Source: Collybiopsis luxurians FD-317 M1 (lineage: Eukaryota; Basidiomycota; Agaricomycetes; Agaricales; Omphalotaceae). Taken from it: a stretch of 64,000 nt of DNA. A program made the position numbers and the translations under genes. Position 1 is the first letter of the stretch. The number at the start of each line of letters is the position of its first letter. The stretch covers positions 1-64,000 of the forward strand of contig KN834759.1 in the NCBI GenBank assembly GCA_000827265.1, in the 5' to 3' direction. Under the pieces are notes generated by a model that searched no databases, had not been told where the DNA came from, and saw nothing but the letters and a program-made list of their open reading frames with translations. Shown one piece after another: positions 1-64,000 of the stretch.

Positions 1-3000
1 GTCTTCCTCAACAATCGATTATTCTCCCCTTCTACCAGGAGGATTGAGTCCCCAGCTGAAAGACGCTACCACGACATGGCGCTCTGCCAGTGCGTCGCAA
101 GATGCAATTCTCTTTCCTCTCTTCACTGGGGTGAAAGGTTTTGAAAGTGAGTCTCAAAAGGACTACCCACATATCTTCAGTGTTGAACTCTCCCTTCGTA
201 GTTGATGTGTTTGCAGTTCGCAACAATGTCAACACTATCGGGCAAGCTCCAATACCTCTTTGCCAAGATATTATTTCCTATGCGCAGGTTTTTGCTTCTA
301 TTGTCGGCGCCATTCAAGATCCGAATACGTTAGCTACTTCCCTCCATATTCTGGTTGACCGATGGCACCAACTCGATCCCAGTGAGCTCAATTCTCTTCA
401 AGATGTAAGCCTTCATATCATAGAAAGTCTTCAATTGATTGATTTAACTTTTAGCAAGTCAATTATCTCCTTCAATACGACGCGTCCGAAGTCAAATCCA
501 TCATCACAAAATTGAAGGAACTCTCTGACGCGATTGCGGCTTGGACACCCGATTCCACGGATCAGCTGTTCGATTCCAGTCTCTTTGATACGGCTACCAC
601 CATCCTTGCTCCCATCGCCAATTTCCCATCTACAGTGGATGGCATAATTCGTTTTGCTGATGCTGTCGGTCTGTCCATCCAAGCTGTCAACATTCCCCTC
701 AAGAAGGTCTTTGACAAGCCCATCATTGGGGAACCCATTTCCACCCCCGAAGCCGTCTCCGAGGCGGTTGATACTGGGTTTATCGAGCGTATTAGAAAGT
801 ATTTCCGGCACATTGACAGAGTCGTCCATGATGCCAATGCCCTTGTTGGCCATCTTGACTCTGTTGCATCAGCTGCATCGCTCATCCCGAAGGGCATAGA
901 TGCATTCGCTGCTGGGGATACAAGTTCTGATTCTGCAACTGCTGAAGCTGCAGTAAATGCTTGGAATGAAGCTGCTTCAGCTGCGCAAGGATTTGTTTCT
1001 GCTGTGATTGGACAATCTTCAGCATTGAAATCGGCATTTTCCAGGTGAGTAGCTACTACGCATGTATAATCTATTTGTACACCCTGGATGTGACTAAATA
1101 AATCTCTTAAGGACCTTCACCGGCGATACTCCTCTCACAAGCGCGGATGTCGAGCAGGCTCTGGGCCCACCTTCATATGGTGCAAGTACACTTGTGACTC
1201 TTGCTAATCAAACTCGCAAAGTGACAGACCAGCTCCGTACGACTCTGGCATTACCGTACAATAAGTAGGTAGAATTGCATCTCAGCCGTCATGAAACACG
1301 CAGATGATTTTCGTTCTCAGTGATTTCAAAGTCAATGTCAGCGGCGTCGACGTATCTCTCTTTGAAGTTTTGCTTGCAACGAAGACAACCTATGAGGATA
1401 TCCAAAATCGTACGATTCGGATTGCAAGGAATATACAGTCATTTGCACTGATGGAGACCGTATGTACTCCATTTCTGGATTTGCCAAAGTGGAACCTAAT
1501 CCAATGCTACTATATAGACACTTCTTCCTATACTGTCAACCGACCCTTCAATGACCCCTGGTGATTTCTTTAAAACTTGGGCCACTCTTGCCAAGGTATA
1601 TATAAATGTCAGTTTCATTATATTCTCTCACTCACACCGGAAATGTCTGCCTACATATGTAGTCGTTTGGTGCTGATGCTATGCAAGCCACCTCCGAATG
1701 CCAATTGCTTCTGGAAAAGTTCCAGAAGGACGTTCGCGCACTTAAGACCACCCTCAGTAATGTATGCACATAGTTGATTTGTCTTTGGGGACGAAACTCC
1801 TTATTTACTAAATTGTACTCTTGTAGGTCAAGGCACGTATTGATTCTGACACAGCGCAGCTCATTGCTGCACAGAATAAATACGACGTGCTGCAGGCGCA
1901 AATACTCATCGATCGCATTTTCGGCATTGCCTTCACGGCTACAGCCATTGCATCCGCCATTACCGGTGAGGGTAAGATTATCGACGGGCTTGCCACTGAT
2001 GCTGTAGAATCCCTTGCCAAGCTTGTTGAGAATAGCATCAAAGCTGGTGAAATTATGTTGTAAGGATGCCTTCAGAGCTCTTGGTTGGTGATTTACCGTT
2101 TATCAGATTCATCCACAAGCTTGAAAAAATCATCACTACCGTCGAGAACACTAGCTTTCAGCTCGAGACAATCATTCCACTTGTCACTGGTGTGGTTGAT
2201 TCCATGACAAAGATTGGTAATGATTGGACCGATGTTATTGGCACATCCATGGATATCGCTGTGAACAACTTTTCAGATTGGTAAGTGTTAATGCATTGGT
2301 TGAATTCCGTGCTAACAACATTACTCGATCATCAGGGAGAATGCAAACTTGTTGATACCCGAGTTCCTCGACACTCTCGCTTCTCGGTGGGACGACTGCA
2401 AGAAAGCTGCAGAGCTATATATCGACAGCGTTAGCGGGCTGAAAATTCCCAGTTCCGCCAATCAAGTCGCGCTCGCTCTCTCTGGCGTCACCAAAAAAGA
2501 CCTGAGATTGGCGAGCTTTGGGACCCCAAGTGATACGGACTCACCTGCACTGAAGAAGTTTTATGAGCTCGCCAACGATCCCAAGTTGCGCGCGCTAATG
2601 GCGCCGGTCACAGCAGAGGATCGTTTAGCGAAATCCAAACTTCTGCTAACGAAATCCACGGAAGACCAGCTGTTGAATGCGCTCAAGGCACCTTCTATCA
2701 CAATGCCTACAAACCGTACGGCCCTTAATAACGCTGCCACTTCGTACAGGCAGGCTGGTGATCTCATGCAGTAAGTACTTTTCTGTGAACACATATTTCA
2801 GTACTTACTCCTCCCAAGGTCCGTCAACTCCTCAGATGCCAATAGCTTGCGAGACCTCGCTTCGCGCGTTACTACCGACGTTATCCCTCCTATCACGGAC
2901 TGCGTTGACTTCTATAGAACGTTTGCAAACCGTCAGGTTGCAGCTCTATCCATCACACCTACAAAATCTTCGCTTGAGGACCTCGCCGTACAGAACGCCA

Positions 3001-3647
3001 AAGATGCTGCGACGGGTTTGTCGAAAGCGCAAGCCGCCCAAACAAAGGTACTTAATTTCAAGAATCAAGCTGTCCTTGTCGACAACGCGGTACGTCTCAG
3101 TACTGGTTCGCATTGTTTGTTCTCGTGGGATTGCTAAATCGAGGTTATTGCTACAGTTGATTCAACGAAACAATGAGCTTCAGTTGGCTATGTAGAATGC
3201 CCAAGCTCAGTACGAAGAGCATATGGCCAGACTCGAGTATTATTTGTCACTATCGGTACGTCTTGCTCCACAATATCTATCTATCTATCTATCTGACGGT
3301 TTATGCCTAACTTCTTTTTGTCATAGTGGCTCCCTGGGGTTGGGCCCCTCATCACCGCTCTCTACCTACTCTTGAGCGATGACCTAAATCAAATCAATAA
3401 CCTCAACAGTCAGATGTCGAGTTTACAATCGGCCATCAACACGGTCAACGCTGCAAAGGGTATCGAACAGATCGCACTTAACGCCATCGTTGACCTTACT
3501 GCCTCATGGGTCAGCTTGACGCAGGAAGCGAATGACCTTGCTTCATTGTTAAAACTAATCAGCGACGTTCCTGCTACTGCTGGGGCTCTAGCGAATCAAG
3601 CAAAGGCTACCTGGGACAGTCTCATCGCGAATCTCAATAAATGGTGA
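1..3647 (+). CDS. Large alpha-helical protein, 5'-partial; possibly related in architecture to alpha-pore-forming toxins
   Basis: Reading is open from the left edge, so the start lies outside the window. Exons by eye: 1-148, 217-404, 455-1044, 1112-1264, 1321-1459, 1518-1595, 1663-1761, 1827-2059, 2107-2280, 2336-2770, 2819-3089, about 3196-3255 and 3327-3647, nearly all with good GT-AG borders. The product is almost entirely amphipathic helix, rich in Ala, Leu, Asp and Ser, with no obvious enzyme motif. Near the C-terminus a hydrophobic turn (WLPGVGPLITALYLLL) sits between long helices, a layout reminiscent of the ClyA/Hbl/XaxA-type helical pore formers, but no family signature is certain. 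Between 3090 and 3195 either a 106-nt intron ending in TAG or a shorter intron followed by an in-frame TAG must be assumed. It could equally be a fungal orphan family of coiled-coil proteins. Confidence 0.6.
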
Positions 3648-4254
3648 TAGTTTTTCAACTACATCTCGTAAACTTGCATGTCAAATGAACATGGTATATA
3701 GTGAGAAATAGTACTTGGATAAGTATGTATAAAAATTTACCATGAAGGTCGCTGATTCGGAGTCTTGTCATCAACCGATCTAATATAAGAGGAGCGCGGA
3801 GAGCAATGCTTCCAGCGACGAAGAAATTCTGCTAAGAGGCGCCCAGTCATGGAATCAAAACTTTTTCTGAAGTACATGCGAGTACACGAGTATAGAGTCT
3901 TGAGAAAGATAAAAGTTACGTCACCTGTCACCTCCATGGGTCCCTCTTCCTGTATGGCATCCTCCTTCCTGTATGGCACACTCCAATCCTCCTCCGTTAG
4001 AAGGGAAGGATGCAGAGCAAATCGACCTCTGAAGAAACCACTAGAGGTTGATCAAGTCTGTACGGATCAAGTGTTTAAAAATCGAGGACTTGATTCTGGT
4101 CAGCAAGTTCACCTCCGTGTTTCCCGAATACAGTATCGCGGACACACTGCAGCTATAAAATCATCAAAATACTCTATGTATGTAGTATGTACAGTATTCC
4201 GAGTATATTACGTTACTCGATAGATATGCAGTACGGTAGATGCTTGCAAAACTC
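3648..4254. other. Intergenic, 3' flank of two genes
   Basis: Non-coding stretch between the helical-protein stop and the stop of the oppositely oriented nucleotidyltransferase-fold gene. It is AT-rich and holds a short near-repeat (tcctgtatggca, twice around 3950-3980) but no open frame or RNA gene that I can support. Confidence 0.6.
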
Positions 4255-7200
4255 TCACTCTTCATCCTCATCCCCCTCCCCTTCGCCATCGTCATCAACA
4301 TCCCAATCTTCAGGCTCCCAACTCAAATCCGGATCCGCATAGTTAAAAATCATATTGACCTTTGCATCCTTCAAATGTGGCTTCCTCGCAACCCACCGAA
4401 CAAACGCCCGACTCTCATCCGTTTCCGACGTCCTGATTGCCCTCTTCGATATGTTCGTCCGCAGAATATCAACCCGGTTTTCGTATTCGGGAAAGAGTCG
4501 CTCGTTGGATCTGTGAAAGGCCCATAAAAGTTCACGGACTCTGTAAAGGTTATGAAGAGTAAGGAGGAATACAATGCTTAGCACCTCGGATAAAGATACA
4601 AAAGAAAACACCCAACTTACTCGTCGATTCGCCTATCCATCATCTGCCAGTTCAAGATTCTATTCAATCTCCACAAGCTCAAGACCTCATCGCTTTTGAG
4701 ACCGTAATCGGTTTCCTCGCCCTTTGTAACCATCACCAAAGGTCCCTTTCCCTTCTCCTCATCATTACCACCTCCCTGGGGCAATAAGCCATGCCCACCC
4801 TCCTTCAGCCCCTCCCTGATTAACCCGTTCGCAAATCCCACGAATCCCTCCGTAGTCACAATCGGAATAGCTAAATCGCAGTCTGAAGAAAAGATCTCCT
4901 CAACCGAAGAGGCGTGCGTGACTCTTTTGATTTTGGGAAACTCGAACAATCTTGGTTTCGGTTTCATTGAATTGGAATTTTTGTCATAGACAAAGCTACT
5001 GTTGACTTGGTTCCATCCTTTCTCCATAGCTTCTGTTTCTTTTTCATTGAATTTGTCTAGGGACTGGACAAATTCCGCAATTTTGAAGTTTTCGTCCCAT
5101 TCATATCTGATAGACAGAAAGTCGTGAATGTCAGCATCGAAAGATTTAGGCAAGAAAAAAAAAATTTGTTCAAACTGAGAAACTCACGCAGGGGTATCAT
5201 CATAGGCAACTTCACCAATATGGTTATATGCGTCCTCCGCAAAAATATGCTCATATATCCTGTGAAGAAAATTTGAATTGCACCATGAGAAGGAGAGAAT
5301 TGAAAGACCTACTGAATCTTCCCCTCAATCTCGAGCTCCCAAAGCGCGACATGCCTCATAAGCAACTCGAAACCGGTCAAACAGCTCCTGCCCAAGGGCT
5401 CCGAAACAATCTGGCCATACCCTTCCAGCATCGCGTGTGAGAATACCGGTTTACCGCCTTTCCCTTTTCCTTTGCCTTCAACTTCGACTTTGGGCCACCG
5501 ATCCTCCGGCCAATGAAACGTCAATCCCTCATGCCCATTCTTGATATAGATCTTCACAACCTTCCTCGTCCACGCATGGGACCTTTTTGCAATTGTGTCA
5601 AGGGAGAGGGGTGGCGCCGAGAGATCTTCGCCTAGGCGTATCTCAGCTGGAATTGGACTTGCTTTATTTTGAAAAGGGGAGAGGAAGCCGATGTAGAGGG
5701 GGATGATTCGAATTCCGTAGCCCCGTTTGGCGTATTTGAAGACTCTTGGAGATAATTTTAGGACCAAGATTATACTGGTACGTGGAAGATGAGAAACCAC
5801 ATACCGCTTGTCTCGTGTAGCCTTTCGATCTCCAAGGTAATGACCGTTGATGAGGTCCATCGTGAACACATTTGTGCCAGCTAACGCGCTCACATTAACG
5901 AGCTGCGTCTAGTTTAAAGCACGAGGCGCCGACACTTACTTTCCAACGCCCTCACAAACCTCGGCAACATCCAGACCTCTTTCCCGTCCCACCCTATGGC
6001 ACATATATCGAGATCAAAATTAAGCAACACCTCCCTCGGACTCTTCACCAACTTCAGCACAACCTGCACTCGTCTCTTCGGCCATTCCGAGTATAACGTG
6101 ATAGTTTGGGAGTTGCGGACGATTAGGAATGGGGCATCTGCAGAACCTAGATTGCCTCGATAAACATCGGCGATGTGTTTGATCTTTTCGTTCGCTGCCT
6201 CGGCGTCAAGACCATAGATGTATAGGTCTATATCGGAAGAAAGCCATTCTGAAGGTTGGTGGAGGGATGTGCGTTCGCTAGGAAGGAGGGAGGCATTGGG
6301 AGGGATGTCTGGGGTGAGAAGAGCGCCGAGAATGAGACCTCCGGCGACGAAGACGTTGTTCCAATCCAGACCGGCTAGGAGACCTCCGGTCATACAATCG
6401 AAACGGCTTTTGAACTCTGAGGCGGAGGGCTGAACAAAAAGGGTGGGACGGCGTTTGTCCGCGAGGATCGTGAACCCAGGTATTGTATCGAGTGGGAAGC
6501 GGCTAAGCTTAATAGCGTGAGTGAAATGAGGATCGGGGGAGGTGACGAGTGAGCAGCTGTGGAAAGTTTTTTGGAGGTCCTTGATTCGGACTAGACCCAC
6601 AGACCAGGGTTTTAGAATGGATGGACACGCAGAGTGGGTCTTAGATAATGACCGAAGGAAGACTTCATTACGGAGGACCCTTGGAAAATGATTGAGCGGA
6701 AATGCTAGATACGAAAGAAAAACCATTACCATTCGTCAACATCGTCAACGAGCTCATCACTTCCTACGACCTTTTTTTTCTTCCTATCGGGGCCTTGGCC
6801 ACTACTTTCCGAATTATCTGGAACGCGAAGGCCGCTGCCGACGCGTCTAATCGTATACGGTAGTTTAAACCACGACCAGATACCTTTCTTAAGCTCAGCC
6901 GTTGTCGCCGCGGACTGAACAGCCTTGGAGATGACCAGAGTATCTTCCTCTGCATATTCGCCGAGATAACCGTTGAACTCGAGTTGCACGAGGTCCAAAC
7001 CAAGAACTTGGCAATCTACAGAACTCGCGGCGTCTTTCTCCGATACGTCTTTCCATAGTTTGAGCTGGGTATTGACTGAATTGATTGCAATTTTTGTGGG
7101 CGAGTCGTTCTCTTTTAATACTTTTCGAAGATGATCACTGGCAGCGGTGCTTATGACGGGTCGCGCATGGGCTCGATCGTATACCAGCTCTGGAAGGTGT

Positions 7201-7278
7201 GCGAGTACTCAGAAACTAACGCAAGAGAGGTGTTGGGAGAGGCATACCTGGCGTCACTTTAGTGGGAGGCATCGCCAT
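4255..7278 (-). CDS. Nucleotidyltransferase-fold fungal protein with acidic tail
   Basis: Starts at ATG 7278 (MAMPPTKVTP), splices at about 7247 to an exon beginning ELVYDRAHARPV, then at about 6731 (51-nt intron) into the core exon, and later at about 5941, 5800, 5312, 5190 and 4617. The core shows a glycine pair followed by a double aspartate (VAGGLILG, then SDIDLYIYG), and further on FDLDICAIGWDG. This is the hG-G...DxD pattern of the polymerase-beta-like nucleotidyltransferase fold, with a possible third carboxylate. The C-terminus is very acidic (DVDDDGEGEGDEDEE). I recognise it as a widespread but uncharacterised fungal type; substrate and activity are unknown, and it may be catalytically inert. 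It shares a 150-bp divergent promoter with coilin. Confidence 0.65.
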
Positions 7279-7428
7279 TGTACTGTAGTGAGAAAGAAAT
7301 AAGGAATGAAAAATTTAAACTCGCGAGTGGCGTTATTCAGCTGAATCAGAAACATTTCTAATCACGCTTTTAGCACGTGATCACGGCGTCTACGCGATAC
7401 TCTGCCGGCAACCGGCCGGTCAAAGGTT
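7279..7428. promoter_or_regulatory. Shared divergent promoter
   Basis: 150 bp between the start codons of the nucleotidyltransferase-fold gene (-) and coilin (+). Both promoters must lie here or overlap the neighbouring 5' ends. No TATA box stands out. The location follows from the gene models, not from a motif. Confidence 0.45.
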
Positions 7429-9282
7429 ATGCGTCTTCGTCTTCACACCAACTCGAGCCAACTTCCACAGCTCAAAGCTTGGTTTGCCTTCTCACCCACC
7501 ACCGACAACTCGCACCAAAATACTGTCCTCGACCTCAAGAAATCCATATGCAGTACCGTTAACGTATTCAAAAATGCGAAAAAAATATCTTTTCGCGACC
7601 TCGAACTGGAACTAGACGGGTTTGAGCTCTTGGATGAGCTTTTAGCTCATCAAGTGCTCAGGGAAGGCGATTTGCTTGTTGTGAAAAAAAGGACAGAGGA
7701 AGCGTATATGGGTTTGGGAAAGAAGAGGAAAGCTGAAGCAGAAGGCACTGGTTTCCTTCTAAGACAGAGTAACGTTGAGTTTTGACAATTTTTTTCTAGA
7801 AACCACTCCGAAAAAAAGACCCAGATCTTCCAGAAAAACTCGACCATCTCCTTTGTCTTCCTCGTCGTCAGAATCATCATCGTCGTCTAGTTCAGATTCC
7901 GACTCTTCGGCATCCGAATCGGACTCTACTTCTGCTAGCGACTCGTCCGACTCAGAGGATTCAGACTCAGACTCTAGCTCTTCTTCATCATCAAGTTCAT
8001 CAGATATCTCATTCAGCGCGCCGCGAGCAAAACCTGCCCCTCAGTCTAAACGAAAGTAAGCTTTTCTGTCTACTTTACATCTTCCCATCGACAACATCCC
8101 ATTGACTCTTTCCACCTTGACTGGGTTTTTAGATCCACCACTCAACAGCAGGGTCACATTCCACCAGGATTGGGCTCTATCAAAACGCGAAAACGAAATA
8201 TCCGGCGTAGGCTCAAGAAGAAATACGATGCTGCCACTGCTGGAGGCCATGAGCCCACACCCTCTGCAACCCGCAAAATACCCTCGCCACCGAAACCGAA
8301 ACGAATTTCAGCTGCCAATGTCGCTCCGGTGGGCTCCAGGCCCAACGGCTCATCTGAGAATCAGAATCAGAACACTCGCACTCCTGACGGTCTAAACATG
8401 ACGATGTTCTCTCTGGGAAACAAAAACAAAAAGAAAGGGTACAAATACGCTCTCGCGCCTCCGACGGCTCAGAAAAAGATTTTCAATGCTCCTGATCCTG
8501 ATACTTTACGCGACGCTCTACAACAACAAGGCGAAGAGGATATCCCAGCCGAACATCTAAACGGACCCCTTCCCCCATCTACAACCATCTTCACGTCAAC
8601 TTCCACCGCAGAAGAGAAAGAGCGACACCAGAATCAGACGCGTCTCATTCCTCCGTCGGAACTGGAGTCCCTTGGAAAGTTGCCCAAGAATATGTTCGTT
8701 ACGAGTGTAGATGTCGAGGAAGGAATGTGGGATAAATCTTCCTCGTCATCGTCGAAGAGGAAGCAGATGAAGAAGCAAAAGCAGCGGGATTGGCAGCAGG
8801 ACGAGCATGACTACGGCTACGCTGGACAGGCAGAGCTTTACGATAATGATGATACTGCTGGAGTCATTGATCTGGACTACGGTTCGGCGCAAGGCCTTTC
8901 ATCCTACAACACTGCAGCTGCATCTGCTGTAGCAGTCGAGCAGTTAGATACCAAATCCGCCTTAATCTGGTCCGTAGTCGAGAACAACTTTGACTCGTAT
9001 CCCCTTTTCACTGGCGCGAACACCAGTCCGACATTGCTCGAAAACGGGAAACTCGTAGCCTGGAAAGCTCTAGCATTGAATCCAGAAACCTATTCGCCTG
9101 AGGTATTGCTTCATATCGCTTCTGTTCTCAGCTCGTCGTCGGATGGGGACGTTTCGATCCGCCGCATCGTTCGTCCCGGATGGGAAGAGTTGGATGTAGA
9201 GGATGTGGAAGGGTCTTTTGGGGTAGAGAGTATTGTAGGGATGGGATGGAGAGTTGTAGATGAAATCAAGCGCTCGTCGTGA
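7429..9282 (+). CDS. COIL: Coilin-like Cajal-body protein
   Basis: Three exons: 7429-7750, 7800-8055 and 8133-9282, giving 575 residues in a clean frame. The N-terminal 100 residues match the coilin N-terminal domain (MRLRLHTNSSQLPQLKAWF, then a ubiquitin-like pattern ending EGDLLVVKK). A long Ser/Asp/Glu-rich disordered segment follows (exon 2), then a basic stretch conserved in coilins (PPGLGSIKTRKRNIRRR). The C-terminal part has the atypical Tudor pattern seen in coilin: YPLF, then LLENGKLVAWKALALNPE, then YSPEVLLHIASVL. Coilin organises Cajal bodies and helps snRNP assembly in animals and plants. Many fungi lack an obvious homologue, so a complete copy is notable. Its 3' half is echoed by two decayed copies just downstream. 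Confidence 0.82.
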
Positions 9283-9304
9283 ATTTGGACTTTGGAACTT
9301 GGGT

Positions 9305-9765
9305 CGAGTCAACGTCTGCTGCAGCCGATGTGTAGACAGCCCAGATACCACAAGAACATCTACGCAGTCCTCGTCTCGCTGTCTTCATTGAACCGTCTTC
9401 TCGTTGGCCTCCACCGCGGAAGAAGATCGGTATCATCAGCACCAGCAGTAAGCGCACCTCATTTCTTCGTCAAACTCCTTTATGGTTCCAACACGTATCC
9501 TTCAGGCTCTAATCGCTAGCGCTAGCGCGACATCATATAGTAATAGATGCACTCGAGAACAGAAGGCTAGTCGGTCGAGTCTCGCGCTTAGTCCCTGGAC
9601 CTTTTTTCGTGAAGCTTGCTCCACATTGCTGTTTCTAGCTCGTGGTCAGTCAACAAAAACCATGAGGCTGGTCCTGTTTCTAGTAGCCGTATGATGCCCG
9701 GTTCTTGGACGACGTTGAGGATGGTGGAGTCTTATGGACTAGAGAGTATCTTAAGATGTAAATTG
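9305..9765 (+). pseudogene. Decayed partial copy of coilin 3' half (copy A)
   Basis: No long open frame, but pieces align in order with the coilin third exon. gaacatctacgcagtcctcg and ctccaccgcggaagaag match the region around 8553-8620; the segment around 9547-9600 matches the LLENGKLVAW region near 9037; the segment 9680-9755 matches the PGWEELDVEDVE region near 9170-9235. Spacing shows internal deletions and many substitutions. It looks like an old tandem duplicate that lost function. Confidence 0.6.
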
Positions 9766-9809
9766 GGACGTTTCGGAATAGGCAGAAGTTTTCATGCTTC
9801 TGACGCTAT

Positions 9810-10270
9810 TACAACAGATGAAGGCGAGGACGAGTCTATACCCTACGAACATCTAGAGACAGTTCTCTTTCTACCACGTCAGCTCCCAACCGGTATCTTT
9901 ATTCACAAAAAGTGAACTCGTTCGTGAACTACAACGCGGTTAGCCAGGCCGGCAGGCTTCATTGCTCGAAAAGTTGGTTCCGCGGCTCTCGCACTGAAGC
10001 CAGACACATCGCCTCTGTTTCTACTGTTTTCAGTTCAAGCTAAATGCCGTCATTGTCTGAGAACAATAATAGGGCTGTTTCCGTTTCGATTCGTGGTGTT
10101 ATTAATACGGATTTAAGAAGAGTTGACTGTGGGAGATTTGGAAGAGACTAGAGAATATCCTGGAAATGGGATGGAGAATTGTAGATGGAATCAAACGTTT
10201 ATCAATATTGGACCTTGAAGTGGGCCCGCTGCGCGCATCGGCACGGACCCGACGTTGTATGTAGTTGTTG
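9810..10270 (+). pseudogene. Decayed partial copy of coilin 3' half (copy B)
   Basis: Second degenerate copy. 9815-9870 resembles the EEDIPAEHL region of coilin (gaggacgagtctatacccta then cgaacatctaga). 9955-10040 resembles the stretch from the LLENGK codons onward (ttgctcgaaaa). 10120-10215 closely tracks the coilin end: atgggatggagaattgtaga then tggaatcaaacg, against atgggatggagagttgtaga then tgaaatcaagcg at the true gene. The similarity continues past the stop codon (ggaccttgaa against ggactttgga). Stops and deletions prevent translation. Confidence 0.65.
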
Positions 10271-10678
10271 CAAACACAGCACTGCAATAACACTTTTCAT
10301 CAATACTCAATTGACATTCTGATCACGTCGTTGTCGTTGTGTTGTTGGCTGTGAATAATCAGCGCACACTTTACATATGTTACACGCCATTCTATTCTCG
10401 TTCAAATTCCGTTTCCTTTTTCTCTTCCTTCACCTTCTTCCCTCTTCCTCTTTTCTTTTCGTTTCCTTTTTCGTTTCGCGTCGACGTCGACGTCGTTCTT
10501 TGTTTCGAGAGAGCTGCCAGTTCAGCCGGTTCTCATTATCCTATTCGTTATCATTCACCTAAATCTAGTCTCTTAAGTTTGTTTTTTCTGTTTATTTTGG
10601 GTTTGGGCGAGGACAACTCGAGGTTGTTGTTGGAAATAAGATCGGAAACGTTACGGAAGATACAAGTCGACGAGTATA
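10271..10678 (+). promoter_or_regulatory. Promoter and 5' leader with long pyrimidine tract
   Basis: Upstream of the Ser/Thr-rich membrane protein gene there is a marked CT-rich run at about 10385-10490, then a leader to the ATG at 10679. Pyrimidine-rich tracts before the transcription start are common in fungal promoters of well-expressed genes. The ORFs here are pyrimidine-tract artefacts rich in Phe, Ser and Arg. Confidence 0.45.
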
Positions 10679-12772
10679 ATGAGTGCGTGTTACCCCTTCT
10701 CCGTGTCTTACTTTCTTGAACCCATCTAATTTCTCTGGATCAACCGCAGGTTCATCAAATACCTCAGGAGACACGGCAAACGCCAATGCTGCCTCTACGA
10801 CTGTCCAGGGAACGGCAACTCAGCAGACGATCGCGTCCGCTCAGACTCTGGCAGCCGTCGCGCAAACCACTCAGCCTAAAGTAGACGCCGCGGCGCAAGC
10901 AACCCAGTCCGATGCTGATGCTCAAACAACCCAGTCTGATGCTGTGGTTCTCAAATCTCTGGCAGTTACACTATCGACTGACGACTCTAGTGCGGATGCC
11001 AAGACTCAGGCGACAACTTCATCAAGCTCGAGCGATTCGGCTAGTCCGACTACCGCGAAGGCATCCAGTACATCCGATGCAAAGACGACAGCGACGACAA
11101 ATGCATCAACGACAAGTTCCTCAGCGAAAGCCACGTCCGTATCGAGTTCTGCGACCAATTCCTCCAGCTCCAGCTCCAGTGCTAGTTCGACCTCGGCATC
11201 TACTAGTTCTGACAGTTCAAGTTCTACATCGGCTCAAGCTACTCAGACTTCTGCTCCTTCTGGCTCTCCTAGTATGACCGCCAGTATAATGACCAGCACC
11301 ATCAATGGACAACCCACCACTATCACTACCGATGTTTTGGCCATTACTTCTTCGACGCAAGACCCACAGCCCACAAATCTCTCTAATTTGAGTAAGACAG
11401 GGTCGTCGTAAGTGTTGCTATCTTCATCTTTTCATCCTTCGTTTTCCTTGTGGACGATTTCGAAGCTGTGCCCCCTAACCAACGTTGTATTACTATTGAC
11501 TTGAGCGCGAGGTGCTCATCAGCGCTTGGGTCAATGTCAATGGTCATGTTCCTTTCCGCTTTGACATTGGGCGCTATTTCTTTTCCCTTCCGGTCGGCAG
11601 TGTCGTTCCCGTTGCTTTCATTGCCACTGCTGCATCACACTAACTTTGAACAACGGTGTACAATGTACCTGCCTGACCTTCTCCCACTGACACGGGGACA
11701 GTTTTCAGGACGATATCACGGCTAATCTTGTCCTCGTTTTCACTCATCTTTTGACTTGGTTCTCATGTTTTCATTCGTCCCTTGTCATTGTCATCTTCTC
11801 TTCCCATCGCTATTCTAACATGTTTCCACACACATTAACAGGTTCTTCGAAAACAAAGCTGCCGTGGGTGGTACATTCGGCGCCGTCGGTCTCGTTTCCC
11901 TGTTCCTCCTCCTTGCTATCGTACTAAAGATTGTTCGCTACCGCGCAAGACGCAAATTTGAGAAGGATCTCGATGAGCAGGTGGAGAGGGAAACTAGGGC
12001 TGGTACACCGTTTGGGTTCGGGAAGGAGGACGATGATATTTTACCTCCCGGACTCTCGGACCCGGAGAAGGCGTACGGCGGACCTTATGCCAATCAAGCC
12101 GGACCAGGATACGCGATGGGAAACACGGCTGCGTACGCTACATACGGTAGTGCAGCGGCCATGCAGCCAGCATACTACTCTCCCAACTCTGGCGGTGCTA
12201 TGCCGCGTCGATACTCGCCTCCTCAATTTGGGAATGGGTATAACACCGGTAATGGGCTTTCACGGCCCCCTTCCGGAGGTTCAGCGAAGTCGTACGGTAC
12301 GCTTAACCAAGCTCCCATGAACGCATTCGCACCTGCACCCGCAGGTCCTACGGGTCCGGCTCCTACCTTTGCTCCTCCTACCTTTGCTGGAAACTATGGC
12401 GAGTACCGCGGTGCACACTCTCCGGCTCCTTCGTCGAATAGCAACACAAGTTCGACAATTGCGTACCTCGCTAGACCTGGGACCCCCTCATCCTTGACTC
12501 CGGGAGGAGGTACTGGTCCCGCGCCCGCTGCTCTGAGTCGTCCTTATGCTGCGCTCGGCACTCGACCAGATTCCCCCGCCATTCTCGCGCGCTACGGTCG
12601 TTCTTCGGGAGGGTCAGAGGACAGCGGCACCTACGGCGCTGAAGCTTATTCGACTACCGCTAGTATCAAGCGTGAGCGTTCACTCGCTCAGACCGGTCTC
12701 GCTGTCCCAGACAACGGGAATGTTGAACCTTCAAGTCTCCACTTGCCGAATCCCTTTGATCAGAGGGATTAG
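10679..12772 (+). CDS. Ser/Thr-rich single-pass membrane protein (mucin-like surface sensor type)
   Basis: Best model: a 4-nt coding exon (ATGA, 10679-10682), intron 10683-10749, exon 10750-11407, intron 11408-11841, exon 11842-12772; 530 residues. The first 220 residues are almost only Ser, Thr, Ala, Asp and Gln, a likely O-glycosylated ectodomain. One transmembrane helix follows (GAVGLVSLFLLLAIVLKIV) with a basic stop-transfer stretch (RYRARRKFEKD). The cytoplasmic tail is rich in Pro, Gly, Tyr and Ser. The layout is that of fungal wall-stress or mucin-type sensors (Mid2/Msb2-like), but no specific family is recognised and no cleavable signal peptide is seen, so the helix would act as signal anchor. 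The 434-nt intron is long for this window and could hide an alternative exon. Confidence 0.65.
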
Positions 12773-13089
12773 GCTGAGATAGCCTAGTCTGTCTCGATTA
12801 ATGAGGTGAAGGTGAAAAGTGATGCTCATATTCACGTACAGCATATATGCGCTTCGTTCGTTCGCTGGTTTTTTCTGCTCTCTGAGAATGGACTCGTTGG
12901 CTTTCTTTGATAGATGTTTTGGGATTGGTACTTATTTTATTAGCATTGTGATGCCCCCTCTCGCTCGCTCGATTTGCTGGCTCTTTACTCGATCGTCGCA
13001 TGCACGATCTGCGTCTATTAACGACGAAGTATACCTAGGCGTGTATATAGTTGTTTCATATGCCATAGTCGATTCATATCTGTACGTAG
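12773..13089. other. 3' flank
   Basis: Non-coding tail of the membrane-protein gene. Nothing further is supported apart from small TCGT/CGAT-rich patches. Confidence 0.5.
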
Positions 13090-13195
13090 GGTACACTTGG
13101 TGAGACGAGCCTTTAGCGGCTGTGTATTCCCTCTAGCGCAATGGAAAACACTATGATTCCATGTCATAAAACGCTTTTCCTCTGCACGGACCCGA
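13090..13195. repeat. Flank repeat of the deaminase unit, copy 2
   Basis: ctttagcggctgtgtattcc and the following 70 bp (gcgcaatgg, cactatgattccat, cttttcctctgca) match 14005-14105 with substitutions and a short insertion. It is the 3'-flank part of the duplicated deaminase unit. Confidence 0.6.
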
Positions 13196-13239
13196 CATGT
13201 ACTTTGATATATAGTTGTGAAAGCAACCGCTCAGCGCTC

Positions 13240-13610
13240 ATCTCCCGCCGATTTGGAGCAAGTAGAGAGTGCCATCGTATCAATTGCGATATTTCCTGAG
13301 TGCTACTCCCGTTGATAATCGTCTCAGACTTAGTCCGTAACCCTGATAAATGAATATTGTATCCTTCATGCATCGATCTTGTCGCTCCTGGAGAGACAAC
13401 GGGTACGAGGTCATTACCAGCGGGACAAAATCTGTTGAGTAAAACGTCAGGAATCAGGACCGCCCGGGAAGAATAGAGTAGAGATTCTGTTTTACCTAAG
13501 GTGTTCTGTGAGTTGTATAAGTTTTTCAAAAGAGCTGGATCGGCTCTGGTCCGGTTATCCTGACGGAATTCAGGTATAATAAGCCTTGACACTGAACGCG
13601 AATTGCGCAA
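13240..13610 (-). pseudogene. Decayed 5' fragment of a deaminase-gene paralogue
   Basis: On the minus strand this matches the start of the functional gene at 16296. Residues reading NTLGKTESLLYSSRAVLIP line up with GHVRSDITLLSSILSGRQLN in spacing and many positions, and the DNA around 13500 (gtgttctgtgagtt) matches gtgtcctgtgagtt near 16277. The equivalent of the ATG is mutated, and nearly all of exons 2-5 is absent. The upstream flank is also duplicated. Confidence 0.62.
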
Positions 13611-13995
13611 AGTGGCACATCCATGATCCCAGCGATTAAAATGTTGAACAGGGCCCCTTCTCGCGCCTTCTCCGCAGCTTTCGGTTTTGAATGGACTGGA
13701 TTAATCATTGAAATCTTCTCCTAGCCAACAGGGATTCAATATTCAATTTCGCTATTTATAAACGTCATAGAAAGATTTAACATCAAAGTCTTCGAACATA
13801 AACAGATTCTACTAGATTCTACCCTACTTGATGATGATACGTACGGTGCAGCGATTTCAGATGGTGTTTCGAAATTCATCATTGTTTGGAACTTGTAATC
13901 AATTTATCCAAAATATAGCCAAGTACTAGAGATCCCAACTCTGTTCGTCCCTGCAGCGTCTAGTACCTAATTATAGTCAATTTATATGCAAGGTA
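13611..13995. repeat. Duplicated promoter region of the deaminase unit, copy 2
   Basis: Matches 16300-16765 in order: ctcgcgccttc, gaatggactgga, catagaaagatttaacatc, and ctagagatcccaactctgtt then cgtccctgcagcgtcta against ctagagatcccgactctgtt then cgtcgctgcagcgtcta. It shows that the duplication carried the regulatory region. Confidence 0.68.
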
Positions 13996-13999
13996 CACC

Positions 14000-14246
14000 C
14001 GATGCAGCAAAGTACTTTAGCAGCTGTGTAACTGCATATTCCCTCGGGCACAATGTTAAAGCACTATCGATCCATATCGCGAAAGACTTTTCTTCTGCAG
14101 CAGACCACACTTTCACTGCTGCCTGCGGTCACCTCCAGCCCTTTACACCTGAACATTGATTTTAAACTTCTAGAGGCATTTTAAACAGCGGCAGACACGA
14201 TTGTACAGTGACATTCCAAAAAAAAAGAAAGTTCATCACGATTGGT
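14000..14246. repeat. Flank repeat of the deaminase unit, copy 1, and 3' UTR
   Basis: 14005-14105 matches 13110-13180 (see copy 2). The rest to 14246 is the 3' untranslated flank of the deaminase-fold gene on the minus strand. Confidence 0.55.
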
Positions 14247-16296
14247 TCAAGTTATGAACCTGTAATGGTGATCAACGTCGAAGGAGGGGCCAGAGCTTTG
14301 CCGCGAATTCGGATGACCGCCGGTTAAAGAATCGATTATGCCCAATAATAAACGACGAAGCTCGATTAGGATATCATTCGGGACTTCCCGTGGCGGAATC
14401 CAGGGGCAGATGCTGTTGTGAGTGTCTGAGAGACTGAACTGAACATCTCCTTTGAGGTTGAGCTTTTGATGCAGCAGCCAGCATAGAAAACAACATTTTT
14501 TGCTGACCGCTATGGATGTTTGCTGTCCGTACAGCTGATGAGATGAAATTTAGAAGGGGCAGCAGGCAGAATCGAGATGAAAGGGTACCTGAGAGTTACC
14601 TTCTTCTTTACCTTCCCCAAACACCCACGCCATCAGCGTAGCCTCAGGGTGAAGCTTGGCCTTATCCCAGCGTCTCATTGTGCTCTCGATATTCCGCTGG
14701 TCGGTACGCAGATTCAGATCTGGGAAAAGTACATCTAGTTTTGTTTTCATATTTAGGTCGCATTTTGCTGGCGCGGGTGGAACCTCAGGACAGGAGAGAT
14801 ATTTGACACTAAGTCTCTTTCCCAGGAACTGGTGAGCTCGCGTTGAAAGTGAACGGGACGAGACCAGCCAAGCCGTTATTGTGTCCAGGGACTGCAACAA
14901 GCGGCCACCGCCAGTGTTGTCTGTGCTGTCTTTGGTTGAAAAATCAGGATCAGGACGAGCAAATGAAAATAAGAAAGAATATTATACCCACTTGCTGGAT
15001 TGATGACTGCATCATAGAGCAAGTCGTCCTTCTCATCCTTGTCATCCAACCACTGGTCCTCATCATTTTTGCCCTCGTTGCTCTGTTCAGCTGCAATTCC
15101 ACACTCATGATGTTGCTTGTCATTCTTGTGTTCAGGGTCAGAAGGGTATATGAAGTTATGGAGAAAGTGATCATCCTCAGGTTTCATTAACTCATGAATC
15201 TCCATAGTGTCCTCTGGGACAATGTCAGTGTTTGCATCGGTTAAAATAAGCAAGCTCGTACAACATACCAGTGTCAAGGAGAGCCTTCTCCACTCCCGGA
15301 ATTGTCAGTATGTACTTGATAACAGGCTTCAATTTCACAAGACATTGGAGGTAGATCACACCAACCACGACTTTATTGGGTAGCGGAAGGGGAGCGGGCA
15401 AGTCATGGTTGGGCTTAGGAAATAGCTTCTTCAGCTGCTCAAAGTGCTGTACAAAGCTATCGAGCCATTGTTCAACATTCTGAGAGTGAACCTGGAGCTC
15501 GCATGGCTGCCATTCGTTCTTGGAGATGTTCTTGATGGAAATGTTTCCGAGACATGGGAATTCAGAAAAGTCCAAGATCCGAACCTCGGAATATGAGAAT
15601 TTTTCGTGATAAATTCTGCTGGGCTGCACACTTCCAATGTCGATCCCTTCTCTGATGACGAGAAATGGCATTCTACCCCAACGAGTAAGGAATTCTTCGA
15701 TACGCCAACCGAGTTTGCGGAAGGCTCGGCTATGGATAAGGAACACAAAGTTATCAAAAATATCCTGAGAATCCCGCGATGTATTGCAGGAACAAAAATG
15801 AGAAAGAATTTGAAAGACATCGCGCAAATGTTGCTTGAAAGGATATTCGCGTTGGCTGCGTTCAGTTAGCATCCGGGAAATTATGATATCTTTTGTAGTT
15901 AACGCACTTGAACCCTTTTTCAATGGGTTCATCCCATCTCTTCAATAATTGGGCCCCGCGATTGGCATCCTCAACGCCTTCGACCTCTTCCAAACGACCC
16001 ACCGTAGGAATCGCTGTTGGTGGACTTATTGATCTATCCTGTGCTTGGCCTGGGTTTTCAACACAGACGATGCACTCGATTAAATTGGGCTCTATCCGTC
16101 CGGAAACAGCATGGACTGAATGCGCCACCGGATCGCTGTCGTTGCCAATCGTGAGGATTGCGGAAATATAGGCCAACAGGTCGGGTTTCTTGTTTGACTT
16201 GTAAGGAGGGAGGGGCGAGGAATTAAGTTGTCGGCCGCTGAGAATAGAGGAGAGAAGGGTTATGTCCGACCTAACGTGTCCTGTGAGTTCTATCAT
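14247..16296 (-). CDS. Deaminase-fold protein (fungal OTT_1508-like type)
   Basis: Five exons whose phases agree: 16296-15908, 15855-15269, 15213-14992, 14929-14589 and 14534-14247; 608 residues. The first intron ends with a textbook branch site (gctaactga) and CAG. The N-terminal 400 residues are a helical region of unknown role. The C-terminal region has the zinc-deaminase signature: HPE in KLHPEATLMAWVFG (about residue 492), then a CxxC in SIAVSKKCCFLCWLL (about 526-530), followed by CPWIPPREVP. This matches the fungal branch of the OTT_1508-like deaminases, a group first defined by relation to polymorphic-toxin and nucleic-acid deaminases. The substrate is unknown. A proline replaces the usual Ala or Cys between H and E. 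The gene sits beside a decayed tandem copy. Confidence 0.72.
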
Positions 16297-16765
16297 TGAC
16301 TCTCGGATTCGACAAGTTTCTTTGGTCGATATTTGGTTATCTAGAACCGGATCACTCCGGTCCGCTCGAAGCCAGCTCTTGCTCGCGCCTTCCGACCTTC
16401 AAAGCTTGACCTTTCTATACCCAGTCTTGATCAAGTCTTGATCATGAATGGACTGGACAAAGTCATAAAGAATCAGATCTTTCAGAAATAATTTCAGAGG
16501 CTTAAAATATAAAAATCATAGGGAGATTTAACACCCAAGTAAACGGACAGAATCCCTGTACTTGACTTGACTTGATGACTCGAGATGACACGTATAGCGG
16601 TGAACAACTAACCGATCCCATCGAACAATTGCAACAGACAGCAACTACCGATGGTGTTTAAGAATCATCTAAAAAACAGCAATTTGTCAAATACACAATT
16701 AGCTACTTGGCTACTAGAGATCCCGACTCTGTTCGTCGCTGCAGCGTCTACTTACGAGCACTATC
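16297..16765 (-). promoter_or_regulatory. Promoter region of the deaminase gene (copy 1 of the repeat)
   Basis: Upstream of ATG 16296. Contains direct repeats (gtcttgatcaagtcttgatca near 16426, cttgacttgacttgatgact near 16561) and the segment duplicated at 13611-13995. No ORF. Confidence 0.5.
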
Positions 16766-17493
16766 TCCGTCGACACGGTATATCGATATCTTTGACATCA
16801 GTTTCATATTCTGGGAGAGACATAGGGTAGCTTCAAGGAGAGAGACCTAGAGACAGAGAGAGACAAATATTTAATGGCTACATGCAGAGTTGAGTTTGAA
16901 CAGGCAGGAAAAATACAAATGCCAAAAGAGAAAGATCGAAAAAAGAGTGTTCGAATTTCAAGACAGCGATGGAACAAAGCTTTTGGGAGAAAATCTTTCA
17001 AGCAGTGAGGTTGACACACAAACCAGAATTCAAAAGAACATTGCTAGGTTCAGGGTTGGACGAGAAAAAAGAGAGGGAAAAATGCGCGTTGAACGATAAG
17101 GTAAAGAGTAATCAAAGGATACAGTTCAGTTTTTGGTTGGGATCTGATCATGGAGTCAGTCGGCGACGAGGGTGAACCAAAACAGAAAAAAAACACAGAG
17201 CAAAAAGAGAAACCCCGCAGGATATCATGGATGGACCGTCGACAGTAATTAAGAGAAAAAAAAAAAAGAAACAGAGAACAGCTGCGTTCACTGGCATTCT
17301 ATTACATGCAATTCGTAACAAACTATAATTTGCAGTATTTCCTCCTTTAGAGGGCGGATCGTGGAGTACGTCGAGGGTAGTAGTGATATATACATATATA
17401 TTGATTGCATGCGATCATGTCGTCAGAGAAAAAGAAACGAGGAATTGGTAAAGAAGAGAGCAAAAAGAAAAATCGATAAAAGGAATCAAGTGT
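16766..17493. other. Gene-free stretch, A-rich
   Basis: Purine-rich DNA with several A/G runs (aaaaaaaaaaaag near 17256) and a (ta)n-like patch near 17390. Short ORFs at 16890-17175 are Lys/Arg/Glu artefacts of this composition. It probably includes the 3' UTR of importin beta. Confidence 0.5.
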
Positions 17494-20400
17494 CTATTGC
17501 GTTGCTTGTTTGACCATCTACAAGGTGAGCATCCAATTAGACACGACTATATCCGACAAAGAGCATCAAACGCACCTCTCGAGCCCAACGCATAGTCTTC
17601 TTCGTCTCTGGGCTCATACGATGTCTAGCCTTGAGCTCCGTCACGACCCAGGGCTGCAACAGCAGTTGTTTGAGTTGACCACCAGGGAACGAATCCGCGA
17701 GATCTCCAAGTAATCCATAGCACAGCTTCACTAGCGACTCGGTCCTCTCGTCGTCCGAAAGGCAACGCTGAATCAACTCTAGGATATTTGCGGCATGCGG
17801 AAGGAGGAGGTTCACTGATGAGATATGATCAGAAACATTCAATGATTGTACATTTAAGAAGCGTCTACCTTTCTCTGTGCTCTTCAATCCAGTAACGATA
17901 CCAGTATATGCCTCGAGAATACCCTCGCGCAATTGAGCAACATAGTCCATGAGATCATAATCAAGCTAACAAGAGAAATGGTATCAGCAACCAAATCTTA
18001 CAACATCAACGAAAACCCACAGGATTCGGCTGTACCGTTCCAGCCTGCCTAAGCACATCCATTGTCGTACCCAAGTACGGCTCAAACTGAGGCCCAATAG
18101 CCAGCGCAATATCACCAAAGCACGACAAAATCACAATCTTCACATTCCTATTCAGCACATCGCTCTGCAGGTTCTCCAAAAGTACCGTCATGAACGGTCC
18201 AGCGTATTGCGCACTTTGGTCACCGAGTGCACGAGAAATGTCGCCAATAATGCCGACGGCTACTGTGCACAGCTGAGTATCTTCGTGTGCCTTGAGGGCT
18301 GGATATAGGTAAGGCAAGAAGGCGGAAATGTATGGCGAGAATTGAGTTTCTAACGCTGTTTACGAGAAAAATTGCACTGAGTCTCCGCGTCAGTAGCAGG
18401 GACAAATTGCAGCCTACCTGAAGCTAGCGATCCCACAACTAGGAAGGCATCTTCAAGAACCGTTGACGTTTTACCCGCAGATTGTATCAACTGCAAAACA
18501 GCAGTCATGATACGGTCTGCTAGCGGCTGAATACCATGACCGAGTTTTCGAATGACACACTGGCAGGCAAAAGATTAAAACCTCCCTGTCCACCTAATGA
18601 GCCAAAGAAAAAAGAAAACACACGATTACAACAGAACAGAAATTGCTCTGGAGTTCATTCCAGTTATTGCGGTCGTCGACACCAACGATTTGGTTCTAAA
18701 TTCAACCGTCAGCTTATCGGATTAGAAACAGGATGTGTCTCAAGGGCATTACATACCTGCATACCCAGCAACTGTTCCATTCTCTGGAGAATAGCGACGA
18801 TCGTACTTTGCACCACGGGTATAGCATCGGCAGTAGCATGAGTAAGGAAGGAAGTGATAGCTTCGTAGGCAGCCGTCCGATAGTTGGCCTCGTTACCAGA
18901 GCTAAACCCAAATAAGACTTTGAAAACCGCAAAATGTATGCATCCAAAACATACCGTTCAGTAACGTGAAGCAAAGCCTGAACGACACCCTCATAGTACG
19001 GCGAAAGCGGCCCATTAGCCGGAGTGTCGGACGAGTCATCTTGTTCACCGTAATACAACCCAAGCTGATCGGAAAGGTTCATCAAAGCCCAGCAGCAGTT
19101 GACAGCAATTCTGGGGTTATCCTGAAGGCCTGCAACCAAGGCGGAGATTAATGGGTGTAAATGGACATCAGGCTTGATAACGGTAATCAGGACATCGCAA
19201 ATCCGGCCCAAGGTCCACGCTGTCGTGTCCTTGACGTGCGGATTGTTGTCTCCCATCATGTTGATCAGCAAAGGGAGCGCTTGCTCCGCTAGAGGAGTCA
19301 ATACGACAGGGTCGGGCCCCTCGAGGATAGAACCAAAAGTCATAACGGCAGCCTCGCGATGATGCCAGTCCTCGGATTTGATATGGGCTTCGATGAATGG
19401 AATAACGGCCGGAACTATAGCGTCGGCTACGGCGCCTGCAAGGAGGGTAAGACAGGTTCCAGCGGCCATCGAGACGTTCCACTCGTCTTCCTCGGCGTCT
19501 TCCTCTTGTTTAGTGAGCAGCATGAGCAGCACAGGGACGATTTCGGGAAGTGCGATCTTGGCAAAGTGCTTGGATTCGTGCTCGGGCAGTTCACCGTAGT
19601 CTTGAGCCTATTCCCAAACATCAACAAAGATGGACATCAACAGGGACGCAGATGATAACACACCTCTTGAGCTTCCAGAGCGAGCTCAACTTCCTCTTCA
19701 CAGACAGTAGACCAGAACTCTACGGCTTGCAATGCAACACGTTCATCAGGATGTTTCATTCCAACGACAGTCAACTGGAAAAGGTGTGCGATCAGTGTTC
19801 AGCAACTGCTATATGCAAGAAGGTTTACTTACACCGAACAGCGCTTGCTCCATGTATAAACCCATCTTATCGTAGTATAGATCCATAATCCTCACTAAAC
19901 ACTCAAATGCGCCAACTTGAACATGGACATTTTGGTTTTGAGTTGCCTCACAAACAACTTGCATAATGTAGTTTCTTTCTCCCTGAAAAAAAACAAAGGC
20001 TGTGAGCCACAACGATTGGGGCAGATAAAGGTCAAGAAGCACGTACTTCTCTATCAAAATTATCACGGACGAATTCTAACGAGTTGTAAAGGGCACGAAT
20101 GGCGGCAAGTTGGACATCGGGGGAGGTTTCCTCTTTTCGAGCGCCATGTATGACTGCAGTCAATATTTCGTTCGACCTCAGCGCAAGGATGTCGGGTTTC
20201 TATAAATAAACCCCCCAATTTATGTTTGACTCCCAAAGGAAGAACAAAGGACGCACTATTGATTCGCAGATAAACCCAATAGCCTGAAGGGTAGCGATTT
20301 TGAGGTTTGCACTGGGTTGATTGTTGACGAAACCCAACAAGACTTCGATCAAGTCGTTCCATTGACCCTGAGGAAGCTCAACGGCGGCGATGGCAGCGAC

Positions 20401-20945
20401 GACTTGGGCAGCAAACGTTCCAGCTTTGGTGCTGCTCGAGCCGAGAGTCATCAACGACTCTTGCTTGATCTTGGTCTGTGCATCTGGACTGAGGTTCATC
20501 CATCTGTTCGAGTAATCTGTTTGCCGTGCGGCGTCCTAAAAAAGAAAAGAAGAGAAAGAAAGAGAAGGAGGAAGAAAATCGAGTGAGAATTGAATGAAAG
20601 AATAGAGGATGTGAGGACGCACCCGTGCGCTGAGAGCGTTCTTCAAGGCTAAACCAGCAGCATTTCTAACGTGTATCGGAGAATTTTCGTCCCTCAACAC
20701 CGACGATAACATGAGCATGTACTCTGGCTATAAGCAAAAAAAATAAACATTTTTTCACAGCAGAAAACGAGGAACGATGAAACGGACATAATTCTCTCTC
20801 GAGGCATTTTCGAGTTTTTGTGTGGCATCCTGACGCGTACTTGCATCTAATAAAGGCTGAATGGGTATCGGAGAACGCGCTGGATAGAGAGAGAGAGAGG
20901 CATACCAGGAGAGAGAGTATTGGCCAGCAGTTCGGTTGCGTTCAT
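17494..20945 (-). CDS. KAP95: Importin subunit beta-1 (karyopherin beta, Kap95)
   Basis: Starts at ATG 20945 ([14 protein letters not shown]) and ends at a TAG at 17494 after a last small exon (MVKQATQ) joined to MRWARE; about ten exons. HEAT-repeat protein throughout. The importin-beta N-terminal domain is clear ([17 protein letters not shown]), followed by [56 protein letters not shown] and [17 protein letters not shown], the usual order in Kap95. An acidic loop ([12 protein letters not shown]) precedes the middle repeats, as in the family. It carries importin-alpha/NLS cargo through nuclear pores and is released by RanGTP. It shares a 105-bp divergent promoter with LSM7. Confidence 0.93.
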
Positions 20946-21050
20946 GGTTCGTGGTCAAGGTGAAGAAGAGAGAAAAAAAAATGGGTTCAAGTCAAGCAGC
21001 TGATTGCCTTTCTTGTTCACTGCCACAAACAATCTCAACGCGTAACAATA
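20946..21050. promoter_or_regulatory. Divergent promoter of KAP95 and LSM7
   Basis: Only 105 bp separate the two start codons, including an A-rich run at about 20971. Both are housekeeping genes and are probably driven from this shared region. Confidence 0.5.
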
Positions 21051-21598
21051 ATGGCAGATAGAGTCGGTCTTATTATTCCTTTATGTCTCTGCAATGCTTA
21101 ATTCATCATTATCTCAAAATCTATAGGGTCGTGGTTCAGCTCGAGCCGGTCGCGGCGGTTCTTTCGTTAGCAGAGGAGGTCGCAGCCATGGCCCATCCTC
21201 TTCCACAGCTTCAGCAGACAAACCAAAACGTGAAGCCATCCTCGACCTATCCAAATATGTAAACGAACGTATTAGAGTAAAATTCACCGGTGGAAGAGAA
21301 GGTGCGAGTCAACCAAGATCTATCGGTTCCGTTGATTCACATTTATCCAGTAACCGGCAGCCTCAAAGGATACGACCAATTATTGAATCTCGTCTTGGAC
21401 GATGTCGAAGAAGAAGTCGAACGTGAGCTTTCGAATCTCTTTTGCTTTCTTTACACTCAGACTGACGCTGTTTCCCCAGTACCAGAACCTCGTACTCGAT
21501 CACTCGGACTCGTCGTCCTTCGTGGGCCCACAATCATCCTCCTTAGTCCCGTAGACGGCTCGGAAGAAATCGCAAATCCTTTCCTATCCCAAGAGTAA
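21051..21598 (+). CDS. LSM7: U6 snRNA-associated Sm-like protein LSm7
   Basis: Four exons: 21051-21062 (only four codons, MADR), 21127-21301, 21351-21422 and 21480-21598; 125 residues. An Arg/Gly/Ser-rich lead (GRGSARAGRGGSFVSRGGR) precedes the Sm fold. Sm1 reads ILDLSKYVNERIRVKFTGGR then EVTGSLKGYDQLLNLVLDDV, and Sm2 is RSLGLVVLRGPTIILLSPVDG. The GYDQLLNLVLD and LRGPTI motifs are diagnostic of LSm7. It is a subunit of the LSm2-8 ring on U6 snRNA and of the LSm1-7 ring in mRNA decapping. The arginine-rich N-terminus is longer than in yeast. Confidence 0.93.
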
Positions 21599-22198
21599 CA
21601 TCTCCTCGCACACCATACCCTCTAGTCAAATATCATGTACATTATATTTAGTAAATGGACGCATACGTTCCCGAGTGTATCTAGCGCTATACTATAAAAG
21701 TACTCGAATGAGTACGTACCTCGTATCGAGGAGGGTAAAGGAAGGGAGAGGGAGGGGAAGAGAAGGGGAACGCATTCGTTTGACCCGAACAAGGTCTGAG
21801 AAGGGGAATATGAAAGACTGGTGATGCTACAAGTACAAAAGAGGTCATGGGCAGTGGTCTGGAACATAGCAAAGCAGACGTAGGTTAGCAAACTGGGAAA
21901 GAGTAAATATCTTTGTAAGAGGAGAAAGAAAAAAACAAGTCTAGCAGAATATTGAAGCGCGTGAGTAAGATATATAAAGTATATAAGTAGATCAAACCAA
22001 GCGAATGAAATTGGACACACGAACGAACAGCATTTGGATAGAGAAAAAAGTTACGGTTGATTGGCAGAGTGTAATTACCAAAATGCTTCTGGAAGATGGG
22101 TTTCGTCGATAGCGAGCGGAGCGCACTGGTCCAAATAATTACTGGATTAGATCTTTCAGAGGAGGTGGTCGAGGGTCAAGGCTCGTCCTTCACAGGTG
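21599..22198. other. Convergent intergenic region
   Basis: Lies between the LSM7 stop and the stop of the Cid1-like gene, so it holds two 3' UTRs. Purine-rich patch at 21735-21770. No supported ORF or RNA gene. Confidence 0.55.
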
Positions 22199-25100
22199 CT
22201 ATCGCGGACCGTCACTCGCTTTCACTCCATCCCCGACCTCAATCACCCCTCCATCCTCATCCCGAAAAGGCGTCAGACATTCGATCGTCTCCTTCTCCAG
22301 TCTTCCTAAACCTTCCTCCTTCCCCAGTTTCGTCACTGGCTTTGCAGACAGAGTCGGCGGCGGTAGCGGAGGTGAAGGAAGCGGCGGTGACCGAGGAGGC
22401 GACACCGATCCCGATCTCGGCGACGGTGATCTAGACAGCGATGTCGAATACCCAGTCGACGAAGACGTCGGTGAGATTCCAGACCTAGCAAAAGCAGGCA
22501 ACGATTCTGGATACATCGAATGGTTCCATCTGGGTGGCGGAGATTCGGTGGCACTTGTGCCATTACCGTTTGTAGGGGGATGCGGCTGCGATTTCTGAGG
22601 AGGTGAGTTATCATTTGAGTTGGGAACATGACGAGCGCGCAGCGCAGCTGGTCGGGGTTGAGTTGGCGATTGTTGAGAGTGAGAATCCTGGAGAGGTTCG
22701 GCGGGTGAAAAGGGTACATAATGACCGCGCAGTGATGTTGGTCGAGGTTGTATGGCTATTGTTACAGTGGGTTGGCTAGAAAGTACATTTTGATTGCTGT
22801 TATTACTGATAGATGGAAATTTGGAAGCAGAAGGCGGAGGAGTGGGCGACGTGATCGTAGAAGTCGAATGTGAATGATTATGTGACGACACCGAAGCAGG
22901 GGTGGGCGTCATCTGTCCCGTTGCAGAGGACAATCCCAAAGGCACGTCGACCATACCTTCAGGAAAATTCTGGGAAATAGTGGGAAGGTTAGCAGGGAAT
23001 ATGTCGTGAGGGACAGGCCCATAGTAGTGATGATGAGTATGATATGGAGACAGTGGTGAGTGCATTCCAGGACTAGGGTATAAGTAGGTCGAATGCGGAG
23101 ACCTTGTTTCGTAGTATACAGTAGCAGGCTCTTCAGGCCCCACAGAAACATCCGGAGACGGTGGAAGGGGAATAGAGACAGCAAGAGGGGAATGTCCTTT
23201 TATTAACGGTCGGGCTGGACCAGACGAAGATCTCTTCATGGATTCCGATTTGGGAGGCTCGGCTAGACCTGGTGAAATATTACTCGCAGGTTTATCAAAT
23301 CGATGGAACCGATGTCGATTGCTCGGAGAAAATCGAGATGGCAAATCATGAGTGATGTCGGCTTGTGCTTGAGCTAAGCGCATCGTAGGGCTTGCTTGAG
23401 TAAGCCAGGAAGGTCGGCGGAAGGAAGGACTAGCTGAGAAGGCTGTTCCTTCAGTATAGGAGCGTATTGAGGTGACATCGTCAGACTCTGCTGCGTCGGA
23501 GCGTCTATCCTCGTCATCGAGGATTTCGCTGCTGCTGGAAGAAGAGTTGTACGCCTCTTCTTTTTCACGGGCTTCGGTAGCGGCTGTCGCTAGCTCTAGA
23601 CTCATCCCAAGTTGGTTTTCGAATAGCGAGTGATCAGATGGAGGTGCTTCTGGCGGCGGCGGACTAGTCCATTGGCCTCGTTTTGGAGCCATATGTTCCG
23701 GCGGCGGTCGTATCGGTACTTGCTGCGGTAATGAAGGTCCTGGTTCATGTAATTTTATCGTTGGAGAGGGTATTGAGGGGGCTCCTTTTGATCGCATTGA
23801 CCGACTGCCCACCGAATAAGGGGTCTGCGGAGGCACTTGCCTTGAAGGAGTGTATGGAGGTGCAGTGACTAAATCTTCATCTTTGCGCTCCTCGCATAAA
23901 TCAGCAAGAGCTAGGATAGCTCGCTCTGGACGACTAGCCAAGACTCGGGAGGCACGCATGAATTCACCCCGAATCTTCAGACCCCAGGTAAGACCGCGGA
24001 CAACATTAAGACTCAAATGGAAGACTGACCGTATACAGACCATCCTTTGTCACACATCTGGCCACATTATAGTCGGTCTCGAAAGGATCCTACAAGGAGT
24101 CTGTCAGTTCAAGCTAAAATCCGCTCTAAAAGAGACCTACCTCTATACATAATCGATTCCTTTCCCGAGCGTCGTTATAATACCGACCAGGCGTCACCTG
24201 CACGACGTCAAAAATGATCAGCAAGGGCGGCTGTACCTCGACTCACGTCGTTCTGCCAACCCTTGGCTTCCTTCTTTAATATTCCAGCACGTATTGATGC
24301 TACGCCGGAGTTGTAGGGGAAATCTCGCGAGAAGTACCGAAAGAAATCAATCAATCTGACAATCAAATAGTAGTGAGTGGGCCATGCGATGTCAAAGTTT
24401 CTATTTTCGGAAACCTACAGCTCTGCTACACTCTCCGTGTTTTCAGAATGCCACCGTTGGCGAAGGAGATCAATGTCATCAAAGAACCATGTGTTGTAGC
24501 CTGCGAGATGTGTTTCCTCCTTTGAGATTGGCCGCAGAGGCGGCATTTGTTGCAGATTGGGCAGTACTGGAGGGTTCTTAACGTGTACTAGGAAATATAT
24601 CACTAGCAGGACATATCCGTAGGAAGATAATGTCCCTTTGTATGGCGAGTTGATTTTTCTAAAGCGGGCGTCTAAATGGATGGAATAAACGAACAAACGA
24701 TGATGCCAGTCACCTCCGTTTACTCCATACTTTTACTGTGATCGCGATAAGGGCCTGAATCTAACCATCCAAGGAAGGTACTCACAAAATAATACCATCG
24801 TCCTAACTCTGGTAGGATCAATCATGGCATAGCACATAAGGAGACGAGTGTTCTCCAAGGCCAGTCTGTTCTCGAAGCCAATATCGCACGCAATTCCTAG
24901 TGGAAGTCCTGGTGACGGGTCCAAGGACAATTTAACAATTGGTATTCGCGCATGAGGGAGAGGCTTGACGTGGAATTTTGTTTCTAGATGATAAAAATGA
25001 GAACCACTCGGAAGACGAACAAGGTTTTAGTGCCTTCGCACCTCGTTCGAGTAAATCTCCTAACATCGTCACCAAGTCCGTGGCAGCCAGGCGCTCTTCA

Positions 25101-25473
25101 GAGTCGATAAGGCAACATAAATCCATATCTGGCCCGCAGATTCAGAAGATAGCTTCCAAATCATTGCCAGCTACCCACCTGAATTTCGCAAGCTGAATCC
25201 GTTGGCGGTGCTCCCGAAGGATAACAATCGACTGTCAGGCTCAATCGTGCGGATTAGCCTCTCTAAAAGTTTCCTGACATCTTCCTTGACCGCGAGCTCC
25301 TCTTGTGTTGGTAATAGTTGGATAACAAAGTCGAAAAGACACTGAGATAATTCAGCGACGAAGCGCTGTTTACTTGGCCTGAGCCTCTGTGGAGGAGATC
25401 CCGAGGTAGCGACGTTGACGTCGCGATAGTGTTGTTGATTCACGGTCGGACTCATTGGAGAGTAAGCTGCCAT
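22199..25473 (-). CDS. Cid1-like non-canonical poly(A)/U polymerase with long disordered tail
   Basis: ATG 25473 (MAAYSPMSPTVNQQ) is the first good start. Exons join FGSTANGFSLRNSG to DMDLCCLIDSEERL across an intron at about 25167-25120, so the GS motif and the SDMD catalytic aspartates are present. Next come LPHARIPIVKL and the central domain (CYAMIDPTRVRTMVLF, LKVWSKRRKINSPYKGTLSSY), then the PAP-associated part (AELLIDFFRYFSRDFPYNSG) and CIEDPFETDYNVAR with RGEFMRASRVLASRP. These are the Cid1/TUTase family blocks in order. The last exon (to 22199) adds about 550 residues rich in Pro and Ser, probably a disordered regulatory tail. The enzyme would add U or A tails to RNA 3' ends; which nucleotide is not evident. 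Confidence 0.85.
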
Positions 25474-26079
25474 CCTTGTTGGCAAATCCGGGGCCAGCTG
25501 GATATTGGGACGAGTGATGGTGAGTAACAACCCGGTTCAAAAGAAGTTTCCAAATGAGTTTGCCATATAGCGGCACGGAGGTTATTTGCCGCTTTGCTCC
25601 GGGAATACATAGGGGATTTCTTGCTACTCTTACAACAATACATGTAATACAGTTCGGCTTAACAAAGGTATTTGGTCCTGAATCAGCGTTCAGAGGAACC
25701 AGGTACGACCATAATTGGCACTACGTAGCTCGCACAAAAGTCTTGATTCATAGCAGCTGGACTGGATTACCTATACGGCGTCGGGACCACGGGGTAACTC
25801 AAAGTAAATAGCAAGGTTTCCTTCTCCCGTAACCTCGGTACCACGAACAGTCGGGTAAGGCCCAGATTTTTGGGATGCCTCGGCCTAATAGAAGGATAGC
25901 TTTTAGCGATCTAACAGACAGACAGATTGGTACCCACCAGTTATTTTCCTGTCACGGCGTACAAATTGGGCCTGAGCAGCAACAATTTTTGCAAAACTGC
26001 TAGAACTGCACGCACATTGATAAATTAGAGCTCCCAGTATATGGAAAATCCTATACCGTCTATATGTCACTTGCCTTTT
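25474..26079. other. Intergenic, Cid1-like promoter
   Basis: Between the Cid1-like start and the YAE1 stop, both on the minus strand. It holds the 5' region of the former and the 3' UTR of the latter. I see no coding or RNA feature. Confidence 0.5.
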
Positions 26080-26710
26080 TCAACTCCAGTTGATATTCAC
26101 ACCGATCGTTGCGCATACCGACAAAATGCGAGTTTTCAGCTTTTGCACGTCCTCCATCGTGAGTTTTGGCTCTTCCGTAGGTGCAGGATCAACTCCTGCG
26201 GACATCCTATTCAACATATCCTCCAATCCTTCCATCTTTCGCTTTTCCGCCAACTCTTCATTCTCTTCCATCTCATCATCTTCGCCGAGATGTTCCCGGG
26301 CATGAGCTTCTGCCTCGAGATCTCGGGGTGCAACTTCTGAGAAACGAATCTTTGACAGCTGAGAAGAAATGGATTGAGCTTCAGCGAGCAAGGCTTCGTC
26401 TTGCACACGCATTCCCCCATTTAGGGATGCCAGCAGCGCTGAGATCATTCCACGAAGTATTCCTATTTCCCGACCAATTGGTGCGCCGACATTAGCAAAA
26501 CCGCTGTCAAAGCCTTCCTGAAGAGCAGACTCTTTTCCTGCCGTTATGCCTTCGCGATAGCCAGTCTGCCCTTTGATATGAATAAACTGAGCGAGAAACT
26601 AAAAAAATTGTACTTGCCGTTGTGAATTCTTCAGAAATCCTGGACCATTCTGCGTCTCTGTGAGCATCTGGCGCTGCATCTTCGTCCCAGGGAGAATCCA
26701 TGCAATCCAT
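26080..26710 (-). CDS. YAE1: Yae1 family protein (deca-GX3 motif)
   Basis: Two exons, 26710-26618 and 26565-26080, 192 residues. The deca-GX3 pattern is clear: TGYREGITAGKESALQEGF then DSGFANVGAPIGREIGILRG, with glycines every four residues. Yae1 with Lto1 forms an adaptor that delivers the ABC protein Rli1 to the cytosolic iron-sulfur targeting complex. The intron best fits a GC-AG type: donor GCAAGT, acceptor GGGCAG, giving EEFTT-TGYREG, the family spacing. A GT-AG alternative (GTACAA to AAAG) also keeps frame but has weak sites. A Glu/Met-rich charged segment and the C-terminus (VCATIGVNINWS) complete it. The start codon is only 17 bp from that of the divergent amidohydrolase. Confidence 0.85.
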
Positions 26711-26727
26711 GGTCGTCGATAAAATCG
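26711..26727. promoter_or_regulatory. Minimal divergent gap
   Basis: Only 17 bp lie between ATG 26710 (-) and ATG 26728 (+). The promoters must overlap the other gene's 5' coding region, unless the amidohydrolase starts at the later ATG near 26788. Confidence 0.5.
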
Positions 26728-29242
26728 ATGAGCAAGCCGAGCAATGATCACGTTCCTTCAGCCTGGAATTTTAGCGCCCGGACTCTCATGGCCCCGAAGC
26801 TTCAACCACCGCAGACACAAAGCCAGGCCAGAAAATCCCTTCTTGTCGGTGCTATATTTGCACTGACCGGCTTCTTGCTTTCTGACCGGCTTCCCTTGCT
26901 TGAAAGAGAATACTCAGTATGCTCGAAATCTGGCAGCATTTACACCGTGGACGAAGCTAGACCCCAAGTCGAATGTATCTCTATCAAAGGCACGCGTATT
27001 TCAGACATTGGAAGCCTTCAGAAGATACAAGCGAAGAAGGACGGAGTTTTTGGCCTTTTGACGCGTCTTTTTGGTTCTCCAAAAGTTTCTTACATCGACT
27101 CGAACGCGATTGTGGTTCCAGGATTAACTGGTGAATATCATTTCTTTGATGTGCCCGCTGAAATCTAAAACTGCTCATAGACTCTCATGCCCATATCATT
27201 GAGAATGGTTTCAAAATGCAGCTCGAGCTAGAAACTTGTAAATCCATCACAGGTACATTCATACCGCAACTCTCCGAATCTACTGCTTTAACGGACCATT
27301 AGAAATTCTCGATCGAGTAAAAGCCTACATACTTTCTCATCCCGACGTTCACAATGATCCTTCACGCTGGATTGAAGGATTCGGTTGGGATCAGACAAAA
27401 TGGCCAGAAAAACGATTTCCTACCGCAGCCGACCTCGACGCAGATCCCCTTCTCAAAGGCCGCCCCATTGCGTTAAGAAGAGTGGACGGACATGCAATGT
27501 GGGTATCCGGACATGTGTTGGAAAACATGGGAGACCTTCCAACGGACGTGGAAGGTGGTTTAATCATACGCGATTCGAATGGTGTTCCTACTGGTGCGTA
27601 CCTCCGACGTCGCCTTTCCACAACCACCCATTTATTTCTCTTCCCCAGGTATCTTTGTCGACAACGCTATGACCCTGGTACCTGTTCCAGAATGGACCGA
27701 GGAGCAGATGACTCAGTTCTTTGATGCTACCATGAAAGCTGCTCTCTCATACGGCCTTACGTCAGTCCATGACGCCGACTCTTCAACAAAGATGATTGAA
27801 GTCATGAAAAAGTGAGTTCAGCCCTCTTCCTATAGCTTTGGCTCATCCGGCATCTGTAGACAGGCTGACGCCGGAAAGATACCTGTGAGACTCTTATCCC
27901 ACTCCCTGGCTATCCCGAGCTAATCCCTGGGTAGATACGGTTATATGCAATGGGAAATGTCCTCTCAGACGAATACTGGGGTTCCAAGATTCCTCGATTG
28001 ATCAATTATGGCAAACACGGCCGATTAACAGTCCGGAGCATCAAATTATATACAGATGGTACGGCTCTCCTTTTTCGGGACTAAACATCGCAAACCTGAT
28101 TCGATTCGAATTTGCAGGTGCCCTGGGCAGCTGGGGTGCTGCACTCCTAGAGCCGTATTCCGACAAGCCGGAAACAAGCGGACTTATGCGAAGCACTCCT
28201 GAGGCGCTTTCTAATTTGGTTAAACAGTTTTGGAAAGATGGATGGCAAGTCGTACGTCAGCTAATCGAATACCTAAACCCCCCATTCTGAGGACCAAAAT
28301 TCAGAATATACATTGCATCGGAGACCGAGCAAATCATATCGTGCTCGACATTTTCCAAGGCCTCATCGAAGGCAAAAACACTGATGGCGGTGTAAAGGCT
28401 AATGTAACAGAATGGAGGCCGCGGATTGAGCATGCACAGATTATGACGATGGATGATCTTCGACGGACTGGGAAACTAGGTGGTGGGTTGCGTTGCTTCG
28501 GTTTTTAAAAAAGCTTTGAATTCAATGATACTTCTTTAGTCATTGCGAGTGTTCAGCCCACTCATGCGTATGTATAGAATTTGTAATTTTTCTTTGGAGC
28601 CTTGACTGATCTTCCTCACCAGAACTAGCGATATGTGGTATGCCGAAGCTAGATTAGTGCGTTTGAAACTCAAACTCCCACTGAAGTTAGCTTGATATGC
28701 GATTCTTCTTAGGGTCCAAACCGGATTAAAGGCGCATATGCATACCAGACGCTATTAAGGTGGGTGTACCTCCATTGAAGTTCTCTCGTATTCGAAATCT
28801 CAGCCTAACATTCCACCTCAACAGAGAGTCACCTATCCATATTTTACCTCTGGGCTCCGACTTTCCCGTAGAGGGTGTCAACCCACTTTTAGGCTTCTAT
28901 GCAGCCGTCTCTCGTCTCTCCGTCGACGGCATGTCTCCACATGGCGAACAGGGATGGTATGTATACTGATTCTTTCCTCCTTTCCCTCCCACTCACATTT
29001 CTGACCGCACACGCAGGTACGCATCGGAAGCCCTCACTCGCCCACAAGCGCTCAAAGGAATGACGCTTGACGCTGCTTACGCTTCCTTCTCGGAACACGA
29101 GCGTGGTTCGTTGACAACAGGGAAAAAGGCAGATTTTGTGGTGCTCGATAGAGATATTATGCAGATCCCGTATAGGGAGATTTTGGAGACGAAGGTGCTG
29201 GCGACCGTTATTGATGGAAAAGTTGCGTATGGAAAGCTGTAG
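26728..29242 (+). CDS. Membrane-anchored amidohydrolase, family 3 (YtcJ/LAF3-like)
   Basis: First exons: 26728-27130, 27181-27252 and 27303 onward, then at least eight more to the stop at 29242. An N-terminal hydrophobic segment (SLLVGAIFALTGFLLSDRLPLL) suggests a signal anchor. The metal-binding HxH reads DSHAH at the start of exon 2, spliced from GLTG. Family motifs follow: WIEGFGWDQTKWPEKRFPT, RVDGHAMWVS, GLTSVHDAD, CIGDRANHIVLDIF, RIEHAQIM, and LPLGSDFPVEGVNPL. The end reads KKADFVVLDRDIMQIPYREI then TVIDGKVAYGKL. These fix the family as zinc-dependent amidohydrolase 3, which hydrolyses C-N bonds in varied substrates; the substrate here is unknown. An ATG near 26788 (MAPKLQPP) is an alternative start that keeps the membrane segment. 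Confidence 0.85.
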
Positions 29243-29532
29243 GCAGTTCGGTCGTTACTGAAAGGTCTTGCTTGACTGTGTATTTGTTTAAAATTTCGGG
29301 AGTTTGGAGGAGCTTGACTCGCACACCATGGGCGCTTACAGGGCGCTTCAAAAACCTGCCTTGACAGTCCACGGCTTCCTGCATACTCGTACATTGATAC
29401 AATCTACCCATTGAAAAAAATACACACATGGTAAACTAGTCCTTTGGGAAGGGGATCTATAATTCCGCCTCTCCCAGCCCTGCTTGGAATGAAGCCATGA
29501 TCTCACCATAACGAGATCATGTCTTTTTTTGT
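29243..29532. other. Convergent intergenic region
   Basis: 3' flanks of the amidohydrolase (+) and the DUF6533 gene (-). Contains an inverted repeat around 29490-29525 (tgatctcac then gagatcatg) that could be a transcription-end hairpin, but this is weak. Confidence 0.4.
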
Positions 29533-31421
29533 TTACCGATCCTCATAATAGATATCACCACGAGTAAAAAGCCCACTAGAATTGTGAAATTGACTCGTAA
29601 ACTGAACCCCAGTACCACCACGTTCATATACGGAAGATCCTGGCGCTGTAATGTCTCCGAAACCCCTTGATTTGGCTAGATGCTATCTCGAACAACTATT
29701 AGAATTCTGATTCGCCCTATTCCTAAAATTGACTGACCACAACAATCCGAGTAGACAAAACGCTATGTATAACCGCTTGCAGTCTGAATCAATGCTGATC
29801 GTCAGTTAGAGTCACAATGAGTACAGTCAGGGAAGCAAGAAAACGACATACTCGGCGCTGGCAGTTCGGATTTGAGGGATCTGGGGCATCATGCAACATT
29901 GGAAGTAAGTTTTTGGAGGATTGAAAACAGAAACGACGTACCCCCTGCTGTAACACTATTCCAATGTTCATGAATCCTAAAACTAGATGGACGATGAAGC
30001 GCGTTTTCATTAGTCACCGCTAGTGGAGAGCGAGACAGTCCAGCAAGCTTACCCAGCATGAACGAAAAGTATAATACACCTATGAGCAATTGAACTGCTG
30101 AGCTCTGTAGTGATATTTACAGAACTCAGAGACTAACCATCTCTCCACAGATTATTGATCAAAGGCGTTCGTAAATTTTTGGGGATAGTTCTGCGCCATT
30201 TTAGAATACGTATCAAGGAGAGTGTTAATGTCACTAGGCATAGGAAAATGTGCAGAGAGGGCAACTAGGAGTCAGGCAACAGTAAGCGAGAAGAGAGGTC
30301 GGCACCTACCAGATTCATACAAAATCGTCAAAACATAGGGCACAACAAATCCTTGTTCAAAATTCTCCACACTTATACTACACACATCGATAAATTTGTC
30401 CGAGACAAGAGCCACGACTGGGGTTCGAACGATCAGGGCGAGCATGTCGACAAACGAGAACACATACCACGGGAAGTGATTACGTTCTCGCTAACTATGT
30501 ATGCAGCGGGGATAACTGCAGCCTGCAAGCAGAGAGGAGTTCATCTAACTGCAAAGATCTGAGCGTGCAACTCCGTACTTACCAAAGAGAAAGCAACCAG
30601 TGTTAACAGAATTTTACGGCTATTCCCCCATATTGCCCAAGTTCTTACGGCTATGATGACTGCAGACCGAATTGGAATTAGAATCACCTGCCTTCCTCGG
30701 GTGAGACCGTAACGCACACTCAGATGCAATAATTGACACCAGACGCAGAACTATAACAGATCAACACAGGAAGACACGCCGAAAACGACAGATTAGTTGC
30801 AGAGGATGCAAACGACGAAAGTTTGGAACTTGCCATTCGCAGAATTACTCGTTCCAGATCTGTTGTCGCTGTTCTGTAATCAACATTCATTAGCAGCGGA
30901 GATCAACATTGGGCGGTAAGTGGCCAACATGTCAATACTGACAGGTAAGAGAACAACAATGGTCGCTGCCATTGCACAGTATCGGGCGAGGAAGAATGCG
31001 ACGGAACCTATTGCTATTCTTCTGGGTCGCCAAATGTATTGTATCTGCTCATTGAAGCACGTTATGAGCGGAACGAGTTAGGGATATCGCAGCGATTATC
31101 GAGCGCTCACTTCGTCGCAGAGCGTAAGGGCATAATCATATAACTGAGGTAAACGTGAAGTCGACTGAGAGCTGGACCAAGGGAATAGGAACTCACAAAA
31201 AGCGCTGAACTAGCATCTAGAACCCCGATGCGTCAACAAGAAGACCGAAAAATGGATCAGCAACGTACAAGCTATTCCCTAGGGAAACAGAAGTAAAATC
31301 AAGCCTTCAATACCAAAGACCCTGCAAAACTAAACTAGAGCCTTACTAGACCGAGCCGTCCGTGAGCGATACATTCAGACAAAGTATGCAATTGAGAATC
31401 GGTTAAGCCTGCACTATTCAT
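29533..31421 (-). CDS. DUF6533-type multi-pass membrane protein, copy 1
   Basis: Starts at ATG 31421 (MNSAGLTDSQLHTLSECIAH), splices at once, and ends near 29533 (SSVYERGGTGVQFTSQFHN). Many small exons. Family landmarks: an early helix ending LYDYALTLCDE, IQYIWRPRRIAIGSVAFFLARYCAM, RTWAIWGNSRKILLTLVAF and VVPYVLTILYESG. These match the basidiomycete family of about seven transmembrane helices with a DUF6533 N-terminus, whose function is unknown. It is about 70-80% similar to the second copy at 34.7-36.6 kb. I did not resolve every exon, so a frameshift cannot be excluded. Confidence 0.65.
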
Positions 31422-32769
31422 AGTTCACACTAGCTGAACTACGGTATGCGAGGTGAGAGTAGCGCCAAGATGGGTTTACAGGCACATTGAGGTTTTGAGG
31501 GAAGAAGACGGGAGAAGAAAGGAAATTTATCTTGAGGCAGCTCCATGTGCTGGCGGGAGCTCTGCAACATTCTAGCATTGAACAAGCCGATGTCCGTCGA
31601 CAAGTTTATTATCGATGTATGCAATGATGATCACGTCAAGCACCGCAATGAACATCAACAAAGTTTAAATCGTGTCCTGAGTGGTGTAGCTTGAAAACCA
31701 CCAAATGCTAGACCAGCGCCCAGAGTCACTGTTACTATAGCCGAAAACCCATATCATTTGAACTGCGAGTTCGACGCTCATAGCGGGCTTCTGCTCTGAG
31801 TTTTTCGGTGTTTCTACCTAGGCAAGAAACCATGCGAAACCGTGTGGAGTAATACATCTCCTTCTTCCTTTAGAAGTAGGTGGCATCCCAGGTTCGCAGA
31901 GGAACTCAATATTGCATAGATAAAATCAGTCTCGGATCATAGTCCATTCGGACACCGTGGAACAAGGTCTGCAAAATGTACCTGCAGGGATACTAGCGTC
32001 ACGACGCGTCTAGTTCACGCGTTTGCTTATTTTCAAAGGGAAAGCTCGGCTTTTCCCGTAGAAGTTGTTCGGAGCTTTGATCGAGATCCGCATTGATTGC
32101 TAGACTTCTGAGAATAGCCCAGCCACTACTATATTGGAGTGCAAACGAAAATGTCGGTATGGAAAAACCTTTGTGATTCTCATCCAATGGCCTCCAAATT
32201 TTGTCAGAATATTCTCAAGACACTGGAAATTTATTATCAGTTTTTCAGATTTTCAAGGAATAGCGAGAGAGTTGCCAGAGGGTACTAGTGAGACCTTTCG
32301 AAATGGCGGAGAACTCGAAGTGCAAGCGTGACATCCGTGACCCCCTGCTAAATTTTGGCGAGAGTCTGCCAGCGGGTCGGAGTGGACAACCTTCGACCTG
32401 TTCAACTTGCAGCCTTTCGTTTTGGTTGCGACCTTCGAAATCCCCTTCCTAAAACGTATACCAGCTTCCTCTTAGAATTAATACAATGCCCAAATTACTT
32501 TCTATCTACTTTCTTATTTTTTCTCGAGCAGTTTTTCTTTCGAAGTCAACTCACGCCGTAAAAAAATGGCTGCTTTCAGCTTCGTCAAAAATCCTGAATT
32601 GTTTCTATATTGCTCATTAAAATTCTGAGTTTACAGATCTTTGCACACACTATTTAAGATGATACAGTAGATTTTTTGAAGCGAATAGCTCAGAAATGGG
32701 AGCACAGGAAATAATTTAGGTGCGATCTTGCACTTCCGGGTCAAGAGTAAAAAGGAACACGCAAAAAGT

Positions 32770-33045
32770 AAACTCGTACAGTGTTACACGCTCTCTAGCT
32801 ATCCTTTTTTTGTTGACAGATGTCTCCTTCGTCTAAACTTCTTGATTGATATTTTCCCCAACAACAGCGTCGCCGAAGTCCGCTGCGGTCATTTCGAGGG
32901 TTCGATCTTTCGTCCTACCATATATACCGTGTGTTTAATGCATTGAAGAGTATTGACAGTGAGAATTAATTACTCAGTAAAAATACAAAGACCATGATCC
33001 CAGATACAAAAGCCATTGCAACGAAGACATCTGTGGGATTCTGAT
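32770..33045 (-). pseudogene. Truncated 3' end of a sugar-transporter paralogue
   Basis: Minus strand reads PTDVFVAMAFVSGIMVFVF, then a one-base deletion compared with the intact gene, then after an intron position RTKDRTLEMTAADFGDAVV. The intact gene has PTDVFVATTFVSGIMVFTF, PETKGRTLEMIAADFGDAVV. Similarity ends abruptly near 33045, before any further transporter exon. Confidence 0.75.
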
Positions 33046-33500
33046 TGTAACTACTGTATAATTATACAGTACACATACATCACTAAATCGTTGAAGCTTT
33101 GCGAAAGCATTAGCATTGAGTAGAGTGCATTATCAACTCGTACCATCTCTATAATGTATATAAAAAGATTGCGACAACTTAGCATGCATTAATTGACATT
33201 ACAACAAACGAGATTTCGTACCATCATTGTACCTAATTTTCAGCTGATATGTATCTGCTACCCGCTTCGCATATTCAACCTTCAGCCATTCCGTTTAGAA
33301 CCAAACACCACTATACTGACCGCTGTGAATACCATCGAAGCATGCGAAGCCAATCAAATGAGAGCTAGTTCACTTTTCAAATTTCACCCTCGATTCATGC
33401 TCATGCAAGAACAGTAAAATAAATGCTATTCAATATAACTATAGAATACAGCATCAACGGTAGGTAAGGCAGTAGTAAGTACGAGGAGGCGTGGACAAGA
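33046..33500. other. Gene-free stretch before the assembly gap
   Basis: AT-rich. One palindromic patch (ctgtataattatacag at 33053). No ORF with family features. Confidence 0.45.
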
Positions 33501-34375
33501 NNNNNNNNNNNNNNNNNNNNNNNNNNNNNNNNNNNNNNNNNNNNNNNNNNNNNNNNNNNNNNNNNNNNNNNNNNNNNNNNNNNNNNNNNNNNNNNNNNNN
33601 NNNNNNNNNNNNNNNNNNNNNNNNNNNNNNNNNNNNNNNNNNNNNNNNNNNNNNNNNNNNNNNNNNNNNNNNNNNNNNNNNNNNNNNNNNNNNNNNNNNN
33701 NNNNNNNNNNNNNNNNNNNNNNNNNNNNNNNNNNNNNNNNNNNNNNNNNNNNNNNNNNNNNNNNNNNNNNNNNNNNNNNNNNNNNNNNNNNNNNNNNNNN
33801 NNNNNNNNNNNNNNNNNNNNNNNNNNNNNNNNNNNNNNNNNNNNNNNNNNNNNNNNNNNNNNNNNNNNNNNNNNNNNNNNNNNNNNNNNNNNNNNNNNNN
33901 NNNNNNNNNNNNNNNNNNNNNNNNNNNNNNNNNNNNNNNNNNNNNNNNNNNNNNNNNNNNNNNNNNNNNNNNNNNNNNNNNNNNNNNNNNNNNNNNNNNN
34001 NNNNNNNNNNNNNNNNNNNNNNNNNNNNNNNNNNNNNNNNNNNNNNNNNNNNNNNNNNNNNNNNNNNNNNNNNNNNNNNNNNNNNNNNNNNNNNNNNNNN
34101 NNNNNNNNNNNNNNNNNNNNNNNNNNNNNNNNNNNNNNNNNNNNNNNNNNNNNNNNNNNNNNNNNNNNNNNNNNNNNNNNNNNNNNNNNNNNNNNNNNNN
34201 NNNNNNNNNNNNNNNNNNNNNNNNNNNNNNNNNNNNNNNNNNNNNNNNNNNNNNNNNNNNNNNNNNNNNNNNNNNNNNNNNNNNNNNNNNNNNNNNNNNN
34301 NNNNNNNNNNNNNNNNNNNNNNNNNNNNNNNNNNNNNNNNNNNNNNNNNNNNNNNNNNNNNNNNNNNNNNNNNNN
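33501..34375. other. Assembly gap (875 N)
   Basis: Run of N between the two duplication units. The ORFs drawn across it have no meaning. It lies where the rest of the truncated transporter copy would be expected. Confidence 0.95.
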
Positions 34376-34723
34376 GATGACCAGTTCGTCAATGTTTCCA
34401 TAAATACCAGCTATGTCATCGCGGTTGTATTATTTCATGCTACGAGTTGTAGTTCATCGAGAATTAATTTATACATTTAAAATTCACACCATTCAAGTTA
34501 CGACTTGAGAAACAATTATCAAGAGTTGAATTAATGTTTGTACATTGGCAATTCCTTCCCGACTGAAAGCATCATACTAAACACTCAGAATGTGGTACCA
34601 TACTGGCTTCGGGAATATCATTTGATGTCGCGACGGCAAGCCAAATGGAATGGATTAAATTGCGTTATCTTATCACTAAATAATGAATGTACATTCAAAC
34701 TCCCACCAGGGTAAATCATTGTC
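34376..34723. other. Gene-free stretch after the gap
   Basis: AT-rich 3' flank of DUF6533 copy 2. Nothing else seen. Confidence 0.45.
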
Positions 34724-36614
34724 TCAACGATTTAGTGATGTATCACCGCGAGTAGACAGCGCACTCGTATTGTGAAATCGACTCCTAAACTGGATAGTAG
34801 TACGTTCGTAAACGGAGGAACCAGGGGCTGTGATGTCTCCGAAATATTTTGATTTGGCTAGATGCTACAGCGAACAAATATTAGAACCTGGTTCTCCCTA
34901 GTTCAAAATTTGACTTACCATAACAATTCGAGTAGATAAGACGCTATGTATGACCGCTTGCAGCCTGAACCAACGCTGGTTGTTAGTTGGAGCGGTAGTG
35001 ATTCCGGTCAGGGAAACGAGATAACGACGTACTCAGCGCTGGCCGTTCGGATTTCAGGGATCTGGGACGTCACGCAACATTCGGAGTAAGTTTCCAGCAA
35101 GTGAAATACAGGGACGACATACTCCCTGCTGTAATACTATCCCGATGTTTATGAATCCTAAAACTAGATAGACGATGGGGAAGTCCTCCATCAGTTACTG
35201 TTGATGGGGACGAAGCACTCCAGCAAGCTTACCCAGCATGAACGAAAAGTACAATACACCTATGGGAAAATCAACCGCTCAGTTTTGAAGCTATATTTAC
35301 ACAATCCAGAGACTGACCGTCTCTCCATAAATTGTCGATCAAAGGTGTTCGTATATTTTTCGGTATGTTTTTGCGCCAATTTAGAATACGTACCAACGAG
35401 AATGTTAATGTCACTAGACACGAGTAAACGTGCAGAGAGGGCGACCGACTTTCAGCCAGTAATAGTGAGAGAGAGGATGTGCCATGCACTCACCAGATTC
35501 ATACAAAATTGCCAGAACATAGGGCGCGACAAATGCGTGCTCAAAACTCTCCACACTCAAACTACACACATCGATAAATTGTTCAGAGACAAGAGCCACG
35601 ACTGGGGTTCGAACGATCAGAGCGAGCAAACCGACAAATGAGAACACATACCACGAGAAGTGATTACGCTCTCACTAACTATGTATGCAGCGGGGATAAC
35701 AGCAGCCTGCGAGCAAGAAGGATTTCATCTGCTATTTAAGGTCTGAAGTTGTGACCTGGTACTCACCAAAGAGAAAGCGACCAGTGCCAACAGAATTTTA
35801 AAGCTTCTCCCCCATATTGCCCAAGTCCTTACGGCTATAATGACTACAGGCCCAATCTGTTAGAATCATATTTCCTCCCCAGGTGAGATGGAAATGCACC
35901 TTCCGATGCAATGATTGAAACCAAACGCAGAACTGCAGCAGATTAGTACAAAGATATGCCAAAAACCACAGATTAGTTGCAGAGGATGCGAACGATGACA
36001 GTTTGAAACTTGCCATTCGCAGAATTACTTGTTCCGGATATGTTGTCGCTGTTCTGTAGACAAACATTCACGGGCAGCGAAATTTAACATCGGGCAAAGG
36101 GGGAAAACATCCATAATACTGACAGGAAGGAGCACGATGATAGTCGCTGCCATTGCACAGTATCGAGCTAGGAAGAATGCCACGGAACCTATTGCTATCC
36201 GTTTGGGTCGCCAAACGTATCTTACCTGTCCATTGAAGCGTGTGATGAGCGGAACGCCGAGTCAGAAAAATAGCGGTAACCATTGAGCGCTCACTTCGTC
36301 CCCAAAGGTTAGGACATAATCGTACAACTGAGGTGAATGTGAAGTCGATTGGAAGCTGAAGCGAGAGAGAAAGAACCTACAAAAAGCGTTGAACCAGCAT
36401 CTAGAAAACCAAAGCGTCAACAAGGAGACTGAAAACCGGATCATTAACGCACAGGTTATGCCCTAAGGCAAAGGTAAAGGCAGCAGCAAGGTCAGGTCTT
36501 CAGTGCCAAAGACCCTGCAAAATTAAACAAAAGTCTTACTAGACCCATCCGGCCATTAGCGACACATTCACGCAGAGCACGTAATTGAGAATCGGTCAAG
36601 CCTGCACTATTCAT
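34724..36614 (-). CDS. DUF6533-type multi-pass membrane protein, copy 2
   Basis: Starts at ATG 36614 (MNSAGLTDSQLRALRECVAN) and ends at a TGA at 34724 after SSVYERTTIQFRSRFHNTS. Shows the same blocks as copy 1 (LYDYVLTFGDEV, VAPYVLAILYESG, ALIVRTPVVALVSEQFIDVC) with scattered substitutions, so both copies may still encode proteins. Seven-helix architecture, function unknown. It lies directly downstream of the transporter gene on the same strand. Confidence 0.65.
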
Positions 36615-37339
36615 GTCCAGATATCCTGTAGTCAATATACGCCGCAAGAATTATGAGCTGAACTATGGGATGCAAGGTGAAAGTAGTTTCAGGATGGGTT
36701 TACAGGCACATCGAGGTTTGGAAGGAAGGAGAAAGGATATTTAGCTTGAGGCACCTGCATGTGTTGGTGAGACCGACTCGAGAAAATAGAGTTTATCATC
36801 AATGATGATCACGCCAAGTTTAAAAACGTCGATCGGGTCTTGAGCTTGAGCAGGATGATGGAAAAATTCCGAGCTAGACCAGCGTCCAGAGTCTTGCGAG
36901 TTCGACCCTCATAGCAGGCTGTCTGAAATTTTCAGCGTTTCTAAGTAGGCTAGGGACCATGCTGGGTAATAAATTTTCTAGAAGTACACCGCATCCCAAG
37001 TTCACAGAGGGCCTAATTATACTCACCTGTCGCATAGATAAAATTACTCTCGGATCAGTATCAATTCGGACACCGTGGAACAAGGAAGATACTCGTCTAC
37101 AAGATGTAAGGTAGAGTTGACCCCTGTGCAGGGATTCTAATCTCTCCAAACGCGGTACGACGCGTCTACTTCACGCATTTGCTCGGCGTCTTCCGTGAAA
37201 TCTGCTGGCCGGAGCCTCTGCTGAGATCCGAATTGATTGCTGGGCTTCTGGGATCTGAAGTGTGAATGCCACTGAACAGCCCTGCCACTACTCTCAGATA
37301 GGAACACGCAATTCTATGCTAAGATAAACTCGTGTAATA
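36615..37339. other. Intergenic, DUF6533 promoter and transporter 3' flank
   Basis: Duplicated in 31440-32130 (for example aaaattgagaatcggt- and tacaggcacatygaggttt-type matches). No ORF beyond short shadows. Confidence 0.5.
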
Positions 37340-39790
37340 TTACACGCTTTCTACTCTTTCTTCATGGACGGATGTCTTCTTCTGACCTTCCTGATTGATG
37401 TGTTCCCCAACAACAGCGTCGCCGAAGTCGGCTGCGATCATTTCGAGGGTTCGGCCTTTCGTCCTAGCGTATGTACCGTGTTGAGTTCACTCGCACAGTG
37501 AGAATCAAGTCACTTACTCAGGGAAAAATGTAAAGACCATGATCCCGGATACAAAAGTCGTTGCAACGAAGACATCTGTGGGAATTATATTATCAACTAC
37601 ACTTAGAAGTATAATTTGAACTTACAGTAGTAGTTCTGCTTTATATTTGCGAATGCCTGGTAGCACATGCTAAGAATATAAGGAACCGAGGAATGTCTAA
37701 GAAATGGCTTACACTAGGCCCAGCCTCGGTGATAGCAATGTTGAAAATGAAATGCGAACAAGCCGCCAGCCCGGTGCTGCCAGTGAGGATCAAGATTGAA
37801 TTCGAAATCCATTCAATGGAGACATGACACTCACACTTTGCTTCGCAGGAAGATTGGTAAGATCTCGACTCCGTACAACCACGTCGTACTGTTTATTCCT
37901 AGGTCTAGGTAGAAAAAGAAACGTTAATTGACTTGTTGTCTCAGGAAAGATGAGCTTACAGTATATCGCAGTGTAGAGGTAGATACCAACAATCGTGAAA
38001 TCCTTCCCGACTTTGTTACTTGATGTTGCAAAGAACTTTGTCACTGTATGCATAATCAATTTTTCGAAAGACGCGGTATCGGTTAGGTTAACACGTACTT
38101 ATCGCACAGTAGATGAGGATAGCGGATAATCCTAGCGCTGCAAAACCAAGTAGCTTGACACGACCGACTCTGTCCACGAGGCGAAGCTGATTGACAAGGT
38201 TTATTCGTCATGTTTGGACTTGATATTGCTACCGTATTCACACTCACAGATACAACATTGAGAATGATACCAATTGTTCCGTAAATGGCAGAGAGAAGAA
38301 GAACATTTTGTCCAGCGAAACCTAGCTGTTTGTACAACGTGGACTGGTAGTAGTCTAAACAGAAGCTGCATCAGAACCCAAGCATATACCACCTTGGTCG
38401 TCAAACTCAAACACTTACTGATTACGTTGACTCCAGAAAGAGAAGTCATGGACTGGACGGCGACGGCGATGAGTATACGCTTCTTGTATCTTTCCCATGC
38501 CTCCGCGAAAGATGAGATTTCAATGGACTAGCGAAGATTTATCAGTGATAACCAAGCAAAAGTCCGATCGGCGTAATGCACCTTCTCAAAGAGAATCTGC
38601 GCTTTCATAGTCTCGAATTCGGAATCAACTTCCTCCTAATGGTGGATATGTGAAATGTATTCTCAAATCAGAACTGGGGCGAGCACAGTACTTACGGCCG
38701 ACAATTCGCCTCGAATCTTCGTGAACGCGACTTTAGCCTCTCCATCTCGGCCTTGACGAATTAGCCACCGGGGCGAGTCCGGAAGGAAAAATTGCAATCC
38801 AATAAATAGAATGGGGCCTGGAGGTATCTGAAGTGCAAGGGGGAATCGCCACTGAAAGTTGCCAGTCGACGCGAATCCACAGGCGTAACCAACCCAGTTA
38901 GCTGCGTGAAGGAACGGATTAGATTAAGGGTGTAAGAGAGGTAAATGAGCTGAAACCGACCTAGGCATCCGCCAACTCCGAGCATATAACCAGAAAGTCC
39001 ACCAATTATACCCCGATGCTCGGGTGGGCTAAAATACAATCAGAATCTTATGAGGGAAAATAGGGTCCAGGCATATGCATACGCTATCTCTGAATTATAA
39101 ATTGGAACTGTACCCACAAGTCCTCCGCTAGATAATTAGCAGCTCAACTATTGACCGTAGAAGACCAGGTGGAGCACAACTCACACAGCCATTCCAGTCA
39201 GAATACGGCCTGTAATCGAAAATTGAGCGTATGAGTTCCCAGCAAAGGTGAATGTATCTGACCCACTAGAAACATCGCAAAGTTCGCAGCGGCGGTCTGA
39301 ATGACAGTCCCGATAGTTACCTATAAAATGATACCTCGTTATCCTTATTTCTTTCAATCGATGCTTGGCACTTACAACAATACACAAAGCTTGCATAAAG
39401 CGCTTCCGACCGAGTTTGTCGCCGATGATCATCTGTAAAATGGCCCCAATGGCTTCACCGGCAATGTAAGTCGCGACGATTGCCCCCGTCATCGCAGCGT
39501 TAGGATTGTGCATATCTGACCGGGGCTGTGAGTGATCCGCAGGCAAGATGTAAAAGGGTAAAAGTACAGTTTATGAAGCTTTCATGGGCAATACTTGTCG
39601 TTATAATGCCTGTATCATAACTGTGAAAACCTTTGGTTAGAACACCAGATGACAGCTTTCAAGAAGCGCCAACCCGAAGAGGAAGGAGCCTAAAGAGCAG
39701 ACGAGTCATGAATTGAGATGACAGGTTGGATGCAGAAAAAGCCTACCAAGTCCTGCAAAAAGACCGACCACAATAGCGTAAGCTCTCATT
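37340..39790 (-). CDS. MFS sugar porter
   Basis: Probable start ATG 39790 (MRAYAIVVGLFAGLG), ending at a TAA at 37340; about ten exons. An open frame continues upstream to 39978, so a longer N-terminus is possible. Sugar-porter signatures in order: SYDTGIITTS after helix 1, GDKLGRKRFMQ, TGMAV and GGLVGTVPIYNSEIA, then PPEHRGIIGGLSGYMLGVGG, LPDSPRWLIRQGRDGEA, SLSGVNVIS, LRLVDRVGRVKLLG and, at the end, PETKGRTLEMIAADFGD. These define a 12-helix sugar/proton symporter of the major facilitator superfamily. The substrate is not predictable; hexose, pentose, lactose and quinate transporters share these motifs. The divergent neighbour is a sugar-acid-type aldolase. Confidence 0.88.
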
Positions 39791-40494
39791 TCGCAATCGC
39801 AAGTCGGACGGCTGGATGAGGCGCATGAGGGCGCTTCAAACGATTTATATTCTAATGTCAATCGGGACCTGGCGGTTCGATTACGATAATTGAAATCCGA
39901 CCTCTCGGTCCAGTCTTTCCGAATACTTGATGCTAGGTTGAGCAATTTTGAGAGCCCGAATCTGCACTGTTCGGTCAAGTACTGTTCGTCGGTCTGGTGG
40001 CTTCTCGTTCTCCTTGTAATATTTCGGCCACATAGAAAATATTATTCAAGCAAGTCTTCATAGAACCCTTCAATGGTATCTTTGAATATTAACCTCTGTG
40101 AGTCTCGATCTATCTTAATTTGTATATCCTGGAAACTCCAGATTGCTCAAGGAATTATACTTTTTCCGGTTCCCCACTGTGGGCCCCCGCAGGTCGGACA
40201 ATTGCCTAGAGTAAGTAAGAGAAAACGATAATACTATAAGCTTAGAGAAATATGCCAGCTGAATTTGTGATCAAGTAGAGAGCTCAAATTTAAGAGCAGT
40301 CGCTGAACATACAGAGTTGGTACAAAGCCCGGATCTGCCGGACCTCTCCGGACCTCTCAGGGCCGCTACATCCGTCGGATCATCAGCCGTTCCGTCCGAA
40401 GACCCTCTTTCGGTTTCGGCGGTTTCGACGTTTGAAAAGAACCAATCGCGATGGATGAGTATTTTTCCTGTGAATACCTTCTTCATTGTCCACC
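39791..40494. promoter_or_regulatory. Divergent promoter between transporter and aldolase
   Basis: 700 bp between the two start codons. Contains paired GC-rich motifs: tccggacctctc occurs twice in tandem at about 40339-40362, with tgccggacc just before, plus tccgtcgg and tccgtccg near 40370-40400. Such CGG/CCG-rich elements are typical of zinc-cluster (Zn2Cys6) regulator sites, which would fit co-regulated catabolic genes, but this is inference. Confidence 0.4.
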
Positions 40495-41671
40495 ATGCCC
40501 CTCAATATCCCGCTGCGTCAGAAACTTACTGCAGGAGAGCAGGCTGCAGGCGCTTGGCTTACTTTACCGAGGTGAACAAGCCGGAAATCAAGTTCTCAGA
40601 TGTCGCCATTACTTACTTTCTCTCCAGTACGGCTATCGCAGGTGTTATCGCCCGGACACAACATGTATCCTGGGTACTAATTGATGCAGGTTTGCCTTTT
40701 TGTCGATTTCGAGATACTCCGAAATTTAATTCATCCTTCCTACAGAACATGGACTGATTAATGGTTTGTACCTTGTTCAATATATATACGATCCTCGAGC
40801 TCATTTGAATGCTCCTTAATCTAGACACGCATCTATATGATCTTTCGAATGTAGTTGCTGCCAATGGCGCTTCTCCTATAATCCGAGTTCCTGCAGAGGA
40901 ACCTTGGTTGATCAAGGTTCGTCTTGAAGCGCTTGATTTTTGACTTGATTTATTGATATCATTGCGTATAGAGAGCTCTTGACTCCGGCGCGCATGGACT
41001 GATGGTCCCTATGGCTAACAGCGCTGTAAGCAAATTTATCTCAAACCAGGGGGTTTCTGACTCAAGCAACTCTATGTCAGGAAATTGTCCGAGGCATTGT
41101 ACGTGCAACTAAATATCCTCCTGTCGGGATCCGTGGCTACGGCCCAATGTTCACGAGCGCAACTGGTGCACTGGGAGGAGGATATGCAACCGCTGCCAAC
41201 AACGACCTGGTCATCTCAGTCCAGATTGAGCATCCTCAAGCCGTTGAAGAGATCGAACAGATCTGTCAAGAAGGAATCGACGTCGTCTTCGTCAGTTCAG
41301 TCTGATTTCCGAGACTTTATTCGACTGATCCCAACCATTAGATTGGCCCGTTCGATCTTGCGATGTCTATGGGAGTTGAGTTCGGTGGTGAAGCTCATGA
41401 AGCTGCAATCGCGAAAATCCTCGCTACCGCACAGAAACACGGCAAAGTTGCAGCTATTTTTTGTGAGTTTTTGTGGAATCTTTATAAAGCTGCTATTTTT
41501 AATGTCTCATACGCAGGCCTCAACGGTGAACAGGCAGCCAAACGATTTGCTCAAGGGTTCCAGATGGTCAGCGTCACGACAGATATAGATACCCTTACCG
41601 GTCAATTCGCCGTCGAGTTGAGTACTGCCACGGGTAAGGCTGCGGTAGCCGTGAAGGGATACAGCACGTAG
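40495..41671 (+). CDS. HpcH/HpaI-family class II aldolase
   Basis: Eight exons with consistent phase: 40495-40571, 40628-40689, 40746-40763 (18 nt), 40825-40916, 40972-41025, 41081-41290, 41342-41462 and 41517-41671; 262 residues, the usual family size. It starts MPLNIPLRQKLTAGEQAAGA. Motifs: VSWVLIDAEHGLINDTHLY (metal and substrate-binding region), ALDSGAHGLMVPMANSAE, GIRGYGPMF, VISVQIEHPQAVEEIEQI, VVFIGPFDLAMSMGV. Members cleave 2-keto-3-deoxy sugar acids or 4-hydroxy-2-oxo acids to pyruvate plus an aldehyde, using a divalent metal. The substrate here is unknown. It is divergent from a sugar transporter and convergent with ribokinase. Confidence 0.88.
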
Positions 41672-42059
41672 AGTCTGTGCAGTAGTATACAAAGTCGAAT
41701 TAACTATTCTCTGTGATCGATGGGAGACTAAGATACCATGCACATAACTTTTTTCCGCTATCCAGTTTTGGTCCAGTTGGAACTTTGGAAGATCCTCTTG
41801 CCCGACCCTGATCGGTTCGCGCCTTGGAAGCGGATAACGGGCAGCTGTTACTCCATCCCCGGGCCCTGGATGCGACCTAGATATCGCCTCCGGGGAGAGG
41901 GGGCGGAAGAAGGATTGAGACGTGAAACGGATACGGTGTTCGTCTCAAAGATCCGGATTGGTGGATGAAAGATACTGCTGACGACCGTAACGGGGGTCGC
42001 CCCAGCAGTGCGCAGCAGGAACTTGCGATTGCATCGTATAGAATCAATTACATACTATG
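41672..42059. other. Convergent intergenic region
   Basis: 3' flanks of aldolase and ribokinase. The short ORF here has no family features. Confidence 0.5.
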
Positions 42060-43380
42060 TCACGGCAGCAACATGGCATCGACGTCCTTAGCAAAAGGGA
42101 TGCTTTCCATGGCCCCTCTCTTTTCAACGCACATGCCGGCAGCCTGTATCGATGGTTAGTTAGTTCATGAGAATACAGTCTTGTTGTTGGAAAGAAGAGG
42201 AAACTTACTTGAACGCATCGCTTCAAAACAGAGATGACATCCTGTCGTTGAAGTACTGTCAATCCCTGTTCGTGCAAGTTCATCAATCCTGCAGCCATGT
42301 ATCCAGCGAAACAGTCTCCGGCTCCAGTCGTATCAACAACACCGTTTTGGAGCTTGGCAGCGGGTAGAAAGATGGCTTCCGGAACGGTCCCTGAAGGGTG
42401 GACTTCCATGGTTTCTTGGTGAGATGGAACTAACGCGAGGACTCCCGCTGCGCCGAGAGTGCAGACGATGTTAGTTTTGGGGATCTGGGAGGACAATTGA
42501 AGCAAGGTGGAATACGCCGGAATGTGAGCATATGAAGAACCGCTGATTCCAGGCAAGATGCCTTGCGGAGGACCACCAGAAAGGGCCTTGTACATGTCCG
42601 AAGCTTCGCCTTCGTTTACTATCAGCCAAGTAAGTTTATCCCAAGGGAAAGTCCTGATTTCTTCTTCAGAAGGCATCGGGGAAGGATTGAAAATTGTAAT
42701 CGCGGAAATCTCTGCGGCTGCATTGAGATAGTTGAGGGTATCTTCGAACGGAATTTCATTCTGAAGTAAGAGATGAGTTGTTTCTGGTGAAATGGTTGTT
42801 TTGGGATGTGCTGCGTAATTGGCCCCCTTGAATAAAACTATGTGGGTCAAGTTAGACACTGGACGGTATGCAAACCGTTGAGGCAATTGAACCTACTGAT
42901 GCTGTTTTCCCCGTCGTCTGTAAGCTGGATGACAGCCCTTCCAGTTGATTCCTGTTTCAATTGTGAGGTGTTTGAGAGGAGCTTAATAGAGATACGGGGA
43001 AACCCACAGAAACTATTTCAATATCTGACACGTTAATTCCAGTTTCTTTGAGATATTCAACCACCCAACGACCATCTTCACCGACGGCTCCAACGAGGTC
43101 TACGGAAGCACCAGCCTTGGCCACAGCTACAGCTTGATTAGCGCCTTTCCCTCCCGCGCGTTTTGACATCCCATGGGAGGAAATGGTTTCTCCAGGTCGA
43201 ACGATGTCCTTGACTTGTTATTCATCGTCAACACTGTACCGTACATAGCTCTTTGCACTTGACATAAGACCTACCATGAAAAAATTCGTCGATATCTGAA
43301 ATGAACGGTCAGAATCGAACTGGCAAGGATATTGGTCGTTTCATACTGATGGAGCCACGAACAATGCATTTAGAGGCCAT
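42060..43380 (-). CDS. RBKS: Ribokinase (PfkB family)
   Basis: Starts ATG 43380 (MASKCIVRGSI), spliced to IDEFFH and then to a PGETISSHGMSKRAGGKGANQA block, the PfkB signature 1. Then AVAKAGASVDLVGAVGEDG, ISAITIFNPSPMPS, WLIVNEGEASDMY, TLGAAGVLALVPSHQ, and the signature 2 loop GVVDTTGAGDCFAGYMAAGL with the catalytic Asp in GAGD. The last exon reads AAGMCVEKRGAMESIP, typical of ribokinases, ending at TGA 42060. It phosphorylates ribose at O5 with ATP, feeding the pentose-phosphate pathway. A related carbohydrate substrate is possible, but the GGKGANQA and VQxxGA/GMS pattern favours ribose. Confidence 0.9.
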
Positions 43381-43584
43381 CGCAGAAGAGATCTAGAGGC
43401 GCTAATCAGTGAGCGCTGGTTAGCTCCCAATTTTGGCCAGCGAGCGCTCTACAAGCGCTTAGTTTTTACGGCACTTCGACCCCTTCCACCCCAATAGCTG
43501 AACATGTACATTCACTAATGAGCTCTACTCTCCAGAATCTTTCCAATAAAGATTTTGCTACTTCACACTCTATCTTCAAGTCTA
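43381..43584. other. Short gap holding the presumed left inversion breakpoint
   Basis: 204 bp between the ribokinase start (-) and the first usable ATG of the tuberin C-terminal gene (+). The last 50 bp look like the 3' end of an intron (pyrimidine-rich, ending cttcaag), consistent with an ancestral tuberin intron being cut. The frame before 43585 has no in-frame ATG after a TGA at 43519. Confidence 0.45.
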
Positions 43585-46500
43585 ATGCCTGGCTATCGAC
43601 GACCTTTGGCGAATTTAGTTTTCGAGTTTTGTCGGAGAGTAGTAGCAGGAGAGCCTGGAGACACAGACTACTGTGACGTTGTATGGAAGATTCTGGCAGA
43701 CGAGGTTGTCTTACGAATATACGAAGGAGATCAGGAAGACGACGGAGAGCCTGAACTAGAGGCCTCCGTCGATACCATTGTTGCATTTTTAACAGAATGC
43801 GCCAGTGCTCCTGAGCCGGGAGCCGACGATGATGAAGAAGAGGTGGAGCTTGCTGGAACCTTTGAACTGCATGGATCATCATCCCCACAAACTGCGCATA
43901 ACCCACCCTCGTCCTTTGTCTCGCCAATACTCTCTAGAGTGCAAAATGAAGTCCTTCCCGATGTCGGTTCTTCCCGATCTCAATCACTTCATCCCTCAGA
44001 GGATTTTCCCGAACATCCGAGTCCTGTTTCCTCACGAGACATGGCCACTCGACCTTATCCTATCCAAGCCCTATCCGCTCTCATATCAATATTCTCTCAA
44101 CTCTGCTTCACCCCTCATGCTCTGCCTTCTAACCTAGATTATGTTCTAGCCTATATGGTCCATATTTTCGAAAGCCTTACATTGATACTCACCAGCGCGA
44201 AATCTGTCCGTGCTCGTTTGACGACACTTCAATTTCTCATGCGTTTGCGTGCCGATCGCGACCATAAACTGTACTACAGCGACAACGGCTACGACCGGGA
44301 AGGTCAAATAACTTCACTGGCAACTTTAATTAATCGAACAGGTTCATCGGATGTAGCAGAGACCCCTCCGCCTACTCTAGATGCTGTCTCTGAGTTACGC
44401 AAAGCTCGAGCTCGAGCTCGAATACCGCCTTCTGAACGCGATCTTATGTCGCGTGGTCGTGGTGGGGCGCCGTCGCAGTCGTACACTAGGAACGCGACTA
44501 GCAGAAGTCGTTCTCGTGCTGGCAGATCTGGTATGAATATTCCTGTAGGATTGGGAACTAGAATCGGCAATAGGCCCGCCCTGTGGAGGGTTCCCGAGCA
44601 GCTTCCCTTCACTGTACCCACGGCAGACATTCCCAGTGAGATTCTAGGTACCTATGATCCCAGCACACCTGACGATGCTGTGGTCCTTCCTATTTCAAAA
44701 TACCTCACCACCGTCCTCGCTATTTTGGAGTCGGAGAGGAACTGGGATATCTTGTCCTATGTACTATGCCATTTACCGACTCAGCTGGCCAATAAGCACC
44801 TCTTCTGCGGACCCAGGTCTCGCGTTGTGATTTCAAGAATTCTCAACATCTTGTGCCTAGGTATACTCGAAGGTGGTAATTTCGCCCGAAGTATCGACCG
44901 ATGGCCCACTGGCATTAAGGTGCGAGACGCTCATGGTTTGGTCTACCATACATTGTCGGTATTGGTTAGTTATAAGCTGTGTTTTGACCTCCAGCAGAGG
45001 CACTCATTGGTCGAAGTCTTCCTCGGTGGATTAAGCGGCCAACCAGCGACCATTATGTGCTGTCTCAATGCCCTGTCGATCTGCGCGTTCGAGCTACAGC
45101 CCTCCATCATACGATATCTCTCCTCCGGCATCCTAGTTAAACTCTCACAAATCATGTCAAACCCGGACATGGCGGTCCACATTCTTAGCTTCCTTTCTAT
45201 CGTCGGGTCTCATCCCCCGCTCTACACAAATTTTGTCGAGGACGATTACAAAAAGGTTTTTACTGTTGCTCTTCAGTATCTACAACACCACAATCGGATG
45301 ACCAAATCAGAGTCACCCGACTCCCCCATGAGCTCATGGGCTCTTTCTCAGCACGTTCGCATACTTTCGTATCATCTCGTGTATGTCTGGTTCCTCGCGG
45401 TCAAGTTACCTGACAGGCCAAAGTATCTGCGGTATATCACCAGACACTTACTCCTTGCCAACGAGGGAAACGACCAGGTCGATGATCCGACGGAAGTGTG
45501 TTTCGACTGGTTGGCCAGATACACATACGCCAGCGCTGATCCGCGTCCGGCCAATTCCCTCCTCCAGGACATAGTATTTAATCCAACACTCTCTTCTGAT
45601 TCCGAAGGTCAAAGCTCAAACACTGTCGCAAACGAGAAGACCTGGCTCCTCGGTAACTCCGTTGTGACCATTCGGGTACTTCGAAAGCGTGGCTGGATCG
45701 AAATACTCTCTCGGAGGCCCTCAGGGTATACTAAATTTCTGGGTCGATTAGAGAATGTTCCGCTGGTAGGTCCTGGGGAAGTGGACCCAGACATGCTTGC
45801 TATACCAGCGATTCATCTAATGGATCGTGAGCCTCCTCGTGCTCAAAGACCGGATGCTGATCAAGGAGAGACAGAAGAGGTGAAAACTTTATCTCTAGCC
45901 TGTCTATAATAGCTGTCTAACAATATCTGTTCTTGTAGAATCGAATGGAGGAACAAGAGCTGGTGCAGGATTTGTTGGAGCAACCGGAGGACGATCAAGA
46001 GGAACCTGCCCGACCGGATCCACTTGCTGGCTATGTCTGGAGTGGGACAGCACCCTCGCAGAGGCGCAAAGACGTTACCATCGATCCTTCATTCTTTGCT
46101 CTCCAAATGTCATCCTACCCTATCCGTCTTGGACCATCAAATGTTCGCATGTTGGTCAACTCGAATGATGTCCCCCGGTTCACCACCACCCTTGATCGGA
46201 TGCCCGTCATTGATACTCACAAGGTAGGCATATTGTACGTTGCACCAGGCCAAACAACCGAGGTCGAGATCCTCCGCAATACTCACGGTTCTCCCGCCTA
46301 CACCCGTTTCCTCGAAGGTATCGGTCGGTTAATCAATTTGAGGGGGCAGATCGATGTTTATGCCGGCGGACTTGATCCTGATGAAGACGGTGAATATGCC
46401 TACGCATGGTGGGATGATATCGGTCAGATCTTATACCACACAGCAACGATGATGCCTTCCCATCCGCACGATCAACAGTGCACTTTCAAAAAGCGTCACA

Positions 46501-47006
46501 TCGGTAATGACTTTGTGCGTATTGTGTGGAATGACTCGGGGATGCCGTACCGCTTCGATACTTTGGCGACCCAGTTTCAGTTTGTCAACATCGTCATTGA
46601 ACCTCACTCGATTGGAACGATCTCTGCGTACTCGAACAATCCGCACGAAACCGAGTACTACAAGGTAACCGTGCAGCGAGCGGAACGTATGATCGAATTT
46701 TCGCCTGTAGGGCACTACAAACTCGTTAGTGCCGAGAACTTGCCAATGCTGGTACGACAACTCAGTCTGCTGGCGGATTGGTTTGCGTATGTATTTTCGC
46801 GCACGGATCACGATACACAGCGAGTGGAAGTTAGGACGAATTGGCAGGAGCGGTTGTCTGCTATTAGGAGATTCAAGGACCAGCAAGTCAAAGCGGGTGC
46901 AGGTGTACAGGACAGAGGAGCTACTAATGAGCAAGAAGGAGATGGGGGGCAAAAGGACGGTATTCTGGTGCAGGAGACGTTCAGGGACTTTACCTCTTCG
47001 TTTTAG
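43585..47006 (+). CDS. TSC2: Tuberin C-terminal half with Rap/Rheb-GAP domain
   Basis: Two exons, 43585-45879 and 45939-47006, 1120 residues from ATG 43585 (MPGYRRPLANLVFEF). Residues 1-765 are helical tuberin-type repeats with disordered inserts (a Glu/Asp-rich patch, then a basic Arg/Ser patch). Exon 2 carries the GAP domain: TTEVEILRNTHGSPAYTRFL, YAWWDDIGQILYHTATMMP, KKRHIGNDFVRIVWNDSG, TQFQFVNIVIEPHS, LPMLVRQLSLLADW. The IGND segment contains the asparagine thumb position used by tuberin for GTP hydrolysis on Rheb, so the enzyme looks competent. Tuberin with hamartin restrains TORC1. The usual tuberin N-terminal third is missing here; a matching piece lies at 54955-57166 on the other strand. 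The true start is uncertain. Confidence 0.88.
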
Positions 47007-47597
47007 TTGATCAATTTTAGTTTCATTTGATGCATCTAGCAATACAGTGAATCGGAGTAACTAGCAAATGTTGTATTTTTTAAAGTTGAATCAAAAAGTT
47101 AAATATCTGGAGAGAATGTAGCGAAATTTTTACCATCAGGATATCTGATTACGGTACATACATGATCTGTCCAAAGCCCCCTCCAAGTCCCCCGGGGACT
47201 ATTTCTATGCAGGAAATTCAAGTCCCTTCCCGGAGAGCCCCGCGAACGGACGATAGTCAAAGAAACCGTTGACCCGCACTTCCAATAACGAGCTGCTGCG
47301 AATTCATTCTTTCCGGGGCGAGTTGTACTAGTGATGGTGTTTTGTTCGTAACTTACAGCGCTTGCCGTGGGTGGTGGTACCCTATCCACTTATGATATCC
47401 ACTTATGATATGACGCCTTGCGGCTGACTAATCACTTTTATCTTCTCTCATTGTCAACGCCGTCCCTGCGGGTTGTATCCTATCTGTTCCTCTCTCCTGC
47501 GTGTGTCTTCCTGGCTTAATTCTGCCGGTTCTCGTCTGATATTAACGGCGAACGAAATTACATTCCACTGCACAGAACAGATATTGAATCTTAGTCC
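47007..47597. other. Intergenic, MUN-gene promoter
   Basis: 3' UTR of TSC2 C-half and 5' region of the next gene. A direct repeat (ccacttatgatat) occurs twice at about 47386-47412. No ORF supported. Confidence 0.5.
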
Positions 47598-50500
47598 ATG
47601 TCAAGGAGAAGCTATGGGAGTTTTGCGCACGAGAAACGACTGTCCAAGTATCGCGTTGCGGATGATGAATTATTCAAGTGCGTCTTTGACGGCTTCCGCC
47701 TTGTCCTGCTCACTGACCTGAATTGATATCCAGCTATGTTCTCCGAGTAGCGTGAGCTTCAATTTCAAAGCTCTTTGCATCAAAGGATCCTAATTACTCT
47801 ATTGAACATTTAGTCTTTTAAGCTATCTCATGATTCCCAAGCCTACCACGACAACAGAAATGAAGACCAGCGAATCCAAGGAACGGGAGCATTCTTCCAG
47901 ACTGGCCGCTCTGTCCAATTTCTCTATCGGTGACATGATTAAGGATCTCAGGGATGGCCCTAATTCAAAGGGCGTGAAGTTTCCTGATAAACTAATAAAA
48001 GTCCTGGAACAGAAGCTGCAGGACATTGCAATGGGCAAGGATTCTGCGTGCGTAGTCATCTCTCAAATCTTACGATCCGGCCAACTGAGACCGGGCATTC
48101 AGGTACTCGGACCAGCTTGTACGGAGGACGATGGGCAAGTTCTACGGACAGTTTATGGTGGATAGCTTCAAGCGTCAAATGAAGGAGAATCGAAAGATTG
48201 AGGAGCTTATCTTGATGTTCGCTACGCATGCCACTGCTGTATTGAAGAAGGAGCCAACTTTGACCGGTGATTTGTGGAAGATTGAACTCAATAACCACAT
48301 CGCTCTCTTTGTCAAGCTTCTGAGAGAGTGTCTACGGGGGCTAAATCATGTTTCCCCGGAATTACTTGGACGACTGGACATGTACACCGCCAAACTCGCG
48401 CCAGCTCAGTCTAACGACTCAGGTTACGATTCTTCTTCGACTTCGAGAGATCGGGACTCCGTTGGCTCTTTGACTATCAGTGGGAGTATTTCTGATATGG
48501 CCCTGGTCAAGACAGTCGCATCGTTGTTTAAAGTGTCAGAACCTTCGGTACAGAAGGAGGTTGATCAGTTGCGAGTGGCATGCACAGAGAAAGTGAGTTC
48601 GCTGTCTCAGAGTGCCTGATTGATTTTTCACATCTGTCCTAGGCTGCTCTTACTGATCTCAAGGTTTGTCTCTGTTACGCTCAAATATGTCAGAGAACCT
48701 GATGCTTTGAAGACTTGTTTGAAAAACATCAACGCGGGCGCACCTTTCCCAGGACGAAGAGATGATTTTGATACTGATGAAGCCTGGCAACATTGGAAGA
48801 CGCTGGAAACAACCCAATTACAACAAATGATGGTGGCGATGGTGCAGTTCAATCCAGAATTAGCCAAGTCTACTCCTTCGGATGTATTACCGTCAGTTGG
48901 GACCTCCTCATCTTCCGCTCGACCAGGTTCTCTGTACTCTCAAACGCAGTCATCCTCTCGACACGGCTCAATAAGCAGCAGACTGTCCCTCAGTGGCGAT
49001 TATGTCGACGTCACAGCGCCAGAAGATGGCGACGAAGACAGTATTCAAGTCGGTCATCACTTCACATATATTCCTCCTAATCCTAGACGATTCTACAAGC
49101 GACTACTAGAGTTGTGTCTCATTGCAGATCTGGAAGTTATGCTTAGTCCAGAAGTCGATGACAACGACGAAGTCTCATTAGGAATTCTTTCCGCAGCACA
49201 CATTGACCTCATGAACGAATGCGCTATGCGATGGCGGATAGGACATGCCTACAGGGCCTCGTGCTTCCTCGATCTAGTGAAACAATTTTACGAGCGCAAC
49301 GATGTTCCGCTGGAGTGTATACCCGAAGCATTGCAGAATATTGTGCGCGCTATGCACGATATTGACTTGGACAAGTGGACCATACAGGATGTACGAATTC
49401 GTTCACTCTTTCTGTCTCTGGAGCTCATAGTATCATCCTACAGGTCGATTATGTTTCTAATATATACGGAAGTCTTTTCAACGTCTTTCTATCGTCATTA
49501 TACCATTCCATGGATGCCATACCTAACCTGAAACCCTCTGAAATTGAGCCCTATCTTTCCATCCTGGAGCACGTTCGAGATAGTGGCTTTCTTGACCGTT
49601 TCAACGTGGATGTCAATGCTCGTCTAGCTGATGTCCAGAATCGGGTACGTCAAGTTGCTATGGAAAGCTTCACTGTCAAGTTGGGCGAGCTGCAATCTGC
49701 TCCTGGGGTCAACCGAGCTTTACCATTACTCTTCATGACTGACGAGATTGAAAAGTCAGCGAAAGCGTTGGACAAACGGTTCCCGGAGCCTATACTGGGG
49801 TGAGCGTTGATGATTGTCGAATTTTCGCAATTGATTGAACGTTCCGTAAAGAAAAATTGATCTGGTATCCTTGGTAGTCGAGGTCCAAATTCCGATGTTT
49901 ATCTCCGAGTTACAATCGTCTCAGAAGCGTCTTTTTGAGTCCTCTATGAATGGTCCGACGCCTGATGTACCTATTCAAGATATATTTGCCCTGTACCGGC
50001 GAACAAAGACGTTACTTGCGATGCTCACTGCATTTGCCCCAGAGTGCGCTTGTTTCACATTCTTCTTGTAATAACCGGGCTCACAAACATTCCACAGGCA
50101 GCAGATCGACTTTAATCTGACTGGTTTCTTTGAGCAGTACGTGCTACAGTGGTTGGTCAACACGGACAACAAAACCGGAAACTGGGTGGAAGCTGTAAGA
50201 TTATGCGTTTCTTGCAGTGATTGTCGCTTTGCTAACCTGCATATCAACAGGCTATAAATGCTGATAAGGTTCAGTTTGTTTGCTATCGTCTGACTGACGT
50301 TATCTCATCTTCTTTTCGATCAGTTTCAAGCGGAGGGGGGTGAAGGACATAGTTCGTCAATCGTGGATCTGTTTGACTCCCTTAGGAGTCCTATCAACTT
50401 CCTACAAGATCTTGAGTGGGAGGATGAATATCAAAATGCTCGATTCTTCACTTCTCTTGCCAAGGTACCCATGACGCACTCTCTTTACATGGCACACACA

Positions 50501-52463
50501 GAAAGCTAAATATTTTTTGTTTCCAGACTGTTGCGAAGGCCGTAGAAACCTACTGCAGGACGGTGGAAACGAAATTCCTGGCGGAAATGTTTCCTCGGCC
50601 GAACGACTATATTCAGCCACAGAAGTCTTCTGCTTGGCTGGAAAAAGCACGGCAGCTCGCAATTACAGGGGAAAAGAAAGTCGAGCCCTTCAACTTTCAA
50701 CCCGAGTCGTGTGTCAAGCTGAACAACGTCGAGGCCGCTCGAAAGTTACTGGACAATATGTACAACCAGATGGAGGTCGATAAACTAGCTAGAGTTCTTG
50801 CAGAATTAGCCCCGCCTGTTCCAGAAAAAGTCGAGCGGGAAAGATTCTTGTTCAGCGTCAAGATCGTGTTAGCGGAGGGCTTGATGTCCAGCGAAGCCAC
50901 GCTGACGAACAAGTTGGATACTTTTGTAACTCTGAGCGATGAGGCTGGGAACAGGCTTGCTAAAACGAGGACAATCTACGAAACAGCTTCACCTCGATGT
51001 GAGTATTACATCCCGCCGTACTTCCTTTCCTGACCTTTCGAGCAGGGGAGGAAACATTCGACATATCCGTAGACAAACCTTTATGGCTCATGGTGAGCGT
51101 CCGTGATCGAGCGCTGGTTGGTAAACACGACACTGTCGGGAGGGCCTACCTTTGCTTGGATTCACGTCGTTTCGGAGACTTGATGACTCACGATCTATGG
51201 ATGGATTTGGATTCTAATGGACGAGTGCTTATTCGAGTCAGTATGGAAGGCGAGAAGGACGACATCCAGTTCTACTTCGGACGTGCCTTCCGATTCTTAA
51301 AAAGAGCAGAGTCGGATATGCTGCGGATTTTCATAGATAAGGTACTGATTGAAGTCTGCTCCTCGTTCATGACTAAGGCTTGTTTTCCAGATGTCGCCTT
51401 TTATACGGCAATGTCTATCTAGGACGGTTGTAAAGTCACTCATCAAGGCTAATAGTCTAGGTTTAGATTATAACAAAGCCTTTGGCAATGTTACAGCCCT
51501 GTATCGTTCGGCCGTAGGTGGCTCCGCCAGCGAAGTGCAGATTCCACTTCCGTCTTCGGAGAAACCCCGGGTCCGGCCGGAGGAGCTCACCGACGTCGAG
51601 GTCGAACAGGCAATCGTTCCCCTCTTCGACTATTTCGATGCGAATCTCCAGACGCTGAATACATATCTGAGTGATACAGCGAAGGAGAAAGTAATGACTC
51701 GTGTATGGAAAGAAATCCTTACTGTCATCGAGGGTCTTTTAGTGCCGCCGCTGTCAGACGCTTCCAGCGATATGAAGCCTCTGAGCGATAAAGAGGTCGA
51801 TATCGTGTTCAAATGGCTAAAGGTAAGCTTATCAAGCCTTCCGATATTCAGTGTGGTTAATTGATGCTTATTCAAGTTCTTGCGTGACTACTTTTACGCT
51901 GGTGGTGAAGGACCCGTGCCGCTCGAGCTCTTACAAAACCAAAAATACCGTGACGTTGTTTCGATACGCCTGTATTACGACTGGTCTACGTATGTCTCGA
52001 ACTTGTCGACAACTTTCTTGTTTTCACCTGACGTTTTGGCAGAGATGAGCTTATGGAGGAATGTGTTCGCATGATGCAACAAAGCCTCCGCTCTTCAGCG
52101 GGAACTATCAAGAAACGGGCCAAAAGTGTATACCAGCAACGCAACCTTGGCACCATCAAAGAACGAAAGAAGGAGAAGCAGCAGGAGAAAGAGGTCACCA
52201 ATGGCCAGACGATTATGCAAATCCTTCGCATGCGGTTCGTTCTTATCTGCGTTTTCGACAGGCCTGTCGGCTAAGCTGTTATCACTTTCATTAGACCCGG
52301 AACATCGGAATTCATTGCACAGCAGCTGCAAATCTTAACCCAGTTGCAACAGGAACAGGAAAAGCGCACCAAACAAGCGGAAGCCCGCAAACTGTCAAGG
52401 TCGAATAATAGTGTCAAAAAACAGAGTGATAATCTTCCTCCTGTGCCTCCGTTACCGTCATAA
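47598..52463 (+). CDS. MUN/C2-domain protein, fungal Munc13 relative (Ync13 type)
   Basis: Starts ATG 47598 (MSRRSYGSFAHEKRLSKYRV), spliced to NYVLRVALLSYLMIPKP and then on through about 15 exons to TAA 52463 (ends VPPLPS). The N-terminal third has the conserved YDxx-like start and GKFYGQFMVDSFKRQMKE. The central part is the MUN region with MHD1 (DIHELYRRT-type helices; here IQDIFALYRRTKTLLAML, FEQYVLQWLVNT, FFTSLAKTVAKAVETYC). A C2 domain follows (DTFVTLSD, TRTIYETASPRWEETFDI, SVRDRALVGKHDTVGRAYL), then MHD2 (VEQAIVPLFDYFDANLQTL, VMTRVWKEILTVIEGLLVPP, FKWLKFLRDYFYAGGEG). Order and length (roughly 1,250 residues) match fungal Unc13/Ync13 proteins, which act in exocytic vesicle priming at the cell surface and in septation. 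Confidence 0.87.
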
Positions 52464-53316
52464 AATTCAGAATCGTAATGCATCTATCCTATTCTAAAGT
52501 ACATAGATACCTTATTTGCTCTGTATACCGCCTGTTCCGTCCTTTCTTACTCTTGCTTTCGTTCCTCTCGAAAATATTGCTTCACTCTGTCAGGGATATT
52601 TTGTACTACTTACCTTGTTGTTTACTTGTTGATTTTTTTCGGATACAGATGTTTTTACCTACGCATTCATGGACATGAAAGATTTGTTTGATTTCGTACC
52701 ATTTGAAGTTTGCACATCGATTTGACCCTCTTATGGGCAGAAGAGATAAAGGCCAAGCTCAAAACTTGTGCTTCGACAAGAATTACAAATTTCTTAATGC
52801 TTCCCTTGCCCATGTTACTAAACTCTTACACTTCGAATCAGGCTGTTGTACATAAAGCAATCCTAGGGTTCAGAAGGTACATAATGAGCTCAAGGATACT
52901 AGCAATGAAATTAATTACCCATAAATAAAGATATTTTCACTCCTGAATTTGGAATCTTCTTTATATAAATCAGATCTACTTTGAATCCTACATGTTTTAC
53001 AGTTTCACAGCTCTGTTCCTTGATTTCATTTCCTCATAAAAAAATAACTGCATTTTGCTAGAATGATTATCAGTTACCTCGGCTTGGTACCTACTGTGTT
53101 ATAACTTATTTTGGATGAGCCCTAGCCGGGGTTTCTGAGCCGGGCCCCAGCCGGCACATAACTACTACTTAGTTGAACCTCATATTACCTTTTTTCTTGA
53201 ATATACCAATCCAAGGCTTGACCCATACCAGACTCTTGCTGCTGCCATGGATATAATCAAATCCATCATATTTGGCATTTAACCTTTGATACCCCAGTGT
53301 AATTCCTGTTGGATTA
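52464..53316. other. AT-rich gene-free stretch
   Basis: 3' flank of the MUN gene running into repeat-like DNA. A GC-rich island at 53124-53160 (agccgggg, gagccgggccccagccgg) resembles the inner right part of the nearby inverted-repeat element (gagccggttgtcagccgggc), so it may be an element remnant. Confidence 0.5.
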
Positions 53317-53825
53317 CAGCTCGTCAGAAAAACCTAGGCCAATTTAAAACAAAGATGACATATTAGCTAACTTCGCGGCTGGCAGTNNNNNNNNNNNNNN
53401 NNNNNNNNNNNNNNNNNNNNNNNNNNNNNNNNNNNNNNNNNNNNNNNNNNNNNNNNNNNNNNNNNNNNNNNNNNNNNNNNNNNNNNNNNNNNNNNNNNNN
53501 NNNNNNNNNNNNNNNNNNNNNNNNNNNNNNNNNNNNNNNNNNNNNNNNNNNNNNNNNNNNNNNNNNNNNNNNNNNNNNNNNNNNNNNNNNNNNNNNNNNN
53601 NNNNNNNNNNNNNNNNNNNNNNNNNNNNNNNNNNNNNNNNNNNNNNNNNNNNNNNNNNNNNNNNNNNNNNNNNNNNNNNNCTGGCAGTGGCCGCCATTCA
53701 AAATTTGAGCCGGTTGTCAGCCGGGCCCCAATCCTCTCGTAATTCCTATAGACTTGGAGCGAGCCGTGCGACCGGCAAAACTATGTCATTTTAAAAAATT
53801 TGGCCTAGGTTTTTCTGACGAGCTG
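53317..53825. mobile_element. Terminal-inverted-repeat element with TA target duplication (MITE or Tc1/mariner-like)
   Basis: Left end cagctcgtcagaaaaaccta then ggccaa at 53317 matches the reverse complement of the right end, ttggcctaggtttttctgac then gagctg, ending at 53825. Both ends are flanked by TA (53315-53316 and 53826-53827). The match continues imperfectly inside (gatgacata against atgacatag). The middle is an N run, and the sequence on both sides of the run shares ctggcagt. No transposase is visible in the known part. Confidence 0.75.
53387..53680. other. Assembly gap (294 N)
   Basis: Gap inside the inverted-repeat element. The edges overlap by ctggcagt, so its real size may be near zero or quite different. 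Confidence 0.9.
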
Positions 53826-54954
53826 TAAAATTCCACCAAAATTCCCCATTCCTGTTTCCAAAAATTGTGTCAAACTTGATTGTTTGTCGGACGTTTAGCA
53901 GTAATTACTTAAACTGGTGGATTTTCTTCTGAGGAAAGGAGGCTGCCTATTAAACCAACCCCCTAATCTCCATAGCTTTCTCCTAAGCTAGGTACATAAA
54001 TATCTCAATTAAAAGTGTTATCTTCCCTACCTGAGGAGGACATATTATTGATAAGTGGCGATGAAGGCTATGGTTGCCAAGGAATATCACGGGTAAATCG
54101 CCATGGTCCGAGGGACTCAGACTAGTTACCTCCTAGTTGTTTAAGTCTACCCCGGCCGTCGCCGTTGGCTCGAGGGAGTGGGTATTCCAACTTTGCAGGA
54201 CATCTTAGTTGCTTGCCGACACCACCCTACTATCTACCTAGGCAATTCGTGGTGGGCTGGGATAGGCAGACAATTAAGATTTCTGTGAAGGAGGATATTC
54301 ACGAGTCAACAGGAGCATCTGCTGCATACATGATTTCATGGACCTAGGCAATCTGTGAAATCGCTGTTGAGGCATGTCTCCAACCGGGTTAGCTGATCTG
54401 ACCACCTCTCAGCTCTCGTTCCAGTCGCTCTGGAACATCCGGGTTACAGGGCGTTCACTGAAGATGATACGCATGATCTTCAGGCTTGTCGGTGGTTCCG
54501 ACTCTCCTTTCGAAGGGAGTGAACGGGGTTCAATTCCTCACACGCTCGGGTGCCCATACTGAGCTATTATATTCCTAGGTAACTTTTTAATGATTGATTT
54601 GGCGCTAGCACTCTAGTCGTCTGTCACAAGTCTGTCAGACGGGATATATGCACCAGTGCAAGCCCGAGTCGACCACACTTCTGGTATAAATTTTCTTTCA
54701 TTCAAGGGATTTTTGTCGTATGATATGACTGTTTGGAATTGTAGCTCGCACTTGTTTGTGTTGAGGTGCTTGTAAAATGTCAACCTTTGATTGCGTTCCG
54801 AAGCTTACCAAGCCTAGCCCCAGCACATGTTAGCCTTGTAGATTGTCATGATATGTACATGTCCTTAGATCCCTAGCCTATCTCCAACGAAAATGGCAGT
54901 GAAAAGATATACCCCTGTCCCCAAAATTGCTCTCACCGTGGCCTAATAACAACC
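53826..54954. other. Gene-free stretch, right side of the presumed inversion
   Basis: No recognisable gene. Short ORFs lack family features. Contains the nested inverted repeats at 54453-54524 (listed separately). The stretch ends at the stop of the tuberin N-terminal-like gene. Confidence 0.5.
54453..54524 (+). other. Candidate structured RNA element (nested inverted repeats)
   Basis: Three hairpins in a row, ctgaagat/atcttcag (54458-54465 with 54476-54483), gtcgg/ccgac (54488-54492 with 54498-54502) and ctc-cctt/aagggag (54502-54519), are enclosed by gttca/tgaac (54453-54457 with 54520-54524). A string ggttcaattcc, which fits the tRNA B-box consensus, follows at 54527. No matching acceptor stem was found, so it is not called a tRNA. 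It may be chance or a remnant of a Pol III repeat. Confidence 0.3.
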
Positions 54955-57166
54955 TCAACCCCGTAAATCTTTCACATCCTCATACGTTCTCTCCAGCACC
55001 TTCATCACCGACTTCCTCGTCAACGCCTTCCTGCTATTCATCGCCAACGGACTCTCCAGTAACTCTTTCCAGTTTTCGAGCCACTCTGGAGAAGTAGGGG
55101 ATAAGTTTTCCTGCATGATCTCGGGAAGTTTTGACGTATCTGAATCAAAGAGGTGGGAGGAAATGTGGAGGAGAGTCGTAGAGAGGGGAGGAGAGAGGAT
55201 CATGGTGTGGTCAAGCGCGAGGAGGAAACATAGACTGCGTAGGAAGGGCGTTGCTGCGCTTGAAGGTTGGGAGAGAGGCATGAGGTAGGGTGTACCATCA
55301 GAATTTCTGTGTGTAGTTAGTAATATGAATGGGGGAAGCTGGCATTGAGTAAACTTACTTGAGAAATAAGACGTATCCGGCCAGTTGAAACAACGTCTCC
55401 CCAACCGTCCGAGACTCTTCCTCATCCAGCCTCACATTTTCTTCATCCCTCGACTCGACTTCATGAACAACATCCTTCAATATCCCAGCAATCTCTTCCA
55501 AAACACGCTCCTTCCCATCCTTCACCCACATTCCTTCTTCGCTCGTACTCGGACTCGTACTCGGACTCGTGTTCGCAACTCCTAATCCTAATCCTAGTCC
55601 TAGTCCTAACCCAGTCCCAGAAACACTCGCACTCGCACTCCCACCAGTCCCACCAGGATCCGGCTCCTCCTGAACCCTAAACCCAAATTCGACCCACGCC
55701 CGCGTACTCCCCGCCAACGACTTCCTAAACCTCTCCGCATCCCACCCATTCGCACTCGCCGACGAAAGCGACAGCGGCTCCGACTTTGGCCACGCCCGCT
55801 CCAACATATCCCTTGACAAATCCAAATGCGCCGGAGCCCCCGAATGCGAGTATCCCACCGCGCTTTCCTTTGAGATGTACGCGCGCGCGAGGCGCGTCGC
55901 TAGCGTCCGGCGGATATACTCGCGCAGGCTGCGGAGCGCGCCGAAGGAGGTTTGGATGGCCATCTGGATGACTTTGGGAGGGGTTTTTGGGGTCATGTGA
56001 GTTATGTGGGTTGGGGGGTAGAGGTTCCGTTGGAGGATGCGGAGGCAGGTGGACGAGTAGGGCCCGGAGAGGAGGGAGTTGAGGGTTTCACCGATGCGGT
56101 CTTCAACGTAGGATCGTTTTCCGGCGGCACTTCGGGAGGCTGTGACAGAGAGTCGGGGGAGTGGGGAGGCACAGCTGGCCAAGGCGCGGAAGAGTAAGGG
56201 GAGGATCGTGTCGAGGGACGTAGGAGGTAGTTGTTTGAGTTGCTTGGTGAGATGTGTGATGTACAACGATACAGCGATGTCGATTGGCTGTTTTACGACA
56301 GGTTGGGGAGATAATACGGGAGGACTGGAGAATGTCGGAGAGGGTAGAGAGGTCAACGATATAGAAGAATGTTGCCTGTGATGAGAGAGAGGTGGACGGG
56401 TCGTTTCGGGAGGGGACGCTGGAGAGGTAGGTCTAGGAGGTACATCAATACATCTGTCGACCATATTCCCATAAAACTCCAATATACCCTCGACTTCTTC
56501 CTCCGTCAACCGAGCGACAACCTCTGGGTTTTCAAGGACGGAATTGAGGAAAGCAGAAAGAATTTCAATGCTTCGTTCCCTTTCAGCCCGTTCATCACGT
56601 TCGTTGGGTCCGAGGACGAATAAACGTTCAAAGGCATCCATAATCCACAACTTGAGCACATTAAAAAACTGAACCTCGATCCCCAGAATCTCCAACCCAA
56701 ACTTTGTGATCGCCCTCAACGCTTTAAACTTGGGCTCCCAAAGCTCCGTCGTCCACGTCGCCGCTGCCTGACCAGTGAACAGCGCAAAGTACGACATCCT
56801 ATCCGCCAACTCGAGACTTTTCGCTTCTCCGTTCTCCCAGTACGCTGACAGAATATCGAACCCAGCTGCCTGCAACGGAACAGGGGCATCCGAAGCACAT
56901 AACGCAGCCAAAACGGGCATAAGAACAGTATGTCGAGGTAGCGGCGAATAGGTGCACAGAGCACTCGCCAGAGCCCGAGCATTAGCCAAACCGGGGACTG
57001 CAGGAGGCATAAGAGATTGAACGAGCTCATCGACCGATAGCGGAGCTGTAACCGGCGTCGTTGGAGTTTCGATTTTTGGTTTTCGCCACGCAGAAAAGGA
57101 AGTAAAGGCAGTGGTCGTGTTGGCTCTTGGACGGGTCCGAAAGGTGTCTCCATCCTGCGGGGCCAT
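54955..57166 (-). CDS. TSC2: Probable tuberin N-terminal half as a separate gene
   Basis: Two exons, 57166-55359 and 55306-54955, 719 residues from ATG 57166 (MAPQDGDTFRTRPRAN). Helical throughout: VPLQAAGFDILSAYWENGE, LWEPKFKALRAITKFGLEIL, ERERSIEILSAFLNSVLENP, VSLYITHLTKQLKQLPPTSL, VEDRIGETLNSLLSGPYSST, ATRLARAYISKESAVGYSHS. A low-complexity Gly-Leu repeat lies at about residues 525-540. It ends SVMKVLERTYEDVKDLRG at a TGA. To my recollection these blocks are those of the N-terminal third of basidiomycete tuberins, which would continue directly into the YRRPLA segment that begins the gene at 43585. The two together (about 1,840 residues) have the length of one tuberin. The alternative is an unrelated HEAT-like protein. 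Confidence 0.68.
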
Positions 57167-57651
57167 ATACACTGGAAACCAGTTCTCTTGAATTTTGGAG
57201 GGATTCGAAGCTTGATGACGCACCTTTCAGGAAAGAGAAAGAGATGGTAGCAGTATGAACAAGCTGATTATCCAGGAGATAACGGGAAATTGATACATAT
57301 CCAATTCTTTCACGCAGTTGCAGGACATACGCACAGGAATCCTAATTTGTTCCTACGATTATCCGAGGTTACAATAACGTCCATCACAGGCTACCCTCAA
57401 AGGCTTACCGAGATAAAAAGTCGTCAGGGCGTCTTGGTGCTGGTGTTGGTATTGAAAGAAGTTTGCATCCTCACTGTTTCACATCATCACTTTTAGAGTA
57501 AGTTTAACAAATTTTTTAAGTTGTCTATTGCTACAGGACGTATTTGAATATTAAATGTAAATGTACCAATTTGTAAAAAAGTAGATGCAATCGTAAGCAA
57601 TTCATGGCTAATGTCCCGGAAAAAAAGAAGTCCAGCTCTTTCGAATCACTA
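57167..57651. other. Intergenic, promoter of the tuberin N-terminal gene
   Basis: 5' flank of the gene ending at 54955 and 3' flank of the DUF7598-type gene. A short ORF at 57290-57496 has no family features. Confidence 0.5.
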
Positions 57652-58700
57652 CTAGATACTACCAGATGGCTTGGGTGCATAACGAGGAAGGCTCTCAATC
57701 GGCTTTGAAATAAAGTAGCCTAACAAAAAGGTTAAACAAAATGTACCAAGAAAGTACGTAAAAACAACATACCTTTCGCAGCCGCGGCCTTTTCACCCTG
57801 TCTTCCAAATCCAAGACCAGGTCTAGCAGACGCATCACTACTATCCGAACCATCCGACGCGGTCGAATGTCTCTCCTTCTCACTCCCAAATACATTCGAC
57901 ACGAACGAGGGCGCGTTTGCAGCGATCGGTCGGACATCCACTCCCGCGACATGCGTCGGCAGAGCACTCTTCGCGTGTTCGCGCCAAGAGGTGACGGATC
58001 GCTTGGCTTTGGCACTTTGGCGGAAGATGAGACCGACAAACATGTTCAGGCAACCGATGGAGAAGAGGAAGAAGGCTGAGACAAGGGTAAAGTCGTCTAC
58101 AAAGTGGGATAAGACGGCGGCTCCAATTCTACGACGACAGCAGGTTAGTTAATTGCACTACCAAAATAAAGCGATTGTGAACGTACAAGCATTGAATAAT
58201 CCCTAAAGCACCCAATCCAAAGTCCTTGCCCAACACAGGGAAAAATCGGTTAAAAAATGCCGAGGGCCAGCCTAATTCCGACAACACAAGGACAACCGTC
58301 TGCCCAATGATCAATAGCCTGTTGAGGACGGCCCAGAAGATTCCGGCAGGTTGATTAGGGACAGTGCTATCCCTATAAAACAAAAACAAACTAAGTCGTT
58401 TGCCTACACGAAAACAGAGCCAACGCACTCAATATAATCACAGTCGAGCATTTGAGTCAAGGTCGAGTTACTACCCGAAGAGGCATCACTGGAACCCTTG
58501 GCGGCCATGAACCGATTGACGGCTTCCACATCGTGAACAAGAGTAACGATATTACTGGCGAAAACGAGGATCAATGCGATGATGCTTAAGGAGCGGATGA
58601 TGTTGAGGCCGATGAAGAGGTCTACAAAGCAAGGCGGTTTCAGCACGAAAGACCAAAAGAACTAGCATAGGAAAGACTTGCAAGCACGAGGAGGCAACAT
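57652..58700 (-). CDS. DUF7598-type four-helix membrane protein
   Basis: Starts ATG 58700; the first exon is only 19 nt (58700-58682, MLPPRA plus one base), then a GC-AG intron (donor GCAAGT) to 58621. Spliced start: MLPPRAYLFIGLNIIRSLSI, the conserved beginning of this fungal family. Helices: NIIRSLSIIALILVFASNIV, AVLNRLLIIGQTVVLVLSEL, LGALGIIQCLIGAAVLSHFV, TLVSAFFLFSIGCLNMFVGL. A cytoplasmic tail follows, rich in Ser and Ala, and the last exon gives GYFISKPIESLPRYAPKP, a family-typical end, with TAG at 57652. Function is unknown; it probably sits in the plasma or internal membranes. Without the GC-AG intron the start would be lost. Confidence 0.78.
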
Positions 58701-59314
58701 TTCGTACAACGATACAGAGCAAGCTTATTGAGGACAGTAATAGAGAGCAAGCAACCAGGCTAGCAGGATCTTGTAGTAAAGTGGCGATCAGTCGTTAATG
58801 AACGTAAAGAAAGAAGAAACGAGAGAGAGACGCGACTCTGTCGACGTCGATTGGCGGATGTTGCAATTGAGTGGTGGTGGTGGTGGTGAGGGGGGAAAAG
58901 ATGTGAAAAAGTGAACACGTTTTAGATGTTCGCAAGCCAGGGTTGAATGCCGTTATCATCATAGAGTCCATTGTTGCCAATGGCTTCTAAAAGCAGAGTA
59001 CAATGAGGTCCTTGCAGGCGGAACAAAAGAAAAAAGTACAATAACCTCTTGCCAAGCGCCCGTGACGCAGCGTTACAGCGCCATCGTGACAGTGCGTGAC
59101 AGTAACTGTTTTAGCAATTTTCCTTCCGTTTACGGGTCAAAGCACTCCTTGTAAGCTGTCTCCACCGACGTTTCCCAACGTTCGCTGACAGACTGACATG
59201 AGCATTATCGCAACGATGCCATCGAAAGTACAAGAGGAATAGATATTTAAATACCGTTGCGTCGTATGATACTTGTAATGATACTGACAACACCTTTACC
59301 AGCCAATTCTAATA
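58701..59314. other. Intergenic between two minus-strand genes
   Basis: Promoter region of the DUF7598-type gene and 3' flank of LHS1. Contains a (gtggtg)n patch at 58870-58890 and a ga-rich patch at 58810-58830. The short minus ORF at 58795-58980 reads over these repeats and is not supported. Confidence 0.5.
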
Positions 59315-62300
59315 CTATAGTTCATCTCTAATCCCCTCGCTCGGGGGCTGTATCGGTACTTGTTCCTGTTGAGAAGCATCCACCGGTATCTCCTGCTCCA
59401 CGACATTCTCCGCCGACTCATTATCAGCAACGCTCGTAGGGGTAGAAACAATCGGTTCGGTAGTACTAGCAGTACTCGCCTCGGTCTCGGTCTCAGCCGC
59501 AGCCGTCGACGTACTACTAGCACTCGTCGTCGTACTAGTCTTCCTCGCCTTCGGTATCTTCCTCTTGGCCAGCTTTTGCAAATGCGTCTCCAACACCTTG
59601 GCTCTCGCCTTCATCTCCGTAGTCTCAATCACCGGGTCTTCATACGACTTTACCGATTTCTGCTTCTCGACCCAGATGTTCAACCACGTCTCGTGCTCTT
59701 TCAGAGCTTTTTCTAGCCCATCTAGCTCCTCGCTGGTCCACTTGGATGGTAAATCAGCTTCGGTCTCTCGAGTGAGGTTTTGTCGGGCTTCGCCAAGGAA
59801 CAAGCGGGTCGACCAGTTCCACATTTGACTGTTGTTCAATGCATGAGGGAAGGCTTCGATTTCTTGGTACCGGTGAATGATGGGTTTCTCCAGAGTCCTA
59901 GGAAAGCCAAGTCAGCCATCTTTATCGCAGTAGAACACGCCCGGCACTCACTCCAAAGCAATCCTCTTATCTAATAACACCGAAGTGTCGGCATAATCTC
60001 CCTTATCATGCAACCACGTGAAGGTCTCCTCCATCTTTTCGGTAAGAGCCTGCCTCTCTGAAGGCTGAGAGCATTTCTTGAAAGGCGTATCCTTATTCTC
60101 CTCATCGAGAAGGTCACGCAGGCGGTACAGATAACTCTCAAGAGTATTCCTGGCTTCTTCTTTCCGTACTTTAGCGGCTTCCTCCAAGTCGAGAGCGCGG
60201 AGTCTGCACAATTTTCGGCATCAGTCGAGATTTAAATACTGATAGCTGTAAATACAAACCTGCTCCTAGCTTCCCTCTTCTGTTCGACAGTCATAGGGGG
60301 GATTGTAGGGAAACTCGAGTTGAACTTGAGGACAATAGTACCAAGCTCTTTCAAGGAGACTTTAGGCGCGGGAGATTTCGACGGAGTTGCAGCGGATTCT
60401 GATGATGAGGAGGATGATGACCCAGACGAAGACGCAGACGCGGAAGAAGAAGATGAGGAGGAAGACGAGGACGACGTAGACTCAGGATCAATAGGCGTCT
60501 CGCTTCCGGCAGAAGCAGTCTCCTCATCTATAGATTCCTTCGAGCTCCCGCCGCCAAAGAGGTCCTTGAGTTTACCTGTGCAACGATAAGCGTGAGGAAT
60601 CATGAAAAGGAACCGGCTACGAACCAGTAAGAGATTCATCTTTAATGTCTCCAGTTGCGATAGCATCAGTGACTGAAATGAAACCAGACTCTGATAGTTG
60701 AACGGTGGCCTTGATCACATTATTGGTCGCGCCACGTTCAGTGAGATTTCCAAGAGCCTCTGCAACCCCAAAGATTTCGACATCCAACATTTGCGTAGGG
60801 AAGCCTCTATTACGCAACTCGATCAAATCAGCCCGACAAGAATTCGAACAAAACCTACGGTGCGGCTTCATCCTTATAATCGAAATGAATGACGAAATCT
60901 TCCTTCCTCTTGAACGTTAAGGTCTTCTTACTATTCACTTTTGATCCAATGGGGAATATCGATGTCGTGATAGTCCGCGGTTTGGCATTGTCGGTAGCCG
61001 GTGCAGCAAAATACGATGCCTGGACGTCATGCGCGAGGATGTCTGTCAATCTGATATCCTTGGTCTTGAACTGTCGACTGAGACTGGCTCCATGAAGGGC
61101 AGCTCCCAGAACAGCCGCCTCGTCTGTGTTCACGTTCGAAGCAATTTTGTCCCTGTGAAAAGGTGAATCATTGGTCATCGACTACGAGACGACCAGGTAC
61201 TTACTCGCCAACCAAAGCCTTGACAGCGGCTTGAATCATTGGTGTCCTCGTACTTCCTCCGAAGAGGATGACAGAAGAGAGTTTATCCTGGGCTGAAATT
61301 AGATATTGTGAACGCGGGGACATTCCCGCACTACTCACGGAGGAAATCTTGGCATTAGCCATGGCGTCGATGATGGGTTGCACGAAACGGTTCTGGAGAT
61401 CCTCGCACGCAGCTTCAAATTGCGCCCTAGTAACCTTTGTTCGGAAATCGATATCGAATGCAAGACTTTCCACCTAGAAGTAAAGTGAGTAACGGGCGCC
61501 AGCAACAAGAAAAGGCATAATTACCGTTGACGTGACTTCATTATTGGCGCTCAGAATCGCCTTGACGCGTCCAGCTTCCTTCCACAGTTTAGCCATACCC
61601 CTCTTATCTTTCCGGATATCCTTTCCATGCTTGGCCACAAACTGATCAGCCAAAATCTCCCTCAAACGCCTATCAAGCTCTGTTCCTCCTACAGTTCGAT
61701 CGTAGCCAACTCCGAGAACAGTCAACTGCGTAGCCGAAGTCTTGCTATCCGTACTAAATGAAACCAAAGTCGCGCGGACGGACGAAGCACCGGCGTCGAA
61801 AATGATATGGTATTCGGGTGTAGGGAAGCTCCGCGTCATGGCGTAGTTGACCGCAACAGCCGAGCCATCGTTGATAAGAGCCAAAGTACGCAGTCCAGAG
61901 ATTTCAATCGCGTCAGCGACTGCGTCCCTTTCGAACTGAGTGTAATACGCGGGCACGGTCACAATGACATCGTACACCTTTTCACCGGCAACAGACTCTG
62001 CGAGACCCTTCACATAGGCCAGCTCCATTGCGATGAGTTCCTCTACAGCCCATTCTGTACTGTCACTTTGCTTCAAAGCTGTGGTATGCCTTGAAGTTTC
62101 AACGACTTCGGCTGTGGATATATTTGTGAAATATGAGACGGCTTGTGAGTCGAATGGGGCAGCTTGTAAGACCTTTAAGGAGGAGAAAGAATCGGACGGG
62201 AAACGAGAAGCCTAAGGAAGACTCTTCAAAATTTTTCCTACATGCTTCCAAGTCGGTCACTCACCATGTTGTAAGCGTCACTTCCAAACAAACGGTCATC

Positions 62301-62498
62301 CCTCTTCCAAGCAACCGAAGACTGAATCTTGCGTTTCGAGTCCTTGTTCAACAAAACGTCAAACGGCACGCCAGGCTTCATTAACGAGGCCTTCATCCAA
62401 TCCGATCCATAGTCAATTGCAAGCACAGCAGCGAGGGTGGCAGAGGGGATCCCGAGCAGGAAAAGAGATAGAAACTGGCAGGCATATAAGATACGCAT
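59315..62498 (-). CDS. LHS1: ER-lumenal Hsp70-like chaperone (Lhs1/GRP170)
   Basis: Start ATG 62498 chosen because it opens a signal peptide (MRILYACQFLSLFLLGIPSA then TLA). The Hsp70 nucleotide-binding fold follows: AVLAIDYGSDWMKASLMKPG, RKIQSSVAWKRDDRLFGSDA, spliced to ASRFPSDSFSSLKVLQAAPF; VYDVIVTVPAYYTQFERDAV, LALINDGSAVAVNYAMTRSF, HIIFDAGASSVRATLVSF, ILFGGSTRTPMIQAAVKALV. The C-terminal part is the long GRP170-type domain with an acidic Ser/Glu loop (60370-60580) and helical end, and the last residues are RDEL, an ER-retention signal. It acts as nucleotide-exchange factor for BiP/Kar2 and as a holdase during translocation. About nine exons, each with GT-AG borders. Confidence 0.92.
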
Positions 62499-62955
62499 AA
62501 TGAAAGTTATTGACGTGACAGTCAAGGATTAAAGAGCATCTAAAGACTTAATACGTGGTCGTTTCGGAGAAATTGGCTGGAACACGTAGAAACGAAATTT
62601 CCAGCGCTGGCACGTGACTAGGCGCTTAATTTTTCGAAACGCGTTCAGCAACTTCAATTTGCCAGTGCCACTATATTATGTTAAATTCATGCTACCACGG
62701 TTTTTCGCGTCCTTGACGCACTCTTCTACTGTTTCAGTAAGTTTGGGGCATGTTATACTAATAAATATCTGACTAGTTTAGATTTCTTCGTATCTTAGAG
62801 ACCTGTGTCACCAACCGTCTAATCCATATCAAAAGTATCTTACGCAAATTTTTCATGGTATTATAGATCCTTGTTTGAAGAATAGAGGACACTATGTATC
62901 TGGGACGAGCGGAAACGTTCAATTTGTCCGAGTGCCTTTTCATGAAAACAAGAAC
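62499..62955. other. Divergent intergenic region
   Basis: Promoter of LHS1 and leader of the hypothetical gene on the plus strand. No unfolded-protein-response element is identified with confidence. Nothing else seen. Confidence 0.45.
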
Positions 62956-63823
62956 ATGATAATCACAGACTATTTTTCTGCTCTCGGTAAGATTCATCTG
63001 TCAAAGGTAATACCGCCCTCTTATCGGAATCCAGGCTACATTCTCACTCATACTACCTCGAATGCCTCATTCGTTCAACTTATCCATCTCTTGAGTCGTT
63101 ATGCCGAATGGTGCCGCGTTTCCTCTGCCATACTTTGCACCAACACGCCCACTGTTGTCCAAATGTTATTTCAAGTCCCTTCCGAACCTGATAAGCACGG
63201 AATTACCACCTCCCTGTATGGTCATGGTCCCAACAGATTAAAATTTAGCCTTGCCTCTAGTATCTCAGCTGGTAAGGGTGGAGGCCGTGAAGATGTCCGG
63301 AAATCCCGCATCAACGCTCTCCAGTCCGTATGCTCGCATCCTCTACCTTATCCAACCCCAGTACAGCAAGCACATGCCTCCGCTGGAATTGGCTATGGGC
63401 AGGGTGATTCTCGAATCGAACTCTCTGCAGAGCTTTTCGGTACCCCTTGGGGTCATTGCGGTGAAAGCGTGACTTTTCCCTCGTGAGTTAATCACTCGGG
63501 CGATACACCTTTTTATTTTCCAAGCCCAACTAACCTATTTCGTTTATTACAGAATGTATAGGTCAATCAGTCTAGGCCGTCCCCTTGGCACTCTAGCTCT
63601 CAGCGTCAAAGGCATGACCTGTGCTATTTCAGGTACAAATACGATCCCTGTACAAGCTATACCGTCGCTTACCAGCCTTGGTGATATTGTGGAGATCCTC
63701 AAAGTTGCTGGCGCGATGCGACCAATGTGTCTCAATTGCCTGTACCTGCGTAACGCTGCAGGAGCTTCCATTTGCGATCACGCCGTCAGTTTCTCTGCAG
63801 CCGAAAGCAGTGACGTGAAATAG
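62956..63823 (+). CDS. Hypothetical protein, two exons
   Basis: 62956-63482 and 63553-63823 join across a plausible intron (GTGAGT to TTACAG) in frame to give 265 residues starting MIITDYFSALGKIHLSKVIP. Composition is rich in Ser, Ala, Leu and Gly with several Cys (GAMRPMCLNCLYLRNAAGA near the end). I do not recognise it. A second frame at 63251-63472 reads equally protein-like (YARILYLIQPQYSKHMPPLE) and ends in a TGA before the intron, so the correct frame in this part is doubtful. Confidence 0.33.
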
Positions 63824-64000
63824 TATTGCGCGATTTTTTTTTCCAGTTGAATGTGTCCTGTTACCTGTACGTGCGCAATCTTCTAGTTCGCTGGCAGTTT
63901 ATATTGACTATACACTTGGACGCTCCTAGTATAGGGATCGCCGGCCTCGGCTTCTCCCTTTGATTCAATATGCACTGGACAGTCCTGCGAGCCTACGCTA
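63824..64000. other. Window end, non-coding
   Basis: No open frame with support. Under 200 bp, so the next gene may begin outside the window. Confidence 0.4.

Follow-up and report, generated by a model that had tools for sequence, protein, structure and literature searches.

Tuberin (TSC2) is one of the central proteins that restrain TORC1, and in humans it acts as a tumor suppressor. In the Omphalotaceae represented among the proteins found, it appears to be encoded by two genes cut at one place, the predicted products of which likely dock, probably on TSC1, to act as a Rheb GAP. In the window (the whole 64,000-nucleotide stretch of Collybiopsis luxurians DNA analyzed here), the tuberin domains are not carried by a single polypeptide, being divided between two opposite-strand genes (Table 1), and two proteins are likewise found in four genera. 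The first-pass annotation had proposed that the plus-strand gene carries the tuberin GAP domain, that the minus-strand gene is a tuberin N-terminus, and that the two complementary, oppositely oriented halves together have the length of one tuberin (1839 aa in sum); each of these points is borne out by the analyses below. A full-length TSC2 elsewhere, a matter it had also raised, was not found in own-genome protein searches with both halves as query.

The C half begins at the ATG at 43585, with no in-frame methionine between the upstream stop codon and this ATG. Its exon 1 matches the Tuberin domain PF03542 (E=1.8e-39) and its exon 2 the Rap_GAP domain PF02145 (E=3.2e-56). The catalytic residues of the human TSC2 GAP, given in PMC7840889 as H1620, G1642 and N1643, were paired by eye in an alignment with H932, G954 and N955 of the C half, which are invariant in alignment A2. 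The best Foldseek matches of the predicted structure are to human TSC2, with model residue 1 at human residue 476 and a model pLDDT of only 61.

The N-half protein ends in TYEDVKDLRG. Once spliced, it matches PF11864 (tuberin N-terminal DUF3384) with E=8.3e-9 and 35.2 bits, above the cut-off of 28.1, and the predicted fold agrees with a tuberin N-terminus; exon 1 alone falls under the cut-off (E=3e-4). A PDB search with the single N-half sequence returned chance-like matches only (E 0.012 or worse), and the A1 profile (56 rows including full-length tuberins) matched PDB tuberins via the C-terminal part, the N-part alignments scoring negative. Both proteins are 100% identical over their full length to public records (GYMLUDRAFT_70880 for the C half and GYMLUDRAFT_70882 for the N half). 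The two records are annotated as 'hypothetical protein', which serves as a warning about the annotation of such halves.

Table 1. Features of the split TSC2 locus and its surroundings in the window
Feature	Position	Strand	Details
Ribokinase gene (PfkB), looks intact, adjoins C half	42060..43380	-	PF00294; introns picked by eye; model identity 96% with public model GYMLUDRAFT_94406, 64-75% with other Omphalotaceae ribokinases
Intergenic stretch, 204 bp, between divergent ribokinase and C half	43381..43584	.	candidate two-way promoter; single genome match
C half of TSC2 (1120 aa), with later HEAT solenoid, dimerization region and Rap_GAP	43585..47006	+	exons 43585-45879 + 45939-47006
C-side breakpoint	43585..43596	+	ATG CCT GGC TAT = M P G Y
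C-half GT-AG intron, phase 0	45880..45938	+	sequence
Multi-exon gene 3' of C half	47833..52463	+	weak MUN and C2 matches only (PF06292 E=0.015; PF00168 E=0.14 and 0.22; none reaches the cut-off); exon ends approximate
Short element enclosing assembly gap 53387-53680, ends are 32-nt terminal inverted repeats	53314..53828	.	away from breakpoints; 1.1 kb from N-half stop; left arm has 25 more matches in genome
N half of TSC2 (719 aa), with the N-terminal alpha-solenoid	54955..57166	-	exons 57166-55359 + 55306-54955
N-side breakpoint	54955..54969	-	GAT TTA CGG GGT TGA = D L R G stop
N-half intron	55307..55358	-	sequence: GTAAGT...CTAAC...CAG

Among the matches listed, N genes of 668–719 aa and C genes of 1103–1125 aa are both present in Lentinula (5 listed clusters for the N gene), Rhodocollybia, Gymnopus and Collybiopsis, all of the Omphalotaceae; the unsplit Stygiomarasmius belongs to the Campanellaceae. 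Seven of the eight N proteins terminate at one alignment column, with the eighth (Rhodocollybia) adding VIV and ending 3 residues further, and all six C proteins begin at one methionine column, where 20 of the 23 unsplit tuberins also have M and the other 3 have I. An end at DLRG, or up to 5 residues beyond it, is seen in just 8 of 95 N matches, and an M-x-x-Y-R start in just 6 of 120 listed C matches (the best 120 of 390); all of these are split-type. As a control, 102 of the 114 other listed C matches are single proteins of 1676–1958 aa. Nine of the 12 shorter ones could be placed, and their starts are scattered over reference positions 450–700, compared to the junction at 713 (P0069, P0111 and P0117, of 1567–1577 aa, were left unplaced). 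On the N side, 37 of the 95 matches were placed against the reference, 31 of them from metagenomes; these short N-type metagenome proteins end at the N-half intron position (reference 596–599) in 16 of 31 cases and elsewhere (536–1271) in 15.

The two halves are complementary, with no gap and an overlap of about 3 residues (L-R-G versus M-P-G). Outside C. luxurians, the gene pairs are known from protein records, strand orientation having been read in C. luxurians only, and in G. androsaceus the scaffolds carrying the two halves differ in length (793092 and 333390). Some species are listed with one half only (Lentinula edodes by name with N, L. boryana with C), Collybiopsis confluens is in the ribokinase listing and in neither TSC2 listing, and TSC2 of Omphalotus, Mycetinis, Marasmiellus and Moniliophthora is absent among the matches listed. 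Trees of both halves, built without columns having >20% gaps, place the split clade as monophyletic and sister to Stygiomarasmius, with a support of 97 for N; support for C was lost on re-rooting. The complementary halves, their opposite orientation in C. luxurians and an end point common to four genera are the pattern of a gene fission, which we infer to be old within the Omphalotaceae and to reflect one event in a common ancestor.

This single fission would have cut the tuberin solenoid in a turn between two predicted helices, near human residue 476–482 and just past the TSC1-binding region. The wing that binds TSC1 would thereby stay with the N half, and the core HEAT repeats, the dimerization region and the GAP with the C half. 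TSC2 1–418 is described as binding TSC1, which runs along the HEAT ridge (PMC7804450), and the crystallization of an N-terminal TSC2 fragment is described in PMC7840889. The halves would likely rejoin non-covalently, probably with TSC1 as a bridge. The start of the C half would be the methionine already present there in most unsplit tuberins, and the upstream region of the divergent ribokinase, 204 bp away, may have provided its promoter. With the wing and the catalytic core on separate promoters, dosing, localization and degradation could be independent, giving TORC1 regulation a control point beyond that of single-chain TSC2, although we offer this suggestion tentatively. Trans-splicing at the cut was considered and rejected, as a splice from the closest GT past DLRG to the AG that precedes the C-half start codon produces a stop codon, read by eye in the C. 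luxurians sequence. A PF04388 family search of the C. luxurians genome for TSC1 returned nothing; since an equivalent PF11864 search missed the N half, a gene known to be present, this result is no proof of TSC1 absence.

A different reading of the same two proteins is that the C half alone is a working GAP, while the N half is an independent protein with another job, for example as a TSC1 partner or as another scaffold. The long stem branch of the split clade in the N tree (0.34, versus 0.18 in C) would fit such a role, as would the capacity of N copies to duplicate without the C half and the faster evolution of the N half in Gymnopus androsaceus (N/C distance ratio 1.33–1.98), the species in which the scaffolds of the two halves differ in length. 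We nevertheless consider it unlikely, as the N half is kept in all four genera and its constraint within the clade is otherwise like that of unsplit tuberins of similar divergence. The N/C ratio has a median of 0.96 over 10 split pairs (drawn from the 5 species that have both), compared to 0.53–1.34 for 5 unsplit pairs of like divergence and a median of 1.25 for all 253 unsplit pairs. Moreover, the stretch expected to pack on the C half is conserved right up to the cut, and conservation in the break-flanking stretches is slightly above the average for the gene (0.84 versus 0.76 and 0.89 versus 0.77). Judged from these sequence distances, the N half is under constraint similar to that in unsplit tuberins, with faster evolution in Gymnopus androsaceus alone. 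The fast N half of that species, the long N stem and the ratios to Stygiomarasmius (1.29–1.62 for split and 0.96–1.64 for unsplit species) make some relaxation or a new function of the N half possible.

Own-genome protein searches identified one copy of each C-half exon. The N half retrieved its own gene, two decayed copies at C11:287–295 kb and a few weak matches (E about 0.1 or worse). A retrocopy origin of the decayed copies was rejected: the alignment of the longer relic runs through the intron region, and they are thus more likely DNA copies. Set against the intact N half, they offer a picture of what loss looks like in C. luxurians.

The first-pass annotation had left a choice between a two-piece tuberin and a recent loss. 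Only the former is favored here; the split is common to at least four genera, which contradicts a recent loss, and conservation across genera rules out recent pseudogenization. The same annotation attributed the split to an inversion, and that proposal is only partly sustained. A local 11.4-kb inversion (about 43.5–54.9 kb) in the Omphalotaceae ancestor, cutting TSC2 and bringing its C half up to the promoter of the ribokinase gene, is a possible but unproven origin that we hold to be somewhat doubtful; it concerns how the split arose and is compatible with a two-subunit tuberin. The opposite strands and complementary ends suit it, the breakpoint sequence occurs once in the genome, and the scaffold lengths of the C half and of ribokinase agree in all three split species that have single-sequence records for both genes (C. 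luxurians, R. butyracea and G. androsaceus). However, L. raphanica, a multi-strain record outside this tally, lists 814156 for the C half and 69256 for ribokinase. With the inversion undone, the ancestor would have had an intact TSC2 with ribokinase some 12 kb away, and by scaffold-length sharing, a hand-tallied proxy for gene order in unsplit assemblies present in both the TSC2 and ribokinase listings, the two genes are together in only 1 of 36 (Mycena floridula), or 1 of 31 with only one-sequence, one-contig records. The required ancestral neighborhood is therefore not seen. This tally counts Mycena sanguinolenta as two assemblies and leaves out Agrocybe pediades and Armillaria, for which the listings name different strains or species, and Lentinula, the records of which pool strains or list one of the two genes. 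As Stygiomarasmius, the closest outgroup, is ambiguous in the scaffold comparison, a rearrangement may have taken place in the stem lineage. No repeats were seen at the breakpoints, each stretch matching itself alone genome-wide, and no inverted repeat connecting them was found.

A history in which TSC2 was duplicated and each copy then lost a different half, in place of one break, would account for the decayed N-half copies, but it is improbable: independent decay would hardly leave halves overlapping by only about 3 residues, the genome searches turned up neither a second C half nor a decayed one, and the relics match the N gene but none of its flanks (14 kb examined). An assembly or gene-model artefact is hardly credible, even though the N half has an N gap 1.3 kb away and short TSC2 models exist in other fungi. 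The only N runs of the window are 33501–34375 and 53387–53680, so neither breakpoint is inside a gap, and a flip of the gap-bounded contig 34376–53386 would, from its coordinates, leave the halves about 9 kb apart. Three other genera have the same two pieces with matching ends; as these come from independent assemblies, a scaffolding error, previously judged less likely, is now very unlikely.

The long-kept natural division near human residue 476–482 points to a catalytic core and a TSC1-binding wing that are able to evolve on chains of their own. A modular view of the TSC complex can thereby be put to a direct test in Lentinula, the cultivated shiitake genus. The split could also be a shared derived character for placing Omphalotaceae genera. 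Our literature search, which covered few subscription journals and no preprints, found no report of a split TSC2 and no usable dating for its age.

Compared to known tuberins, such as human TSC2 and PcTsc2 of Phanerochaete chrysosporium (described as 1763 aa from one gene in PMC7032718), the C. luxurians pair has the same three domains (PF11864, PF03542 and PF02145), solenoid order, catalytic residues and summed length. It differs in being two genes and two polypeptides, cut at about human residue 476–482. The RalGAP alpha/beta complex (9qwp) has a related GAP and solenoid fold and is a weaker structural match than tuberin; each of its two subunits is a large protein in its own right and not half of one. 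The split mitochondrial cox2 of Campsomeris wasps, which came from a screen for inversions and is described as apparently forming a heterodimer, similarly has one protein divided over two complementary genes (PMC5374615). As presented there, however, that case is mitochondrial, confined to one wasp genus and associated with a nuclease-bearing insert, whereas the split described here affects a nuclear signaling gene in four fungal genera.

The window covers the first 64 kb of a contig of 1,088,088 bases from Collybiopsis (Gymnopus) luxurians FD-317 M1, a member of the Omphalotaceae, and carries tuberin (TSC2) as two separate genes, here called the N and C halves. Their identification as a tuberin N-terminus and a tuberin with a GAP domain in the first-pass annotation is borne out by domain matches: the C half contains PF03542 and PF02145, and the spliced N-half product scores 35.2 bits against PF11864, the tuberin N-terminal family (curated cut-off 28.1), with exon 1 by itself staying below the cut-off. 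Identical sequences exist as public predicted proteins, GYMLUDRAFT_70880 (C half) and GYMLUDRAFT_70882 (N half), both labeled "hypothetical protein". Elsewhere in the window, a short element is probably MITE-like, since its left arm matches 25 further places in the genome, and the earlier MUN label for the gene downstream of the C half is plausible.

Features in the window and decayed N-half copies (C11, L010 and L011 are stretches of the C. luxurians genome)
Feature	Position	Strand	Properties
C half	43585-47006	+	1120 aa; single GT-AG intron; PF03542 Tuberin, PF02145 Rap_GAP
N half	57166-54955	-	719 aa; single intron; C-terminus ...TYEDVKDLRG, then stop
Ribokinase	42060-43380		divergent from C half, 204 bp between
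Downstream gene	47833-52463		weak MUN and C2 matches only
Short element	53314-53828		32-nt terminal inverted repeats; assembly gap inside
AT-rich region	32000-36000		GC 0.30-0.35 (profile); 875-base gap at 33501-34375 may itself depress GC
Decayed N copy	C11:287180-288487 (L010:2181-3488)		stops, gaps
Decayed N copy	C11:295044-295558 (L011:45-559)		stops, gaps

The five closest relatives of the C half among the matches listed, from Lentinula (3), Gymnopus androsaceus and Rhodocollybia butyracea, have 1103–1125 residues and 77–78% identity to it, while 102 of the 114 further matches listed have 1676–1958 residues, and many also contain PF11864. Relatives of the N half have 668–696 residues (63–78% identity) and come from Lentinula (5 clusters), Rhodocollybia and Gymnopus. 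These separate N and C proteins contradict a recent loss, one option of the first-pass annotation, and uphold its view that a scaffolding error is less likely; the sequence comparisons indicate that the split is neither recent nor an artefact. In trees of each half, the genera with two-gene tuberin (the split clade) are monophyletic and sister to the unsplit Stygiomarasmius scandens (Campanellaceae). In Rhodocollybia, both halves lie on a single scaffold (length 705,046).

Seven of eight aligned N proteins stop at one shared column (...VKDLRG), with that of Rhodocollybia running three residues further (VIV), and all six C proteins begin with M-P-[G/D]-Y-R-R-P. A C-terminal DLRG (at most five residues beyond) is confined to the split-clade N proteins (8 of 95 N matches), and an N-terminal M-x-x-Y-R to these six C proteins among the 120 C matches listed. 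Between the halves there is an overlap of roughly three residues (L-R-G versus M-P-G). The start column of the C half is Leu in all eight N proteins; since it is Met in 20 of 23 unsplit tuberins (Ile in 3), the start codon was probably a pre-existing internal methionine. As a control, nine of the 12 shorter C matches listed were placed (the other three have 1567–1577 residues); their starts scatter over alignment reference positions 450–700, compared to 713 for the junction. Of 31 short metagenome N matches, 16 end at reference 596–599, the conserved intron, 15 elsewhere and none in DLRG; these matches resemble single exons or gene models that are not complete.

The near-exact complementarity and opposite strands of the halves are compatible with a single break by inversion. 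Reversing the inversion originally proposed (about 43.5–54.9 kb) would place the ribokinase near an intact TSC2. Neither breakpoint stretch has a second match in the genome, and no inverted repeat joining the two was found. Linkage was tallied by hand with scaffold length as a proxy for scaffold identity. In all three split species with single-sequence records, ribokinase is on the scaffold of the C half, whereas the pooled record of L. raphanica has different scaffold lengths for the two; TSC2 and ribokinase share a scaffold in only one of 36 unsplit assemblies present in both the TSC2 and the ribokinase listings (one of 31 when limited to records with a single sequence and a single contig). 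For the nearest outgroup the linkage is ambiguous, as the ribokinase protein of that species is found on two contigs. As the linkage is common to the split clade (3/3) and rare outside (1/36), it was probably acquired on the stem lineage, together with the split or shortly earlier. The stretch between ribokinase and C half could have provided a ready-made promoter.

The ratio of N-half to C-half distance has a median of 0.96 within the split clade (10 pairs; 5 species with both halves), compared to 0.53–1.34 for like-for-like unsplit pairs (n = 5, C distance <0.5) and a median of 1.25 for unsplit pairs overall (n = 253). Thus, the strength of constraint on the N half is roughly that seen in unsplit tuberins. 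However, the ratio is 1.33–1.98 for G. androsaceus pairs and 1.29–1.62 for split species against Stygiomarasmius, and the split-clade stem branch is long in the N tree (0.34 versus 0.18 for C). Within the split clade, the stretches flanking the cut are conserved somewhat above the gene average (69th and 78th percentile of windows). The two decayed N copies, ~7 kb apart and ~230 kb from the intact gene, are probably DNA copies, with 63–75% identity over the longer pieces, and show how an unneeded copy looks in this genome. No C-half copy accompanies them, and searching the genome with each C-half exon found no second or decayed copy. In G. androsaceus (protein rows P0128 and P0003), the N half evolves faster than in the other genera, and the scaffolds carrying the two halves differ in length (333,390 and 793,092). 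The link between the tuberin subunits is possibly weakening there.

Human TSC2 is described as binding TSC1 through residues 1–418, with a TSC1-stabilised wing of HEAT repeats 1–12 and a core of HEAT 13–18, dimerisation and GAP domains (PMC7804450); a crystal structure of an N-terminal solenoid fragment is reported for C. thermophilum TSC2 (PMC7840889). Accordingly, the N half would be a wing that binds TSC1, and the C half would comprise the remaining solenoid, dimerisation region and GAP; the two would likely re-associate end to end with TSC1 as a bridge. One study reports TSC1 for Phanerochaete chrysosporium (PMC7032718), while a different one mentions Basidiomycota with Tsc2 only (PMC11836306). 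A TSC1 family search of the C. luxurians genome, run without a positive control and of a type that missed the known N half, gave no match.

No description of a split tuberin was found in the literature searched. Gene fission is an event of a known kind.
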